Source: Proteiniphilum sp. X52 (lineage in GTDB: Bacteria > Bacteroidota > Bacteroidia > Bacteroidales > Dysgonomonadaceae). Taken from it: 64,000 nucleotides of DNA. Of this stretch, positions 1 to 64,000 are shown one piece after another. The stretch covers positions 124,001 to 188,000 of the forward strand of contig NZ_RDSD01000004.1 of assembly GCF_003712195.1 (NCBI RefSeq), read 5' to 3'. Position 1 is the stretch's first letter. Each line of letters opens with the position of its first letter. The notes under the pieces were generated by a model. It was not told the origin of the DNA. It searched no databases and was given only the letters and a program-made list of their open reading frames with translations. Both the position numbers and the translations under genes were made by a program.

Positions 1-1768
1 CCTCGTAATTGAACGAATGGGATTCCGCAAAACGTACCAGTCCCTCCCCTGTGGCAATCCATATCTCTCCGTATGAATCCCGGAAGATCTGATTTATAGT
101 ATTGGAACAGAAATTGTTGTATTCATTAAAGCCGGCCAATAACTGCATATCTTTGGTATAAACGGCAAGTCCCAGCCCAAAGGTACCAATCCACATCCGT
201 CCGAGATGGTCCTGATTAATCGCTCTCACCTGATCCTCCGGTAGCTGGTTGTTTTTTGCGTTATAGTGATCTACCATTCTCTTTGTTTTCCCATCCAACA
301 CCCAGATGCCTTCCTGAGTACCCACCCATATATTGGCATCGGCATCCTCAAAGAAGCAGCGGACATCCCAATTGCGACCACCATTCACCACAATAGGTTG
401 GATTCTTTTGCGCTGGCAATCGTAAAAGTCTATCCCCGTCAGAAAAGATCCCAGCCAGATATTCCCCCGGCTGTCTTTCATCATTGTCTGTATCGTATTA
501 TGCGTAAGAGTGCCCCTCTCTTTGTTGTATATGCGGACGCGCTGTCCGTTCTCAAAAACATTGACACCGCTTCCGTCGGTACCGATCCATAGCCTTTCAT
601 CGTTATCTAAACATAAACTCAATGCAATACGGTTATTCAGACTATTCACATCGTCCGGTAGCGGGGAGTATCCGTAAGATTCGAATAGCGGTTGGGTGTG
701 ACCGATAAAATTGATTCCTCCACCATAGGTGGCTAACCATATATTGCTGAATGAATCCTGAAAAATCGCCCTGACCGTCGCCACGGAAAGGCTATGTTTA
801 TTATGTCCTGCCATGTAATGTTGTATGGAAGGCTGGCCCGACGGCATAAAAAAATGTTGCTTTAGATCAATCACGGCAATACCGTTGAGTTCTGTTGCCA
901 CCCACAACTTATTGTCGTTCATCTGCCGGATATCGAATATCCGGGAAGTTAGTATTCCCCGGGAAGAACTGCCCACAGAAATAAATCTGCCCGTATCACT
1001 GTGAAAAAGGGCCAAACCCTTATCGGTACCTACCCAGATATTGTTGTGCGTGTCTTTGTATATACATCTCACCTCGTTTCCGGGGATGCTGCCCTGGTCG
1101 GAAGGGTCATTCCGGAAGTTGACAACCTGTCCGTCATTCAATGACAAAACACTCATTCCATGCTGTACATGTCCGATGTAAAGATGCCCGTTATGGTCGT
1201 CCAATATTGTCCATACCATATCCGACACCAGATCAGGCAAAGTTTCTGTATTATAGTGAGTAAATCCTTTTGCACGCTTGTCAAAATATTCTACCCCCCG
1301 GTAATAGGTACTGATCCACAGGTTGCCGTCGGCAGCAGGAGTAATCGATGTGATATCATTGGTGACAAGACTTGAAGGGGAATCATCATGATGTGTGAAA
1401 ACTTCTAAAGTGTTATGCTCATAGTTGTACGCATCCAGTCCGGCGCGTTGAGTCGCTATCCAAATGACAGGTTCAGCCGGATCGGCGTAAATATAATTGA
1501 GTTCATTGCCGCTGATATTTCCGGTATGCTTGTAGTAACTGGTAAAACGGGTTCCGTCGAATTTATTGAGGCCCTCTTCAGTGGCAAACCAGAGGAACCC
1601 ATCTTTATCCTGTGTGATACTTACCACATAATTATTGGATAATCCCTGCTCCCGTCCCAGTGAAGCGATGACAGACGGCTGGGCTTGCACTCCGGCCATC
1701 ATGGCAACTAAAATCGGTATCAAAAACATCCCTCTCTTTGTACCCTTCATACTATAAAACAGCTTCAT
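1..1768 (-). CDS. Hybrid two-component system (HTCS) regulator, N-terminal sensor part, truncated by window edge
   Basis: The frame is open on the minus strand from an ATG at 1768 to the window edge, about 589 residues. It begins with a signal peptide (MKLFYSMKG, then a hydrophobic stretch ending in VQAQPS). A long series of two-bladed-regulator repeats follows, with motifs such as GLSNNYV, DKDGFLWFAT, GLNKFDG, DGNLWIST, NNIWVGT and GEIWIAT. This is the periplasmic beta-propeller sensor of HTCS proteins, which bind glycan oligosaccharides and switch on polysaccharide-utilisation genes. The histidine kinase, receiver and AraC output domains should lie left of position 1. The gene is divergent from the lipoprotein-SusC-SusD operon starting at 1972. 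The shared gap carries a direct-repeat operator that recurs upstream of 24138, so it probably controls both operons. A second in-frame ATG at 1750 would also leave a signal peptide. Confidence 0.9.
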   Translation of the reverse strand, partial: MKLFYSMKGTKRGMFLIPILVAMMAGVQAQPSVIASLGREQGLSNNYVVSITQDKDGFLWFATEEGLNKFDGTRFTSYYKHTGNISGNELNYIYADPAEPVIWIATQRAGLDAYNYEHNTLEVFTHHDDSPSSLVTNDITSITPAADGNLWISTYYRGVEYFDKRAKGFTHYNTETLPDLVSDMVWTILDDHNGHLYIGHVQHGMSVLSLNDGQVVNFRNDPSDQGSIPGNEVRCIYKDTHNNIWVGTDKGLALFHSDTGRFISVGSSSRGILTSRIFDIRQMNDNKLWVATELNGIAVIDLKQHFFMPSGQPSIQHYMAGHNKHSLSVATVRAIFQDSFSNIWLATYGGGINFIGHTQPLFESYGYSPLPDDVNSLNNRIALSLCLDNDERLWIGTDGSGVNVFENGQRVRIYNKERGTLTHNTIQTMMKDSRGNIWLGSFLTGIDFYDCQRKRIQPIVVNGGRNWDVRCFFEDADANIWVGTQEGIWVLDGKTKRMVDHYNAKNNQLPEDQVRAINQDHLGRMWIGTFGLGLAVYTKDMQLLAGFNEYNNFCSNTINQIFRDSYGEIWIATGEGLVRFAESHSFNYE

Positions 1769-1816
1769 GATTCAAATATAACACTAATTTATATTCCAGT
1801 GATGTTAAATGACGCG

Positions 1817-1887
1817 TTGCATGATTTAACGTCCTTCTTTGCATGATTTCTGTCTCATCCCGGCTTGCAATTTGTCATAATTTTGCC
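1817..1887 (+). promoter_or_regulatory. Probable HTCS operator (direct repeats) and promoter of the 1972 operon
   Basis: Two copies of TTGCATGATTT start at 1817 and 1839, a 22-bp period (about two helical turns). A -7 box TAATTTTGCC lies at 1878-1887, 39 bp downstream of the start of the second repeat. No good -33 TTTG is visible, as expected for an activator-dependent promoter. The same module with the same spacing occurs at 23742-23812. It lies between the divergent HTCS gene and the first gene of the operon, the expected place for an HTCS binding site. That this HTCS is the binding protein is inferred. Confidence 0.6.
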
Positions 1888-1971
1888 TCTTCATATGTTG
1901 CGAATCGAGGTCGGATGAACATTGGCATAGAATTCAAAAATGGCGTTATAATCTAAAAAAAGCATAAAAGG

Positions 1972-3507
1972 ATGAAAACAAAAAATTATTATTATTCTGC
2001 AAAAAGGGGGTTGAAATATTTTATCAACACCTTCCTGCTATGGATTTTTTCATTATCAGCCTTATGGTTTACAGGATGTGATGGTGATGATGGATATCCA
2101 GAGGTTGACGGTCAGAATCCTGTGCTGACATTGACAACGACTCATATTCAGTCCGGGGTTGGACGGACAATCACCATTGAAGGGAGTGTCAGCGATAAAG
2201 ACGGAATTTCAGCGATCAGACTCGAATGTGAGGATCTTCATCTCGATAAGACCATTAACCTGATCGAGATTTATGAAAAACCGCTCGAAGCGTATGATCT
2301 GAGTTACAAATTCAATATTCAGAGGGATGAGACCGGAGACCAATTTACCATTAAAGTCACGGTGACCGACGTGGGAGGCCGCACTGTCTCGCAAGATTTA
2401 CTGGTGACAATGGACGGTGATTTTGAGAAACCTGTATTCACACTATCTCCGGACAAGAATATTACGGTGCTTATTAAAGCCGAGACTAAATTTAATCTGC
2501 GTTTTTCCGTTTCAGACGATCGTGCTTTAGATTATGTGACGATTGAGATTCCAGGTATAGAGGGTTTTACATCACTCCGGTTGGAAGCCGACGGAGAGAA
2601 AACATTTGATTTCGTAGAACGAATCACCTTGCCGAACATCGAGCAAATCTACAATGTGACGATTACAGCCGTGGACAGAATGGGAAATGAATCGGTGGCC
2701 GCGAGTATGATCTCAGTGTCAGAAATGCCCGATTTCGAAAAAATGTATCTGGCAGACGTCGCCACAGTGAAAGAATTGAACAGTGACGTATTCGGGGTCC
2801 CGATGCGTATTGAACGTACAGGCGATTATCAATACAAGGCCAATTACTATAACCAGCAGGCAGGCACGAAAATCTTCTTCCTGCCGCAAAAGAGCGATTT
2901 CTCTCCGATTTGCTTCGGACTCGACCCCGAAGATAACAGTAAATTGACAGACGATCCTGAAACAGCAAAACCGATCGTACTGGAGCAGGCCAATATTTAC
3001 TATGAGATCACATTTGACACCCAAAAGAGTACTTACAGCATCAGGACTTACCCCATCGCCGAAGCTGTTAATCCCATACCTCACACATATGGCTCAACAA
3101 GTCTCGACACATGGGGAGACGGCGGTTCCTGGCTGCAAGAGTTTTACTTTGGTTACATGACAAGTAATCCGCGCGAAGTAGAACGATTCACGCAGGACAA
3201 AACCAACCCGAACCTCTTCTATCTCGAAGAGTCACTATTCCTTGAAGCCGGCACTCAGATGAACTTCGTTATCCACAACTGGCATTCCGACGGTTGGTGG
3301 AACTATTGCACATGGCGTGTGGACAATTCCGCTGAACCCGAAATCTTCGGATACTACGGCAAAGAGGCCAAATACACCAATCCCGCGTGGACAAAACCTG
3401 ACCATGTAGGGGATAACTGGGCGAAACCGGCCGTGAACACCACCGGAAATTACAAACTTATATTTGATGCTCATCTTGAAAGGGCCAAACTGGTTCCCGC
3501 TAATTAA
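1972..3507 (+). CDS. Surface glycan-binding lipoprotein (SusE/F-like), first gene of the operon
   Basis: This 511-residue protein has an N-terminal hydrophobic segment (about 17-34) ending in WFTGCDGDDG, a lipobox with an acidic tail typical of surface-exported Bacteroidota lipoproteins. Residues about 48-150 and 150-250 look like two Ig-like beta-sandwich domains (SDKDGISAIRL, VTVTDVGGRT, VSDDRALDYV, ITAVDRMGNES). The C-terminal half, about 255-511, resembles the SusE/SusF outer-membrane starch-binding type, with aromatic-rich stretches (NWHSDGWWNYCTW, YYGKEAKY). It probably holds glycan at the cell surface for the SusC/SusD pair that follows. Unusually, it precedes susC rather than following susD. 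The true glycan is unknown; the GH30 and GH2 downstream hint at a beta-galactan-type ligand. Confidence 0.75.
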   Translation: MKTKNYYYSAKRGLKYFINTFLLWIFSLSALWFTGCDGDDGYPEVDGQNPVLTLTTTHIQSGVGRTITIEGSVSDKDGISAIRLECEDLHLDKTINLIEIYEKPLEAYDLSYKFNIQRDETGDQFTIKVTVTDVGGRTVSQDLLVTMDGDFEKPVFTLSPDKNITVLIKAETKFNLRFSVSDDRALDYVTIEIPGIEGFTSLRLEADGEKTFDFVERITLPNIEQIYNVTITAVDRMGNESVAASMISVSEMPDFEKMYLADVATVKELNSDVFGVPMRIERTGDYQYKANYYNQQAGTKIFFLPQKSDFSPICFGLDPEDNSKLTDDPETAKPIVLEQANIYYEITFDTQKSTYSIRTYPIAEAVNPIPHTYGSTSLDTWGDGGSWLQEFYFGYMTSNPREVERFTQDKTNPNLFYLEESLFLEAGTQMNFVIHNWHSDGWWNYCTWRVDNSAEPEIFGYYGKEAKYTNPAWTKPDHVGDNWAKPAVNTTGNYKLIFDAHLERAKLVPAN

Positions 3508-3541
3508 TTAAGTAACATTTGATATGAAACCGACATGTTTA

Positions 3542-3577
3542 AAATAATCATTAAACACCCGAAGGGAATGATTATTT
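3542..3577 (+). promoter_or_regulatory. Hairpin in the lipoprotein-susC intergenic gap
   Basis: An 11-bp perfect inverted repeat (AAATAATCATT / AATGATTATTT) encloses a loop that itself holds CCC-GAA-GGG. It is not followed by a strong T-run, so a plain intrinsic terminator is unlikely. It lies in a 226-bp gap between two co-directional genes that would otherwise be one operon. It may be an attenuator, a processing site or an mRNA stability element. No gene is supported in this gap; a 64-codon open frame there has no recognisable features. Confidence 0.4.
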
Positions 3578-3733
3578 CCGTTAAGCTAAATGAGCAAAGG
3601 ATAAACTTGTTTGGACTATGCCATAGCGAGGAATTGAAAATCGAGGAGCGGAGGCGACTCAAATATCTAACTTTAGTGAATATTTTGAACATCGAAGGTT
3701 CCATATACCGAAATAAAAAAATAAAATAATCAT

Positions 3734-6700
3734 ATGAAAAAACAGATATTATTATTGTGTCTTGCCTTGATAAGCCTGGGCGCCCATGCGCAGATCACTG
3801 TGAGGGGTAAAGTCACTTCAGCAACGGACAATGAGCCGCTGATCGGCGCGACAATACAGATAAAAGGTTCGGGTAACGGGACTGTGACTGATCTGGATGG
3901 TAATTACTCATTGAGCAATATCGCTGAAGACGATGTTCTTGTCTTCTCTTCGATAGGTTATGAAACCCAAGAGATCAGGGTAGCTCATCAGAACACAATC
4001 AATGTGGTGATGAAAGAGGCACAGGAGCTGCTTGAAGAACTGGTGGTGATCGGTTACGGCACCGTGCGGAAGAGCGACCTGACCAGCTCCATCTCCACCA
4101 TAAAAGGTGAGGAAATCACCAAGGTAACTACCGGTAACGCCATGGATGCCCTTCAGGGCAAGATTAACGGGGTGCAGGTGACCAGTGGAGGCGGACCGGG
4201 TACAACTCCCAAAGTACTGATCCGCGGTGTCACCACAGTGAATGGCAGCGACCCGTTGTACGTGGTTGACGGAATGCCTGTGGGCACGAACATCAATTTT
4301 CTGAACAGCAACGACATCGAGTCCATGGAAGTGCTGAAAGATGCTTCGGCTGCCGCCATCTACGGTACGCGTGGTTCTAACGGTGTCATCCTGATCACGA
4401 CTAAAAAAGGTTCTGCAGGAAAGACCTTGTTCAATTTCTCTTCTTCAATCGGTTTCCAGACTATCTCCAATCCGAATATGGCGAAAGCTTCGGAATATGA
4501 ACAGGTTTTCAAGGCCCGTTACACAAACGACGGACGCACGCCCGTATGGAACAGCAAAGACAATATCACCGATGCCGAAGGTACCGACTGGTGGAATGAA
4601 GTTGTCAACAAAACGGCGCTGGTACAGAACTACGCTTTCGGTGTTTCAGGAGGAAACGACAAACTGGTGTATAACTTGAGCATGGGCTATTTCCGCAACA
4701 ATTCACAGTACGATGTGGGATACTGGGATAAGATCAATCTGCGGTTGAATACGGAATATACATTCAATCAGCATGTAAAGATGGGTTTTGATATTGCTCC
4801 ACGTGTAGAGTCGTGGGATAATACCCCGAATTTATTTTCAGCAGCGATGGCCATGGATCCCACTACTCCTGTTTTTAAACCGGAGGAAGAATGGGTAGAC
4901 AATCACTATAACAATTACGCGCGTTCTCACAACAACCAGGAATGGAACCCCGTCGCGTCGCTCGCGCGCCAGAACGCTTACTCCCGCGAGTACGGGGTGA
5001 TTGTGAATCCCTATTTACAATTGACTCCGTTCAAAGGATTAACACTGCGTACCCAGTTTGGCGCCAATGCCCATATCCGTCGTTCGGACGCCTTTACTCC
5101 GGAATTCGAGATCGATCAGCTCGAGAAATCCACTTACAGCAATGTCTCCCGGGAGATGAAAGAATGGTTGGACTGGAACTGGACGAATACCGCGAATTAC
5201 ATGCGCACTTTTGACGATAAACATAATCTTAACCTCATGGCGGGTTTTACCGCGGAACGCTTTGCCGAATACTGGGTAAAGGGAGCGCGCGACGATACTC
5301 CCAATAATTCCGAAAATTTGCAGGAGGTAAGCGCCGGCACACTGAATCAACAAGCCACAGGTAATACCGCATACAGTTCTTTACTTTCTTATATCGGGCG
5401 TGTGATGTACAATTACGATGGTCGTTACTATCTGACCGCTTCACTCCGCACAGATGGTTCTTCCAAATTTCCTGAGGGCAACAAATATGCAGTATTCCCA
5501 TCCATATCAGCGGCCTGGCGTTTAACCGGGGAAGAGTTCATGCAGCACCAGGATATTTTCAACAACCTGAAATTACGCGCAGGTTGGGGGCGTGTGGGCA
5601 ACCAGAATATCGACAACTCCGCTTACCTGACCCTTCTGTCAAGTGCCGACGCCGTATTTGGCAGAAACCCCAGCCGTGTGACCGGTACCACCATCTCCTC
5701 TGTCGGCAACAACAGGCTGAAATGGGAAACTGTGGAAGACTATAACTTGGGATTGGATATGTCATTTCTGGATTCCCGTCTGAATGTGACATTTGACATC
5801 TATCAAAAAAAGTCATACGACATGCTTTATAAAAAACAGAATATCTTTGCCGTAGGATATCCTGACTGGAATAGCCAGGTAACCATGAATATCGGGAGCA
5901 TGAAAGCTTCCGGTTGGGAATTGAGCTTTGACTGGAACGACAGGATAACCAATGATTTTAGTTATAATATCGGCCTGAACCTTTCGGCTGTGAAAAATAA
6001 AGCAGTGAAACTTTCCGGAGACGGTCCGGTCAATACCGGCGGTTTCAACTCCGATCAGATTATCCGTAATGAAGATGGCGCGGAAATCGGCCGCTTCTAT
6101 GGATATGTGGCAGACGGACTGTTCCAGAATTTAAGTGAAGTGTATGCTCATACCGATGAGCATGGAACCATCCTCCAGCCCAACGCGCAACCGGGTGATA
6201 TCCGTTTCAGGGATTTGAACCATGACGGTGTGTTGGATGAAAATGACAAGACTTATATCGGGAATGCCTATCCCGATTTGATGGCCGGTCTGAACTTGGC
6301 TTTTAACTATAAGAGCTTCGATTTCAATGCTAACTTTTACGGCACGTTTGGTAACGATGTTTTCAACACCACCAAGAGATTGTATGCCGGCACGAACGGT
6401 AGCAACGTGTATGCCGGCACGCTAAACAAAGTTTGGCATGGCGAAGGGACCAGTAACGACATTCCCCGCTTGACGGTTAACGACAATAACTTAAACTACA
6501 CCCGCGTGTCCAGCTTCTATGTGGAAGATGGGTCGTATTTCCGCTGCAAGCTGCTCCAGCTGGGTTATACCTTGCCAAAGAATATTATTCCCGGCACAAA
6601 CCTTCGTGTCTCATTCTCCGCACAAAACCCCTTCACCCTCACCAGCTATTCGGGAATGGACCCGGAACGTCCACAGATGGGTGAAAGCGTCATTGAAACC

Positions 6701-6766
6701 GGAATTGACTGGATAGCTTATCCCAACCCGCGTACTTTTTTATTCGGTATTGATTTAAAATTCTAA
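3734..6766 (+). CDS. SusC/RagA-type TonB-dependent outer-membrane transporter
   Basis: This 1010-residue protein imports oligosaccharides through the outer membrane using TonB energy, with SusD as its lid. It starts with a signal peptide (MKKQILLLCLALISLGAHAQ). A carboxypeptidase-D regulatory-like domain follows (about 22-100; VRGKVTSATDNEPLIGATI, GTVTDLDGNYSL). The TonB-box/plug start is LEELVVIGYGTVRKSDLT (about 104-120), and the plug carries the family hallmarks DPLYVVDGMPVG and VLKDASAAAIYGTRGSNGVI. A long beta-barrel follows, ending in RTFLFGIDLKF with the usual terminal aromatic. Its last base overlaps the SusD start (TAATG), indicating translational coupling. Confidence 0.95.
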   Translation: MKKQILLLCLALISLGAHAQITVRGKVTSATDNEPLIGATIQIKGSGNGTVTDLDGNYSLSNIAEDDVLVFSSIGYETQEIRVAHQNTINVVMKEAQELLEELVVIGYGTVRKSDLTSSISTIKGEEITKVTTGNAMDALQGKINGVQVTSGGGPGTTPKVLIRGVTTVNGSDPLYVVDGMPVGTNINFLNSNDIESMEVLKDASAAAIYGTRGSNGVILITTKKGSAGKTLFNFSSSIGFQTISNPNMAKASEYEQVFKARYTNDGRTPVWNSKDNITDAEGTDWWNEVVNKTALVQNYAFGVSGGNDKLVYNLSMGYFRNNSQYDVGYWDKINLRLNTEYTFNQHVKMGFDIAPRVESWDNTPNLFSAAMAMDPTTPVFKPEEEWVDNHYNNYARSHNNQEWNPVASLARQNAYSREYGVIVNPYLQLTPFKGLTLRTQFGANAHIRRSDAFTPEFEIDQLEKSTYSNVSREMKEWLDWNWTNTANYMRTFDDKHNLNLMAGFTAERFAEYWVKGARDDTPNNSENLQEVSAGTLNQQATGNTAYSSLLSYIGRVMYNYDGRYYLTASLRTDGSSKFPEGNKYAVFPSISAAWRLTGEEFMQHQDIFNNLKLRAGWGRVGNQNIDNSAYLTLLSSADAVFGRNPSRVTGTTISSVGNNRLKWETVEDYNLGLDMSFLDSRLNVTFDIYQKKSYDMLYKKQNIFAVGYPDWNSQVTMNIGSMKASGWELSFDWNDRITNDFSYNIGLNLSAVKNKAVKLSGDGPVNTGGFNSDQIIRNEDGAEIGRFYGYVADGLFQNLSEVYAHTDEHGTILQPNAQPGDIRFRDLNHDGVLDENDKTYIGNAYPDLMAGLNLAFNYKSFDFNANFYGTFGNDVFNTTKRLYAGTNGSNVYAGTLNKVWHGEGTSNDIPRLTVNDNNLNYTRVSSFYVEDGSYFRCKLLQLGYTLPKNIIPGTNLRVSFSAQNPFTLTSYSGMDPERPQMGESVIETGIDWIAYPNPRTFLFGIDLKF

Positions 6767-8400
6767 TGATTATGAAACAGATATTTATTATATTGGCACT
6801 CTTTGCCACCCTATCCTTTTCGGCATGCTCCGACTTTTTGGTGGAAGACGTGAGGGGACAAGAGAATCTCGACACCTACTTTCAAAGTGAAAACGATGCG
6901 GAATCGTTTCTCACTGGCTGCTACAATGCGATCACCTACCATGGCTGGTGGCAAGTTGAAAACTTCTGGATTTTGACCGATATGTGTAGCGATGACCTCT
7001 GGATGGGTAACACCACGCAAGACCAAAGCGGGTACATCTCTCTGGCACATTACCAGGGTGTCGGTCAAAGCAATGGCACCATATCCAACTTCTGGCAATA
7101 CCGTTATAAAGGTATCCTACGCTGCAATATCGCTATTGAGCGTATCCCTGAAGCACCTATCCGGGATGAGAGAAAAAAAGAACGCTTCATAGCCGAAGCC
7201 AAATTCCTGCGTGCTTATTTCTATTTTGAACTGGTAAAGAACTTTGGCGATGTACCTATTATACAAGGATTTTTATTGCCGGAAGAAGTGAGCGGCATCA
7301 CGCGTTCGAGTACCGAAAATGTGTATGCCTTGATCGAACAGGATCTCACAGATGCGGCCAACGTACTTCCTCAGCGCAGTGAATATGGTGCCGATGACAT
7401 GGGGCGCGCAACCCGCGGTGCCGCTCTCGGGATGTTGGGGAAAGCCTTTCTTTATCAGAATAAATTTGCAGAGGCCAGGGATATCCTCAAAACAGTCATC
7501 AATGAAGGTGAGTATAAGCTGATGACCGATTTCGGGGATGTATGGAGTATCGATGCCGAAAATAATGAAGAGTCGCTCTTCGAGGTGCAGAACATGTATG
7601 ACGAGACCTATGAACTTGGCGGCAGCTTGTCTATCGTGACAGGCAACCGTTCCGGCGGCGACCAGGATGGATGGGCCTGGGGATTGCCTACTGCCAATCT
7701 TGAGAATGCTTTCATTGAAGCCGGGGACACAGAACGACTCAGATGGACAATTATCAAACACGGCGCGACAGAAATAGCGGGAGAAAACCAGTTCGACCAA
7801 CTCATTACCGCGCAGGGTAACCAGAATGGTGACGGCACTTATTGTATTGATCCCGCAAAACATAAGTCGGCCCGCGTCAATCGCAAATTCTGGTTGCCTT
7901 TTACAAAACGTCCCGCAAATTATAATCAACCCAGAGTGCCTTTGAATCATCGCATCCTGCGCTATGCCGACATCCTTCTGATGTATGCTGAGGCTTGCAA
8001 TGAGACCGGCGACGATGCCACGGCCCGTAACGCCTTGAATCAGGTACGCGACCGTGTTAACCTTGGCGCCGTAACGCTCAGTGGAAATGAACTTCGTAAT
8101 GCCATCCGCGCCGAGCGTCGTCTTGAACTGGCATGTGAAAACCACCGACTCTATGACATCCGCCGCTGGACCGACGACAATGGAAAGAAGATGATTGCCA
8201 ATATCATGGGAGTGAATGGATCATTTGTGCAATGGAACACGAGTGAAACAACCGCTGATCCTTATGAATGGGAGAATCAGTATGAACCCAGTAATAAAGG
8301 GATCACATTCAACGAAAACCGGGACTTGCTCTTCCCGATTCCGCTCTATGAAATCACCATGTCCAATGGTTCGATCACACAGAATCCGGGTTGGAATTAA
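6766..8400 (+). CDS. SusD/RagB-type glycan-binding outer-membrane lipoprotein
   Basis: The protein has 544 residues. It forms the surface lid over the SusC channel and binds the incoming glycan. The signal peptide ends in SFSACSDF, a lipobox cysteine near residue 20. Family hallmarks are the early YFQSENDAESFLTGCYNAI helix, the TPR-like FLRAYFYFELVKNFGDVP motif, ILRYADILLMYAEACNETG, the RAERRLELACENHRLYDIRRW stretch, and the C-terminal LLFPIPLYEI...ITQNPGWN. The start overlaps the SusC stop by one base; an in-frame ATG six bases later is equally possible. The TAA stop at 8398-8400 is immediately followed by a MITE-like element whose target duplication appears to be TAA itself. Confidence 0.95.
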   Translation: MIMKQIFIILALFATLSFSACSDFLVEDVRGQENLDTYFQSENDAESFLTGCYNAITYHGWWQVENFWILTDMCSDDLWMGNTTQDQSGYISLAHYQGVGQSNGTISNFWQYRYKGILRCNIAIERIPEAPIRDERKKERFIAEAKFLRAYFYFELVKNFGDVPIIQGFLLPEEVSGITRSSTENVYALIEQDLTDAANVLPQRSEYGADDMGRATRGAALGMLGKAFLYQNKFAEARDILKTVINEGEYKLMTDFGDVWSIDAENNEESLFEVQNMYDETYELGGSLSIVTGNRSGGDQDGWAWGLPTANLENAFIEAGDTERLRWTIIKHGATEIAGENQFDQLITAQGNQNGDGTYCIDPAKHKSARVNRKFWLPFTKRPANYNQPRVPLNHRILRYADILLMYAEACNETGDDATARNALNQVRDRVNLGAVTLSGNELRNAIRAERRLELACENHRLYDIRRWTDDNGKKMIANIMGVNGSFVQWNTSETTADPYEWENQYEPSNKGITFNENRDLLFPIPLYEITMSNGSITQNPGWN

Positions 8401-8591
8401 GAAGCTGTTTTGAATTTTTTCATCCATTGTTTTTTAGCCATTTTTTGATGGATTTGGGTTTTCATTGATTCAAATGTGGCGGGCCACTTAAAAGAAATGA
8501 AAGTTCAAAGTCGCGAAAAAGGGCAAAAAACAATAGGAAAGAGTGGAAAAATAAGCGTGAAATAATTACTCGTAAAATTCAAAACAGTTTC
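8401..8591. mobile_element. MITE-like element, fullest copy (191 bp) with terminal inverted repeats
   Basis: The ends are 18-bp terminal inverted repeats with one mismatch: GAAGCTGTTTTGAATTTT on the left, and GAAACTGTTTTGAATTTT as the reverse complement of the right end. TAA precedes the left end (8398-8400) and follows the right end (8592-8594), a probable 3-bp target duplication. It encodes nothing. Its left 97 bases recur almost exactly (about four mismatches) in inverted orientation at 13814-13910, and a shorter copy is at 23649-23695. This is consistent with a non-autonomous miniature element mobilised by an insertion-sequence transposase not present here. Confidence 0.65.
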
Positions 8592-8619
8592 TAAATAATT
8601 CTCCAAGTGAGTCATATTT

Positions 8620-8655
8620 CTGCCGCGGGTTGTTCAGAAAAATTATCCGCGGCAG
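8620..8655 (+). promoter_or_regulatory. GC-rich 9-bp inverted repeat just upstream of the GH30 gene
   Basis: CTGCCGCGG (8620-8628) and CCGCGGCAG (8647-8655) form a perfect 9-bp stem with an 18-base loop, ending 22 bases before the GH30 ATG. There is no T-run after it, so it is not a typical intrinsic terminator on the plus strand. It may be a leader hairpin, an operator, or the stem of an old terminator of the susCD operon. Confidence 0.4.
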
Positions 8656-8677
8656 TTATATCAAAATAACATTCACT

Positions 8678-10261
8678 ATGAAATTTAAATATTATCCCTG
8701 CTTACTTTTAATATTTGTAATTTCCGCCTGCGACCACGGCACAGACCCGGAACCCGGACAGACGGGTACAAACGTGGAAAAGGCGGTTACGATTGATATC
8801 GGAAAAACGTTTCAGACGATAGACGGATTCGGTGCTTCGGACTGCTGGACGGCCAATTATGTTGGTAGAGACTGGGAAGGGAGCCAGAAGGAATCGATAG
8901 CCCGTTTGTTATTTTCACAGGATATCAATAATGGTGCCCCGGAAGGAATAGGCTTGTCGATGTGGCGTTTCAACCTGGGAGCAGGAACGGCAGAACAGGG
9001 TGATGATAGTGGTATCGACGACAAATCGCGCCGCGCGGAATCTTTCCTCAATGCCGACGGGACTTATGATTGGAGCCGTCAACGGGGGCAACAGTATTTT
9101 CTGGAAAAAGCGCGCGATTATGGCTGCGGGTCGTTCGTGATGTTCAGCAATTCGCCGCCGGTTCACTACACCTACAACGAAAAAGGATTTTCGGCACGCG
9201 GAGCACGGAGTAACCTGAAGGAGGAACACTACGGTGATTTTGCAGCTTACATGGCCAACGTGGCAGAATACTTCAAAAACAATAAAAATATTACATTCTC
9301 ATACATAAGTCCGGTGAACGAACCTCAATACAATTGGGAAGGCGGCCAGGAGGGAAGTGGCTGGCAAAATGCCGAAATAAAACGCCTGGTTATTGAACTG
9401 GATAACGCCCTCAGCCGGAAAAACCTGGATAGCAGGATCCTTATTACGGAATCAGGAGACTGGGAGTACCTTTATAAAATAAAGGGTGATGCTGCCCGCA
9501 GCGATCAAATAACCGAGTTTTTCTCGCCAGAGTCAGCCAATTATATCGGTGACCTCACGCATGTGGATATCCTGATAGGGGGACACAGTTACTGGACAGA
9601 CGGAAACTGGGATACGATGAAAAGTGTCAGAAGTCAACTGGGAGCAGCGGCGTCGGCAAAAGGATTAAAAATATACCAGACCGAATGGAGCATGCTTGGA
9701 GATCATTTCAACGACAAGGATTATCCCGGGCACGAGTCGGCGACTCCTCTTGACATAGCGCTTCACATGTCAAAAGTCATCTATCACGATTTAACCACCG
9801 CCAATGTCTGTTCATGGTCGTTCTGGACCAGTATGGACATGGCGCGCTGGGATCATAAGAACCGTTTTCTGCTGATCGACCTGGTTCCGGGAAGCGGTAT
9901 TTACGGTGATATTTCCGAAAGCGGCAGGCATGAGGCCACCAAAACTTTGTGGGTATTGGGAAATTACAGTCTGTTTATCAGGCCGGGCTACCAACGTGTC
10001 GATCTGAGCATAGAGAATCCCTCGAGCTCGTTTTTCGGATCCGCCTGGATCTCCCCCGACAAAAAACGGCTGGCGGTGGTATATACCAATATGACCGGAA
10101 AATCTATCGCCATTGATCTGAACGTTACGGGGCTGGGAAGGTACTCATCGGTGAAACAATATACTACATCCCGGACACAAGACCTGAGAGAAAATACTCC
10201 TTCCGGGGAGGAAACAGTGATTGACCCTTTGTCCGTTACCACATTCGTCTATGAATTTTAA
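8678..10261 (+). CDS. GH30-family glycoside hydrolase, lipoprotein (possible endo-beta-1,6-galactanase)
   Basis: The ATG at 8678 is chosen because it gives a clean lipoprotein signal (MKFKYYPCLLLIFVISACDHG); the longer frame begins at a TTG with no signal logic. The protein has 527 residues. Family GH30 signs are the early TIDGFGASDCWTANYVG (about 46-62), the SNSPPVHYTYNEKGFS strand, SYISPVNEPQYNW with the probable acid/base Glu215, and YQTEWSMLGD with the probable nucleophile Glu336. The C-terminus looks like the small beta-sandwich usual in the family. The overall pattern and the GH2 directly downstream (15-bp gap) suggest attack on beta-1,6-linked galactan such as arabinogalactan side chains, but the subfamily is inferred. 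Other GH30 activities (beta-1,6-glucanase, xylanase) cannot be excluded. A MITE-like element separates it from susD. Confidence 0.8.
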   Translation: MKFKYYPCLLLIFVISACDHGTDPEPGQTGTNVEKAVTIDIGKTFQTIDGFGASDCWTANYVGRDWEGSQKESIARLLFSQDINNGAPEGIGLSMWRFNLGAGTAEQGDDSGIDDKSRRAESFLNADGTYDWSRQRGQQYFLEKARDYGCGSFVMFSNSPPVHYTYNEKGFSARGARSNLKEEHYGDFAAYMANVAEYFKNNKNITFSYISPVNEPQYNWEGGQEGSGWQNAEIKRLVIELDNALSRKNLDSRILITESGDWEYLYKIKGDAARSDQITEFFSPESANYIGDLTHVDILIGGHSYWTDGNWDTMKSVRSQLGAAASAKGLKIYQTEWSMLGDHFNDKDYPGHESATPLDIALHMSKVIYHDLTTANVCSWSFWTSMDMARWDHKNRFLLIDLVPGSGIYGDISESGRHEATKTLWVLGNYSLFIRPGYQRVDLSIENPSSSFFGSAWISPDKKRLAVVYTNMTGKSIAIDLNVTGLGRYSSVKQYTTSRTQDLRENTPSGEETVIDPLSVTTFVYEF

Positions 10262-10276
10262 TTAATTAATCATCGC

Positions 10277-12772
10277 ATGCGAAAAAAAACTCTGTCAATC
10301 GTTATTTTACTGGTTATGTGCATTGCCCCATCTCTCCGGGCGCAGGTCTCTTTCGGGTCGCCTGAAAAAATCAATGACAACTGGAAATTTGTCCTGAACG
10401 ACGTGCGCGACGGACAATCGGTCACATTGGACGACACAAGGTGGCAACAGATATCGTTACCCCATGACTGGAGCGTAAAAGGGCAGTTAAGTCCCACACT
10501 TGCCAGTTGCACGGGATACCTTCCCGGAGGCATTGGATGGTACCGTAAAACAATCGATATTCCAGCCGACAAACAGGGACAGAAAGTATATCTCTATTTC
10601 GAAGGAGTGTATAACCGCAGCGAAGTATTCCTCAACGGGCAGCCTCTCGGCAAGCGCCCTAACGGGTATATCTCGTTCATGTATGATGCGACACCCTATA
10701 TTCAATACGGTCGGGAGAACGTAATCGCAGTACGGGTCGATCACAGCCGATATGCCGATTCGCGATGGTACACCGGTTCGGGGATTTACCGCGATGCGTG
10801 GGTGGTATATGCCAACCCCGTACATATTGCCCGATGGGGTGTATACGCCTATCCTGAACAAACAAAGAACGGCTATCAACTGAATGTGGAGGTCGAAATA
10901 AATAATGAAGAAGAGAGCAATGCCTCTTTAACAGTCGTGAATGAATTATACTCCGCGGAAGGAAAGCTTGTGACAAGGGACTCGAAGAAGTTCACGGCAA
11001 AGCCGGGCAATGAAAATAAACTGACCACTTCATTGAAGGTAAGCAAACCGGCGCTCTGGTCCCTGTCCGATCCTACTCTGTATGAGTTAAAGACGATCGT
11101 GCTGAAGGGTGGAGTTGAAACCGATCGGACCACAACCCGTACCGGATTCCGCACCTACACCTTCGATCCCAATAAAGGATTTGCTTTGAACGGGGAGTGG
11201 ACGAAAGTGAAAGGAGTATGCATACATCATGACGCGGGTGTACTGGGGGCGGCTGTTCCCCGGGAAGTATGGAAAAGACGTTTACAGACCCTGAAAGAGA
11301 TCGGCGTGAATGCAGTGCGAACGAGCCACAATCCGCAGGCCACCGATCTTTACGGTCTCTGTGATGAGATGGGCCTATTGGTACTTAATGAGATGTATGA
11401 CGAGTGGGTATTTCCCAAACGCAAATGGATGGAAGGTTGGAATGTGGGCACTCCCGGCTTTCAGGGTTCTTACGACATCTTCAAGGAATGGGGAGAGATC
11501 GATCTGGCCGACCTGGTGCGGCGCGACCGGAATCATATCTCTGTTTTTGCATGGAGCATCGGCAACGAGGTGGACTATCCCAACGATCCCTATTCGCATC
11601 CGGTGCTCGGGGGAGAGAAAGCAGGATTCACGCAGGCCTCTTATGGCGGTTATAATCCCGATGCGCCCGATGCAATGGAACTGGGTAATATCGCAAAGCG
11701 TCTCGCAGGAGTGGTAAAAGAATATGACCGGTCACGCCCGGTAACTGCGGGATTAGCCGGAGTGGCCATGTCGAACGAGACTGAATACCCGGGCGCATTG
11801 GACATCGCAGGATATAATTATACCGAAGACAAGTATGACAGTGATCATGAGAAATACCCTGACCGGGTGATCTATGGAAGCGAGAACCGGCACGATATGG
11901 CTGCATGGAAGGCTACGCGCGACAGGGAGCATATTTTCGGCCAGTTCCTCTGGACCGGGATCGATTATCTCGGGGAGTCGGGCAGATGGCCTTCAAGAGG
12001 TTTCTATTCCGGCTTGCTCGATTTCGGTGGATTCATCAAACCACGGGGATATTTCCGCCAGTCGTTATGGTCGGACAAGCCCATGGCCTACCTGGGAACA
12101 TATCCCACACCGGGCAGGGGCGGCAGTATCCAGTCGAAGGATGTATTGTCGCAGACGGAAACCGGGAATGTTTCGAACCATCAGGAAAGAGCACCCTCGA
12201 TGGATGCATGGTCCGTATGGAACTACCGGGAAGGCCAATTGATACGGGTGGTATGCTATACCAATGCCGCCAAGGCAAAGCTGTTGCTCAACGGCACAGA
12301 GGCGGGTGAGACAAAAGAGTATGACGACAATACCGGCATTATATTCTGGGATATTCCCTACAAGGCCGGAAAATTGGAAGTGGTGGGTATGGATAAGGAT
12401 AACAACCCTGTTGCCGGCTATGCCATACAATCATCGAAACGGCCCCATGCTTTACAGATCGTTCAGTGCGAAAAGCGGATAGATAAAGGGAGAGGGTTGG
12501 CCCAGATCGTGCTGCAGGTGGTGGATGAAGACGGCGTTCCGGTGATGCTCTCCGACGATGAGGTTACCTGCCGGATAAGCGGTCCCGCCAAACTTCTCGG
12601 TCTGGAAGCCAGCAACAATTCCGATATGGGCGACTATACCGACAACAGCCATCGCGTGTTCCACGGACGTATCCTGGCTTATGTGCAGGCAACCGGCGAG
12701 AAGGGCGAAATAAAGATAGGGTTTGCTTCTCCCTGGCTGGAACCGGCGGAAATAACAGTGACGGCTGAATAA
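10277..12772 (+). CDS. GH2-family glycoside hydrolase, probable exported beta-galactosidase
   Basis: This 831-residue protein has a signal peptide (MRKKTLSIVILLVMCIAPSLRAQ). The domain order is typical of GH2. An N-terminal sugar-binding jelly roll (about 30-180; ISLPHDWSVKG, GGIGWYRKTI, NRSEVFLNGQPLG) is followed by an Ig-like domain (about 185-290) and a TIM barrel (about 295-600) carrying VRTSHNPQATDLYGLCDEMG. The acid/base is Glu431 in WSIGNEVDY, and the probable nucleophile is Glu536 in YGSENRHD. Further beta domains follow, including a DUF4982-like region and a C-terminal Ig-like module. It lies 15 bp after the GH30 gene, so the two are co-transcribed; it would release terminal beta-galactose from GH30 products. 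GH2 also includes beta-mannosidases and glucuronidases, so the exact sugar is inferred. Confidence 0.85.
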   Translation: MRKKTLSIVILLVMCIAPSLRAQVSFGSPEKINDNWKFVLNDVRDGQSVTLDDTRWQQISLPHDWSVKGQLSPTLASCTGYLPGGIGWYRKTIDIPADKQGQKVYLYFEGVYNRSEVFLNGQPLGKRPNGYISFMYDATPYIQYGRENVIAVRVDHSRYADSRWYTGSGIYRDAWVVYANPVHIARWGVYAYPEQTKNGYQLNVEVEINNEEESNASLTVVNELYSAEGKLVTRDSKKFTAKPGNENKLTTSLKVSKPALWSLSDPTLYELKTIVLKGGVETDRTTTRTGFRTYTFDPNKGFALNGEWTKVKGVCIHHDAGVLGAAVPREVWKRRLQTLKEIGVNAVRTSHNPQATDLYGLCDEMGLLVLNEMYDEWVFPKRKWMEGWNVGTPGFQGSYDIFKEWGEIDLADLVRRDRNHISVFAWSIGNEVDYPNDPYSHPVLGGEKAGFTQASYGGYNPDAPDAMELGNIAKRLAGVVKEYDRSRPVTAGLAGVAMSNETEYPGALDIAGYNYTEDKYDSDHEKYPDRVIYGSENRHDMAAWKATRDREHIFGQFLWTGIDYLGESGRWPSRGFYSGLLDFGGFIKPRGYFRQSLWSDKPMAYLGTYPTPGRGGSIQSKDVLSQTETGNVSNHQERAPSMDAWSVWNYREGQLIRVVCYTNAAKAKLLLNGTEAGETKEYDDNTGIIFWDIPYKAGKLEVVGMDKDNNPVAGYAIQSSKRPHALQIVQCEKRIDKGRGLAQIVLQVVDEDGVPVMLSDDEVTCRISGPAKLLGLEASNNSDMGDYTDNSHRVFHGRILAYVQATGEKGEIKIGFASPWLEPAEITVTAE

Positions 12773-12773
12773 T

Positions 12774-13634
12774 TCATGCCTGCATCCTTTTCTTATATTT
12801 ACCCGGACTTTCTCCCGTGAGTTTTATAAAAAGCCGGTTGAAATAAGAAATATTTTCGAAACCTAAGCCATACGCGACATCCTTGATATGGACATTATCG
12901 ACTAACAGTCGCAGTTGGGCGTATTCAATCTTCTTTTGATTGATATATTTGCCTGGGGTACAGTTCATCTCTTTTTTGAAGAGGCGGATGAAATGATCTT
13001 TGGTCAAGAAACACATATCGGCCAAATGATTGATGTCGATCATGCTGTCAATATTTTTATGAATGTGGCGGAGAGACATAAGTATCCGCTCTTCAATATG
13101 CTCATTTTTATGAACCGCCTGCGCTAAAAAACGAGATATAATTTGTTTAATTATCGCCTGTGTCTCCATTTCAAAGGCAATGGGACTTTGCTTTTGGAGA
13201 ATCATATTTTGCTCAATATTCGCCGAATTATCATAAAGGTATGGATCGTAATACTTTAATTCTCTACCCGGATTTATTTTTATCAGACGTTCAATCAATT
13301 GTATATCCAGAGGATCCGATTTGATTTCTACCGGAAAATCAAGCAAATCAAATATACTCAGGTTCTTTCCCGGATTTTCATATATATGGATATAATAAAG
13401 TTCCAAAATACCGTCGCTTTCATAGGCATGCCTTGTAAAGGAAGGAGTCATATATAAATGATCTTTTTTCAGTTCGAAGACGCCATCTTCCCTGATGATC
13501 TTTGCCGTGCCGTTTTTCACATAATGTATCCGGGTGAAAGGGCTATCGACATTCTTCCAGTTCCAGTCAGCATTATGATAGGCATAGCCCACATTCAATA
13601 AAATGAAATCTCTTCTTAATCCTTCTTTATTCAT
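12774..13634 (-). CDS. AraC-family transcriptional regulator with cupin sensor domain
   Basis: The ATG at 13634 (286 residues, MNKEGLRRDFILLNVGYAYHN) is preferred; the longer frame adds 30 residues that overlap the operator-like repeats upstream. The N-terminal half is a cupin-like ligand-binding fold (about 10-110; HYVKNGTAKIIREDGVFEL, DHLYMTPSFTRHAYESDG). The C-terminal 100 residues are two helix-turn-helix motifs of AraC type, with IDINHLADMCFLTKDHFIRLFKKEMNCTPG split between them and ending in YFNRLFIKLTGESPGKYKK. It converges on the GH2 gene with one base between the two stop codons and diverges from susC at 14020. It therefore probably senses a sugar and controls the fucosidase operon, the GH30-GH2 pair, or both. 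A direct repeat of ATATCGATAA precedes it. Confidence 0.9.
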   Translation of the reverse strand: MNKEGLRRDFILLNVGYAYHNADWNWKNVDSPFTRIHYVKNGTAKIIREDGVFELKKDHLYMTPSFTRHAYESDGILELYYIHIYENPGKNLSIFDLLDFPVEIKSDPLDIQLIERLIKINPGRELKYYDPYLYDNSANIEQNMILQKQSPIAFEMETQAIIKQIISRFLAQAVHKNEHIEERILMSLRHIHKNIDSMIDINHLADMCFLTKDHFIRLFKKEMNCTPGKYINQKKIEYAQLRLLVDNVHIKDVAYGLGFENISYFNRLFIKLTGESPGKYKKRMQA

Positions 13635-13668
13635 TCTCACCGCTATTTGGGCTGTAAATATAGCAATA

Positions 13669-13699
13669 ATATCGATAAAGTGCAATTTTATATCGATAA
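13669..13699. promoter_or_regulatory. Direct repeat ATATCGATAA x2, 21-bp period, likely AraC-type operator
   Basis: Identical 10-mers sit at 13669-13678 and 13690-13699. AraC-family proteins, with two HTH motifs per monomer, usually bind tandem sites about 21 bp apart. The pair ends 35 bp upstream of the araC-like start codon, so autoregulation is plausible. The divergent susC starts 320 bp away on the other side. Confidence 0.5.
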
Positions 13700-13806
13700 C
13701 ATATAAAAAATGAGATGCTAACAATCTCTAATTTTGCACAGTGAGAATTTTACTGGTGAAAAGGAGAATTCCGTGCATGAAGACAAAGCAATTTATTGAA
13801 AAACAA

Positions 13807-13910
13807 GAAACTGTTTCTTTCAAGTGGCCCGCCACATTTCAATAAATGAAAATCCAAATCCATCAAAAAATGGCTAAAAAACAATGGATGAAAAAATTCA
13901 AAACAGCTTC
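13807..13910. mobile_element. MITE-like element, internally deleted copy (104 bp), inverted relative to 8401
   Basis: The ends are GAAACTGTTT (left) and the reverse complement of GAAGCTGTTTTGAATTTT (right). From about 13814 to 13910 it matches 8401-8497 in reverse complement with about four mismatches. About 84 bases present next to the other terminus in the 8401 copy are missing here. The flanks (CAA / TAA) are not a clear target duplication. The remaining intergenic sequence to 14020 is AT-rich; no clear TAnnTTTG box for susC was found. Confidence 0.6.
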
Positions 13911-14019
13911 TAATATGTGAGAATGAAAAAAGATCTATTTACGGGAAAAATGCAAGAAAGGTCATGATATATACATCCTGTATTGTGTAATAATTAATAA
14001 ACTATTAAATATCAATGTT

Positions 14020-16998
14020 ATGTGCAAGACACATTTAGTCTGTTTTTTCATCTTTTTGATGAGCGGCATTTCGGTTTTTGCTCAAAGGAGCATAACCGGG
14101 AAAGTGGTTGATGTCAATGGGGAATCGCTGATTGGTGTCAACGTTGAAGTAAAAGGCAGTTCCGTTGGTACTGTCACTGACATAGAAGGTAATTACCGGA
14201 TTACGGCCGATGCCGGCAATACCTTAATATTTACCTATGTGGGTTTTATAAGTGAAGAGGTGGATGTGGCTGGCCAAGATGTCATCAACATTACGATGAA
14301 GGAGGATCATAAAATGTTGGATGAGATTGTGGTTGTGGGTTACGGCAGCATGACTCGCAAGGATGTCACCAGTTCTATTACCACCGTGAAAGCCGACAAA
14401 CTGAATACCGGTGTGTATACCGACCCCGGGCAGTTGTTGCAAGGCAAGGTTCCCGGGTTAACAATTGTTCAGAGCAGCGATCCTACTTATGGAACAACTT
14501 CCATCTCTCTCCGGGGGGCCTCTTCTCTGCGTACAGGCAAAGCTATGGAACCTTATTATGTTGTTGACGGTATTCCTGACGTGTCTTTGAACCTTATAGC
14601 TCCGGAGGACATTGAATCAATTGATGTACTTCGCGACGCCTCTGCAACGGCTATTTACGGTTCTAAGGCGGCCAATGGCGTGATTGTCATCACCACAAAA
14701 AAAGGTAGCAAAACAGATCGTTCATCTGTCTCATATAGTGGTTATGTCGGATTTGACAACATAGCCAAACGCCTGGATATGATGTCGGCCAGCGATTTGC
14801 GGTCTTATGCGTCCGCCAATAACATAACACTTCCCAATGATAAGGGCTACAATACCAATTGGAATGATGAAGTGCTTCGCACGGCAGTCAGCCAAAGCCA
14901 CAATGTTTCTATTAACGGAGGGAGCGAACGTTCCAGCTACAATGCCAGCTTGAATTATCTGAATAAAGAAGGTATTGTGCTCGGTACTGAATTTGAACGT
15001 ATTTCAGGTCGAGCTTATGCCCAGACAAAATCTTTGAACGATCGTTTGACTTTGGATTTAAATGTCAATACCGCACAAACCAAAGGCAAATCCGTTTCAT
15101 CAAGTAAGGACGGCCAAAGTGTGTTTGATGCCATGAACTATTATTCACCCTTGCTCCCCACAAAAAATGAAGACGGTTCGTGGTATAATTACACATCAGT
15201 AAACCAATATCATAACCCGCTGTCCATGATTTATGAGGACAATTATGAAACCATCAAGAAAGTACTTCAGGGAACGGGTAAGGCTTCTCTGCAAATCAAC
15301 AAGGATTTATTGTGGAACCTAAACCTTTCCTATGAAAACGAACAAATCAATTACAACAACTACAACAGCACTGCCTCCCAGATAGTTACCGCGAACGGGC
15401 AGGCTTTTCGCGGAACGCTTGAAAATAAGAAAAAAGTGTTGGAAACCTATTTCAATTACGATCATACATTCGCCAATGCTCATAAATTGGGTCTGATGGG
15501 CGGTTATTCTTACGAGCAAACCGACAATAACGATGGCTATGGCCTTACCGTTTATGATTTCTATAGCGATGCCACTTCTTATTATAATCTTGGGTTTGCC
15601 AATAAAATGGATATGAGCGGCATAACGGCCTATGCACTGGAAACGCTCCGTATGATTTCTTTCTATGGCCGTTTAAACTATTCATACAATAGTAAATACA
15701 TGCTCCAGGCCACTGTCCGTCGCGACGGCTCATCGGCTTTCGGTAAAAATAATCGTTGGGGAACATTCCCTTCCGCATCTCTTGCATGGCGCGCAAGCGA
15801 AGAGAAATTCGTCAATGATTGGAATGTGTTTGATGATTTGAAGTTACGGGTAAGTTATGGCGTAAGCGGCAACTCTTTGGGATTCGGAGCATACCAGGCC
15901 ATTCAGACCTATGGCCCTTCGGGATGGTTTACCTATACTGACTCTCAGGGAAATTCCAGCCTTTATCGCACGATAGCCGCCCAGTCAAATGCAAATCCCG
16001 ATTTGAAATGGGAAAGAACGGCCATGCTGAATGCGGGCATTGATTTTTTATTTCTCAAAGGACGTCTGGGAGGCACCATTGAATACTATGACAAAAAGAC
16101 AAGCGATCTGATTTATTCATACAATGTATCGACAAACCGCTATCCTTATGGTTCGATGTATGCCAATGTGGGTGATATCACCAACAAGGGAATTGAGTTT
16201 ACAATCAATGCAACGCCTGTCCAACTGAAAGACTTCACTTGGGATACGAGCCTGAACCTTTCACACAATAAAAATAACGTGAAAAGCATTTCCAACAGCA
16301 AGTATTCTGTAGATTATATCTCAACGGGCAATCCGGAGATCGCCGGTTATTCCACCGCAAATATTGGACGTATCATGGAAGGCCATCCGCTCGGGACTTT
16401 CTACACATTTGAATGGGCTGGTTATAATGACGACGGCATATCAGTATTCTACAAACGTGACGCGGAAACAGGCGAGCGTACCGGTGAGACTACAACGGAC
16501 CCCGTTGACTCGGACCGCACCATTACAGGCTGTGCGCAGCCCAAGTTGAGTTTGGGTTGGACAAACGACTTCAAATATAAGAATTGGAGTTTGAATATGT
16601 TCTTTACCGGAGTTTTTGGCCATAAGATTTATAATGCAACTCGCGAACAATACAGTAATGTCGCTTTCGTCACCGAAGGCCGAAATGTGTTGAAATCGGT
16701 GGCTACAGAACAAAAACCAACCGATGTCCAGTCACAGGCTCCTTCCGATCGTTGGTTGGAAAATGGAGATTATTTCCGCTTGTCGACTCTTTCTTTAGGT
16801 TATTCATTTGGAAAGTTGGGTAATTGGGTTAACTCACTCAAAGTATATGGAACCTGCAATAACTTGTTTACAATTACCGGATATTCCGGCCGTGATCCTG
16901 AAATTAATCTTGGTGGCTTGGAACCGGGAATTGACAGGCGTACTAATTATTATCCTCGTACTCGCACATTTATGTTTGGTGTAAATGTGAATTTCTAA
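14020..16998 (+). CDS. SusC/RagA-type TonB-dependent outer-membrane transporter (fucose-cassette operon)
   Basis: This 992-residue protein has a signal peptide (MCKTHLVCFFIFLMSGISVFAQ) and a carboxypeptidase-D regulatory-like domain (about 23-100; ITGKVVDVNGESLIGVNV, VGTVTDIEGNYRI). The plug begins at LDEIVVVGYGSMTRKDVTS and carries MEPYYVVDGIPD and VLRDASATAIYGSKAANGVI. The barrel closes with RTRTFMFGVNVNF. It leads an operon that runs through SusD, four sugar-oxidation enzymes and an alpha-L-fucosidase, so its cargo is probably a fucosylated oligosaccharide. It is preceded by a divergent AraC regulator, not an HTCS. Confidence 0.95.
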   Translation: MCKTHLVCFFIFLMSGISVFAQRSITGKVVDVNGESLIGVNVEVKGSSVGTVTDIEGNYRITADAGNTLIFTYVGFISEEVDVAGQDVINITMKEDHKMLDEIVVVGYGSMTRKDVTSSITTVKADKLNTGVYTDPGQLLQGKVPGLTIVQSSDPTYGTTSISLRGASSLRTGKAMEPYYVVDGIPDVSLNLIAPEDIESIDVLRDASATAIYGSKAANGVIVITTKKGSKTDRSSVSYSGYVGFDNIAKRLDMMSASDLRSYASANNITLPNDKGYNTNWNDEVLRTAVSQSHNVSINGGSERSSYNASLNYLNKEGIVLGTEFERISGRAYAQTKSLNDRLTLDLNVNTAQTKGKSVSSSKDGQSVFDAMNYYSPLLPTKNEDGSWYNYTSVNQYHNPLSMIYEDNYETIKKVLQGTGKASLQINKDLLWNLNLSYENEQINYNNYNSTASQIVTANGQAFRGTLENKKKVLETYFNYDHTFANAHKLGLMGGYSYEQTDNNDGYGLTVYDFYSDATSYYNLGFANKMDMSGITAYALETLRMISFYGRLNYSYNSKYMLQATVRRDGSSAFGKNNRWGTFPSASLAWRASEEKFVNDWNVFDDLKLRVSYGVSGNSLGFGAYQAIQTYGPSGWFTYTDSQGNSSLYRTIAAQSNANPDLKWERTAMLNAGIDFLFLKGRLGGTIEYYDKKTSDLIYSYNVSTNRYPYGSMYANVGDITNKGIEFTINATPVQLKDFTWDTSLNLSHNKNNVKSISNSKYSVDYISTGNPEIAGYSTANIGRIMEGHPLGTFYTFEWAGYNDDGISVFYKRDAETGERTGETTTDPVDSDRTITGCAQPKLSLGWTNDFKYKNWSLNMFFTGVFGHKIYNATREQYSNVAFVTEGRNVLKSVATEQKPTDVQSQAPSDRWLENGDYFRLSTLSLGYSFGKLGNWVNSLKVYGTCNNLFTITGYSGRDPEINLGGLEPGIDRRTNYYPRTRTFMFGVNVNF

Positions 16999-17020
16999 TC
17001 ATCTTAAAATTGAACTTACA

Positions 17021-18652
17021 ATGAAGAGCTATATCAAAAACACCTTACTTGCAGGTTTGCTGTTATCATCAGCCATGGCCTGTACCGATTTGGATGTAGA
17101 TATCAAATCCACCTACACTTCCTATCCGAATTCCGACATTGCCACCGAAGCGAAAATGGCAGATTTATACTATGGATTCCGTGGCGCTTTGGGGCGCCGT
17201 TACACGGAAGCCGCGTGGTTGTCTTCCGATGAATTCGCGGCGGTCACTTATGGTGGCAACTGGTATGACGGGGGCAATTATGTCCACGCAACGCTCCACA
17301 TGACTAACCCGGATGACGCGCATATCGATTGGCTTGGCGATATCACAGGAGTCATCACCAAGTGTAATCAGGCTATTGTGGATCTCGGAGGCGACGAGGC
17401 AAGCGATGAGTCTATCGCTCAAGCCTTGGCAATGCGCGCTTTTTATCATTTCATTTTTATGGATATGTTTGGCGATGCTCCTATCTTGGACCATGTCGTT
17501 GGAAGTGATGAGGCGATCGAACGTTCTCCGCGTGCCAAGGTGGCAGCCTTTATAGAGGAGGATCTGCTTCGCGCCATCCGTTCCGGCGGCTTGTCCGAAA
17601 ATGTGGATGCTTCCACGTATGGAAAACCCACGAAATGGATGGCTGAGGCTCTCCTTGTTAAACTCTATCTAAATTGGGCTGTTTACTCTTGCGCTGATGT
17701 CGCCGACTATGAACCCACTTTGACAAACTCCAGACTTAATGATGCCGTGAGTTACTGTGATGATATAATTAACAGTGGCAAGTTTGATCTGAGCGACAGT
17801 TATCGTAAAAAATTCATGCCCGATAACGGTTATCATATTAAAGATTTCATCTACGCGATGCCTTATGATAATGCCACGGCACAAGGCATGACATACGCCC
17901 GATTCCAATTGTGGCCCAAATTCAATAATGACGGAGCGAATGGCGCCGGGTTATTCGGGATAACCCTTTCAAGGAATGCCGGTGGTATTTTCACAGTCAC
18001 ACCTGAAGCGGCCGATCGTTTCTCTCTGGCAGGAGACGAACGCAATGATATTATCTTAAAAGATGCGCTATTCACCTATAATATTTCCTCCTTTGACAAA
18101 ACCACAACGCCTTACATGTATAACGGACAGCGTGTGACGCTTAAGAAAAATATTACTTTACTCATACCCGGCGATGCTTCTATGAATGTGGGCGATGATT
18201 TTAACGGTTGGAATCAAGGTTACCGCTGTATCAAGTGGGGTATCCAGGTGGCTGATTATGAAACCTATAACCGCAACCAAAGTAACGATGTGCCTGTTCT
18301 TCGTTATGCGGATATTCTGCTGATGAAGGCGGAAGCTATTCTTCGTGGCGCCACAGCAACCAATAGCGATACTCCCATGAGCTTATTCAATCAGGTTCGC
18401 AGTTATGTAAAAGCTCCTACAATAACCACACCTCCCACTCTACAAGATATTCTTGACGAACGTGGGCGTGAGTTTTTCAGTGAGATGTGGCGCCGCAACG
18501 ACTTGATTCGTTTTGGCCAGTTCGAGAATGACTGGGGGTTAAAACATGTGATAAATCCAGCCGCCAAAACTCAGAAATGGCGGCGCATCTTCCCGATTCC
18601 CACAGGTGTTATGAACTCAAATACCAATTGGGCACAAAACCCGGGTTATTAA
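17021..18652 (+). CDS. SusD/RagB-type glycan-binding lipoprotein
   Basis: The 543-residue partner of the SusC that ends 22 bp upstream. The lipoprotein signal is MKSYIKNTLLAGLLLSSAMAC. SusD hallmarks are AMRAFYHFIFMDMFGDAPILD (about 139-159), VLRYADILLMKAEAILRGA, the conserved DERGREFFSEMWRRNDLIRFG helix near residue 480, and the C-terminal RIFPIPTGVMNSNTNWAQNPGY. Its ligand is inferred from operon context (fucosidase and fucose-type oxidation enzymes). Confidence 0.95.
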   Translation: MKSYIKNTLLAGLLLSSAMACTDLDVDIKSTYTSYPNSDIATEAKMADLYYGFRGALGRRYTEAAWLSSDEFAAVTYGGNWYDGGNYVHATLHMTNPDDAHIDWLGDITGVITKCNQAIVDLGGDEASDESIAQALAMRAFYHFIFMDMFGDAPILDHVVGSDEAIERSPRAKVAAFIEEDLLRAIRSGGLSENVDASTYGKPTKWMAEALLVKLYLNWAVYSCADVADYEPTLTNSRLNDAVSYCDDIINSGKFDLSDSYRKKFMPDNGYHIKDFIYAMPYDNATAQGMTYARFQLWPKFNNDGANGAGLFGITLSRNAGGIFTVTPEAADRFSLAGDERNDIILKDALFTYNISSFDKTTTPYMYNGQRVTLKKNITLLIPGDASMNVGDDFNGWNQGYRCIKWGIQVADYETYNRNQSNDVPVLRYADILLMKAEAILRGATATNSDTPMSLFNQVRSYVKAPTITTPPTLQDILDERGREFFSEMWRRNDLIRFGQFENDWGLKHVINPAAKTQKWRRIFPIPTGVMNSNTNWAQNPGY

Positions 18653-18681
18653 TCATTGAAGAATAGATTAACACGACTATT

Positions 18682-19614
18682 GTGGAATACAGGGAAATTG
18701 GGAAAACCGGCATGAAAGTCTCGAATCTCAGCTTCGGGGCTTCCTCCCTTGGGGGTGTTTTTCATCCGATCAGGGAAGAAGAGGGCATTCAGGCCGTTTA
18801 TGCGGCCATCGAGAATGGCATCAATCTCATCGATGTCTCCCCCTACTACGGGTATCTCAAAGCCGAAATCGTCTTGGGCAAGGCATTAAAAAACATCAAC
18901 CGCGGTAAGTATTATCTTTCCACTAAGGTAGGGCGTTACGGCAAGGATGGCATCAAGATTTGGGATTATTCCGCGAGAAGAGCGAAAGAAAGTGTTTATG
19001 AAAGTTTGGAACGTCTGCATGTCGACTATATCGACTTAATCAATGTGCATGATATTGAATTTGCCGATTTGGAACAGATTTGTGATGAAACACTTCCACT
19101 TTTGGCAGATCTCAGGAACGAAGGGGTGGTAAGACACGTGGGCATAACCAATCTGAATCTGCGTCATTTTAAATATGTAATTGACCATGTACCCCGGGGA
19201 ACCGTTGAGTCTGTTTTATCTTTTTGCCATTACACGCTCAACGACGACTCTTTGGCCGATTATTTCAATTATTTCGAATCAAACCAGATAGGCATTATCA
19301 ATGCCTCGCCCTACGCCATGGGATTATTGACCCAACGGGGCGTGCCCGATTGGCATCCCGCTCCGGAATCGTTGAAACGGCTTGCAAAAAAGGTAATCGG
19401 TTTTTGCGAGATGAAAGGCGTCCCGATTGAACAACTGGCTGTAAGCTTCTCTGTGTCCAATCCCCGTATTTCCACCACATTGTTCAGTACAGCCAACCCT
19501 GAAAATGTGTTGAAAACTATCCGGTATGCGAATACCCCTTTAGACATGGAATTGTTGAAAGAAGTGCAAACGATGTTCGAGCCCGGGTTTCGGGACACAT
19601 GGGTTAATGACTGA
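18682..19614 (+). CDS. Aldo/keto reductase, probable L-fucose (or L-galactose) 1-dehydrogenase
   Basis: This 310-residue protein starts at GTG 18682; the N-terminus EYREIGKTGMKVSNLSFG is the usual start of this fold. Catalytic tetrad candidates are Asp51 and Tyr56 (NLIDVSPYYG), Lys82 (LSTKVGR) and His123 (INVHDIEF). The family includes D-threo-aldose/L-fucose 1-dehydrogenases and L-galactose dehydrogenases, which oxidise the sugar at C1 to an aldonolactone with NAD(P). It is 29 bp after susD and overlaps the next gene by 8 bp. A lactonase-type amidohydrolase, a mutarotase and an alpha-L-fucosidase follow, fitting L-fucose to L-fuconolactone. L-galactose is an equally valid substrate chemically. 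Confidence 0.75.
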   Translation: MEYREIGKTGMKVSNLSFGASSLGGVFHPIREEEGIQAVYAAIENGINLIDVSPYYGYLKAEIVLGKALKNINRGKYYLSTKVGRYGKDGIKIWDYSARRAKESVYESLERLHVDYIDLINVHDIEFADLEQICDETLPLLADLRNEGVVRHVGITNLNLRHFKYVIDHVPRGTVESVLSFCHYTLNDDSLADYFNYFESNQIGIINASPYAMGLLTQRGVPDWHPAPESLKRLAKKVIGFCEMKGVPIEQLAVSFSVSNPRISTTLFSTANPENVLKTIRYANTPLDMELLKEVQTMFEPGFRDTWVND

Positions 19615-20635
19615 AAAAATGAAAGCGATACAAATAACGGATCAAGGGAAAACGCGCGTTGTTGAAACACCCAAACCGGAGCTTATTCCCGGCCACGTAT
19701 TGTTGAAAACAGGCTACGTGGGATTTTGCGGTTCCGATCTCAACACTTTCAGAGGATTGAACCCTTTGGTAAAACTTCCGGTTGTACCAGGGCATGAAAT
19801 CGGTGCCCGGATAGAAGAAGTGGCGCATGACGTTCCTCCTTTTTTCAAACCGGGCTTGAACGCCACAGTCAATCCTTATTCCAGTTGTGGACATTGTCCG
19901 GCTTGTGAAAACGGGCGCCCCAACGCATGTGAATTTAATCAAACATTAGGCGTTCAACGCAATGGCGCCATGGCAGAATATATTCTTGTCCCGTGGGAAA
20001 AAGTAATGGCAGACCCGGCGATTTCTGTCCGCGATTTTGCATTGGTGGAACCGATGAGCGTAGGCTTCCATGCGGTAAATCGCGCGCAAGTAACCGACAT
20101 AGACACCGTTATGGTGATTGGCTGCGGTATGATTGGCATGGGAGCCATCGCGCGGGCGGCCCTCCGGGGAGCAAAAGTCATCGCCGTGGACGTTGATAAC
20201 AAAAAACTGAGACTGGCCAAACGCCTGGGCGCACAATACACTATTCATTCAGTGGATGAAAACTTGCATGAGCGTGCTCAGGAAATAACACGACAACGGG
20301 GCGCGGATGTGATTATAGAAGCAGTAGGCCGTCCCGAGACTTATATCGCCTCCATTTCGGAAGTGGCTTATACCGGCAGGGTGGTTTATATCGGATATGC
20401 GAAAGAAAGGATACCTTTCGACACGCAATACTTTGTCAAAAAGGAAGTAAATATAAAAGGGTCGCGAAATGCCACGCCGGCCGACTTCAAGGCGGTCATG
20501 GAATACATGAAAAAGGGTGGTTTGCCGGTGGAAGAATTGATCACGGCGGTCCATCCCCCTGAAGAGGCGCAGACTGCGTTAGAAAAATGGTCCGCTCATC
20601 CAAGTGAAGTTTTCCGGATATTAATTCGTTTTTAA
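19607..20635 (+). CDS. Zinc-dependent medium-chain alcohol dehydrogenase, L-galactonate-dehydrogenase-like
   Basis: A 342-residue MDR enzyme. Catalytic zinc ligands are visible at Cys41 (VGFCGSD) and His63-Glu64 (VPGHEIG). The structural zinc loop uses Cys94, Cys97, Cys100 and Cys108 (CGHCPACENGRPNAC). The Rossmann motif is VIGCGMIGMGAIARAA. The segment KKEVNIKGSRNATPADF resembles, from memory, the GSRNATPEDF segment of the E. coli L-galactonate 5-dehydrogenase (LgoD/YjjN). L-fuconate is 6-deoxy-L-galactonate, so a role in oxidising the aldonate made by the neighbours is attractive; this is inference. Alternatives are a sorbitol- or threonine-dehydrogenase-like activity, or oxidation of 2-keto-3-deoxy-L-fuconate. 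It overlaps the aldo/keto reductase by 8 bp and ends one base before the amidohydrolase gene. Confidence 0.75.
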   Translation: MTEKMKAIQITDQGKTRVVETPKPELIPGHVLLKTGYVGFCGSDLNTFRGLNPLVKLPVVPGHEIGARIEEVAHDVPPFFKPGLNATVNPYSSCGHCPACENGRPNACEFNQTLGVQRNGAMAEYILVPWEKVMADPAISVRDFALVEPMSVGFHAVNRAQVTDIDTVMVIGCGMIGMGAIARAALRGAKVIAVDVDNKKLRLAKRLGAQYTIHSVDENLHERAQEITRQRGADVIIEAVGRPETYIASISEVAYTGRVVYIGYAKERIPFDTQYFVKKEVNIKGSRNATPADFKAVMEYMKKGGLPVEELITAVHPPEEAQTALEKWSAHPSEVFRILIRF

Positions 20636-20636
20636 A

Positions 20637-21560
20637 ATGTTCCCGATCATCGATGCCCACGCACATCTCTGGCTGTATCAGGATACCGTGGTGGAAGGTA
20701 AGAAGATAAGGACTCTCGAGAATGGCAAATCCGAGTTTATGGGAGAAATACGGCAGATGCTTCCCCCTTTTATGATAGAAGGGCGAAATACCGCTGAGAT
20801 TTTACTCTCAAACATGGATTACGCGCAAGTGTCGGCGGCAGTCATTACACAGGAGTATATCGACGGATTACAAAACGACTACCTCCTGGAAGTGCAGCAG
20901 AAATATCCGGAACGTTTCTTTTGTTGTGGAATGGTGGATGCCCGCAAACCGGGTTTCTACGCACATGCCGAAAAATTGATCAACCAAGAAGTTTTCAAAG
21001 CATTGAAAGTACCTGCCCAACGATTGATCAGCACGGGCAAGAGGGTTTGGCTTACCTCTGATGAAATGATGAAAATGTTTCGTCTGATGGAAAGAAAAGA
21101 TCTCATCCTTTCGATTGACCTGGCTGACGGTGCCACACAGGTAGCCGAGATGCGGGAAGTGATCAAAGAATGTCCATCCCTTCGAATAGCGATCGGCCAT
21201 TTTGGAATGGTTACCCGCAAAGATTGGCAGGAACAGATCAAACTGGCGCGGCATAAAAATGTGATGATTGAATCCGGGGGAATCACCTGGCTCTTTCATG
21301 ATGAGTTTTACCCTTTCAGGGGTGCAATTCGGGCAATAAGGGAAGCCATTGAGTTGGTCGGGATAGACAAATTAATGTGGGGTTCCGATTATCCGCGCAC
21401 CATTGTAGCAATTACCTATCGGATGTCTTATGACTTTATCGTCAGATCCAATTTATTGACGGAAGAAGAAAAAGCCCTGTTTTTAGGCAAAAACGCCGTC
21501 CGGTTTTACGGCTTTAAACGGTGGGTGCAGCTTCCTTACATTAAAAACATGTCGGAGTAA
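20637..21560 (+). CDS. Amidohydrolase-superfamily protein, probable L-fuconolactonase type
   Basis: This 307-residue cytoplasmic protein has no signal peptide. It shows the amidohydrolase-2 TIM-barrel pattern: DAHAHLWL at residues 6-13 with the metal-type His8 and His10, AIGHFGM in the middle, and MWGSDYPRT late with the conserved Asp. The COG3618-like branch contains L-fucono-, L-rhamnono- and L-galactono-lactonases, which hydrolyse the 1,4- or 1,5-lactone to the acid. Its position directly after two dehydrogenases (one-base gap) makes lactone hydrolysis the likely step. Some relatives are decarboxylases, so the reaction is not proven. Confidence 0.7.
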   Translation: MFPIIDAHAHLWLYQDTVVEGKKIRTLENGKSEFMGEIRQMLPPFMIEGRNTAEILLSNMDYAQVSAAVITQEYIDGLQNDYLLEVQQKYPERFFCCGMVDARKPGFYAHAEKLINQEVFKALKVPAQRLISTGKRVWLTSDEMMKMFRLMERKDLILSIDLADGATQVAEMREVIKECPSLRIAIGHFGMVTRKDWQEQIKLARHKNVMIESGGITWLFHDEFYPFRGAIRAIREAIELVGIDKLMWGSDYPRTIVAITYRMSYDFIVRSNLLTEEEKALFLGKNAVRFYGFKRWVQLPYIKNMSE

Positions 21561-21647
21561 TAATCCAAACGAATAGGAAAAATTCAACAGGAAATTCATA
21601 AACCCAGCATGACATCGGATCGTGTTGTAAATCAAGATTAATCAAAT

Positions 21648-22034
21648 ATGGAAAAGGCGAAAGGATATACACAGAAAAATCATACCATTCCAACAAAACG
21701 TTATTGCCAAACATTAGAATTAAAGGACAATCCGGAACTTATAAGGGAATATATCCTACTGCACAGCGAGGCGTACCATTGGCCGGAAATCAGAGAGGGA
21801 ATCCGTTCGGTGGGTATCTTGGAAATGGAGATATACTTTTATAATACCACTCTTTTTATGATTGTGGAAACACCCCTGGATTTTGATTGGGAAGTTGCTT
21901 TTACCAAATTGGCCGAACTTCCCCGCCAAGCCGAATGGGAAAAATACATGTCTGGTTTTCAAGAAACATCATGTGACGATGATCTGTCGAAAAAATGGAA
22001 GAAAATGGAACGATTATTTCATTTATATGAATAA
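21648..22034 (+). CDS. Rhamnose/fucose mutarotase-family protein, probable L-fucose mutarotase
   Basis: This 128-residue protein resembles the L-rhamnose mutarotase family (PF05336). It has the pattern YCQTLELKDNPELIREYILLHSEAY..WPEI, in which His39 aligns with the catalytic His of RhaM (RHDEIWPEL). It interconverts alpha and beta pyranose forms so that the 1-dehydrogenase receives its preferred anomer. Members of this family specific for L-fucose are known. The gene lies between the lactonase and the alpha-L-fucosidase genes, supporting L-fucose. The gap before it (87 bp) holds nothing recognisable. It differs clearly from the rhaM-type gene at 52396 in this window. Confidence 0.7.
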   Translation: MEKAKGYTQKNHTIPTKRYCQTLELKDNPELIREYILLHSEAYHWPEIREGIRSVGILEMEIYFYNTTLFMIVETPLDFDWEVAFTKLAELPRQAEWEKYMSGFQETSCDDDLSKKWKKMERLFHLYE

Positions 22035-22069
22035 GGTAGAATGCATACATAATTAAAAATTTGATCCTC

Positions 22070-23617
22070 ATGAAAAAAAGAATATCAGTAACTATGATAG
22101 GTTTGCTTTTACTCCTGTCATGCCAGTCAACAAAAAAAGATTTTTACAACATCGATTCTGTTGCCTCTCCTAAAGGTACGGACCTATTTCAGCCAAATTG
22201 GGATAATATTGCCGAATATTATCAATTCCCGGAATGGTACGTAGATGCAAAATTCGGCATATTCATCCACTGGGGAGTTTTCACGGTTCCGGCGTTTGAT
22301 AATGAATGGTATTCACGCAACATGTACCAGAAAGACCATAAAGTTTACAAGCATCATATTGAAACATGGGGGCCGCACGACAAATTCGGTTATAAAGACT
22401 TCATACCTCTCTTTAAAGCTGAACAATTTAATGCACAGCAATGGGCCGAATTATTCAAAAAATCAGGCGCGAAATATGTTGTCCCCGTAGCAGAACATCA
22501 TGACGGGTTCTCGATGTATAACAGCAGCCTGAATGAATGGAATGCTGTGAAAATGGGCCCTAAAAAGGATGTCATCGGACTCCTGAAAAATGCGGTAGAG
22601 AAAGAAGGGCTTATCTTTGGCTTATCCTCGCATAGAGCCGAAAACGCATGGTTTTTTAATGGAGGAATGGAATTCGCTTCCGATGTGCAAGATATGGACA
22701 TTTCCCTCTATGGGAGGCGTTACGATGACCAGTCATATACGGAAGATTTTGCACGCGAATGGTTAACGCATGCTTATGAATTAGTCAACAAATATGAACC
22801 TAAATTATTCTATTTTGATTGGACGGTAAACAATCCCGTTTTGATGCCTTATTTTAATAAGTTCATGGCATATTATTACAACAATGCCATAGATTGGGGG
22901 CAAGGTGTTGTTGTAAATACCAAACAAGGATATCCTACCAATATACATGTGTGGGATGTTGAACGGGGGAAATCCGGTAAAATGATGCTATTTCCCTGGC
23001 AAACCGACACCTCCATTGGTAAAAGATCATGGTCACATATTGAAGGCGAAGAATACAAAACTCCTCAACAAATAGTGCATGATTTGGTGGATATCGTTAG
23101 TAAAAACGGAAACCTGTTACTCAATATAGGCCCCCGGGCTGACGGGATCATCCCTGATGAGCAGAAAAACATATTACTTTCCATTGGAGAATGGCTTAAA
23201 GTAAATGGCGAAGCTATTTACGGTACACGTCCATGGAAGAAATTCGGCGAGGGAGAGACAGAACCGGCCAAAGGCTCTTTTTCCGACAATGAGGCAACTC
23301 CTTATACGGCACGTGACATTCGTTTCACAACCAAAGGCAATGTTTTCTATGCTGTTGTACTGGATTGGGACGATGAGGGGGTACTTATCAAATCATTAAA
23401 CCAAGAAACTATGGGAGATGCTGTAATTGTAGATATCAACCTGCTGGGTTCAGACGAAAGGATCAATTGGGAAACAACAGACATGGGGCTAAAGATATCT
23501 TTTCCTGAAAATAAACCTTGTAAATACGCTTATTCATTTAAAATCACTTTTGACAAAAAAGTGGGAGAACATTTGGAGTCAGAGGCTGTAAATGAAGTAA
23601 TGAAGCACGGCGCATAA
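22070..23617 (+). CDS. GH29 alpha-L-fucosidase, lipoprotein
   Basis: The ATG at 22070 (515 residues) is chosen; the longer frame begins at TTG three codons earlier. The lipoprotein signal is MKKRISVTMIGLLLLLSC. GH29 hallmarks are PEWYVDAKFGIFIHWG (about 56-71), VVPVAEHHDGFSMY, FGLSSHRAENAW and KLFYFDWTVNNP with the likely nucleophile Asp250. DIVSKNGNLLLNIGPRADG and VNGEAIYGTRPWK then lead to a C-terminal beta-domain. It removes terminal alpha-L-fucose from imported or surface-bound glycan and closes the operon that encodes L-fucose oxidation. The family can also act on alpha-L-galactosides, which matters for pathway interpretation. Confidence 0.9.
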   Translation: MKKRISVTMIGLLLLLSCQSTKKDFYNIDSVASPKGTDLFQPNWDNIAEYYQFPEWYVDAKFGIFIHWGVFTVPAFDNEWYSRNMYQKDHKVYKHHIETWGPHDKFGYKDFIPLFKAEQFNAQQWAELFKKSGAKYVVPVAEHHDGFSMYNSSLNEWNAVKMGPKKDVIGLLKNAVEKEGLIFGLSSHRAENAWFFNGGMEFASDVQDMDISLYGRRYDDQSYTEDFAREWLTHAYELVNKYEPKLFYFDWTVNNPVLMPYFNKFMAYYYNNAIDWGQGVVVNTKQGYPTNIHVWDVERGKSGKMMLFPWQTDTSIGKRSWSHIEGEEYKTPQQIVHDLVDIVSKNGNLLLNIGPRADGIIPDEQKNILLSIGEWLKVNGEAIYGTRPWKKFGEGETEPAKGSFSDNEATPYTARDIRFTTKGNVFYAVVLDWDDEGVLIKSLNQETMGDAVIVDINLLGSDERINWETTDMGLKISFPENKPCKYAYSFKITFDKKVGEHLESEAVNEVMKHGA

Positions 23618-23648
23618 TTCAATAGGTGAAAAAGAGACAGGGGTCCCC

Positions 23649-23695
23649 TTCAATAAATGAAATTCCAAATCCATCAGAAAATTGCCAACAGCTTC
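23649..23695. mobile_element. MITE-like element remnant (third copy, about 47 bp)
   Basis: The reverse complement starts GAAGCTGTTGGCAATTTTC and continues TGATGGATTTGG...TTTCATTTATTGAA. This matches the 13807-13910 copy except for an internal deletion of about 25-30 bases and loss of the other end. It has the same orientation as the 13807 copy. It lies 32 bp after the fucosidase stop codon and just before a terminator. Confidence 0.5.
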
Positions 23696-23703
23696 TATCT
23701 AAT

Positions 23704-23739
23704 CCCGGTAATTGAACAATAAATTGCCGGGATTTTTTT
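23704..23739 (+). terminator. Rho-independent terminator after the fucosidase operon
   Basis: The stem CCCGGTAATT / AATTGCCGGG (10 bp, one T-G wobble) with an 8-base loop is followed by A then seven T. It ends transcription of the 14020-23617 operon. It ends three bases before the operator of the next operon. Confidence 0.85.
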
Positions 23740-23741
23740 AT

Positions 23742-23812
23742 TTGCATGATTTACCATCCCCATTTGCACGATTTGTTATCCTTATTTTGTTAGAATGTAT
23801 CATAATTTTGTC
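23742..23812 (+). promoter_or_regulatory. Probable HTCS operator and promoter of the 24138 operon
   Basis: TTGCATGATTT at 23742 and TTGCACGATTT at 23764 are 22 bp apart. The -7 box TAATTTTGTC is at 23803, 39 bp after the start of the second repeat. The geometry and much of the sequence equal those at 1817-1887, so the truncated HTCS at the window's left end probably acts here too. The inferred transcript start gives a leader of about 320 bases before 24138. Confidence 0.6.
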
Positions 23813-23841
23813 ATAATTACAATAAACTTTGAAAAGACGGT

Positions 23842-23862
23842 TCTTGCTGTTAAACAGCAAGA
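23842..23862 (+). promoter_or_regulatory. Leader hairpin in the 24138 operon
   Basis: TCTTGCTG (23842-23849) and CAGCAAGA (23855-23862) form a perfect 8-bp stem with loop TTAAA. It would lie about 30 bases into the long 5' leader. No T-run follows. The rest of the leader to 24137 is AT-rich and shows no gene. Confidence 0.35.
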
Positions 23863-24137
23863 TGTGATGTGTTGAATATTTTTTCACCTTTTGAAGAACG
23901 ATCAAGATTACATTATCATGAGACGATCAGTTTTTTATAAATCTAAATTTACGTGGTGCTGATGTTGTAATTTATTTTCATCCATATTTTATCACTCACT
24001 ATAAAAAAGTGTTCTCTTCTGTCTCCAAAAAGAGGTAACATCGCCATGTTTTTTTATTTGTAAAAATAAAAGAAAACCATATGGGCAGTTGTCTCATTGT
24101 CAATATTAATTAATTTATTAATCTAATCAAATGTGAA

Positions 24138-25511
24138 ATGAAAAGTAAGAAGTTTATTCCTTTATTGGCATCCCTATTTTTAGGAATGCTCGTCTTTATT
24201 GGCTGTAAAGATGAAACGTATGTGCATCAGCAGGAGTCGGATAAAGGTACGCCCTTCAATCCTAATTTGCCTGTGGAAATCACGGGATTTATACCTGACT
24301 CGGGACGTTATTCGGAAAAAGTCGTGATTAGCGGATCCAATTTCGGCAATGACAAGGAGAAAGTAAAAGTTTATTTTTTTGAGGGAGCTTCCGTCAGGGA
24401 GGCCTCTGTTGTAAACGTCAACGGAAGTTCGATTTACTGTATTGCTCCCCGGCTTCCGAATGGTAATAACCATCTAAGAGTTGTGGTGGAAGATAAAGTG
24501 GAGGCAGTAGCACCCAAGAAATTTCATTATACCGCTTCGGAACAGGTCTCATGGGTGGCAGGGGTAGGAACTCGTGAGGGTCTGGGGGCTTTTCACCGGG
24601 ATGGTACTTTAGCCGATGCCCATTTCCACAAAATCGCGGGAATTGTGGCGCTTGGGGACGATCGATTCATTACAACCGGCTCCTGGGAGTCGGCTGCAAA
24701 TAAAGTGCGTTACGTCTCTGTCCCTGAAAACAGTGTGATCACTCTTCAAAATGGGGTATATCTGACGAAACCGGCCATAAACGAGGATAGAACCGTTGTC
24801 TATACAACCACTCTGAATCCCACCCATACCGTATATGAATACAGGAAAGACAACGGATGGATGCCCTACAGAATTGGAGAGATTCCGGCAATGGGTTCGG
24901 GTAACGACCGTATTCAAAGTTTGACCATGATGGATAAGGCACATGATCCCCTTCAGGAATGGCTTTATTTCGCACATAAAACAGGGCGTTTCCTGAGATT
25001 CAATGTAAATACTCAGCTCACGGAAGAACTGGGAGCAGATTTATTCCCAGCACATGATTTTGTCGGCTATATCGTGTATGACAAATTCAACGACTGCTTT
25101 TACCTCTCACACCATGGAAGGTATTGTATCTACAAGTTCAGCAAGAGCGGAGCCAACTGGACAGATGGGGTGACTTCCGAAATTTTCGCCGGATCTCCCA
25201 GTCAGAGTGCCGTTGTGGACGGAAGCCTGACAGACGCCCGGTTTAGAGATCCGAGGGGCATGAGCCTGGATGATTATGGCAACCTCTACATTTGCGAGTT
25301 CAATAACTCGAATGTGATCAGGATGATCTCCATGCAAGATGGTTACGTGTCTACCGTTGCCGGAACACTGGATACGGAATCACCTCAAACCAACGGTGAT
25401 CCGGCAGAAGCCATATTCCTGGATCCGCGCGACATATGTTATGACGGGGCGGGTAACTTTTTTATCGTGGAATGGTGGGAAGCTACCATCAGGAGATATG
25501 CCGTATTATGA
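24138..25511 (+). CDS. IPT/TIG-NHL-repeat lipoprotein, probable surface glycan-binding protein
   Basis: This 457-residue protein has a lipoprotein signal (MKSKKFIPLLASLFLGMLVFIGCKDE). Residues about 45-130 form an IPT/TIG Ig-like domain (ITGFIPDSGRYSEKVVISGSNFG). Residues about 135-457 look like an NHL-type beta-propeller, with repeated LADAHFHKIAGIVALGDDRF, DARFRDPRGMSLDDYGNLYICE and FLDPRDICYDGAGNFFIVE units. Proteins of this architecture often accompany SusC/SusD pairs in Bacteroidota and are thought to sit at the cell surface and bind ligand; the exact role is not established. Its stop lies 20 bp before the susC start at 25532. It leads the operon, as the lipoprotein at 1972 leads its own. 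Confidence 0.75.
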   Translation: MKSKKFIPLLASLFLGMLVFIGCKDETYVHQQESDKGTPFNPNLPVEITGFIPDSGRYSEKVVISGSNFGNDKEKVKVYFFEGASVREASVVNVNGSSIYCIAPRLPNGNNHLRVVVEDKVEAVAPKKFHYTASEQVSWVAGVGTREGLGAFHRDGTLADAHFHKIAGIVALGDDRFITTGSWESAANKVRYVSVPENSVITLQNGVYLTKPAINEDRTVVYTTTLNPTHTVYEYRKDNGWMPYRIGEIPAMGSGNDRIQSLTMMDKAHDPLQEWLYFAHKTGRFLRFNVNTQLTEELGADLFPAHDFVGYIVYDKFNDCFYLSHHGRYCIYKFSKSGANWTDGVTSEIFAGSPSQSAVVDGSLTDARFRDPRGMSLDDYGNLYICEFNNSNVIRMISMQDGYVSTVAGTLDTESPQTNGDPAEAIFLDPRDICYDGAGNFFIVEWWEATIRRYAVL

Positions 25512-25531
25512 TAACATTTATATTTATACAC

Positions 25532-28500
25532 ATGAAGAAAATATTTTTATTATTTATAGTAATCGCTATATCATTCGGTATGTTTGCTCAAAGAAATCCG
25601 ATTAATATAGCCGGGATAGTAATGGATCAGCAGGGGGAACCGCTGATTGGGGTTACCGTGGTGGTAAAAGGGACAGAAACAGGGATAGCCACCGATTTCA
25701 ACGGACGATTCGTTCTTAACAATATCCCGGCAGGTTCCACAATAGTCTACTCATATATCGGTTACCAAACGGTTGAAGTGCGGTATAACGAGAGCAACGA
25801 CCGCATTCGGATCGGGATGGCGGAGGATGTGGACGAACTTGACGAGTTGGTGGTTACAGCAAGGGGTGTGCAGCGAAAAGTATCCGTGGTTGGGGCAATC
25901 ACCACTGTCAATGCGCATGAACTGCAGGTTCCCACCACTTCTGTCTCCAATATGCTGGCAGGACGTGTCCCCGGTATCATTGCCGTTTCACGCAGTGGTG
26001 AACCGGGTGAGGACATCTCTGAATTTTGGATCAGAGGTATTGGCACATTCGGGGCAAAACAGGGCGCACTGGTGCTGATTGACGGTATTGAAGGAAATCT
26101 CAACGACCTCAATCCGGCGGATATCGAGAGTTTTTCAATATTGAAAGATGCCTCCTCCACCGCGGTGTACGGTGTGCGGGGGGCAAACGGGGTTGTAGTT
26201 GTGACTACCAAGCGAGGCAGAGCGGGAAAGCTCAGTATCAATTTCAGGACAAATGCCACCTACTCCTATTCTCCCAGAATGCCGGCATACGCGGACTCTT
26301 ATCAGTATGCTCTGCTCGCCAATGAGGCAAGGGTGGTGAGGGGTAATGAACCCCTTTACTCACCAACGGAATTGGAGTTGTACCGTACCGGCCTGGATCC
26401 GGACCTCTACCCGAATGTAAGCTGGAGAGATGTGATATTGAAAAGCCATTCCTGGAATACTCAACATCATATCGGAATCTCCGGTGGAGGTGAAGCTGCC
26501 CGTTATTACGTGAGTTTGGGCTATATAAACAGCGAGGCGCTCTTTAAGCAGGATAAGAACTCTCCTTTTTCAGCCAATGTGAACCACAATCGGTTGAATT
26601 TCAGGGCCAATGTGGATGCCAATGTGACCCAATCGACCCTTCTCTCGCTGAATATCGAGAGTGTATTGGTCTCACAGAATTCTCCGGGATTTGGTGATGA
26701 TAATAAGGCTCTCTGGTTAGCACAGGCCAACCTGCCGCCCAATCTTGTTCCGGTCCGCTATTCCAACGGTCTGCTTCCGGTATATGGAGCGAATGCGGAC
26801 GAAATGTCTCCTTACGTTCAGTTGAATTATACGGGATACAAGGCGAAGGAGCGTTACACCACCAAGACCAATTTATTATTGAAACAGGATCTGGGCATGT
26901 TCCTGGACGGTTTGTCGATACAGGGGCTTTTCTCTTTAACCTCAAACGGGGCGCATGACGTGAATAACAGAATGCGCCCGGATCTCTATTTTGCAGACCC
27001 GAAAATAGGCCGGAATCCCGACGGTTCGCTTTCCACGACGCGGAAGATGGCAAAAGAGGATCTGACGGCCACACAAAGTTCTTCGTCAAACCGACAGTAC
27101 TACCTTGAGCTTCAAGCCAACTATAACCAGGTCTTTCAGTATGATCACCGGGTCACCGGATTGATACATGCCTACAGACAAGAGACAAAAAACAGTGACT
27201 GGGGAGATGGAATTTTCACCGTAATTCCGGAGCGCTATCAAGCCTACTCGGCAAGAGCGACCTATTCGTATAAGGATACCTATGTGAGCGAGTTCAATGT
27301 GGGATATACCGGCTCTGAAAACTTTAATAAGGAAAGCCGTTATGGAGTATTTCCTTCCATTGCACTCGGATGGGTGCCCACTCAGTATAGATGGGTGAAA
27401 GAGAAAGTTCCTTTTGTAAACTTTCTTAAGTTCAGGGGTTCTGTCGGACAGGTTGGAAACGACCGACTGGTGGATGGTAACGGAGATCCAATACGTTTTC
27501 CCTATCTCACTATTGTTGGAGGAGTCGGTGCAGGGATATGGGGCGGATCGGCAATAAGTGAAACGCAGATTGGGGCGGTAAACATGGAGTGGGAAACATC
27601 CACGAAGTTCAATTTCGGGATCGACGGGAAAATATTCAAAGAGAAAGTTGATTTCTCGGTCGATTTTTTCCGAAACAAAACAACCGGTATCTTCCAGAAA
27701 CGGGAGAGTGTTCCATTTGAATCCGGCTTGTATTCAACGCTCCCTTATGCCAATATAGGTGAAATGACCTCCTGGGGTTTTGACGGACATGGGTCTTATT
27801 TTCAGGAAATCAACAATGACATGAATTTTACTGTTCGTGGTAATTTCACGATGTCAAGGAATAATGTCGACAACTGGGAACAGGCCGGCGTCAGATATCC
27901 TTACCAGTCGTGGTCGGGCGTTCCTTACGGCATTATGCGCGGTTTGATATCGGAAGGGCTTTTCAAAGACGAGGATGATATCCGGAGTAGTCCAAAACAA
28001 ACCTTTATGTCGGATGTGAGGCCCGGCGACATAAAATATAAGGATGTCAATGGGGACGGTGTGATCAATGATGATGATATTGTTCCGCTTTCTCATTCAA
28101 ACATCCCGGAATTCCAGTACGGGGCAGCATTTGAGTTTAATTATAAGAATTTCCGGATCAATGCACTCCTGGAAGGTGTGCAGGGTGTGGAATATTTCCT
28201 GGGGGGAACCGGTTATTATCCGTTTGCCTGGGGGTACACCGGAAATATACTGGATATAGTGACAAAACAGGAAAACCGCTGGACTCCTGCCTCCTATTCA
28301 GGGGATCCTGCTACAGAAAATCCAAATGCCAGATTTCCGCGACTGACGCACGGCAACAATCCAAATAATAACCGTCAGTCAACATTCTGGCTGGCGGATG
28401 GCAGTTATCTTCGTTTGAAGAACGTAGAGATTACCTATACGTTGCCTAAAGACTTCGTGCAAAAACTGAGGATATTTGAATCTTTGTCTGTCAGTCTTGT

Positions 28501-28621
28501 CGGAGACAACTTGCGCGTATGGGACAGTGTTAAACTCTGGGATCCGGGGCAGGCGTCGGAAAACGGTGCTGTATATCCGTTGCAGAGAAAATATACAATC
28601 CAATTATATGCCACATTCTAA
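25532..28621 (+). CDS. SusC/RagA-type TonB-dependent outer-membrane transporter
   Basis: The ATG at 25532 is chosen because it opens a signal peptide directly (MKKIFLLFIVIAISFGMFAQ). The longer frame overlaps the upstream gene and adds 20 residues. The protein has 1029 residues. The carboxypeptidase-D regulatory-like domain is about 25-105 (IAGIVMDQQGEPLIGVTV). The plug begins at LDELVVTARGVQRKVSVVG and has ALVLIDGIEGNLNDLNP and ILKDASSTAVYGVRGANGVV. The barrel ends at LQRKYTIQLYATF. It pairs with the SusD 11 bp downstream. Substrate is unknown: no hydrolase gene lies in this operon. Confidence 0.95.
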   Translation: MKKIFLLFIVIAISFGMFAQRNPINIAGIVMDQQGEPLIGVTVVVKGTETGIATDFNGRFVLNNIPAGSTIVYSYIGYQTVEVRYNESNDRIRIGMAEDVDELDELVVTARGVQRKVSVVGAITTVNAHELQVPTTSVSNMLAGRVPGIIAVSRSGEPGEDISEFWIRGIGTFGAKQGALVLIDGIEGNLNDLNPADIESFSILKDASSTAVYGVRGANGVVVVTTKRGRAGKLSINFRTNATYSYSPRMPAYADSYQYALLANEARVVRGNEPLYSPTELELYRTGLDPDLYPNVSWRDVILKSHSWNTQHHIGISGGGEAARYYVSLGYINSEALFKQDKNSPFSANVNHNRLNFRANVDANVTQSTLLSLNIESVLVSQNSPGFGDDNKALWLAQANLPPNLVPVRYSNGLLPVYGANADEMSPYVQLNYTGYKAKERYTTKTNLLLKQDLGMFLDGLSIQGLFSLTSNGAHDVNNRMRPDLYFADPKIGRNPDGSLSTTRKMAKEDLTATQSSSSNRQYYLELQANYNQVFQYDHRVTGLIHAYRQETKNSDWGDGIFTVIPERYQAYSARATYSYKDTYVSEFNVGYTGSENFNKESRYGVFPSIALGWVPTQYRWVKEKVPFVNFLKFRGSVGQVGNDRLVDGNGDPIRFPYLTIVGGVGAGIWGGSAISETQIGAVNMEWETSTKFNFGIDGKIFKEKVDFSVDFFRNKTTGIFQKRESVPFESGLYSTLPYANIGEMTSWGFDGHGSYFQEINNDMNFTVRGNFTMSRNNVDNWEQAGVRYPYQSWSGVPYGIMRGLISEGLFKDEDDIRSSPKQTFMSDVRPGDIKYKDVNGDGVINDDDIVPLSHSNIPEFQYGAAFEFNYKNFRINALLEGVQGVEYFLGGTGYYPFAWGYTGNILDIVTKQENRWTPASYSGDPATENPNARFPRLTHGNNPNNNRQSTFWLADGSYLRLKNVEITYTLPKDFVQKLRIFESLSVSLVGDNLRVWDSVKLWDPGQASENGAVYPLQRKYTIQLYATF

Positions 28622-28632
28622 AAAATGGAATA

Positions 28633-30600
28633 ATGAAAAGAATCAGAATAAACACCCGCGATATAGCCACACTACTGGTTGCGTTCATGGCAGGTGGCGC
28701 CTTTTTTTCCTGTAAAGACTTTCTGGATGTAGATGACTACTTTAAGCATACAACCCAGTTAGACTCAGTCTTTCAACGAAAGGAACTTACCGAACAGTAT
28801 ATTCATGGAGCGGCCGCTTACCTGCCCAATGAGGGAAATCTATGGACTAACGCTTCCACGCCTTTCCAGGGAGTGTCCGACGAAAACTTCACCTCATTCA
28901 ATGATAACAGACATGCCGCCATCAAGTTTCTGCTGGATGAAGTAACCCCGTTTGCGCCCGCTTTTGATCCATGGGGCAATTATTACATAGGCATCAGAAG
29001 AGCTTCTATCGTTTTGCAGCGCATCCATGAGCTCGAAGATATTTCAGATATCGACAGGCGTGATTTCATGGGAAGATGTTACTTCCTGAGAGGTTATTAT
29101 TATTATCAATTACTGCTGATGTATGGCGGTGTGCCTATTGTGCCGGATGATCCATTTTCTGTTGGCGCGAGTATCGAGGAGATGTCGAAAGAAAGGGCGA
29201 CCTATGACGAGACGGTTGAATATATTTGTGAAAATATGGAAATGGCAGCACAATTGTTGCCTACAGAAAGGTCGATGGCGCAAATCTCCCTGCCAACCCA
29301 AGGTGCTGCCCTGTCGGTGATATCCCGTGTAAGGCTGTATGCCGCGAGCCCTTGGTTCAATGGTGGAAGTGGAGGTTTGTATACCGACTGGCGACGCGCA
29401 AGTGACGGAGCCCATTTTATCAGTCAGGCCGTCGATAACGAGAAATGGGGAAAAGCTGCGGTTGCCGCGAAACGTGTGATGGATATGAATCTGTATGAAC
29501 TCTATACCTCCCGAAGGAGAAATGATACCAAAGAATTACCTGAAATAGTGATGGAGACTTATCATGCGAGGCCGATCCCTCAATTCTCACCGGAAGATAT
29601 TGACCCGTTACGCTCGTATGCGGAAGTTTTCAATGGTGATGTGTCACTTTCCATGAATCACGAAGTGATCTATTCATGCAATCCGACCCAGAGTGGCAAG
29701 GATTCACCTGCCGGAATTGCCATGCCGGCCCTTATGGGGGGAATGAACGGGCTGAACCTCACGCATGATCTTGCTTCCGCATTCTATATGGAAGACGGTT
29801 CTCCTTACTCCCCACCCATTGGGGCGCACGAGCCGATTGGATCGGGAAAAAGTTTTTCCGGTTATGAACTTTCAGGCAATGTCGCCAGAATGCATGATAA
29901 CCGGGAGATGCGCTTTTACGTCTCGATTGGATTCAATCACTGTATCTGGCCGAATACCTCTTATACCGGATCAAGCAATTTAAAAAACCTTCAGGTTGAA
30001 TATTATGCAGACGGAAATGCAGGACCTCCCGCAAACTTCGCTGTGGACTTCAACCATACAGGCTATACCTGTAAAAAATATGTGAACCCGGAAGACATTA
30101 TCACCGACGGTTCCATCCGGCCAAAATCATTTCCGATTTTCCGTTATGCTGAAACCCTCCTCAATTATGCGGAAGCGTTGAATGAACTGGAAGGAAGCTA
30201 TACCCAAAACGGCATTACAGTAACCGGTAGAGATGCGGAGGAAATTCTTAACGCTTTCAATCAGGTACGTTACCGCGCTGGATTACCGGGGTTAACCTCT
30301 CTTCCTTCTCAGGGTGAGATGCGTGACCTTATCAAGGCTGAACGCCGCATAGAATTTAACTGCGAGGGACACCGTTATCTTGATCTCCGCCGATGGGGAG
30401 AGGCATACGATGCCTATAACCGTCCGGTGCTGGGGATGAACATCAAAGCAAGGAGATCGGAACGTGAAGTATTCTACACGATCACGACTTTGACAAATGA
30501 TAAAGCCCGGAGGTATTTTGATTATAAAAATTACTTTTGGCCAATATCCAGAACAGTACTTGACAGAAATCCCAAATTGGTCCAGAATCCCGGCTGGTAA
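28633..30600 (+). CDS. SusD/RagB-type glycan-binding lipoprotein, large form
   Basis: This 655-residue protein is larger than the usual 500-580. The N-terminus MKRIRINTRDIATLLVAFMAGGAFFSCKDF gives a lipobox cysteine near residue 27. SusD signs are MGRCYFLRGYYYYQLLLMYGGVPIV, RLYAASPWFNG, FRYAETLLNYAEALNELEG and IKAERRIEFNCEGHRYLDLRRWG; the C-terminus is YFWPISRTVLDRNPKLVQNPGW. The size class with RLYAASPWFNG is common in SusDs paired with the large SusC type upstream. It is followed at 21 bp by a DUF1735-type lipoprotein. Confidence 0.93.
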   Translation: MKRIRINTRDIATLLVAFMAGGAFFSCKDFLDVDDYFKHTTQLDSVFQRKELTEQYIHGAAAYLPNEGNLWTNASTPFQGVSDENFTSFNDNRHAAIKFLLDEVTPFAPAFDPWGNYYIGIRRASIVLQRIHELEDISDIDRRDFMGRCYFLRGYYYYQLLLMYGGVPIVPDDPFSVGASIEEMSKERATYDETVEYICENMEMAAQLLPTERSMAQISLPTQGAALSVISRVRLYAASPWFNGGSGGLYTDWRRASDGAHFISQAVDNEKWGKAAVAAKRVMDMNLYELYTSRRRNDTKELPEIVMETYHARPIPQFSPEDIDPLRSYAEVFNGDVSLSMNHEVIYSCNPTQSGKDSPAGIAMPALMGGMNGLNLTHDLASAFYMEDGSPYSPPIGAHEPIGSGKSFSGYELSGNVARMHDNREMRFYVSIGFNHCIWPNTSYTGSSNLKNLQVEYYADGNAGPPANFAVDFNHTGYTCKKYVNPEDIITDGSIRPKSFPIFRYAETLLNYAEALNELEGSYTQNGITVTGRDAEEILNAFNQVRYRAGLPGLTSLPSQGEMRDLIKAERRIEFNCEGHRYLDLRRWGEAYDAYNRPVLGMNIKARRSEREVFYTITTLTNDKARRYFDYKNYFWPISRTVLDRNPKLVQNPGW

Positions 30601-30621
30601 AACTTTTAAAAGATGATAGTT

Positions 30622-31533
30622 ATGAGAAAAATTCAATTATTTGTACCATGGTTGATGGTTGTCTCAATCCTATTTAGCGCATGCGAAGTAGTCGATCCCC
30701 TGGCAAGTGAACAGTATCGCAAGGAGGTATATATTGTAGGAGCCTATGATAATGTTTTTTCTGTTGACTTACCCTTCGGAGATAACGAGGACACATACAT
30801 TTCCGTTGCAGTGAGTGGCTCACAGCGTATAGACCGGGACGTAAAAGTGACGTTCAAACAAAATGACGGCTTGGTGGAATGGTATAATAACAGATTCATG
30901 CTGGACAGGCCTGTCAAATACCAGCTTCTGGACACAGAGTTGGTGAGTGTCCCTTCCTGGTCAACAACCATCAAAGCAGGTGAAATATACGCCCGCCTCC
31001 CGTTCAAAATCAAAAGTACGGGATTGCATTGTGATTCTTTGTATGCTGTCAGTTTCGAGATTGAGTCAGTATCGGATTATATGAAATCAGAAGAGGATGC
31101 TTCACTGATATTGACTCTGAACCTCACGAATGATTATTCCGGAGGATTTCAACTGGAAGCTACGAAAAGCACATTGGTCCAGGACGAGAATGGAGAATGG
31201 ATTGAGATGGGGCTTCCTGTCCCTGTAAGCATTCAGCGCACATTGACAGCTGTTTCGGAAAATGCCGTACGTTTCTTTCATGATAAGGAAAGAGAGACAT
31301 ACAGCGAATATACGAACTCGTACGATCCGGGAGGTGATTATTTCAGGGCAATTGATAATTTCTGTGTTGTATTTGAAAGAATGGGTGAAACAAACGATTT
31401 TAGCGTTCATCCTTGGAAATCAATGAGTATTGTTGACGGTGAAGCCACTTTTGGAGAAAAAGGTTTTACTTTCTGGTATGACTACATGCAGGGAACTACC
31501 CGCTATCGCATGAAAGGGGCATTCACCAAATAG
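30622..31533 (+). CDS. DUF1735/DUF4361-like lipoprotein, probable surface accessory protein
   Basis: The ATG at 30622 is preferred (MRKIQLFVPWLMVVSILFSAC); three extra residues precede it in the longer frame. The protein has 303 residues with a lipobox cysteine near residue 21. Residues about 25-155 resemble the DUF1735 (BT_3987-like) beta-domain (EVYIVGAYDNVFSVDLPFG, GEIYARLPFKIKSTGL). The C-terminal half resembles DUF4361, ending in the typical TFWYDYMQGTTRYRMKG. Such proteins follow SusD genes in many Bacteroidota loci and are thought to be outer-surface glycan-binding or packaging components; no reaction can be assigned. It is the last gene of the operon; a strong terminator starts 8 bp after the stop. 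Confidence 0.75.
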   Translation: MRKIQLFVPWLMVVSILFSACEVVDPLASEQYRKEVYIVGAYDNVFSVDLPFGDNEDTYISVAVSGSQRIDRDVKVTFKQNDGLVEWYNNRFMLDRPVKYQLLDTELVSVPSWSTTIKAGEIYARLPFKIKSTGLHCDSLYAVSFEIESVSDYMKSEEDASLILTLNLTNDYSGGFQLEATKSTLVQDENGEWIEMGLPVPVSIQRTLTAVSENAVRFFHDKERETYSEYTNSYDPGGDYFRAIDNFCVVFERMGETNDFSVHPWKSMSIVDGEATFGEKGFTFWYDYMQGTTRYRMKGAFTK

Positions 31534-31540
31534 CGTTTTT

Positions 31541-31590
31541 AAAGAAGAACCATCTGAATTAGCTAAAATTATTTAGGGTGGTTCTTCTTT
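31541..31590 (+). terminator. Rho-independent terminator after the 24138-31533 operon
   Basis: A perfect 12-bp stem AAAGAAGAACCA / TGGTTCTTCTTT has a 26-base loop, with the T-rich end in the second arm. The A-rich first arm means it could also act for minus-strand transcription. Confidence 0.8.
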
Positions 31591-31685
31591 ACTTTATCCA
31601 TAATAAATGATCATAAGGGTTGTAATACCAAACCTGATGAGTAATTATTAATATCGGATGAGAGAGAAAATAAAACACATCCTGG

Positions 31686-32150
31686 TCACATCTTGATAAT
31701 CAGTCCGAGTGTTGGAAGAATTGTGCCGCTACTCTCCTCGAGCACTCTCAGTCCCTGTTTGGAAAAGTCTCCTCCCGGATCGGAAATTATGTCTCCGTTT
31801 TGATTCCTATTTGTATATATCGGAGGTCTCTGACTTTTGAAATTGTAAACATTCTGAATGTCAACATAGAGGTTGAGCAGCCATCTATTAAAATAGAACT
31901 CCTTGTCAACCCGGACATCGAGTTGATGCGAATCGCTCAGCCTTAGCGTATTGAAGCGGGAGTAGTCAATATAAGCCTGGTTTGTCACCTCCCACGCTTC
32001 CCTATCCGATGAGAGCGATTCATCAATAGGGGAATAGGGGGCCCCTCCCGCATATCTCCATCTGGCCGCAATGTTCCAATTATTTGCGATACAATATCCC
32101 GCGATAAGATTGAGCAGGTGCCTGGTATCCCAATTCCTGTCAATCTATGC
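31686..32150 (-). pseudogene. C-terminal remnant of a TonB-dependent receptor
   Basis: The minus-strand frame reads WDTRHLLNLIAGYCIANN..WNIAARWRYAGGAPYSP, then LDVRVDKEFYFNRW, LNLYVDIQNVYN, and ends ILPTLGLIIKM then stop. These are the last beta-strands of a TonB-dependent receptor barrel of the FecA/CirA-like kind (not SusC, whose ends differ). About 155 residues remain. Homology stops near 32150 with no start codon or upstream barrel, so roughly 80 per cent of the gene is gone. It is opposite in orientation to all nearby genes and is a relic of a locus lost before the present arrangement. Confidence 0.75.
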
Positions 32151-32157
32151 ATTTTGC

Positions 32158-32453
32158 CGGGATTTACCTTACTGCCACCACCTGTTCGAACTAGAGAACA
32201 AAATACAACCCTACTTTGTTTGAAAATTGAAACTCTTTCTCTTTTAATCACTCTTCGAGGAGTTGCTTTTTTAACATCAAAGCACGGCAAGGATGTAAGT
32301 TCAATTAACCAATGCAACTTAAAGGGGGGGAGGGGGAAGCAGGCAGCATAATTTTTTCGGAGTTGAATATCAATAAGAATCTTGAACAGAATGATGGCTA
32401 TAATTAGGGTTTGAATAGTCGAGCAAACTAATACTAAATCAACAACATACAAA
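32158..32453. other. Intergenic stretch upstream of the second GH29 gene, no gene recognised
   Basis: This roughly 300-bp stretch holds no supportable gene on either strand. It contains a G-tract, seven G then A then five G, at about 32324-32336. Base composition changes at the junction with the TonB-receptor relic, suggesting a recombination endpoint. A TTTG at about 32406 could be a -33 element for the fucosidase gene, but no clear TAnnTTTG follows it. Confidence 0.4.
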
Positions 32454-34091
32454 ATGAAAGCTATTAAGAGTTTATTTATTATTGTTTTATCTGCGGTTCT
32501 TTTCATCTCTTGTAAAGTGTCACCACACGAGTCAATGATGGAGGGGAAGTATGAACCTACTTGGGAATCACTCTCCCAATACGGAGAAGCTCCGGAATGG
32601 TTCCAGGATGCGAAGTTCGGTATTTGGGCACATTGGGGCCCGCAATGTCAGCCGGAACAAGGTGATTGGTATGCGCGTGGGATGTATGACGAAGGGGGAG
32701 ACCAATATGGCTGGCATGTTCAAAATTACGGCCACCCGTCCGAGTTTGGATTTAAAGATGTGATTAATCTCTGGAAAGCGGAAGAGTGGAATCCTGATCA
32801 GTTAATGGCATTATACAAAAAAGCAGGAGCCAAATACTTTTTCACCTTAGGCAATCATCACGATAATTTTGATTTGTGGGATAGCAAGCATCAACCTTGG
32901 AATTCCGTAAACATGGGACCGAAGAAAGATATCGTCGCGGGTTGGGAAAAAGCAGCTCGTGCAAACGATTTATATTTTGGCGTCAGCATACATTCGGCTC
33001 ATGCCTGGACTTGGTATGAAACAGCTCAAAGATCAGATAAAGAGGGTCCCAAGGCAGGAATTCCTTATGATGGAAAAATGACGAAAGAAGATGGAAAAGG
33101 AAAATGGTGGGAAGGGTATAACCCTCAGGATTTATACGTTCAAGATCACCCATTAAGCAAGAATAGTGAAGACACTCACATGATTCATAGTCAGTGGGGA
33201 TGGGGAAATGGAGCCTCTATCCCCTCGCAGGAATATTCTCAAAACTTCTTTGACCGGAATGTTGATATGATCAATAAGTACAATCCAGATTTGGTATACT
33301 ATGATGACACGAGTATGCCTCTTTGGCCTTTTAGTGATCAGGGGTTACGTGCTGTGGCCCATTTCTATAACAAGAGCTTGAGAGAAAACAATGGGAAAAA
33401 CGAGGCAGTGGTTTTCGCTAAAATTTTAACCGATGAACAAAAAGAGTGTTTAGTGTGGGATGTGGAAAAAGGCACTCCTGACCAAAAGCAGGATAAACCA
33501 TGGCAAACATGCACTTGCCTGGGGCATTGGCATTATGATGAAAGTGTTTACAACAATGATTGGTATAAACCGGCCAAGACTGTCGTGCACATGTTAATCG
33601 ATATTATCAGTAAAAATGGTAATATGTTGTTAAGTGTGCCAATGAAGGGTAATGGAACCATAGACGATAAGGAACAGAAGATATTGGAAGATATGGCATC
33701 CTGGATGGAAGTGAATGAAGAAGCCGTATTCGGAACCAGGGTGTGGAAGATATTTGGTGAAGGACCTGTAGCCGAAGCCTCCAACCCCCTCCATGCGCAA
33801 GGATTCAACGAAGGACGACATGCCCCCTATACTTCGGAAGATATCCGTTTTGTAACAAAACGGAATATTTTATATGCCCATGTATTGGCCTGGCCGGAGA
33901 GTGATAAAGTGACAATAAAATCATTGGCTAGGGGCAGTTCTTTGCTGGAAGGGTCAATCAAAAAAATCTCGATGCTGGGGAGTAATGAAGAAATATCATT
34001 CACTGAAACTTCGGATGGATTAGTGGTTGATCTGCCTAAAGGTGTAAAACCAAATGAAATTTCATTTGCCTTGAAAATTAATTGTGACTAA
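32454..34091 (+). CDS. GH29 alpha-L-fucosidase, lipoprotein (second copy type)
   Basis: This 545-residue protein has a lipoprotein signal (MKAIKSLFIIVLSAVLFISC). GH29 signs are PEWFQDAKFGIWAHWGP, YFFTLGNHHDNFDLWD, FGVSIHSAHAWTWYE and LVYYDDTSMPLWP with the probable nucleophile Asp284. DIISKNGNMLLSVPMKGNG and VNEEAVFGTRVWK follow, then a C-terminal beta-domain. It shares the fold but differs widely from the fucosidase at 22070, so it is not a recent duplicate; insertions around residues 190-245 are specific to it. It stands alone between a TonB-receptor relic and a decayed transposase fragment, with no SusC/D of its own. It might serve the fucose operon, or remove fucose from rhamnogalacturonan-linked glycans. 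Confidence 0.88.
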   Translation: MKAIKSLFIIVLSAVLFISCKVSPHESMMEGKYEPTWESLSQYGEAPEWFQDAKFGIWAHWGPQCQPEQGDWYARGMYDEGGDQYGWHVQNYGHPSEFGFKDVINLWKAEEWNPDQLMALYKKAGAKYFFTLGNHHDNFDLWDSKHQPWNSVNMGPKKDIVAGWEKAARANDLYFGVSIHSAHAWTWYETAQRSDKEGPKAGIPYDGKMTKEDGKGKWWEGYNPQDLYVQDHPLSKNSEDTHMIHSQWGWGNGASIPSQEYSQNFFDRNVDMINKYNPDLVYYDDTSMPLWPFSDQGLRAVAHFYNKSLRENNGKNEAVVFAKILTDEQKECLVWDVEKGTPDQKQDKPWQTCTCLGHWHYDESVYNNDWYKPAKTVVHMLIDIISKNGNMLLSVPMKGNGTIDDKEQKILEDMASWMEVNEEAVFGTRVWKIFGEGPVAEASNPLHAQGFNEGRHAPYTSEDIRFVTKRNILYAHVLAWPESDKVTIKSLARGSSLLEGSIKKISMLGSNEEISFTETSDGLVVDLPKGVKPNEISFALKINCD

Positions 34092-34118
34092 AAGGAGATG
34101 AGAACAAAGCTTTTACTT

Positions 34119-34372
34119 CTAATTTTTTCTTTCCAATGGGTAGCCCTCATGCCTTTTTTTGCCATGCCCTTGCTTGCGTATACGGTTTGCCGGAACAGAA
34201 TCGCCCCGCTTTACTTCAGATATACCTCTGCATAAAGCGCTTATGCTTATATCCAAGACTCTGTGTACGACACTTTATCCGCCGTAAGCCAAACTAATGG
34301 CTTCTACGGCAGCATAGCGACGTTTCTGCCGTTCATCCCTCTTGTCAAAGAACTCTTTCTTATGTCCGCACT
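34119..34372 (-). pseudogene. Decayed N-terminal fragment of an ISAzo13-like transposase
   Basis: Read on the minus strand, the frame gives KKEFFDKRDERQKRRYAAVE, then AISLAYGG, an in-frame TAA, then SVVHRVLDISISALCRGISE and VKRGDSVPANRIRKQGHGKK, before a stop at 34119. The order (charged dimer-like start, AAxEAxxLxxGG, HTH-like segment, RIRxxGxGKK) is that of ISAzo13-family transposase N-termini. Only about 80 residues remain, with one internal stop and no catalytic domain. No terminal inverted repeats were recognised. It marks a past insertion at the boundary between the fucosidase and the RG-I locus. Confidence 0.55.
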
Positions 34373-34489
34373 AATGAGCTGTTTCATTTCTTAACCTATT
34401 GGTTTGGACAAAGATGAATATTATGATTGAGTTTGATTGCTTATTTTTTTATTAATAAAAATCGGCTATTTTTACCGAATATTTTTATG

Positions 34490-34497
34490 TATCTTTG
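34490..34497 (+). promoter_or_regulatory. Candidate -7 promoter element for the HTCS gene
   Basis: TATCTTTG matches the Bacteroidota TAnnTTTG box and lies 121 bp before the HTCS ATG. No clear -33 TTTG was identified at the right distance. The leader that follows contains an imperfect hairpin between about 34529 and 34571 (ACCACCCCT pairing with AGGGTG...GGGT). Confidence 0.4.
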
Positions 34498-34610
34498 TTT
34501 TAAATGGTAAGTTGTTTTCTTATGATACCTACCACCCCTCTATTTACCGTGATAAGGGTGTATGGGTAGCTACTTCTACAAATTGCACAGGGATTCTATG
34601 AGGCATCATA

Positions 34611-37600
34611 ATGAAAAAAAGTATCTTTATATTTATATTTTTGTCATTTCTAACGCAAAATAACGCGCAAGACATCGTTGTAACCGAACTGCCTAATTTA
34701 GACCAACTCCCCAACAGTGAAGTAAAATGTTTCTTTCATGATTCGGAAGGGTATATGTGGTACGGGACGGAAGGTGGTGGCTTATGCCGTGACGACGGGT
34801 ACATGGTAAATACATTCCGGGCCGATATCAATACACCCAAACTTTTGGAAAGCAACAGCATTACATGCATCACGGAAGATAAAGAGCAAAAAATATGGTT
34901 TGGCACAAAACGCGGGGCTTATATTCTGGACAAAAACGATTATTCAATCATCCCGGTTCCCGACCCGGAAATCAAGAGTTGGGTAATAAGAGCAATAAAA
35001 GCCACAAGTGACGGATCAATATGGATATCTTTAGGAAATTATCTTTATAGGTACGGCTCTTCAGGAGCGAGAATCGCCAGATATGAAATAGAATGGAAGG
35101 GAGAATTCAGTGAAATCAGAAATATATATGAAGATAACAATGGTACTGTCTGGATGATGCAATGGAGAGGCAACCTGTACCGACACGATGCAACAAAAGA
35201 TAGTCTAATTCCCTATTTGTCATGGCCGTATGAAGGATTCCCTACATGCATTATAAAGGACGTCTCCACCCCCTATTATTGGATTGGCACATGGGGACAC
35301 GGCATTGTTCGTTTCGATCCCGGTGAAAAAGATCCCCAAAAGATGTTTTCAGCCCAATCTGCCACCAACATGAATATTCCTACTGCCGGAAAACGAATCT
35401 ATAATATTGTACAGGATAGTATAAAAAATAATATCTGGATTACTACTGCCGATAATATACAGGCTTATGAAATAGATAAGGACATATTACGCCAAATAGA
35501 CTTATCCGGGATCCTGCCAAAACACAGAAAAATAGCTGGGAACAATATACTGTGTGATCGCCTGGGAAACGTTTGGGTGGCCGATCTTTATCTGAATTCC
35601 GTGATTATCTCTTTTCTATCCAACAGAATTGGAAGATACCAGATACTTGAATTGGAAAAAGAATTGAATGTCCCTGTATATCCTACTGCAATAACCAACG
35701 AGGGGGATTATTTCTGGCTGAAACAAAGATATGATGGAGGATTATTTGCTTATAATCCCAAAGATAAAAATCTGTTAGCCTATAAAAGTAACAGATTATC
35801 CACCTTCTTTGAAGAATGTCCGGATTCCGGGGGACTCCATATCGTGCTCAATGATTCTATCATTCTACATGCCTATCATGACGGCAAAGAGATATTCCGA
35901 ACTCCAATCTATACATTATCCGGACAAGAGGGGGAACGCATCCGCACCTTACACAATGATAATAAAGGTAACTTATGGGTAGGAACAACCTATCACCTAT
36001 ACCGATACGATCTGACAACAAATAAATTACACAAAGAGTTGGCAGATATCGGCATCATCAACAAAATTATCACTTCCGATAGTGGGGATATCTATCTCAC
36101 CACAGAATCGGAAGGATTTTGGAGAATATCCCAGGGAAAGGTTGTTTACAAATACAATACTGAAGAAAATTATCTGGATTTAGCTATTACTCCGGATAAA
36201 AATGTCTGGTTCTGTACACAATCGGGGAATGTCTATTGCTATTTGCCGGCAACGAACCAAACAGCCTGTAAAACATTGGACTGCGGATTAAATGGTGATA
36301 TTGTATCTGAGGTCGAGACTGATAACGAAGGAAATGTATGGATGCTAACTGCACGGAAATTAATAATATATAGTCCTGAAAAGCAGACTTACAACCTGAT
36401 ACATTCGCATAATCCCTCCATCTCTTTCAATAATTTCCTGGCTTTAAGGAAAGGGATAAACGGCAAAATGTATGCAGGCGGAATAGGAGGGATTGTCGAG
36501 CTCAATCCACAAGAACAACTAAGTGAGGATACTGGTAAAAGACCTATTCCAATCAGTTGGACATTTATTAAAGTCAATGACAATATCAAGCTACCCAGTG
36601 GAAAAAGCAACAAAATAACGTTAAAACCCAATGAGCGGAATGTAGAACTCTTTTTCTCCACTTTCGACCCTCTCAATACAAACAGGATACGCTATGCTTT
36701 CCGGTATAAAGATGCAGGTGAAAGCTGGAATCAATTACCTCCCCAGCAAAACAGCATTTATCTGACAAGATTGGCAAAAGGGAAGCATGAAATAGAGATA
36801 AGGGCGACCGATTCAAACGGTATTTGGAGTGAAACTGTATCCACATTCTTTATCCATCGTCTCCCGGCGTGGTACGAGACCCGCCTTTCATATACACTGT
36901 ATTTCCTGCTTCTGGCCATAACCATTCTGTTTTCTATTGAAAAATACCTCAAATACCGGCACGAAAAACACCGTAAACAAATGGAGGATCAGATGGCACA
37001 AATGAAATATCGTTTCTTTACCAATATAAGCCACGAATTACGAACCCCTTTGACATTGATAATTACTCCCCTCGATAGTATTATCCGGAAAGTTGCAGAT
37101 GTAAAACTCAAACAACAGTTGGAGTCGATCAGCCGGAATGCACACAATCTATTGGAACTCTTTAATCAACTGCTTAATTTCAGAAAGATAGAAATGGAGG
37201 GAGAGGCGCTATACTTATCCAAAGGGGATGTGAAGGATTTTACTTTTTTACTCTATGAAAATTTCCGGTTGGTGGCCGAAGAAAAAAAGATCGATTTCGA
37301 ATATCAGTCTGCGATCGACTCTTTTTATCTATATTTTGATGCGGAAAAATTAAAAAAAGTTATTAATAATCTGCTTTCGAATGCATTCAAGTTTACAGGT
37401 GTCAACGGTTCCATTATCCTGTCCGTAAAGAAGGAAAGGAGTAATAACCGGGATTATGTGGTAATTAGAGTGAAAGATACCGGCAGAGGTATTCCCACAC
37501 AGGAAATCCCAAGGATTTTCGAGCGTTTCTATCAGGTAGAGAATCATGATGGCAACACTATAGGCAGTGGCATTGGGCTCCATCTGGCAAAAGAATATGT

Positions 37601-38510
37601 CGACATGCATGAGGGGGAGATCACTGTCGAGAGTGAAATAAATAAGGGCTCCACCTTCTCCATCTATCTACCCACTGACCTGAAACCAGCGGTAGAAACT
37701 ATCCATACTGTTGTAGAAGGAAACCAAGACCAGTCTTTCATCATTCAACCCGATCTTTCAAAAAAAATATTGATCGTAGAGGATAACGATGAATTCCGGA
37801 CTTATCTCAAAAGCGAACTAAACCAGTATTACACCGTCTTTGAGGCAACCAACGGTCTTACAGGTGAGTCAGAAGCGATAGACAAAGAACCGGATGTAAT
37901 TATCACCGATCTGATGATGCCCGGTATTAACGGCGTAGAACTCTGCAAAAGAATAAAGAACAATATCGAGATATCCCATATTCCGGTCATACTGCTCAGC
38001 GCCAATGATGATATTGAATTCAAAAAACAGGGATATAAAGAAGGTGCAGACGCCTATATTTCAAAACCATTCCTCTGGGAAATTCTTTTATCCCGTATAG
38101 AGAACCTGATGCACCAGGCGTTGCAACGAAAACAGGATTTCGGGAAGAAAACCAAAATCAATCCGGATCAAATTACCATTTCCAAGGCAGATGAACTTTT
38201 TGTAACGAAAATAATAACCTTAGTCGAAAAGAATCTCGACAACTCAGAATATTCAGTGGAAAATTTCAGTCAGGACATGTGCATGAGCAGGGCAAACCTC
38301 TATCGAAAAATTAATTCTATCACCGGGCTTACTCCGTCAGAATTTATCCGAAGCATACGCTTAAAGAAAGCTGCCGAATTAATTAAAGAAGGTATCTACC
38401 CTGTTATAGAAATTGCAGAAAAAGTCGGTTTTAACACGCATAGCTACTTCACTAAATCTTTCAAGGAGATGTTTGGAATGCCTCCTATCGATTATCAGAA
38501 AAAAGGATGA
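34611..38510 (+). CDS. Hybrid two-component system (HTCS) regulator of the RG-I locus
   Basis: A complete 1299-residue single-chain sensor-regulator. It has a signal peptide (MKKSIFIFIFLSFLTQNNAQ). A periplasmic two-bladed propeller sensor covers about 25-655 (GYMWYGTEGGGL, KIWFGTKRGAY, GNLWVGTTYHLY). A Y_Y_Y Ig-like domain follows at about 665-745 (ERNVELFFSTFDPLN), then a transmembrane helix near 755-775 (LSYTLYFLLLAITILFSI). The histidine kinase has His808 in FFTNISHELRTPL, with ATPase motifs NNLLSNAFKF, DTGRGIP and GSGIGLHLAKEY. The receiver has Asp1100 in DVIITDLMMPG, and the C-terminal AraC-type DNA-binding domain is about 1195-1299. It senses an oligosaccharide released from the target glycan and activates the locus; a direct-repeat operator lies between it and susC at 39001. 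Confidence 0.95.
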   Translation: MKKSIFIFIFLSFLTQNNAQDIVVTELPNLDQLPNSEVKCFFHDSEGYMWYGTEGGGLCRDDGYMVNTFRADINTPKLLESNSITCITEDKEQKIWFGTKRGAYILDKNDYSIIPVPDPEIKSWVIRAIKATSDGSIWISLGNYLYRYGSSGARIARYEIEWKGEFSEIRNIYEDNNGTVWMMQWRGNLYRHDATKDSLIPYLSWPYEGFPTCIIKDVSTPYYWIGTWGHGIVRFDPGEKDPQKMFSAQSATNMNIPTAGKRIYNIVQDSIKNNIWITTADNIQAYEIDKDILRQIDLSGILPKHRKIAGNNILCDRLGNVWVADLYLNSVIISFLSNRIGRYQILELEKELNVPVYPTAITNEGDYFWLKQRYDGGLFAYNPKDKNLLAYKSNRLSTFFEECPDSGGLHIVLNDSIILHAYHDGKEIFRTPIYTLSGQEGERIRTLHNDNKGNLWVGTTYHLYRYDLTTNKLHKELADIGIINKIITSDSGDIYLTTESEGFWRISQGKVVYKYNTEENYLDLAITPDKNVWFCTQSGNVYCYLPATNQTACKTLDCGLNGDIVSEVETDNEGNVWMLTARKLIIYSPEKQTYNLIHSHNPSISFNNFLALRKGINGKMYAGGIGGIVELNPQEQLSEDTGKRPIPISWTFIKVNDNIKLPSGKSNKITLKPNERNVELFFSTFDPLNTNRIRYAFRYKDAGESWNQLPPQQNSIYLTRLAKGKHEIEIRATDSNGIWSETVSTFFIHRLPAWYETRLSYTLYFLLLAITILFSIEKYLKYRHEKHRKQMEDQMAQMKYRFFTNISHELRTPLTLIITPLDSIIRKVADVKLKQQLESISRNAHNLLELFNQLLNFRKIEMEGEALYLSKGDVKDFTFLLYENFRLVAEEKKIDFEYQSAIDSFYLYFDAEKLKKVINNLLSNAFKFTGVNGSIILSVKKERSNNRDYVVIRVKDTGRGIPTQEIPRIFERFYQVENHDGNTIGSGIGLHLAKEYVDMHEGEITVESEINKGSTFSIYLPTDLKPAVETIHTVVEGNQDQSFIIQPDLSKKILIVEDNDEFRTYLKSELNQYYTVFEATNGLTGESEAIDKEPDVIITDLMMPGINGVELCKRIKNNIEISHIPVILLSANDDIEFKKQGYKEGADAYISKPFLWEILLSRIENLMHQALQRKQDFGKKTKINPDQITISKADELFVTKIITLVEKNLDNSEYSVENFSQDMCMSRANLYRKINSITGLTPSEFIRSIRLKKAAELIKEGIYPVIEIAEKVGFNTHSYFTKSFKEMFGMPPIDYQKKG

Positions 38511-38772
38511 TAGTCAATTTTGGAACTTCAATATAATAAAATCCAACATGAGAGTTACTATCCTGACAGGGATAGGACGAACTTTGCCTTGGCTCTAATT
38601 TTACTCCTACAACTGATCTAATCTGAAAAATAGATAGACCAGAGGATGCTTATGAAAAATAAATCTCATTTCAATAGGAAGTGAATAATTGAAAATATGT
38701 GTTTGTATTATTTACCAGAGAACATTTAAACTCCTAATAAACAAAAACTTAATAAATATATAGATTTTATTA

Positions 38773-38841
38773 ATGCAACATTTGTTACATTGTTTGCAAC
38801 ATACCAAACAGTCTAACTGGGGTCAGCCATTCTATATTTGC
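38773..38841 (+). promoter_or_regulatory. Probable operator and promoter of the RG-I susC operon
   Basis: TGCAACAT occurs at 38774 and 38795, a 21-bp period, with a -7 box TATATTTGC at 38833. The distance from the second repeat core (TTGC at 38794) to the -7 box is 39 bp, the same as in the modules at 1817 and 23742, although the repeat sequence differs. This is what a different HTCS with its own target would give. The leader to 39001 is about 155 bases. The rest of the 38511-39000 gap shows no gene. Confidence 0.5.
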
Positions 38842-39000
38842 ATTGTTTATTTTAATTTTAGAAACAATAAAAAACATATGATATAACCTCTTCATTGAAA
38901 TTAACCGTTTTTATGTTTCCAGGAAGACAGTGTTGACTATGGCTGTTGGCGGTTTCATGAGCGATTTTTTAATTATTTATCTAAATGAATAAAAAATGAA

Positions 39001-42000
39001 ATGAGAAGTAAGAATTTTTATCTGAAAACGAGGGTACAGATCCTCTCTGTGCTATTCTGCGTTATCTTTTCATTTATACAGACAGCGTCTGTGAATGCAA
39101 GAGGTAACAGCATGCAACAACAGGTGAATAGAGTAACCGGAAAAATAGTAGATGAGCATGGCGAAACTATTATTGGAGCTAATATCATGACAGAAGACGG
39201 CAAAACCGGGACTGTCACCGATATGGATGGTAATTTTACATTAAACGTTCCATACGGAACAAAGTTATTGATTACTTATATAGGGTATGAATCGGAAACT
39301 ATTGAAGCTGCACCGGGAAATATCCGGGTTGTCTTGCGGGAGAGTTCAGTTATGTTGGAAGACGTGCAAATCGTCGCTTACGGGGCACAGAAGAAAGTAA
39401 CCGTAACAGGTGCTATTGCGGCCGTACAGGGGGAAGAACTTTTAAGAACACCTACCAGTGCGGTATCCAATGTATTATCTGGTCTCGTAAGCGGGATTAC
39501 TTCGGTACAATACTCCGGTGAACCGGGAGCCGATGCAGCGGAAATATTTATCCGCGGAAAAGCGACGTGGGAAAACGCCAGACCTCTGGTACAGGTAGAT
39601 GGGGTTGAAAGAAGTTTTAACGACATCGATCCGAATGAAATAGAGAGTATAACCGTGCTTAAAGATGCGTCGGCTACCGCTGTATTCGGTGTACGGGGTG
39701 CAAATGGGGTTCTGTTGATCACAACCAAAAGGGGAAAAGCAGGGAAGGCCAAAATATCTTTCAGTACATCGGCTAGTATGGCTACACCCACTAAAATGGT
39801 CGAGTTGGCAGATGCATATCAGTACGCCACTTTTCACAATCAGATGAGAAGGAATGATGGTAGGGATCCGCAATTTTCCGATGCTGTCTTAAAGAAATTC
39901 CAGGATGGCTCCGATCCGATCCGTTTCCCTAACACCAATTGGTTGGACTATGTGATGAAGGATGCAACCTTGCAAACACAGCATAACGTGAATATTTCCG
40001 GGGGTACAGAATCGGTGCGCTATTTCGTTTCAGCTGGTGTGCACACCCAAGGAGGTCTTTTTAAACAATTCGACCTGCCCTATGACCTGTCATATCAATA
40101 CGACCGGTACAACTATCGGTCAAACCTCGATATCGATGTCACCGAAACGACCACACTATCGGTAAATATCGGGGGAAATGTGGATAACGCGCACAGACCC
40201 TTTACAGGACAAGGAAGTAGCGGTATGGTAAGAAGTATCTATTGGTCAACCCCTTTCTCCAGCCCCGGTCTGGTAGACGGCAAGCTGGTGAGAGCTGCCA
40301 CAGATTATACCGATGGTGTGAATTTACCGTTTATCGGTGGAAACGGGATGACCGATTATTACGGAAAAGGATTTATGGCTACAAGCCGAAATGTACTGAA
40401 TACGGATCTTATGCTGAATCAACAACTGGATTTTATCGCCAAGGGGCTTTCCTTTAATATAAAAGGCTCTTACAACAGTACATTTTATGCAAACAAAGAG
40501 GTCAGCGCCGCAATAGCTACCTATACGCCGGTATTACAAGCTGACGGAACGATGGCCTACAAGAAAAGTGGTGAAAACGCCCAACCATCCTACGTGGAAA
40601 GGCGTGGAAAGGCACGTGACTGGTATATGGAAGCAGCCTTCAACTACGCACGGAGCTTTAACAGCCACAATATCAGCGCCCTGGCTCTCTACAACCAGTC
40701 AAAATCTTACTACCCCAGTCAATTTTCAGATATACCAACCGGCTATGTCGGACTTGTGGGGCGTGTTACCTATGACTGGAGAAACCGGTATATGGCGGAA
40801 TTCAATATGGGGTACAATGGCTCTGAAAACTTTGCTCCGGAGCGTCGTTTCGGCTTCTTCCCCGCAGGTTCGGTCGGCTGGACTACCAGTGAAGAAAGTT
40901 TTTGGGAAAATATTAAACCCGTCATCAATTATATGAAACTCCGGGCTTCATGGGGATTGGTAGGGAACGATAAAGTGGGAGGAACCCGGTTTATGTACAC
41001 CGATGACCCTTATCTGATCGGTTTAGAGGCACTTCATAACCGCTCAAACCAAGCACCTGTCAACTGGGGATACTATTTTGGCACAAACCGTAATACGCTA
41101 CTGGGTGCACGGGAATCAGCCCGGAACAATCCTTATGTATCGTGGGAAAAGGCCTTCAAACAGAATTACGGTATCGACATCAGTATTATCAATGAGCGGT
41201 TGAGCGGAAGCTTCGATTATTATACCGAAAATCGTACTGATATTCTTCTCCGTGATGGAACAGCCCCCTACATCATTGGGTTTTCAACCCCATACGCCAA
41301 TCTGGGGGAAGTGAGAAGTTGGGGATATGAGATCTCATTACGCTGGGAAGACAGGATAGGCAGCGATTTCCGCTATTTTGCAAGACTGAATCTATCCAAC
41401 AACCAGAATAAGATCATAGAAAGGAAAGAGACACCTCAGAATCATGACTGGCTGTATCAGAAAGGGCACCGCATCGGAGCCAACAGATTATATGAATTCT
41501 GGAGATTTTATGATGAACAGACTCCGGAACTGTACGAAAAAACTTTCGGCACTCCCTTTCCTGACCATGGACTCGTTCTCCAACCGGGTGATGCAGTATT
41601 CAGAGACTTGAATGGTGACGGCAAAATCGACACGGAAGATCAGAGTTATGCAAATGGTTATACCGAAGATCCGGAATATCTTGCCGGGCTCATTCTGGGG
41701 TTCAGCTGGAAAAACTTTAGTTTGTCTACCCAGTGGACAGGTGCATGGAAAGTGAGCCGCGTGTTATCAGATGTTTTTGCAAAACCGTTTACAAGTAATA
41801 GTAGCCAGAGTGAAGGCGGTTTGTTGGCTTACCATGTGCACAATACTTGGACCCCAGAGAATCCATCACAAGACGCAAAATACCCACGTGCGACTTGGGA
41901 TGCTGCAACAAATAACTACAGAGGATCGACCCTTTTCGAAGTAAATTCAAGTTATTTACGGCTGAAGAGTATGGAGATCGCCTATAATCTTAAATTACCG

Positions 42001-42165
42001 TTTATGGAAAGGATCAATCTAAACTCCTGTGTAGTCTCACTGAGCGGATACAATCTTCTCACTTTTACCGATTTTATTTGGGGCGATCCGGAATCAAGGG
42101 CCAGCAATGCACCTACCTATCCTTTGCAGAAGACTTACTCTATGAGCCTCAAACTCGGATTCTAA
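39001..42165 (+). CDS. SusC/RagA-type TonB-dependent transporter, first of the RG-I locus
   Basis: This 1054-residue protein has a signal segment (about 15-35; ILSVLFCVIFSFIQTASVNA) and a carboxypeptidase-D regulatory-like domain (about 43-120; VTGKIVDEHGETIIGANI). The plug starts at LEDVQIVAYGAQKKVTVTG and includes ARPLVQVDGVERSFNDI and VLKDASATAVFGVRGANGVL. The barrel ends with LQKTYSMSLKLGF. An overlapping two-codon frame (ATG AAA TGA, 38996-39004) precedes its start. It is the first gene downstream of the HTCS-associated operator and pairs with the SusD at 42290 to take up RG-I oligosaccharides. Confidence 0.95.
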   Translation: MRSKNFYLKTRVQILSVLFCVIFSFIQTASVNARGNSMQQQVNRVTGKIVDEHGETIIGANIMTEDGKTGTVTDMDGNFTLNVPYGTKLLITYIGYESETIEAAPGNIRVVLRESSVMLEDVQIVAYGAQKKVTVTGAIAAVQGEELLRTPTSAVSNVLSGLVSGITSVQYSGEPGADAAEIFIRGKATWENARPLVQVDGVERSFNDIDPNEIESITVLKDASATAVFGVRGANGVLLITTKRGKAGKAKISFSTSASMATPTKMVELADAYQYATFHNQMRRNDGRDPQFSDAVLKKFQDGSDPIRFPNTNWLDYVMKDATLQTQHNVNISGGTESVRYFVSAGVHTQGGLFKQFDLPYDLSYQYDRYNYRSNLDIDVTETTTLSVNIGGNVDNAHRPFTGQGSSGMVRSIYWSTPFSSPGLVDGKLVRAATDYTDGVNLPFIGGNGMTDYYGKGFMATSRNVLNTDLMLNQQLDFIAKGLSFNIKGSYNSTFYANKEVSAAIATYTPVLQADGTMAYKKSGENAQPSYVERRGKARDWYMEAAFNYARSFNSHNISALALYNQSKSYYPSQFSDIPTGYVGLVGRVTYDWRNRYMAEFNMGYNGSENFAPERRFGFFPAGSVGWTTSEESFWENIKPVINYMKLRASWGLVGNDKVGGTRFMYTDDPYLIGLEALHNRSNQAPVNWGYYFGTNRNTLLGARESARNNPYVSWEKAFKQNYGIDISIINERLSGSFDYYTENRTDILLRDGTAPYIIGFSTPYANLGEVRSWGYEISLRWEDRIGSDFRYFARLNLSNNQNKIIERKETPQNHDWLYQKGHRIGANRLYEFWRFYDEQTPELYEKTFGTPFPDHGLVLQPGDAVFRDLNGDGKIDTEDQSYANGYTEDPEYLAGLILGFSWKNFSLSTQWTGAWKVSRVLSDVFAKPFTSNSSQSEGGLLAYHVHNTWTPENPSQDAKYPRATWDAATNNYRGSTLFEVNSSYLRLKSMEIAYNLKLPFMERINLNSCVVSLSGYNLLTFTDFIWGDPESRASNAPTYPLQKTYSMSLKLGF

Positions 42166-42289
42166 TTAATTACTCAGTGATCGATGGCACTATCATTCAA
42201 TGATGTAAACAAATAAAATAATCGTACGAAACAAGCATGATAATATGCGAGTTCCATACGACCATAATGTAAAAATTAAATATTATCGT

Positions 42290-44242
42290 ATGAAAAAATA
42301 TAATCAATGGCTTTTTATCACTATCATAGCTATGGGCTCTCTGTTCATATCGTGTGTAGATGATTTAAAATTTGGAAATGCCTTTCTTGAAAAAGCACCC
42401 GGAGGAACAGTTACAAAAGATACCGTCTTTAACAGTGCAGAATATACCCGGCAATTCCTTACAGGAATTTATTCATTACAATATTACGGTCTTCCTTTCG
42501 GAACAAACAATGAGTTTCCATACATGCATACCGGATGGGTAGGCAAGTTTGAAAATCTTTCCGATTGCTGGCATTGCAGTTGGGACGGGCAGGCTATCCA
42601 ACAACGGTATTACACCGGACAACATAATTCCGGCTATGGAATACGACAAGAGAAATTCGAAATCGGTCGCATGAACGTATGGGAAGCCATCCGTTACGCA
42701 TGGCTGTTGATCGAAAACATCGATGAGGTACCGGATATGCAAAGTTCCGAAAAAGAACAACTAAAGGCTCAGGCCAAATGTATCATTGCTTCCCGGTATT
42801 GGGACACATTCCGCCATTACGGGGGGCTGCCGATCATCAGATCTACCTTTACCGGTACGGATAGCAATTATGAACTACCTCGTGCCACAGTGGAAGAGAC
42901 CGTGGATTTCATGATAGAGCTACTTGACGATGCCGCCAAAATTCTTCCGTGGCAGGTAACGGTACCAGCGAATGAAACGGGACGATGGACGAAAGCGGGC
43001 GCCATGGGTTTGAAAACATCCATTTTACTTTTCGCCGCTTCCCCGCTCTTCAATGATGCCGTTCCCTACTCCATCGCACCACCTCAGGATGCAGTGCAAA
43101 ACCTGAATGTATGGTATGGCGGATACAAACCTGAGTTATGGGATCGTGCCCTCAAAGCATGCGAAGAGTTCTTCACCGAATTAGACAGGAACGGCCGTTT
43201 TCATCTGCTGCAGGCAGCGGGAACACGTCCCAGCGATTATCGTTTAGCATTCCGTAAAGCATATTTCACGTTGACCAGTCCCGAAGTGCTCCATTCCACC
43301 AGGGTTCAGACCTATGAAGGAAGTCGCTTCAACAGTTCAACCTACACATGGCATTCATGGCAAAAGAACAACAACCGCATGGCCTATAACCCTACACAGG
43401 AATATGTAGAAATGTTTCCATGGGCGGACGGTACTCCTTTCGACTGGGAAAAAGCCGAGCTGGATAATAAGCTGGATGAAATGTTCATGAAGAGAACCGA
43501 CGATCCTTCCAGCGGTGTCGAGTTAACACGTGATCCAAGACTCTACGAAACCGCAATGGTCAACGGTCTTCCTAAAACCTTGGATTGGTCCACTGGTAAT
43601 ATGAGTGGAAACCCTTACGAATTATGGGTTGGAGGATACGATGCGCGGCAGGCTCCGGAAACTCAAACCGGCAGATACGCCACAGGATATACATTGATGA
43701 AGTATTACCTTGAAGAAGATGCAGGCAACCAGGATACTCATTGGTCCTATATCCGCTTACCGGAAGTAATGCTCAATTACGCTGAAGTATTATGCCATGC
43801 CGGACGTCTGCAGGAAGCAATCAGACTGGTAGACCGGATCCGGGCACGTGTCAATCTGAAAGGGCTGGTAGAATCCAATCCTGGGAAAAACCTGACAGCA
43901 GACAAAGATGCCCTGCTGGAAGAAATATTGAGGGAAAGGGCTTGTGAGCTGGGAATGGAAGATGTCCGTTTTTTCGATATGATCCGTTACAAGATGCAAG
44001 ACAAATTTGAGAAACAACTGCATATGCTGAAGATTACCCGTCTCGACAAAGATGGACAATGGTTTGGAGCTGACAAGGACAACGGTATTCCATGGCCGGA
44101 ATTCAAATACGAGAGACTTCCTATTACCAGTCCCGCACGGATATGGTGGACACAGGGCTTTGACCCGAAATGGTATTTATCTCCTTTTCCGTTGGGGGAG
44201 TTGAATAAAGGATATGGTCTCGCACAAAATCCGGGATGGTAA
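42290..44242 (+). CDS. SusD/RagB-type glycan-binding lipoprotein, first of the RG-I locus
   Basis: The ATG at 42290 is chosen (MKKYNQWLFITIIAMGSLFISC); the longer frame has 15 extra residues before the signal. The protein has 650 residues with a lipobox cysteine at 22. SusD signs are YTRQFLTGIYSLQYYGLPF, CIIASRYWDTFRHYGGLPII, SILLFAASPLFND, RLPEVMLNYAEVLCHAGR and LRERACELGMEDVRFFDMIR. It ends in LSPFPLGELNKGYGLAQNPGW. Its 35-bp gap to the next susC shows that two transporter pairs are arranged in tandem. Confidence 0.93.
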   Translation: MKKYNQWLFITIIAMGSLFISCVDDLKFGNAFLEKAPGGTVTKDTVFNSAEYTRQFLTGIYSLQYYGLPFGTNNEFPYMHTGWVGKFENLSDCWHCSWDGQAIQQRYYTGQHNSGYGIRQEKFEIGRMNVWEAIRYAWLLIENIDEVPDMQSSEKEQLKAQAKCIIASRYWDTFRHYGGLPIIRSTFTGTDSNYELPRATVEETVDFMIELLDDAAKILPWQVTVPANETGRWTKAGAMGLKTSILLFAASPLFNDAVPYSIAPPQDAVQNLNVWYGGYKPELWDRALKACEEFFTELDRNGRFHLLQAAGTRPSDYRLAFRKAYFTLTSPEVLHSTRVQTYEGSRFNSSTYTWHSWQKNNNRMAYNPTQEYVEMFPWADGTPFDWEKAELDNKLDEMFMKRTDDPSSGVELTRDPRLYETAMVNGLPKTLDWSTGNMSGNPYELWVGGYDARQAPETQTGRYATGYTLMKYYLEEDAGNQDTHWSYIRLPEVMLNYAEVLCHAGRLQEAIRLVDRIRARVNLKGLVESNPGKNLTADKDALLEEILRERACELGMEDVRFFDMIRYKMQDKFEKQLHMLKITRLDKDGQWFGADKDNGIPWPEFKYERLPITSPARIWWTQGFDPKWYLSPFPLGELNKGYGLAQNPGW

Positions 44243-44277
44243 TTTAATATAATCAAAAATATAAATCAGTTATTTCT

Positions 44278-47200
44278 ATGGTAAAGAAAATAGTATTCAT
44301 ACTGGCAATCCTTATTTGTATGGGAATTACCAGTTATGCACAGAATACGCCTTCTAAAATAACGGGGCAGGTAACAGACCACCTGGACAGGCCTGTGTAC
44401 GGGGCAATCATCACCTCAGTAAATAATACAGGAGTGAGGTCAATCAGCGACAGGGATGGGAAATTTGAGATTACCGTAAATGGATCGGAAGAGTTACTTA
44501 TAACCACCTCTGACAATAGCTATCAAATCGTTGAGGCGGAAACCGCCCAACCAATGAACATTGTGATGGGACTCTCGAGCAGGGCGGTAAATATTGGTTA
44601 CGATGAAACACAAAGTTTAAGGGAATCTACCGCTTCGGTTGCAATCGCTTATGGTGACGAACTGAATAAACGTGCTGCAAGGGACATCGGCAGTTCTCTC
44701 TACGGTAATATACTGGGGTTAACGGTTCTCCAGGGAGCAGGCAACTACGCCGATTACCAGAATAATTTTCATATAAGAGGTCTGCAAACTTTAACCGCTT
44801 CAGGCAATAGTCCCCTTATATTGGTGGACGGTATCGAACGTGATTTGACCTATGTCTCTCCCGACGAAGTGGAGAGCGTAACGGTACTGAAGGATGCTGC
44901 GGCAGTAGCAATCCACGGCTACAAGGGTGCAAACGGAGCGGTGAACATCGTCACCAAACGGGGAAAGTACAATACTCGTGAGGTGAAATTCTCTTACGAT
45001 TACTCCTACAATAGCATGTCGCGCAAACCCAGATTCGTAGATGCATATACCTATGCAAATGCGATGAATGAAGCCCTTGCCAATGACAAAAGGGATCCCC
45101 GCTATTCGAGTGCGGAAATTGAGGCATTCCGTACAGGCCGCTATCCGAATCTGTACCCAAATGTGAATTGGCTTGACGAAACATTCAAGGATGCAGCCCA
45201 TACACAAACCTATAACATCAGTTTTCGTGGCGGAGGCACGTCGTTCCGTTATTTTACTTTATTGAATCTGCAAAACGACAATGGATTCATCAGGAATCCA
45301 AATGAAAACGAAGGATACTCCACACAGAACAAGTATTCGAAAGCCAGTGTGAGAAACAATCTGGATATCGACCTGACCTTAACGACAAAACTGAGGTTAA
45401 ACCTGTTAGGCACATTGCAGGAGATGAGTCGCCCAGGACAATCCGCCAATCTGTGGGATATGATCTATTCCTTTCCGGCAGCCGCTTTTCCCATAAGGAC
45501 GGAAGATGGTCTTTGGGGAGGCAACAGTACATGGGATGGAACAAGGAATCCTGTCGCACAATCGCAGGCGAGCGGTTACTCCAAATCACACAAGCGCTCT
45601 CTATTTGCCGATATGACTCTACAACAAGATCTTTCGGTCTTTTTGCCCGGCCTTGGCGGTAGCTTTAAACTGGCCTATGACAATATAGCCACCTACTGGG
45701 AAGATCATTCCAGGCAATTCGCATACGGAAGCTACACGGTGACCGAATGGGTCAACGGAGAACCCAATTTGGAAAACCTGAGCAAATATACAGGTGGCAC
45801 GGAGACAGGCCTGGCTACAGGTTCGGACCTGATTGCATGGACACGTGTGGCCAATGCTGCGGGTACACTCAATTATGCAAAGAGTTTCGACAAACATCGT
45901 ATCTATTCCCAGTTGAAATGGGATTATGAGTACAGGAACAGAGAGGGAGTGAATAACACCTGGTATCGCCATAATATGTCCCTCTACAACCACTACTGTT
46001 ACAAAGATCGTTACTTTGCAGACTTGACACTGGTGGCTTCTGCGGCAAACAAACTGGCACCTGCCAGCCGGTGGGGATTCTCTCCCACTTTATCCGGTGC
46101 ATGGCTAATTTCACAGGAACATTTTTTATGGAATTCGGCAATTATTCACTTTTTGAAACTACGGGGTTCATTCGGAATAATAAACAGGGACAATATTCCT
46201 GTGGATAACGGCGGCAATCCTGTGGAAAGTTACTGGGAACAAAGATATGTGGGCGGCAGTCAGTATTTATTCGACACAAGCTATGGCTCCGACGGCCTTT
46301 CACCCTGGAGATTCGGCCGCCTGCCGACATTGCATCCTGCACATGAAAAAGCCCTTAAATACAATGTGGGTGTCGATGCAACACTATTGAAAGGACTTAA
46401 CCTGACAGTTGACGGATACTTCCAGAAAAGAAAAGATATCTGGGTAGAATCCAGTGGGAAATATTCCTCTGCGTTAGGTTTTGAGGCTCCTTACGAAAAC
46501 GGAGGTATCGTCAATAGTTGGGGTTTTGAGACAGGAGTCGACTATTTCAAAAAGATGAGTGATCTCATCTTCAATATAGGTGCCAACTTCACCTTTAACA
46601 AGAATGAGATCGTGGAACAATATGAAGAGGTGAGGCTGTACGATAATCTTGTAAGGACAGGTAAACCGGTAGGGCAAATCTTCGGGTTGGTAGCCGACGG
46701 TTATTTCAAAGACCAGGCAGACATAGACAACAGTGTTCCGCATCTATTCAGTGAAGTAAGGCCGGGTGATATAAAGTATAAGGATATCAACAACGATGGA
46801 AAGATTGATGACAATGATATGACTGCCATAGGCTATAACTCTTTGACTCCCGAGATATATTATTCATTCCAATTAAATGCAGAATGGAAAAACTTAGGGA
46901 TCAATGCATTATTTCAGGGGGCAGACAACTATTCGGCCATGTTGAATACCAAAAGCGTTTACTGGCCGTTGATCAACAACAACACAATATCGCAACATTA
47001 TTATGACAACCGCTGGACTCCCGACAACCAGAATGCAAAATATCCGGCTCTCAGTTCACAGAGTAACAATAATAATTTCAGAAGCAATACCGTATGGTTG
47101 GAAGACCGTTCTTTCCTGAAATTACGACATATCGAGCTCTATTACAATGTTTCGAAAACACTCATGAAGAAAATCTCTTTCATGGAAAATGCGAAATTAT

Positions 47201-47319
47201 ATGTCAGAGGTATTGATCTTCTCTGTTTTGACAATATCAAGATTGCGGATCCTGAATCATACGGTGCCACCAATCCTCTTAACAAGAGCATTATAACAGG
47301 TTTATCTATCACTTTTTAA
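44278..47319 (+). CDS. SusC/RagA-type TonB-dependent transporter, second of the RG-I locus
   Basis: This 1013-residue protein has a signal peptide (MVKKIVFILAILICMGITSYAQ). The carboxypeptidase-D regulatory-like domain (about 28-95; ITGQVTDHLDRPVYGAII) is shorter and more divergent than in the other SusCs here. The usual VVGYG-type start of the plug is replaced by VNIGYDETQSLRESTASV. The plug keeps PLILVDGIERDLTYVSP and VLKDAAAVAIHGYKGANGAV. The barrel contains DIKYKDINNDGKIDDND and ends in IITGLSITF. It is distinct in sequence from the SusC at 39001, so the tandem pairs are not a recent duplication and may import different RG-I fragments. Confidence 0.93.
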   Translation: MVKKIVFILAILICMGITSYAQNTPSKITGQVTDHLDRPVYGAIITSVNNTGVRSISDRDGKFEITVNGSEELLITTSDNSYQIVEAETAQPMNIVMGLSSRAVNIGYDETQSLRESTASVAIAYGDELNKRAARDIGSSLYGNILGLTVLQGAGNYADYQNNFHIRGLQTLTASGNSPLILVDGIERDLTYVSPDEVESVTVLKDAAAVAIHGYKGANGAVNIVTKRGKYNTREVKFSYDYSYNSMSRKPRFVDAYTYANAMNEALANDKRDPRYSSAEIEAFRTGRYPNLYPNVNWLDETFKDAAHTQTYNISFRGGGTSFRYFTLLNLQNDNGFIRNPNENEGYSTQNKYSKASVRNNLDIDLTLTTKLRLNLLGTLQEMSRPGQSANLWDMIYSFPAAAFPIRTEDGLWGGNSTWDGTRNPVAQSQASGYSKSHKRSLFADMTLQQDLSVFLPGLGGSFKLAYDNIATYWEDHSRQFAYGSYTVTEWVNGEPNLENLSKYTGGTETGLATGSDLIAWTRVANAAGTLNYAKSFDKHRIYSQLKWDYEYRNREGVNNTWYRHNMSLYNHYCYKDRYFADLTLVASAANKLAPASRWGFSPTLSGAWLISQEHFLWNSAIIHFLKLRGSFGIINRDNIPVDNGGNPVESYWEQRYVGGSQYLFDTSYGSDGLSPWRFGRLPTLHPAHEKALKYNVGVDATLLKGLNLTVDGYFQKRKDIWVESSGKYSSALGFEAPYENGGIVNSWGFETGVDYFKKMSDLIFNIGANFTFNKNEIVEQYEEVRLYDNLVRTGKPVGQIFGLVADGYFKDQADIDNSVPHLFSEVRPGDIKYKDINNDGKIDDNDMTAIGYNSLTPEIYYSFQLNAEWKNLGINALFQGADNYSAMLNTKSVYWPLINNNTISQHYYDNRWTPDNQNAKYPALSSQSNNNNFRSNTVWLEDRSFLKLRHIELYYNVSKTLMKKISFMENAKLYVRGIDLLCFDNIKIADPESYGATNPLNKSIITGLSITF

Positions 47320-47334
47320 TTAAATTGAATAACA

Positions 47335-49053
47335 ATGAGACTTAATATAGCAAAATTATTAATCGCCACTATAGTTTTCGCCTTCTTTACTGTATCGTGC
47401 AGCGACCAGTTGGAATACAGGGAACACCAGAATTACGGGAAAGATTATGTCCAACTGAATTTTTCCAATATAGGCGGTTTGGTAAGTGATATATATTCAC
47501 GGTTGGATTATGATTTCGGCAACTACGACCAGGCTATGCTGGCCTCTGCCAGCGATGAGGCCGAATATGCGTGGAGTTCCAACAAGATCCACGACTTCTA
47601 TAACGGCGCATGGAGTCCCAGCAATCCCATGTCATCTACCTGGAACAGTAGTTATACTGCTATTCAGGGTTGCAACCTTTTCCTTGAAGAGTTTCTGGGA
47701 TTGACTTTTCCCGAATTATCGTTCAACGATGACTATGCAGCGCAGATGTTCAGGTATAATAATTACGAAAATGAAGTACGCTTCTTAAGAGCCTATTTCT
47801 ATTTCAATCTGATACGCCAGTATGGCGACGTACCCTTCTTTACCCATGTGATCAGTACTGAAGAGATAAATTCACTGCACCGCAGGCCGTTCGCCGAGAT
47901 CGTTGAATTTATAGTGGATGAGTGCGATGCGATCGTAAACAAGATTCCGGTTGATTATACCAATCTGGGAAGTGTGGCTATACCCGGTAACCCGGAAAAC
48001 GGACGGGCAAACAGATTGGCAGTCCTTGCCCTGAAAGCCCGTACCCTGCTGTTTGCTGCCAGCCCTCTATTCAATACCGATAACAGTAAAGAACTGTGGA
48101 AGGAAGCCACTATGGCCAATAAAGCGGTGCTCGATTCCTGTAGCAAATATGGATATGTATTAGGAAACTATACCGATATATGGGGAGCGGAGAACTGGCA
48201 GAGCAAGGAAGCGATATTTGTACGCCGTTTACCCGATACAGGTGGCACAAACGTTCTGGAGCAACGTAATTTTCCGGTGGGTGTAGAGGGCGGTAACTCC
48301 GGAAATTGCCCGACGCAGACATTGGTCGATGCCTACCAGATGAAAGCAACGGGTAAATTCTGGAATGAAGATGGAAGCGGTTTCGATCCTGCGAATCCGT
48401 ATGAAGGCAGGGATCCCCGTTTCGAAATGAGTATTGTGAAGAATGGTGATACAAGATGGCCTTCCTACAACACCCGACCGATACAGACCTATGTCGGCGG
48501 AGCCAATGGTGCACCTATTGCTGGCGCCACTCCTACCGGGTATTATCTAAGAAAGTTGCTGGATTCGTCCATTGACCTGCGTCCGGGAACAACTACCAGA
48601 AGTCGTCATTCATGGATCACCTTCCGTCTAGGCGAATTCTACCTGAATTATGCGGAAGCCGTATTCAATTACCTCGGATCGGCCGATGCAACGTCTGCGG
48701 AATTTCCTCTGTCGGCTCGTGAGGCGGTCAATGTGGTCCGCAACCGCCAAGGGGTACAAATGCCTCCATTGGAGACAGGACTTGCCCCTGATGATTTCTG
48801 GAAAAGGTATAGCAATGAAAGGATGGTTGAACTGGCATTTGAAGGGCATCGTTTCTGGGATGTGAGAAGATGGAAAGAGGGAGAAAAGTTTAAGAGTATA
48901 GACCGGATGAGGATCACCAGAAACGCGGACGGTTCTTATACCTATACCCGTAGTACACAAAACCGTATATGGGACAACAAAATGTATTTGTTCCCCATCC
49001 CGCAGGCGGAACGGTTAAAGAATCCCAATCTTACACAAAACCCCGGATATTAA
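47335..49053 (+). CDS. SusD/RagB-type glycan-binding lipoprotein, second of the RG-I locus
   Basis: A 572-residue partner of the SusC ending 15 bp upstream. The lipoprotein signal is MRLNIAKLLIATIVFAFFTVSC. SusD hallmarks are EVRFLRAYFYFNLIRQYGDVP, TLLFAASPLFNT, RLGEFYLNYAEAVFNYLG and ERMVELAFEGHRFWDVRRW, with the C-terminal MYLFPIPQAERLKNPNLTQNPGY. It is followed by the RG-I lyase gene, which places both binding proteins upstream of the enzyme set. Confidence 0.95.
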   Translation: MRLNIAKLLIATIVFAFFTVSCSDQLEYREHQNYGKDYVQLNFSNIGGLVSDIYSRLDYDFGNYDQAMLASASDEAEYAWSSNKIHDFYNGAWSPSNPMSSTWNSSYTAIQGCNLFLEEFLGLTFPELSFNDDYAAQMFRYNNYENEVRFLRAYFYFNLIRQYGDVPFFTHVISTEEINSLHRRPFAEIVEFIVDECDAIVNKIPVDYTNLGSVAIPGNPENGRANRLAVLALKARTLLFAASPLFNTDNSKELWKEATMANKAVLDSCSKYGYVLGNYTDIWGAENWQSKEAIFVRRLPDTGGTNVLEQRNFPVGVEGGNSGNCPTQTLVDAYQMKATGKFWNEDGSGFDPANPYEGRDPRFEMSIVKNGDTRWPSYNTRPIQTYVGGANGAPIAGATPTGYYLRKLLDSSIDLRPGTTTRSRHSWITFRLGEFYLNYAEAVFNYLGSADATSAEFPLSAREAVNVVRNRQGVQMPPLETGLAPDDFWKRYSNERMVELAFEGHRFWDVRRWKEGEKFKSIDRMRITRNADGSYTYTRSTQNRIWDNKMYLFPIPQAERLKNPNLTQNPGY

Positions 49054-49169
49054 AGTAATCAGGTAATCGTACAAAGGGTTATCCAGAGAACAGGATCGCA
49101 TTCTTCGTTATCGCATAAAAATAATGTGAAGTAATGTATAGTCACACTTACCTGCAAAATTCCATAAGA

Positions 49170-51215
49170 ATGAATCGCCTCTATATAGTTGCTTTCCTAT
49201 ATTTGTTCATCCCGGCCGGGAACCTCTTATGCTCTCAACCTGGCTATGACTTCACGAAACTAAAACAAGAGAAATTGGGACGTGGGTTTATTGCCGTCCG
49301 GGAAGATGGGAATACCGTTAACCTCTCCTGGCGGTACCTCTCTTCCGACCCCATCGATATTGCTTTCGACCTATACAGGGATGGGGAAAAAATAAACAGC
49401 ATGCCGGTCCGCAATACAACCTTTTTTAAAGATTCAAATGCCCCTGGACAGGAACTAAATTACGAGTTGCGAATTGCAGGCCGCTCCCAACACAAGGAGC
49501 TAACTACACACTATACACTGGAGAAAAATGCGCCCCACGGATATATCAATATTCCCCTGAATATTCCTCCTGACGGGATCACGCCTTCCGGACAGCTGTA
49601 TTCATACCATGCCAACGATGCGAGTGTAGGCGATGTGGATGGAGACGGTGAATATGAGATCATCCTCAAATGGGATCCGTCCAATGCGCGGGATAATGCA
49701 CACGACGGGTATACGGGAAATGTCTATATCGATTGCTATAAACTCTCCGGAGAACAGTTATGGAGAATTGATCTGGGAAGAAATATACGTGCAGGAGCAC
49801 ATTACACACAATTCATGGTGTTTGATCTTGATGGGGACAATAAAGCCGAGATTGTCATGAAAACAGGCGACGGCACTATCGACGGAACAGGGTGTGTGAT
49901 CGGTGATGCAAATGCCGATTACCGTAACGACAAAGGGCGGATCTTATCAGGGCCCGAATACCTCACGGTTTTTGAAGGTAAGACGGGAAAAGCCCTGCAA
50001 ACAATAGATTATATCCCGGAGAGAGGCGATTCCCAATCATGGGGAGATGAGAGAGGCAACCGGTCGGATCGTTTTCTGGCTTGTGTGGCCTATCTCGACG
50101 GGGAATACCCGAGCGTGGTAATGTGCCGGGGGTATTATACGAGAACAGTCCTGGCCGCATTCGACTGGCGGGACGGCAAACTCACCAACCGATGGGTGTT
50201 CGACTCCGATACCCCGGGTAACGAAAAATATGCCGGTCAGGGGAATCACAATCTCAGGGTAGGTGATGTAGATGGCGACGGATACGATGAAATCATCTAT
50301 GGATCCTGTGCCATTGATAACGACGGGAAAGGACTCTATTCTACCGGTTTGGGACATGGCGATGCGATCCATATGACGGTGTTCGATCCCTCGAGTCGCA
50401 AACTGCAGGTATGGGACTGCCATGAGAACCAACGCGACGGATCTACCTTCCGTGATGCGGAGACAGGAAAGGTCCTTTTCCAGATCAAGAGCAACATAGA
50501 TGTAGGAAGATGTATGGCCGCCGATATCGATCCCACGGTCAGAGGTGTGGAAATGTGGTCGATTGCTTCCGGGGGAATAAGAAATATAAAAGGAGAAGTC
50601 ATCAATCCTTCTATCAGAGGTGTCCCCATCAATATGGGCTGCTGGTGGGACGGTGATCTGACAAGGGAACTACTCGACGGCACCCGTATATCCAAATACA
50701 ATCCCCAAAGCGGCAGAGCGGATATTATCTTCGATTGCGATGAGTGTCTGAGAAATAACGGAACCAAGTCAAACCCGGCATTATGTGCCGATATCCTGGG
50801 TGATTGGCGGGAAGAGATCATCCTCAGGACAAAGGACAACAAAAACCTGCGCATCTATACTTCTCCGTACGAGACTCCTTACCGATTCCATACTTTTATG
50901 GAAGATCCGGTTTACAGGATCAGCGTAGCTACCCAGAATGTGGGCTATAATCAACCGACACAACCCGGCTTTTATTTCGGCAGCGACTTAATGGAAATTT
51001 TCCCGGAAAAAGCGATAGAAACAGCTTCGGATAGTGTAACTTTAGAAACAACGATGGAGTACGATTCCTACAAATGGTCCAGTGGGGAAACAACCCCCAC
51101 TATAATCGTCAAAAAAAGTGATATAATGCCCGGACAAAAGCACAAGATAGAGTTGGAAGTCACCTACAGGGGATGTGTATTAGAAGATTATGTAGAAGTT
51201 GTATTCTTAAAATAA
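49170..51215 (+). CDS. PL11 rhamnogalacturonan lyase
   Basis: The ATG at 49170 is chosen since it opens the signal peptide (MNRLYIVAFLYLFIPAGNLLC); a frame-matched ATG at 49134 adds 12 residues. The protein has 681 residues. After cleavage comes an N-terminal Ig-like domain (about 30-115; GRGFIAVREDGNTVNLSWRY). An eight-bladed propeller follows with calcium-type loops (VGDVDGDGEYEIILKWDP, DLDGDNKAEIVMKTGDGTIDG, VGDVDGDGYDEIIYG, YEDP-like VYRISVATQNVGYNQP). This is the YesW/YesX-like PL11 family, which cleaves the rhamnose-galacturonic acid backbone of RG-I by beta-elimination. The C-terminal extension (about 610-681) resembles an adhesion or Ig-like tail. Products feed GH105 and GH106 downstream. 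Confidence 0.9.
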   Translation: MNRLYIVAFLYLFIPAGNLLCSQPGYDFTKLKQEKLGRGFIAVREDGNTVNLSWRYLSSDPIDIAFDLYRDGEKINSMPVRNTTFFKDSNAPGQELNYELRIAGRSQHKELTTHYTLEKNAPHGYINIPLNIPPDGITPSGQLYSYHANDASVGDVDGDGEYEIILKWDPSNARDNAHDGYTGNVYIDCYKLSGEQLWRIDLGRNIRAGAHYTQFMVFDLDGDNKAEIVMKTGDGTIDGTGCVIGDANADYRNDKGRILSGPEYLTVFEGKTGKALQTIDYIPERGDSQSWGDERGNRSDRFLACVAYLDGEYPSVVMCRGYYTRTVLAAFDWRDGKLTNRWVFDSDTPGNEKYAGQGNHNLRVGDVDGDGYDEIIYGSCAIDNDGKGLYSTGLGHGDAIHMTVFDPSSRKLQVWDCHENQRDGSTFRDAETGKVLFQIKSNIDVGRCMAADIDPTVRGVEMWSIASGGIRNIKGEVINPSIRGVPINMGCWWDGDLTRELLDGTRISKYNPQSGRADIIFDCDECLRNNGTKSNPALCADILGDWREEIILRTKDNKNLRIYTSPYETPYRFHTFMEDPVYRISVATQNVGYNQPTQPGFYFGSDLMEIFPEKAIETASDSVTLETTMEYDSYKWSSGETTPTIIVKKSDIMPGQKHKIELEVTYRGCVLEDYVEVVFLK

Positions 51216-51281
51216 ATTGGTTTTAATCCTATGAACACTCATGAAATACAAGTTCACTCACAAATATATAATTTAACTATG

Positions 51282-51312
51282 TTGTGTCTTGATTCTTGAG
51301 TCTAAAATTTAA
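51282..51312 (+). repeat. Duplicated leader segment, copy 1 (upstream of the first CE12 gene)
   Basis: TTGTGTCTTGATTCTTG at 51282-51298, followed by GTCTAAAATTTAA at 51300-51312, just before the ATG at 51317. A near-identical segment precedes the rhaM start at 52396. The function is unknown; it may be a shared RNA-processing or translation-initiation element. Confidence 0.45.
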
Positions 51313-51316
51313 TCGT

Positions 51317-52294
51317 ATGAAGAAAAAATATTTTACTGTTTTACTCTTTATTATATCGTGCGTCATTACATTACCGTCATACGCTCAAAAAAAATCGGAT
51401 CCGATAAATGATTTTAACATACCGCTTCATTTATTACAGCGCAATTATGGTATCCCCTATGGCATCCCCGACAAAAAAGAGATGAAATGTGTCTATTCAT
51501 CCGCACAAACCGCCACCGCACCTCTTTTCAGTGTCAATGATACGACACGCCCCGACCAGATCGTCGCTGGGAGTACCCGTAAAAGCAAAAACGCTCCTGT
51601 CGTCATGCTGATAGGTGATTCCACGATGAAAAACGGCCGGGGAAAAGGGGATGACGGACAGTGGGGCTGGGGAAGTTTCTTCGAACAGTTTTTCGATACC
51701 ACCCGTATCTCTGTCGAGAATCATGCGTTGGGGGGAAGAAGCAGCCGCACATTTTATACGGAAGGATTATGGGACAAAGTCTTACCCGGCCTACAAAAGG
51801 GCGATTACCTCTTCATCCAGTTCGGCCATAACGACGGAGGGCCCTTGAATACCGGCCGGGCAAGAGCCTCATTGAAAGGGATTGGCGACGAATCACAAAC
51901 CGTGGTTATGGAAAGGAACGGTAACCCCGAGGAAGTGTTTACCTTCGGCCATTATTTGCGCATATATATCCGACAGGCAAAAGCCCGTGGCGCAATCCCC
52001 ATTGTACTGTCACACACTCCTGGAAATACATGGGATGGCAATAAAATGGTTCGTAACAATGAGACATACGGCAAATGGTCGAGGGAGGTGGCTGAACAGG
52101 AAGGGATTCTCTTTATCGACATGAACTACCTGATAGCCACAAAATGCGAAACTTTGGGAAAAGAGAAAACCAATGAGCTCTTTAAAGACAGGGTACATAC
52201 TTCCTACGAAGGAGCAATACTGAACTGTGAAGCGCTGATTGAGGGAATCCGCACTGTTCCCGGACTATCATTGAATCAATATATAAACCAATAA
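51317..52294 (+). CDS. CE12 rhamnogalacturonan acetylesterase (first of three)
   Basis: The ATG at 51317 is chosen (MKKKYFTVLLFIISCVITLPSYAQ, a signal peptide); the longer frame begins at TTG. The protein has 325 residues. It is an SGNH-fold esterase with block I MLIGDSTMKNGRGKG (nucleophile Ser102), block II HALGGRSSRTF, block III QFGHNDGG, and the final Asp/His region DRVHTSYEGA. CE12 enzymes remove O-acetyl groups from galacturonic acid in RG-I so that the lyase and hydrolases can work. It carries about 75 extra residues between signal peptide and block I that the copy at 60688 lacks. Confidence 0.88.
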   Translation: MKKKYFTVLLFIISCVITLPSYAQKKSDPINDFNIPLHLLQRNYGIPYGIPDKKEMKCVYSSAQTATAPLFSVNDTTRPDQIVAGSTRKSKNAPVVMLIGDSTMKNGRGKGDDGQWGWGSFFEQFFDTTRISVENHALGGRSSRTFYTEGLWDKVLPGLQKGDYLFIQFGHNDGGPLNTGRARASLKGIGDESQTVVMERNGNPEEVFTFGHYLRIYIRQAKARGAIPIVLSHTPGNTWDGNKMVRNNETYGKWSREVAEQEGILFIDMNYLIATKCETLGKEKTNELFKDRVHTSYEGAILNCEALIEGIRTVPGLSLNQYINQ

Positions 52295-52352
52295 TCGTTA
52301 TGAAACCCGCATAAGAGAAAAACTCTCGCACAAACACATGGCTAAAAATATC

Positions 52353-52392
52353 TTGTGTCTTGATTGTTGGTGCTTATGTCTAAATTTTAAAT
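52353..52392 (+). repeat. Duplicated leader segment, copy 2 (upstream of rhaM)
   Basis: TTGTGTCTTGATTGTTG at 52353-52369 and GTCTAAATTTTAA from 52378 match the segment at 51282-51312. The spacer between the two halves is seven bases longer here. The ATG of rhaM follows at 52396. Confidence 0.45.
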
Positions 52393-52395
52393 TTT

Positions 52396-52710
52396 ATGAA
52401 ACGAGACGCATTTAAAATGTTTTTGAAAAAAGGGTGTGAGGCTGAATATGAAAAACGGCATGACGAAATATGGCCCGAACTTACACAATTATTGCGCGAA
52501 TCGGGAGTGTATGACTATTCCATCTTCTGGGATAAGGATACGAACATATTGTTTGGCGTACAGAAAGTAAAGGAAGATACCTCTTCACAGGATCTGGGTG
52601 ACAACCCGATCGTACAGAAATGGTGGACGCATATGGCGGACATTATGGAGACAAATCCTGACAATTCTCCGGTATCTATCCCGTTGAAAGAAGTTTTCCA
52701 CATGGATTGA
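52396..52710 (+). CDS. rhaM: L-rhamnose mutarotase
   Basis: A 104-residue cytoplasmic protein of the RhaM family. It shows MFLKKGCEAEYEKRHDEIWPEL with His22 at the same position as the catalytic His of E. coli RhaM, the GVYDYSIFWD strand, and the C-terminal VQKWWTHMADIME and PLKEVFHMD. It equilibrates the alpha and beta anomers of L-rhamnose released by the GH106 enzyme. It lies between two CE12 genes (22-bp gap to the next), which ties the locus to rhamnose-containing pectin. Confidence 0.93.
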   Translation: MKRDAFKMFLKKGCEAEYEKRHDEIWPELTQLLRESGVYDYSIFWDKDTNILFGVQKVKEDTSSQDLGDNPIVQKWWTHMADIMETNPDNSPVSIPLKEVFHMD

Positions 52711-52732
52711 AACCACTCAAATAAATGGACGA

Positions 52733-54013
52733 ATGAAACTAAGATCTTTTATTGAGAAGACAAGTATCCTGTGCCTTTTCTTTTCATTATCATGCACCAG
52801 CGGAAAGAACCATAATTATCAATTCTATTTCGGTGAAGGGAATAAAAAAGAATTCGTAAAGATTACGGAACAAACCATATACGGCGTTAATTCACCGTAT
52901 GGTTACGATCTGAACAGTGTGCACAAGGGCAACGCTCCTTTCTTTTTCTCTATTAATCTGCCTGAAGGGAATTACAAAGTAACCCTTACGTTAGGTGATA
53001 GGCATCAACCCACCAATACAACCATCAAATCCGAATCGAGGAGATTGATGCTGGAAAATATCGACGTAGCAAAAGGTGAAACTGTCAGTAAATCATTTAT
53101 CGTTAACATACGAAATACAAAGATCGGAGAAAAGGATTCAGTAAGGATCAAACCTCGGGAGACAGAGAAACTGAACTGGGACGATAAACTGACCATCGAA
53201 GTGAACGGTACAAATCATGGACTACAGACAATGGTCATAGAAAGTGTTTCGGTCCCTACCGTTTTTCTAGCGGGTAACTCTACAGTAGTGGATCAGGACA
53301 ACGAACCCTGGTGTGGTTGGGGTCAAATGCTACCACGATTCTTGAAAGCCGGAATAGCCGTCGCCAATTATGCCGAGTCGGGTGAAGCGGGTAATTCATT
53401 TATCTCCGCGAAGCGCTTTGCCAAGATCCTCTCTCAAATGAAGGAAGGGGATTACCTGATGATCGAATTCGGCCATAACGATCAAAAGCAAAAAGGTGAA
53501 AACAGAGGTCCCTATACCAGTTATAAGGAGAGCCTGAAGTATATGGTCGACGAAACAAGGAGAAAGGGTGCCACCCCCATATTAATCACGCCGATGCACC
53601 GTCGAAGATTCGACGATAATAGACAGGTTATCAACACGTTGGGAGAATACCCGGATGCGATAAGACAACTGGCTGAAGAAGAAAATGTGATGCTGATCGA
53701 GCTGAACAGCATGAGTAAAGTATTATATGAAGCATGGGGGCCTGAAGAGTCAAAAAAGGCTTTTGTGCATTATCCGGCCGGCACCTTTCCCGGCCAGACC
53801 GAGACATTGGAAGACAATACCCATTTTAATGCGTATGGAGGCTATCTACTCTGCAAATGTGTCCTGAAAGGGTTGATCGACAACGACTCTCCACTGAAAG
53901 AATACATTACAGAGGATTGGACCTGGTTCGATCCTGCGCAACCCGATGATATAGATAACTTTTTTATTCCCCCCACTCCATTTTACTCCGTAATAAAACC
54001 CGATGGAAATTAA
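52733..54013 (+). CDS. CE12 rhamnogalacturonan acetylesterase with N-terminal beta-domain (second of three)
   Basis: This 426-residue lipoprotein has the signal MKLRSFIEKTSILCLFFSLSC. Residues about 27-175 form an extra beta-sandwich (YQFYFGEGNKKEF, NLPEGNYKVTLTLGDRH, IEVNGTNHGLQTMVIESV) that looks like a galactose-binding-like module. The SGNH esterase follows, with block I VFLAGNSTVVDQD (Ser183, with Asn replacing the usual Asp before Ser), ANYAESGEAGNSF, IEFGHNDQKQKG and DNTHFNAYGGYLLC. It deacetylates RG-I at the cell surface; the N-terminal module may bind substrate. Gaps of 21-22 bp on both sides show operon membership. Confidence 0.87.
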   Translation: MKLRSFIEKTSILCLFFSLSCTSGKNHNYQFYFGEGNKKEFVKITEQTIYGVNSPYGYDLNSVHKGNAPFFFSINLPEGNYKVTLTLGDRHQPTNTTIKSESRRLMLENIDVAKGETVSKSFIVNIRNTKIGEKDSVRIKPRETEKLNWDDKLTIEVNGTNHGLQTMVIESVSVPTVFLAGNSTVVDQDNEPWCGWGQMLPRFLKAGIAVANYAESGEAGNSFISAKRFAKILSQMKEGDYLMIEFGHNDQKQKGENRGPYTSYKESLKYMVDETRRKGATPILITPMHRRRFDDNRQVINTLGEYPDAIRQLAEEENVMLIELNSMSKVLYEAWGPEESKKAFVHYPAGTFPGQTETLEDNTHFNAYGGYLLCKCVLKGLIDNDSPLKEYITEDWTWFDPAQPDDIDNFFIPPTPFYSVIKPDGN

Positions 54014-54034
54014 AACTATACAATAAATAAAATT

Positions 54035-55267
54035 ATGAAGAGAAATGTATTGATACCCTGTTTTTTATTCCTTTTTATAGGATCGTTGTTTGCACAGAAA
54101 AAAACGGATGAAGAAGCTGTAAGAGTTGTGGCCGACAATATTCTGGCCCAACCTGTAACCCAATTTGTGAGTGTGGACGACGGCACCGTCTATAACAGTA
54201 CGGCAGAGATACCCGAAGGGAAAGATGTCCGGTTTAAAAGTCCGCTCACCGAATGGCACTATTCGAACGGTGTACTGGATATGGCCATGATCAATCTGGG
54301 AGAGTATCTCAACGAGGATAAATATGTAGAATACGCCAAAAGACATGTCGCTTTCGGATTCGACAATTACAAATACTTCAAGAACACTTTCAGACACGAC
54401 CGCAATCATTGGCACTGGCCGTTCGGACAACTCTGGAACATGAAAGAACTGGATGACTGCGGTGCTATGGGGGCTGCGGTTATCGAAGTATACCAGTTAA
54501 AAAAAGAGCAACGATATCTCGATTATATCCATACGGCAGCAAACCATATCATGGAGGGTCAGGACCGCTTGGAAGATGGTACGCTCAGCCGGACTTTTCC
54601 GAGAAATATGACAGTCTGGGCAGACGACGCATACATGGGGACCTCATTCCTGACACGGATGGGGAAATTCACAGGAGAGAACCGCTATTTCGACGAAGCA
54701 GCCAAACAACTTATCCTGATGGACGAATATTTGTGGTGTCCCGAAAAACAACTCTATTATCACTGCTACTATACCGACTGGCAGAGAAACGGTGTTGCGT
54801 ACTGGGGACGGGCGAACGGCTGGATCATGATCTCGCTGGTCGACCTTATCGAAGCTATGCCGCAGGATCATGCTCAACGAGGTGAACTGATCTCCATACT
54901 GGAAAAACAAATTGTGGGTGCTTCCCGCTGGCAGAATGCCAACGGAATGTGGAATCAGTTGCTCGACAAGAGTGATTCCTACGATGAGTCGTCAGTTACA
55001 GCCATGTTTGTATACGGTATCGCTAAAGCAATCAATAACCGGTGGATCGATCCTGCTTACCAAAGCATCGCAAGATCCGGATGGAACGCACTAAAGGACA
55101 ACGAAATAACTCCTGACGGTCGTTTCACGAATGTGTGCGTAGGAACTGGCATCAGTAATGATCTGCCGTTTTACTTCAACCGTCCCGTCGGTGACAATGA
55201 GAAACATGGCCTCGGACTGATCATAAATACTGCCGTTGAAATAATGAAATTAAGCAACACACAATGA
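54035..55267 (+). CDS. GH105 unsaturated rhamnogalacturonyl hydrolase
   Basis: This 410-residue protein has a signal peptide (MKRNVLIPCFLFLFIGSLFAQ), suggesting a periplasmic site. It shows the (alpha/alpha)6-barrel pattern of the YteR/YesR-type family: WHYSNGVLDMAMINLGEYL, AVIEVYQLKKEQRYLDYI, MTVWADDAYMGTSFLTRMG with the catalytic Asp candidate at 197 or 198, and AYWGRANGWIMISLVDLIE. It removes the 4,5-unsaturated galacturonic acid that the PL11 lyase leaves at the non-reducing end of RG-I disaccharides and oligomers. The 191-bp gap to the next gene holds no recognisable gene. Confidence 0.9.
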   Translation: MKRNVLIPCFLFLFIGSLFAQKKTDEEAVRVVADNILAQPVTQFVSVDDGTVYNSTAEIPEGKDVRFKSPLTEWHYSNGVLDMAMINLGEYLNEDKYVEYAKRHVAFGFDNYKYFKNTFRHDRNHWHWPFGQLWNMKELDDCGAMGAAVIEVYQLKKEQRYLDYIHTAANHIMEGQDRLEDGTLSRTFPRNMTVWADDAYMGTSFLTRMGKFTGENRYFDEAAKQLILMDEYLWCPEKQLYYHCYYTDWQRNGVAYWGRANGWIMISLVDLIEAMPQDHAQRGELISILEKQIVGASRWQNANGMWNQLLDKSDSYDESSVTAMFVYGIAKAINNRWIDPAYQSIARSGWNALKDNEITPDGRFTNVCVGTGISNDLPFYFNRPVGDNEKHGLGLIINTAVEIMKLSNTQ

Positions 55268-55458
55268 AAGGAATAAAAATATCGATGCCGGTGAGCAGGC
55301 GGACGGAGGGATTCACAGGGAAAGGAACAGAAAAATGAGAATAAAAAGTGAAGAATGAAGATGGGAGCCAAAAATCAAGAAGTGAAACCATAGAAATTTT
55401 GAAATTCCTGACTTCTTGGACTTCTCCACTTCCTACTTCTAATCAAAATAAATATTGT

Positions 55459-58260
55459 ATGAGAAAAAATATACCGGTTATAGCGATAGCCTCTCTCTTT
55501 GCCCTCTCGGGATGTTCTTCCCCCGCCGGGGTTGCGGGAGACACTGATTGGCCTCAGATAACTCAGGAAAGTAAACCCTGGACACGTTGGTGGTGGATGG
55601 GGAGTGATGTGGACTCTGCAAACCTGACATACAATCTGGCAGCGTTGGGTAAGGCCGGGATAGGGGGCGTGGAAATCACACCTATCTACGGCGTAAAAGG
55701 GCGTGAAGCGCATTATCTCAATTACCTTTCACCCGAATGGATGAATTTGCTGGATTTCACCATTTCCCAAGCGGCCCGCCTGGGAATGGGAGTGGATATG
55801 AATAATGGTACGGGATGGCCCTTCGGGGGACCTGAGGTGACTCTGGAGGATGCAGCCACCAGGGCTGTTTTTCAGGAATACCAACTCAAAGGGGGGCAAT
55901 CACTCGATGAGCTGGTCACAGTACGGGATGAAAGCCAGAAACCGTTTGCCCGGCTAAATAAACTTATCGCATACACCCCGGATGGTGAGAGTGTGGATAT
56001 TACGGATAAAGTATCGGTGGAAGGAAAACTCAACTGGACGGCGCCGGAAGGAAAAGAGTTTACATTGATCGCACTGTTTATAGGAAAAACCCGGCAAGAA
56101 GTAAAAAGGGCGGCGCCGGGCGGACAGGGTTACGTGCTCAACCATTTCGATAAGGAGGCGGTCATGCGTTACCTCGGAAAATTCGATACCGCGTTTGCCG
56201 AAAAAAACGCCCCTTACCCAAACACTTTCTTCAACGATTCGTATGAAGTGTACGGCGCTGACTGGACGCCGGAACTGTTGAACGAATTTGAAAAAAGGAG
56301 GGGATACAAGTTGCAGGATTACTTCCCTGAGTTGCTGGCCAAAGGAGCAACGGAGCTCTCAGTACGAGTTATGACCGATTACAGGGAAACCATTGGTGAA
56401 CTGTTGATGGAAAATTTCACCCAACCCTGGACCGAATGGGCGCACTCACACGGTGTAAAGACAAGGAATCAGGCGCACGGATCGCCGGCAAATCTGCTGG
56501 ATCTGTATGCTGCTGTGGATATTCCCGAATGCGAATCGTTCGGCATCACCGATTTCGATATCCCGGGCCTGCGAAAAGACTCGATCCGCAAAGAGAACGA
56601 CAGTGACCCCACCATCCTCAAATATGCTTCGTCGGCCGCCCATGTAGCCGGTAAAACCTATACTTCTTCCGAAACATTTACCTGGCTGACCGAACATTTC
56701 AGGACCTCCCTCTCGCAGGCCAAGCCGGAGATAGACCAGATGTTCACCTCCGGAGTAAACCGGGTATATTTTCACGGTACGACCTACTCACCGGGGGATG
56801 CCGCATGGCCGGGATGGAAATTCTACGCATCGGTAGATATGTCACCCACCAATCCCATCTGGAAAGACGCACCGGCATTCTTCGATTATATCGCGCGGGT
56901 ACAGTCATTCCTGCAAACCGGAAAGCCTGACAACGATTTTCTGCTCTACCTCCCTCTTTACGATATCTGGGAAGGATTGCGCGGGAACTATTTCGCCACG
57001 TTCGCCATCCACGGGATGCGGGAACGAATTCCGGATTTCCGCAAAGCGGTGGAAAAGATCATGGAATGCGGTTACGACCTCGATTATATCTCTGACCACT
57101 TCATAAGTACGACCACTGTTGAAAACGGGCTGCTGAAAACAGAGGGTGGAACCACCTACAAAGCCCTGATATTACCGGCAGTGAAATATATCCCGGCCGA
57201 AACAATGGAACAGATCAGGAAATTGACAGAACAGGGAGCTACCGTGATCATTTCGGATCACTATCCTTCCGATGTGCCGGGATTATCCCATCTGGAAGAG
57301 CGGAAGAACCTGTTCCAGGATCAACTGTCGTTATTTCCGGAAGTCGCCTCCTTCGAAAATGTATCTGTCAACACAATGAAAAAGGGAACGGTCATCACCG
57401 GTAATAATTACAGGGATATGCTGGCAACATGGAAAGGGAACGAAGAACTCTTTGTCTCGGAATTGGGTGGACAACTGATCCGCAGAAAACATGACAATGG
57501 ACATATCTATTTCTTCTCCATGTTGAAGAACAATCCCGTGGACGGATGGATCCCCTTAGGGGTAAAAGCCGAAAGCGCCCTGTTCTTTAACCCGATGAAC
57601 GGCGAGAAAGGGTTGGCAAAACTGCGTAAGAATAACGGTAGGACAGAACTGCATATGCAGTTGAAACCCGGTGAATCAATTATTCTGAAAACATTCAACA
57701 GGAAAAAAATAGAAGCGGAAGAATGGGCTTATTATCAACTCACAGGAAACAAAGTTACCTTAAACAACGGTTGGACGTTACAGTTTGAAGAAAGTGAACC
57801 GGCAGTTACCGAAAGTTTTGCATTGGAGACTCTGGGATCGTGGACTGATATCGACAATGAGGCGTTGAAAAAGAATATGGGTACGGGACGATATTCACTG
57901 ACATTTGATTTCACCAAAACACCCGGATGCGAATACCTCCTTTCACTGGGGGATGTACGCGAAAGTGCGCGGGTAAAGATCAATGGGGAGAATGCAGGAA
58001 CCCTTTATGCCGTACCGTTCGAAACAACGATCGGATCATTGCTGCGCGACGGGGAGAACACCATAGAAATCGACGTAACCAACCTCCCGGCCAACCGCAT
58101 CGCCGATTATGACCGTCGTGGTGTGGAATGGCGTATTTTCCATGAGATCAATTTTGTGAGCATCACCTACAAACCCACCGCATTCGATATCTGGGATATT
58201 GCACCATCCGGTTTATTGGGACCCGTCACGATTCAGGAACTTACAACTATTCATCCATAA
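55459..58260 (+). CDS. GH106 alpha-L-rhamnosidase, lipoprotein
   Basis: The ATG at 55459 is chosen because it opens a lipoprotein signal (MRKNIPVIAIASLFALSGCSS); the longer frame adds 37 residues with no signal character. The protein has 933 residues, usual for the family. GH106 signs are TRWWWMGSDVDSANLTYNLAAL and GIGGVEITPIYG near the N-terminus, GMGVDMNNGTGWPFGGP, DSYEVYGADWTPELL, TRNQAHGSPANLLDLYAAVD, and GVNRVYFHGTTYSP. The C-terminus is a sugar-binding beta-sandwich (INGENAGTLYAVPFE, NLPANRIADYDRRGVEW). It removes terminal alpha-L-rhamnose exposed once GH105 has acted, feeding the rhamnose mutarotase. Confidence 0.9.
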   Translation: MRKNIPVIAIASLFALSGCSSPAGVAGDTDWPQITQESKPWTRWWWMGSDVDSANLTYNLAALGKAGIGGVEITPIYGVKGREAHYLNYLSPEWMNLLDFTISQAARLGMGVDMNNGTGWPFGGPEVTLEDAATRAVFQEYQLKGGQSLDELVTVRDESQKPFARLNKLIAYTPDGESVDITDKVSVEGKLNWTAPEGKEFTLIALFIGKTRQEVKRAAPGGQGYVLNHFDKEAVMRYLGKFDTAFAEKNAPYPNTFFNDSYEVYGADWTPELLNEFEKRRGYKLQDYFPELLAKGATELSVRVMTDYRETIGELLMENFTQPWTEWAHSHGVKTRNQAHGSPANLLDLYAAVDIPECESFGITDFDIPGLRKDSIRKENDSDPTILKYASSAAHVAGKTYTSSETFTWLTEHFRTSLSQAKPEIDQMFTSGVNRVYFHGTTYSPGDAAWPGWKFYASVDMSPTNPIWKDAPAFFDYIARVQSFLQTGKPDNDFLLYLPLYDIWEGLRGNYFATFAIHGMRERIPDFRKAVEKIMECGYDLDYISDHFISTTTVENGLLKTEGGTTYKALILPAVKYIPAETMEQIRKLTEQGATVIISDHYPSDVPGLSHLEERKNLFQDQLSLFPEVASFENVSVNTMKKGTVITGNNYRDMLATWKGNEELFVSELGGQLIRRKHDNGHIYFFSMLKNNPVDGWIPLGVKAESALFFNPMNGEKGLAKLRKNNGRTELHMQLKPGESIILKTFNRKKIEAEEWAYYQLTGNKVTLNNGWTLQFEESEPAVTESFALETLGSWTDIDNEALKKNMGTGRYSLTFDFTKTPGCEYLLSLGDVRESARVKINGENAGTLYAVPFETTIGSLLRDGENTIEIDVTNLPANRIADYDRRGVEWRIFHEINFVSITYKPTAFDIWDIAPSGLLGPVTIQELTTIHP

Positions 58261-58278
58261 TGAAAACAATACAATAAC

Positions 58279-60591
58279 ATGCAAAAAACAATTTTTACAC
58301 TCCTGTTCATTTCTCTCCATCTCGTGATCTATCCTCAACAAGGCAGAAAAACCATCGATATGGACCATAGCTGGCAGTTTGCCAGAGGGACACACAAGGA
58401 TGCTATCAATCCCAATTTCGATGACTCAGGCTGGCAGACGGTCAATGTGCCGCACGACTGGAGTATTCAGGGTCGGTATAACAGAAATAATCTTACCGGT
58501 CGCGGAGGCGGATACCTGCCTTCAGGTGACGGGTGGTACAGGAAATCATTTACACTGCCGGAAAGCGATAAAGGAAAAAAAGTGCTTATCGAATTTGATG
58601 GAATCATGGCCAACAGTGAAGTATATATAAACGGAGAACTGCTGGGCATATGGCCCTATGGATACACTTCTTTCCTCTATGATATGACCGGACATATACG
58701 GTTTGGGGAAAATGAGGCCAATATTCTGACAGTCCGGGCCAATAATATCGACCAGCCGGCATCACGCTGGTATACCGGGGCGGGGATATACCGCCACGTA
58801 CGGATGATTGTAAAGGATCCGGTACATATCGCTCATAGGGGCGTGTTCGTTACTACACCCAAAGTAAGCAAATCAAGAGCTACCGTCAATGCAGCCATTC
58901 AGATAGACAATACTACGGACAGGAACAGAAGTGTAACCGTGCATTCTTCTATCATCGACAAAGAGGGTAAAACGGTGCGGACAGCTTCTTCCACCCAACG
59001 AATTGGCGCCAAAGCCTCTCAGCTTGTTGAACAGAACCTGCAGGTGAACGATCCGCTGCTTTGGGACACAAAAGACCCGCACATGTACCAGATGATAACC
59101 AGGGTATTGGACGGTAAGACACTGTTAGACGAGCAGGTGACCGACTTCGGTATCCGGAGCATCCGCTACAATGCCACGAAAGGATTTTTCCTGAACGATC
59201 AACCGCTGAAGATGTACGGTGCATGTATGCACCATGATGGAGGCGGTGTAGGAGCTGCTGTACCTTCTGCCGTGTGGGAATACCGTTTCAATAAACTGAA
59301 AGAGGCCGGTATCAATGCCATCCGTGTAGCACATAATCCAATGGCTCCCGAATTTTATGATATGTGTGACCGGATGGGGATCCTGGTGATGAACGAGAAT
59401 TTCGATACCTGGGAATATGCCAAGAATGCGCATGACTATCACCTCTATTTCAACGAATGGTGGGAAAGAGATACCCGTGCAATGGTATTGCGGGACAGAA
59501 ACCACCCGTCCATCGTACTTTACAGTGTTGGAAACGAGATACGTGATAACCTCAACAACGAGGACGGTTTCCGGAAGTATAAACAACAACAGGACCTGAT
59601 TCACGAATTGGATTCCACCCGACCGGTCACCATGGCACTCTTCCGCCCCAACTCGTCGGGAGTGTATAAAAACGGATTTGCCGATATGATGGATGTGGTA
59701 GGCCAAAATTACCGTCCCGGGGAATTGTTGGAAGCACACAGACAGAATCCGGACAGGATTGTGATTGGCACGGAAAATATCCACGATCTGGAGAGTTACC
59801 TGACGCTACGCGATCACGAATTTATGTGTGGACAATTCTTATGGACCGGATTCGACTATCTGGGTGAAAACGTCTGGCCCAGGATATCATTCGGGACAGC
59901 ACTTTTCGACAAGACCGGAGGATGGAACCGGGAAGGATTATTGCGAAAGGCATGGTGGGGCAGCGAACCGACCGTATCAGTAGTGCGCAGGTCCGACAAT
60001 GCAGGGGCAGGCGAGTGGGTACATGACTGGACACCCCTTGACCCGGTAGCATACGACGAAGCCTTTCTGGAAATATATACCAATGCCGAAGAGGTGGAAC
60101 TGTTTCTGAACGATGAATCTGTAGGGGTATTTAAACGTCCCGACAATCATGCACCGATTCCGGTGAAGGTGAACTACCGGAAAGGGGAATTGCGTGCCGA
60201 AGCAAGGACAGGCGAAAAGGTGGTTGCCACGGATGTGCAACGGACAGCAGGCTTCCCCTATAAGATCGTACTGACACCTCACAAGACAACCATCGGAAAC
60301 GACTGGGAGGATGTCTCTATCGTACGTGCCGTGATCGTGGATGAAGATAGCGTGCGTTGCCCGAATGCTTTCCACCTGATAGAGTTCAACGTGGAAGGCG
60401 CCGGAGAGTTGATCGCAACCGACAGCGGGGATCAATATGGCCACGAGCCTTATATATCGAAAGAACGCTCTGCCCATATGGGGGAATGTGTCGCCATCAT
60501 CAGGGCAAACCAGGACGAAGGAACAATCAAAATAACCGCCCGGGCGGAGGGGATAGAAGGAATAGCCTCTGCTGAGATCAGGGTAGAATGA
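58279..60591 (+). CDS. GH2 glycoside hydrolase, probable beta-galactosidase of the RG-I locus
   Basis: This 770-residue protein has a signal peptide (MQKTIFTLLFISLHLVIYPQQ). The GH2 domain order is a jelly roll (about 22-180; NVPHDWSIQG, NSEVYINGELLG), an Ig-like domain, and a TIM barrel carrying IRVAHNPMAPEFYDMCDRMG. The acid/base is Glu420 in YSVGNEIRDN and the probable nucleophile is Glu499 in IGTENIHD. C-terminal Ig-like domains follow. It starts 18 bp after GH106. In this locus it would trim beta-galactose side chains from RG-I. It is about 60 residues shorter than the GH2 at 10277 and clearly different in sequence. Confidence 0.85.
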   Translation: MQKTIFTLLFISLHLVIYPQQGRKTIDMDHSWQFARGTHKDAINPNFDDSGWQTVNVPHDWSIQGRYNRNNLTGRGGGYLPSGDGWYRKSFTLPESDKGKKVLIEFDGIMANSEVYINGELLGIWPYGYTSFLYDMTGHIRFGENEANILTVRANNIDQPASRWYTGAGIYRHVRMIVKDPVHIAHRGVFVTTPKVSKSRATVNAAIQIDNTTDRNRSVTVHSSIIDKEGKTVRTASSTQRIGAKASQLVEQNLQVNDPLLWDTKDPHMYQMITRVLDGKTLLDEQVTDFGIRSIRYNATKGFFLNDQPLKMYGACMHHDGGGVGAAVPSAVWEYRFNKLKEAGINAIRVAHNPMAPEFYDMCDRMGILVMNENFDTWEYAKNAHDYHLYFNEWWERDTRAMVLRDRNHPSIVLYSVGNEIRDNLNNEDGFRKYKQQQDLIHELDSTRPVTMALFRPNSSGVYKNGFADMMDVVGQNYRPGELLEAHRQNPDRIVIGTENIHDLESYLTLRDHEFMCGQFLWTGFDYLGENVWPRISFGTALFDKTGGWNREGLLRKAWWGSEPTVSVVRRSDNAGAGEWVHDWTPLDPVAYDEAFLEIYTNAEEVELFLNDESVGVFKRPDNHAPIPVKVNYRKGELRAEARTGEKVVATDVQRTAGFPYKIVLTPHKTTIGNDWEDVSIVRAVIVDEDSVRCPNAFHLIEFNVEGAGELIATDSGDQYGHEPYISKERSAHMGECVAIIRANQDEGTIKITARAEGIEGIASAEIRVE

Positions 60592-60687
60592 CAAAACTAT
60601 ACGCAATTCATATAAAACGAGAACAGTTTATAATGAAAATAATGAATTTATCAATATCAATGTTCATAACCATTTAAAATATCAGAT

Positions 60688-61422
60688 ATGAAGCGATATA
60701 TGCTGATGTTAAGCCTGGCATTGCTTATGGGTTTTATCCTACCACCCGGGAATAAGACCAGAATATTTATAGCCGGTGATTCCACGGCCCAGACTTATAA
60801 TGAAAAGAGAGACGGATTGATAAAAGGGTGGGGCCAGATGCTGGCATTGTATCTCAACGAAAATGTAGAAGTTGTGAACCACGCGGTCGGCGGACGGAGT
60901 ACCAATAGCTTTATCAGGGAAGGCCGGTGGGACAGGCTTATTTCGGAGGTGAAAGCCGGTGACTATGTATTTATCCAATTTGGCCATAACGATGCTTCTA
61001 CCCGTCCGGAGCGGCATACTTCCTACGAAGAATATGAACGAAATCTCACAAGAATGATCAATGACGTACGTGAAAAGCAGGCTACTCCCGTGCTGCTCAC
61101 CTCCGTGGTAATGCGCACATTCGTCAACGGTCATCTGACGGATGACCGGCTGAAGGGGTATCCGGTAATCACACGAAGAGTAGCCAGGGAACAGGGTGTT
61201 TCTATGATCGATATTAACCTGAAAACCCGCGACTTTGTAACTATGCTTGGTGACGAAGATTCAAAACCATATTACAGGTGGGTGGAACCGGGCGTTGATC
61301 CAGTCAAACCTGAAGGATTACAAGATGATACTCATATGGTGGAGAAAGGTGCCAGACAAGTGGCCCAGTTTGTGGCAGAAGGGATCATGGAACTGAACCT
61401 GCCTAGGTTAAGTGGAAAATAG
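60688..61422 (+). CDS. CE12 rhamnogalacturonan acetylesterase (third of three, minimal form)
   Basis: A 244-residue single-domain SGNH esterase with a signal peptide (MKRYMLMLSLALLMGFILPPG). Block I is IFIAGDSTAQTYNEK (Ser32), followed by NHAVGGRSTNSFIREGRW, FIQFGHNDASTRPERH and DDTHMVEKGARQVAQF with the final Asp and His. Length and motifs match the classical rhamnogalacturonan acetylesterase core. Three different CE12 architectures in one operon suggest different acetylation sites or cellular locations. Confidence 0.9.
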   Translation: MKRYMLMLSLALLMGFILPPGNKTRIFIAGDSTAQTYNEKRDGLIKGWGQMLALYLNENVEVVNHAVGGRSTNSFIREGRWDRLISEVKAGDYVFIQFGHNDASTRPERHTSYEEYERNLTRMINDVREKQATPVLLTSVVMRTFVNGHLTDDRLKGYPVITRRVAREQGVSMIDINLKTRDFVTMLGDEDSKPYYRWVEPGVDPVKPEGLQDDTHMVEKGARQVAQFVAEGIMELNLPRLSGK

Positions 61423-61530
61423 CTGCGTATAGTGGAAATCGATATATATGAAAGCAAATCATCCACAAAAAACAATATACAATGAAAACATATTGGTTTT
61501 GAGAAAAGACATAAAACAGGATATAGCAGA

Positions 61531-62886
61531 ATGAAAAGAAAATTTGAACGGATTATGAATAAAAAAATGTGGGCATTGGTATTTTGTGTGATTCTGAGTT
61601 TGTCGTCTTTTGGAAACAACCTGTTTCCCGACGGCACACCGATTCCGGATTGGTTCAATCAAAATGAAATTGTCGACATCAACACTTTGGGAAAGCATTA
61701 CCGGATTACAGATTATGGTGTGGTGGGCGACAGCGCACTGCTACAGACGGAAGCAATCCAATCGGTTATTGATCAGGCCCATCAAAACGGTGGTGGTGTG
61801 ATAATCATTCCCAAAGGTGTTTTCCTGAGTGGTGCCCTCTTTTTCAAGCCGACAACCCATTTGTATCTGGAAAAAGATGCTGTATTAAAAGGAAGTGACG
61901 ATATCAGTAATTTCCCGATTCTGCCGACAAGGATTGAAGGTCAAAACATCAATTATTTTGCTGCGCTCATCAACGCCGACAACATAAATGGATTCTCCAT
62001 ATCCGGTGAAGGCACGATAAATGGGAACGGATTACGCTATTGGAAATCGTTCTGGCTACGAAGACAAGTCAATCCCCAATGCACCAATATTGAAGAACTG
62101 AGACCCCGTCTTGTATATATATCCAATTGCAAAAACGTACAGATTGCAGGAGTAACTCTGGTGAACTCCCCTTTCTGGACAACCCATCTCTACAAATGTG
62201 AAAAAGTGAAACTCCTCAATCTGCATATATTCTCCCCCGAAAAACCGGTCAAGGCGCCAAGCACCGACGCGGTGGATATAGATGCCTGCACTTATGTTCA
62301 TATTAAAGATTGCTACATGTCGGTAAACGATGATGCGGTCGCATTGAAAGGTGGAAAAGGACCGTTGGCCGATAAAGATGAAAATAACGGCGGGAACCGG
62401 AATATTATTATCGAAGATTGCACATACGGATTTTGCCATAGTGCTTTAACCTTCGGCAGTGAATCCCTACATAATCGCAACATTATCCTTCGCCATTGCC
62501 GGGTAGATCAGGCAAAACGCCTTCTTTGGCTGAAAATGCGCCCCGATACTCCCCAGAACTATGAATATGTCCGGGTGGAAGAGATCACAGGAAATGTAAC
62601 CAGTTTCCTGTATATCAAACCCTGGACTCAGTTTTTTGATTTACAGGGACAAAAAGAAATGCCACTTTCTTATGGTAATAATATAACCATGCGCAATATC
62701 ACGCTGAATTGCGACATATTTTTCGACGTAAGCAAATCAGACCAGTATATTCTATCTGATTTTACATTCGAGAATCTAAACATCCGGACAAAAACACCGG
62801 ATATTTACAAAGAGTATATCTCAAATTTCCTCATAAAGGATGTACGAATCAATGGTAAAGAGTATCAATCGTTTATTCGGAGATAA
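61531..62886 (+). CDS. GH28 family polygalacturonase/rhamnogalacturonan hydrolase
   Basis: This 451-residue protein has a signal peptide. ATGs at 61555 and 61567 (MNKKMWALVFCVILSLSSFG) are plausible alternative starts because they shorten the region before the hydrophobic stretch. It is a right-handed parallel beta-helix. GH28 motifs are YGVVGDSALLQTEAIQSVID, STDAVDID, SVNDDAVALKGGKG (Asp267 and Asp268) and GFCHSALTFGSES (His303). It hydrolyses alpha-galacturonosyl linkages in homogalacturonan or RG-I; this exported form is common beside GH105 and GH106 in RG-I loci. The 108-bp gap before it shows no signal. Confidence 0.88.
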   Translation: MKRKFERIMNKKMWALVFCVILSLSSFGNNLFPDGTPIPDWFNQNEIVDINTLGKHYRITDYGVVGDSALLQTEAIQSVIDQAHQNGGGVIIIPKGVFLSGALFFKPTTHLYLEKDAVLKGSDDISNFPILPTRIEGQNINYFAALINADNINGFSISGEGTINGNGLRYWKSFWLRRQVNPQCTNIEELRPRLVYISNCKNVQIAGVTLVNSPFWTTHLYKCEKVKLLNLHIFSPEKPVKAPSTDAVDIDACTYVHIKDCYMSVNDDAVALKGGKGPLADKDENNGGNRNIIIEDCTYGFCHSALTFGSESLHNRNIILRHCRVDQAKRLLWLKMRPDTPQNYEYVRVEEITGNVTSFLYIKPWTQFFDLQGQKEMPLSYGNNITMRNITLNCDIFFDVSKSDQYILSDFTFENLNIRTKTPDIYKEYISNFLIKDVRINGKEYQSFIRR

Positions 62887-63072
62887 TAAATAATCCATTT
62901 TGAAAGAAATTATATAATGTAATAAGGTAAGAGTATAATTAAGGTATTTTTCTGACGGATAAATCTGATAACATAACTATTTTTTCAAATATTAAATATC
63001 ATTATGTATTAGTTTTTCACTACAACTAATCTGACCGTTTTAATTATTAATCTAAATAAATGAGAGAATGAA

Positions 63073-64000
63073 ATGAGAAGAAAAATTTTTAATCTGAAGT
63101 TAGGAATCTTGTCCACACTACTGTTTACATTTTCCTTTTTTGCTTTTTCACAGAATATCACTGTAAAAGGCAATGTTGTGGATAGTTCAGGAGAAGCATT
63201 GATCGGGGTAACCGTTCAGGTACAAGGTACCGCATCCGGAACCATTACCGATATAGAGGGTAATTTTTCTATCCCGAATGTACCCCCCAATGCCACATTA
63301 GAGGTGTCTTATGTGGGTATGCGCACCGAAACGGTCCCAGTAAACGGCCGGACTTCTATTGATATCATCCTCTCAGAGGATACGGAATTATTGGATGAAC
63401 TGGTGGTGGTCGGTTATGGCACAATGCGCAAGAGCGACGTGACCGGAGCATTGGCGGTTGTATCAGCCAAGGAATTGTCAGCAAAACCGGTAACCAATGC
63501 TTTCGAAGCGTTGCAGGGTAAAGTGGCAGGACTGGATATCACATCTGCCCAACGACCCGGAGAATTAGGTACCATTCGTATTCGCGGAAACCGCTCTCTG
63601 AATGCAACCAATGATCCTCTTTATGTAGTGGACGGTGTTGTATTGAGTGCCGGTGGAATTGAAAGCATTAATCCGCGTGATATTGAAAGCATCAACGTTC
63701 TGAAAGATGCTTCTTCTACCGCCATTTACGGTTCACGTGGCGCCAACGGGGTAATCTTGGTAACTACCAAACGGGGCCGGGAGGGTTCTCTTCAACTGAA
63801 CTATTCCGGTACATTTACATTTGAGAACATACATGATCTGGCGCCAACCATGAATGCCAGTGAATATATCACTTGGCGCCGTTGGGCACATCATAATGCA
63901 AATCCGTCCGAGTATACTCCGGGTAATCAACCCTCAAAAGCACAGGACGAAATATTTTTCGGTTCTCTCGACCAGACTTCTTATAATAACGTGATGAAAG
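63073..64000 (+). CDS. SusC/RagA-type TonB-dependent transporter, N-terminal part, truncated by window edge
   Basis: The ATG at 63073 opens a signal peptide (MRRKIFNLKLG, then a hydrophobic run to FFAFSQNI). About 309 residues are visible. The carboxypeptidase-D regulatory-like domain is about 27-105 (VKGNVVDSSGEALIGVTV, SGTITDIEGNFSI). The plug starts at LDELVVVGYGTMRKSDVTG, with DPLYVVDGVVLSAGG and VLKDASSTAIYGSRGANGVI. It starts a third transporter pair of the RG-I region or a new locus. The leader (TTAATTATTAATCTAAAT) and the overlapping ATG AAA TGA (63068-63076) resemble those of the susC at 39001. The 62887-63072 gap is AT-rich without a clear operator. Confidence 0.93.
   Translation, partial: MRRKIFNLKLGILSTLLFTFSFFAFSQNITVKGNVVDSSGEALIGVTVQVQGTASGTITDIEGNFSIPNVPPNATLEVSYVGMRTETVPVNGRTSIDIILSEDTELLDELVVVGYGTMRKSDVTGALAVVSAKELSAKPVTNAFEALQGKVAGLDITSAQRPGELGTIRIRGNRSLNATNDPLYVVDGVVLSAGGIESINPRDIESINVLKDASSTAIYGSRGANGVILVTTKRGREGSLQLNYSGTFTFENIHDLAPTMNASEYITWRRWAHHNANPSEYTPGNQPSKAQDEIFFGSLDQTSYNNVMK

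Follow-up and report, generated by a model that had tools for sequence, protein, structure and literature searches.

Introduction

L-Galactose is a rare sugar found in some xylans, in RG-II and in red-algal galactans. A pathway for its use that includes BVU_0219 and BVU_0222 has been described in Phocaeicola (Bacteroides) vulgatus (Hobbs et al. 2014, Biochemistry 53:4661, doi 10.1021/bi500656m). In the accessible text of a further report, the lguABCDEF genes of Luteolibacter sp. LG18 encode an L-galactose dehydrogenase, LguA, and an L-galactonate 5-dehydrogenase, LguD, which leads to D-tagaturonate (PMC12632266). According to the same text, LguA clusters with BVU_0219 and the Arabidopsis enzyme, and LguD is distant from BVU_0222. 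LguA is reported there to use L-glucose as well, with a kcat/Km that is 40-fold higher on L-galactose, and to have no activity on L-fucose or D-arabinose.

On the glycosidase side, BpGH29 from the porphyran PUL of P. plebeius (PDB 7LJJ, 7SNK), whose neighbours are given as a sulfatase and porphyranases, is described as an exo-α-L-galactosidase (PMC12316285). The GH29 sequence cluster that holds BpGH29 is not isofunctional, according to the available part of its description, and its member fucosidases free fucose from xyloglucan. For L-fucose itself, Bacteroides thetaiotaomicron uses the fucRIAKUP operon (PMC3878776, available part), which agrees with an earlier statement, in a preliminary description of the DNA studied here, that Bacteroides usually process this sugar by isomerase, kinase and aldolase.

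Here we analyse a SusC/SusD operon of Proteiniphilum sp. X52 (NZ_RDSD01000004.1, positions 124,001 to 188,000, forward strand; this whole stretch of 64,000 nt is the window, and coordinates are counted from its first base). Judged from sequence comparison, the operon very probably encodes a system for harvesting and oxidising L-galactose.

Results

Behind the genes for a SusC-like TonB-dependent transporter (14020..16998, + strand; Plug and TonB_dep_Rec barrel above cut-off) and a SusD-like glycan-binding protein (17021..18652, + strand; SusD_RagB and SusD-like_3 above cut-off), five further genes follow on the + strand. They encode an aldo/keto reductase (AKR) with a GTG start (18682..19614; Aldo_ket_red, 150.7 bits), a zinc alcohol dehydrogenase (ADH; 19607..20635; ADH_zinc_N, 100.7 bits, and ADH_N, 83.5 bits), an Amidohydro_2 protein that is a candidate lactonase (20637..21560; PF04909, 135 bits), a PF05336 mutarotase (21648..22034; rhaM, 90.9 bits) and a GH29 (22070..23617; Alpha_L_fucos, 336.5 bits, and Fucosidase_C, 47.6 bits), with every Pfam score of these five above its cut-off. 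The listed open reading frame of the GH29 begins at a TTG at 22061, the likely start being the ATG at 22070, and its sequence reads as carrying a lipoprotein-like signal. The genes are closely spaced: 29 bases separate SusD from the AKR, the AKR and ADH overlap by 8 bases, and the following gaps are 1 base (ADH to lactonase), 87 bases (lactonase to mutarotase) and 35 bases (mutarotase to the ATG at 22070). A terminator-like hairpin with a T run lies 3' of the GH29 (23701..23734, + strand); it is a consensus match only, and its 13-pair stem is the longest among 14 such sites in the window, where 10.8 are expected from shuffles. Divergent from the operon stands an AraC-family regulator (12774..13724, - strand; HTH_18 and HTH_AraC above cut-off), which is the probable local regulator. 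The operon has no permease gene, and the genes scanned in the window, which lie outside about 39-55 kb, include none of a sulfatase or agarase family. Order, ends and families all agree with the five-gene operon that the preliminary description had placed behind SusC/SusD, and its coupling of an oxidative, non-phosphorylating branch (1-dehydrogenase, lactonase and mutarotase) to that operon likewise stands.

The evidence for L-galactose begins with the AKR, whose best five PDB matches all bear the name L-galactose dehydrogenase; identity to the solved enzymes is 60.5% (7lh6), 51.2% (9w6y) and 47.0% (8scc). Residues of active-site type (D51, Y56, K82 and H123) are kept in all 67 aligned relatives, and we read the protein as a putative L-galactose 1-dehydrogenase resembling BVU_0219. 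Conservation is equally complete in the ADH (C41, H63, E64, C94, C97, C100 and C108 in 67/67 relatives), for which none of the NCBIfam models reached its cut-off. The preliminary description had assigned this enzyme no pathway step. It is best read as a BVU_0222-like candidate L-galactonate 5-dehydrogenase that would form D-tagaturonate. The product of oxidation at C5 becomes D-tagaturonate only if C6 carries a hydroxyl group, as in L-galactose and not in the 6-deoxy sugar L-fucose, and for this reason an ADH with the predicted activity fits the former sugar and not the latter. In the Amidohydro_2 protein, H8, H10, H188 and D251 are kept in 75/75 aligned relatives. Its sole NCBIfam match is L-fucono-1,5-lactonase, at 37.3 bits and below the cut-off of 400; we consider the protein a probable L-galactono-lactonase.

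The closest PDB matches of the GH29 are 7snk, 7ljj and 7lnp, the first two being BpGH29 (616-630 bits), its closest solved relative. In a tree of 33 rows (5 from PDB, several on long branches), the GH29 falls with BpGH29 in one clade (99/97), apart from the solved fucosidases and with FDWTV conserved; apart from the fucI-locus GH29 and the PDB entries, the rows come from lactonase loci and are not an independent sample. The BpGH29 group comprises 11 rows (10 genomes, our own counted once), which have the motifs GLS[ST]HR-x-EN-x-WF, FDW[TS]V and ERGK in common with BpGH29. These motifs are lacking in the GH29 at the fucI locus of the same genome. The GH29 of the operon is thus placed with a described exo-α-L-galactosidase, and this is the activity we predict for it. 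BpGH29 has a sulfatase and porphyranases as neighbours in its published setting (PMC12316285, available part), whereas the window GH29 stands beside predicted L-galactose oxidation genes.

Recurrence was assessed in 80 loci kept from a lactonase scan, our own species included. The AKR lies near the lactonase in 69-70 of these, depending on the threshold, the ADH in 71, and both together in 68, which is not chance. The tblastn counts are the better ones, as the picking of neighbour ORFs took the longest frames first and missed or mis-started some genes; neighbour clustering used same-strand ORFs over 300 aa within 7 kb at 76/80 loci and gave at least 45 clusters. Relatives of the AraC-family regulator occur in 12/80 loci by clustering and in 10/80 by tblastn at 45% identity, both counts including our own species. 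Mutarotase relatives (PF05336, identity at least 45%) are present in 17/80, and one locus has the mutarotase gene between AKR and ADH. A FucP-type permease is found in 25/80 (a representative scored 335.9 bits against a cut-off of 280.4), and in an operon that is otherwise like that of the window it sits between lactonase and mutarotase. Two cases count against the L-galactose reading: at one locus lactonase and GH29 stand without AKR or ADH, and a genome that is 78% complete carries permease and mutarotase genes beside a 50% identical GH29 but has no lactonase.

The order AKR-lactonase-MFS-ADH is exact in 14 loci and is seen in two Phocaeicola loci, L064 and L082, standing in L082 behind a mutarotase gene. 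At L082, which belongs to P. plebeius, identity to the window proteins is 61% (AKR), 69% (lactonase) and 60% (ADH). P. vulgatus has no record among the 80 kept loci. The order AKR-lactonase-MFS-ADH fits the numbering BVU_0219 to BVU_0222, with BVU_0220 being what we take to be the lactonase. UxaB-like and UxaA-like genes directly follow the ADH in L033 and L082, and come one ORF later in L073; these downstream genes are tagaturonate reductase-like and altronate dehydratase-like.

Proteiniphilum sp. X52 appears to dispose of D-tagaturonate differently. PF04295 (UxaA) has no match in the genome, and the one match to PF01232 is a 396-aa protein behind PfkB-like and D-lyxose-isomerase-like ORFs that itself reads as mannitol-1-phosphate dehydrogenase-like. 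A UxaB/UxaA drain was rejected on these two grounds. UxaC (665.9 bits), UxaE and a D-mannonate oxidoreductase (364.9 bits, cut-off 281) lie in one run, with UxuA on another contig. As UxaA is absent, D-tagaturonate probably drains via UxaE and UxuA in this genome.

Discussion

The preliminary description had proposed L-fucose as the substrate, with L-galactose as its alternative. In a non-phosphorylating L-fucose pathway the AKR would form L-fuconolactone and the amidohydrolase L-fuconate, with later steps encoded elsewhere. GH29 is indeed mainly a fucosidase family, the common partner permease is of FucP type, the two sugars differ at C6 only, and an L-fuconolactonase is the one model that the amidohydrolase matched. 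That match, however, falls far short of its cut-off, no fuconate dehydratase or later enzyme was seen in the window operon or in the listed or scanned recurrent neighbour clusters, and a fucose locus lies elsewhere in the genome, comprising a GntR-type regulator, fucI, fucP (620.6 bits, cut-off 280.4), SusC/D-like genes and a GH29. Together with the reported inactivity of LguA on L-fucose (PMC12632266, accessible text), the missed lactonase model and this locus led us to reject L-fucose as the main substrate, and we hold such a pathway to be very improbable. The AKR, GH29 and ADH all point instead to L-galactose, and the alternative offered in the preliminary description gains its support from the AKR matches in PDB and the BpGH29 clade. 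Nor does the oxidative branch replace the isomerase route, as had been supposed. None of fucI, fucK and fucA lies inside the operon, but the genome carries two fucI genes. Across 295 genomes of the order, fucI is present in 10/16 with the lactonase and in 61/279 without it (odds ratio 6, p 8.5e-4, in a statistic that treats related genomes as independent). Because the two co-occur, the lactonase does not replace fucI, and the cassette was rejected as a fucI substitute. Of a complete fucI-fucK-fucA set, which the preliminary description had named as a ground against its L-fucose reading, only part was recognised: fucI is clear, as is fucP, but the fuculokinase could not be pinned down. Six FGGY kinase matches occur in the genome, and of two scanned neither was above the fuculokinase cut-off, one being rhamnulokinase-like and just below the rhamnulokinase cut-off. 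Class II aldolase domains occur in three open frames, of which two were scanned and neither was above a cut-off.

It is also conceivable, if unlikely, that two sugars of one glycan are involved, with the GH29 freeing L-fucose for the fucI pathway encoded elsewhere and the oxidation genes serving L-galactose of the same polymer. Genes for the use of either sugar are present in the genome, the published account of BpGH29's sequence cluster includes fucosidases acting on xyloglucan, and close GH29s (at least 69% identity; four genomes, our own included) occur without the lactonase. Two of these genomes lack it at 1e-60: G025 has no cassette gene within about 8 kb of its GH29, and G270 has none on the 10.9 kb before its GH29, the contig ending 160 bases beyond it. 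The lack of the lactonase in these two genomes and the fucosidases in BpGH29's cluster also weigh against the L-galactose reading. Against a two-sugar system, the 11 rows of the BpGH29 group, drawn from lactonase loci, share the motifs that the fucI-locus GH29 lacks. An oxidation module for L-glucose or D-arabinose would find its precedent in the use of L-glucose by LguA. Yet that enzyme is described as far more efficient on L-galactose and inactive on D-arabinose (PMC12632266, accessible text), and the hydrolase of the operon belongs to the BpGH29 clade; we see next to no likelihood of such a module.

For the preferred reading, L-galactose harvest and oxidation, we infer the reactions, substrates, compartments and permease as follows. 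SusC/D would import an oligosaccharide capped with α-L-galactose, from which the GH29 would cut the terminal sugar. L-Galactose would enter the cytoplasm by a permease outside the operon, perhaps FucP on contig C10, and the PF05336 mutarotase would equilibrate its anomers. The AKR would then convert it to its lactone, the amidohydrolase would open this lactone, and the zinc dehydrogenase would oxidise L-galactonate at C5 to D-tagaturonate. UxaE, followed by an SDR D-mannonate oxidoreductase and UxuA, would take this product on to KDG in this genome.

This chemistry fits the BVU_0219/BVU_0222 route, to which the cassette is likened by its published description. Unlike in P. vulgatus, the genes here lie in a SusC/SusD operon with a GH29 and a mutarotase, in the order AKR-ADH-lactonase and without a permease gene, in a genome without UxaA. 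The lgu route of Luteolibacter sp. LG18 shares the predicted L-galactose dehydrogenase and L-galactonate 5-dehydrogenase steps; it differs in having altronate route genes in the cluster and in its use of L-glucose, and the accessible description names no SusC/D or glycosidase (PMC12632266). The L-galactose pathway itself is already known, and what varies here, to a modest degree, is that its genes stand in a SusC/D operon together with a mutarotase and a GH29 of the BpGH29 clade; within the open-licence literature, a SusC/D-coupled form of the cassette was not found in print.

The locus corrects a tempting misreading, in which GH29, PF05336 and a lactonase are taken for fucose catabolism. From it we predict that a PF05336 mutarotase takes part in the use of L-galactose. 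It also connects the L-galactose pathway with hexuronate catabolism, at the UxaE branch, and the cassette may serve as a genomic marker for L-galactose-bearing glycans. We tentatively suggest, at a little under even likelihood, that non-marine Bacteroidales have here a self-contained L-galactose PUL, combining SusC/D, a BpGH29-clade exo-α-L-galactosidase, a PF05336 L-galactose mutarotase and a complete set of genes to D-tagaturonate, with a UxaE drain replacing the altronate branch. If so, part of PF05336 would be a group of L-galactose mutarotases, and the target glycan would be a terrestrial α-L-galactoside.

Results

An AraC regulator on the minus strand (12774-13724) faces a plus-strand run of seven genes encoding SusC (14020-16998), SusD (17021-18652), an aldo/keto reductase (AKR, 18682-19614), a zinc dehydrogenase (ADH, 19607-20635), an amidohydrolase (20637-21560), a PF05336 mutarotase (21648-22034) and a GH29 glycosidase (22070-23617). 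From SusD onwards the genes are closely packed: SusD and AKR are 29 bases apart, AKR and ADH overlap by 8, and the gaps that follow are 1, 87 and 35 bases, the last counted to the probable GH29 ATG (22070). A hairpin with a 13-pair stem and T run (23701-23734) lies 3' of GH29, and the next long plus-strand ORF starts at 24138. The operon is real and conserved, and the gene set that the preliminary description placed within a SusC/SusD operon was recovered in its ORFs, families and order. The window belongs to a 4.43 Mb genome (contig C55, 124001-188000), and the record of Proteiniphilum acetatigenes DSM 18083 matches its lactonase at 100%. Upstream, at 8630-12772, GH30 (PF14587) and GH2 genes, the latter with DUF4982, lie downstream of another SusC/SusD pair; this GH2 cluster recurs in 5/80 lactonase loci, own species counted.

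Among solved structures, the five that match the AKR best all bear the name L-galactose dehydrogenase (E at most 5.4e-79; identity 60.5% to 7lh6, 51.2% to 9w6y and 47.0% to 8scc), with the next far behind at 9e-26. Residues D51, Y56, K82 and H123, which we take to be the AKR catalytic tetrad, are kept in 67/67 aligned relatives. Likewise, H8, H10, H188 and D251 of the amidohydrolase, presumably its metal-binding positions, are kept in 75/75, and the ADH keeps C41, H63, E64 and four cysteines in 67/67 and E148 in 66/67, positions that we assume to have their known ADH roles. Neither ADH nor amidohydrolase exceeds a cut-off among NCBIfam models, the latter scoring 37.3 bits against the L-fucono-1,5-lactonase model (cut-off 400); we infer their functions, as L-galactonate 5-dehydrogenase and lactonase, from gene context.

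Searching the genome_contigs collection with the amidohydrolase gave 131 relatives, from which 80 loci were kept, own species among them. By tblastn, AKR was found in 70 of these and ADH in 71; 17 carry a mutarotase at 45% identity and 20 a GH29 of whatever clade, part of the misses reflecting short contigs. At other thresholds AKR was present in 69/80, and AKR and ADH together in 68/80. A FucP-type permease occurs in 25 loci (its representative exceeds the fucP cut-off, 335.9 vs 280.4), a LacI regulator in 19, an AraC of the window type in 10 and a GH29 at least 60% identical in 10. A protein of about 550 residues lies near the cassette in five loci (L005, L008, L034, L040 and L044) and may be an undescribed glycan-active protein; the sole Pfam match of the L044 member is CARDB.

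Two loci place the mutarotase together with the other cassette genes. Locus L126 reads LacI-type regulator (labelled from sequence), AKR, mutarotase, ADH, lactonase, permease; L006 reads AKR-ADH-lactonase, then permease, mutarotase and GH29. This supports its membership of the set, and it probably acts on L-galactose. As sequenced, the L126 permease frame (10376-11617) has one internal stop, at codon 236.

Against solved structures, the operon GH29 scores 616-630 bits with 7snk, 7ljj and 7lnp, and 286 or less with further chains. An excerpt of PMC12316285 identifies 7SNK and 7LJJ as BpGH29, an exo-alpha-L-galactosidase. In a 33-row tree, seeded from lactonase loci and with several long branches, the window GH29 and ten lactonase-locus rows (one its own record) group with BpGH29 (99/97), sharing the motifs GLS[ST]HR-x-EN-x-WF and [YW]FDW[TS]V. 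We lean towards an L-galactosidase; the relevant portion of PMC11189522 describes the BpGH29 sequence cluster as not isofunctional, its fucosidases acting on xyloglucan. A second window GH29 (32454-34091) falls in another clade, its nearest solved chain still being 7snk (280 bits); it is preceded by its own SusC/SusD and a BT_3987-like protein and followed by a hybrid two-component regulator.

Across 295 genomes of the window's order, GH29 occurs in 19 (E 1e-100 or better) and the lactonase in 16 (1e-60). Four genomes hold GH29 at 69% identity or more (G000, G205, G270 and G025), two of them with the lactonase. GH29 adjoins the cassette genes in G205, and no cassette gene was found within about 8 kb of it in G025, or on the 10.9 kb before it in G270, where the contig ends 160 bases past GH29. 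G154 (78% complete) has permease, mutarotase and GH29 together with no lactonase found, and locus L014 has GH29 and lactonase with neither AKR nor ADH found. Given these partial sets, GH29 can occur without the cassette, which counts against the L-galactose reading.

Discussion

The preliminary description left the sugar as L-fucose or L-galactose. The AKR's five best solved relatives and the BpGH29 clade support L-galactose, and L-fucose is not supported. The description also noted that Bacteroides usually take L-fucose through isomerase, kinase and aldolase, none of them encoded in the operon. That the oxidative branch stands in for this route finds no support: fucI is commoner in lactonase-positive genomes (10/16 vs 61/279 others; odds ratio 6, Fisher p 8.5e-4, kinship ignored), so the cassette is no substitute for it. 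As to a fucI-fucK-fucA set elsewhere, the own genome has two fucI genes, and a fuculokinase was not pinned down there. One fucI locus (L090, contig C10, 5796-17305) carries a GntR-type regulator, fucI and fucP (620.6 bits against a cut-off of 280.4), together with a SusC-like gene, others that include a probable SusD, so labelled by position, and a GH29 that lacks the BpGH29-group motifs and whose best solved relatives are alpha-L-fucosidases.

An L-galactose pathway, which we consider very probable here, has a precedent. According to passages of PMC12632266, citing Hobbs et al. 2014, Phocaeicola vulgatus BVU_0219 and BVU_0222 reportedly serve as L-galactose and L-galactonate dehydrogenases, with D-tagaturonate as an intermediate. 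The order AKR-lactonase-MFS-ADH, exact in 14 loci and preceded by a mutarotase gene in L082, fits the numbering from BVU_0219 to BVU_0222. BVU_0220 is presumably the P. vulgatus lactonase. The same passages (PMC12632266) report that LguA clusters with BVU_0219 and the Arabidopsis enzyme, is inactive on L-fucose and D-arabinose, and has a kcat/Km 40-fold higher for L-galactose than for L-glucose; they describe LguD as distant from BVU_0222.

The ADH product is tied to D-tagaturonate by UxaB-like and UxaA-like genes directly 3' of ADH in L033 and L082, and downstream with one ORF between in L073. Those of L033 carry Mannitol_dh and GD_AH domains, a relative from the same cluster in L050 scores above the cut-off for tagaturonate reductase (575.5 vs 359), and the L073 UxaA-like protein falls under that for galactarate dehydratase (331.6 vs 730.85). 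The own genome, 99.97% complete, has no match to UxaA (PF04295). It holds UxaE (177 bits), a tagaturonate 3-epimerase according to part of PMC6978723. The same run of genes as UxaE contains UxaC (665.9 bits), a D-mannonate oxidoreductase scoring 364.9 bits against a cut-off of 281, and a sugar kinase under cut-offs; UxuA lies on a different contig. D-tagaturonate would then pass through fructuronate and mannonate to KDG.

A second AKR-ADH-lactonase set in this genome (L104, contig C14, 7450-10442) is 70, 61 and 73% identical, and its 19 kb stretch yielded no GH29 or mutarotase relative. Nearby are genes for GH106, a SASA esterase, a DUF5703 protein, GH2 and a hybrid two-component regulator, a setting that would match a pectin side chain, for instance RG-II with its L-galactose. 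The family scan, which covered genes beyond 55 kb, also marked a pectin-type stretch in the window (49134-62886) with GH106, GH2, GDSL and GH28, inside which lies a second PF05336 protein (52396-52710). Elsewhere, some cassettes have GH43 and GH3 genes in their vicinity (L056, L069) and others GH28 and GH95 (L075), and a GH95 alpha-L-galactosidase frees L-galactose from corn xylan, as stated in an extract of PMC4491172. These cases fit a plant source of L-galactose and prove nothing for the window operon, which is best read as harvesting L-galactose and oxidizing it through an already described pathway whose genes are here embedded in a PUL.
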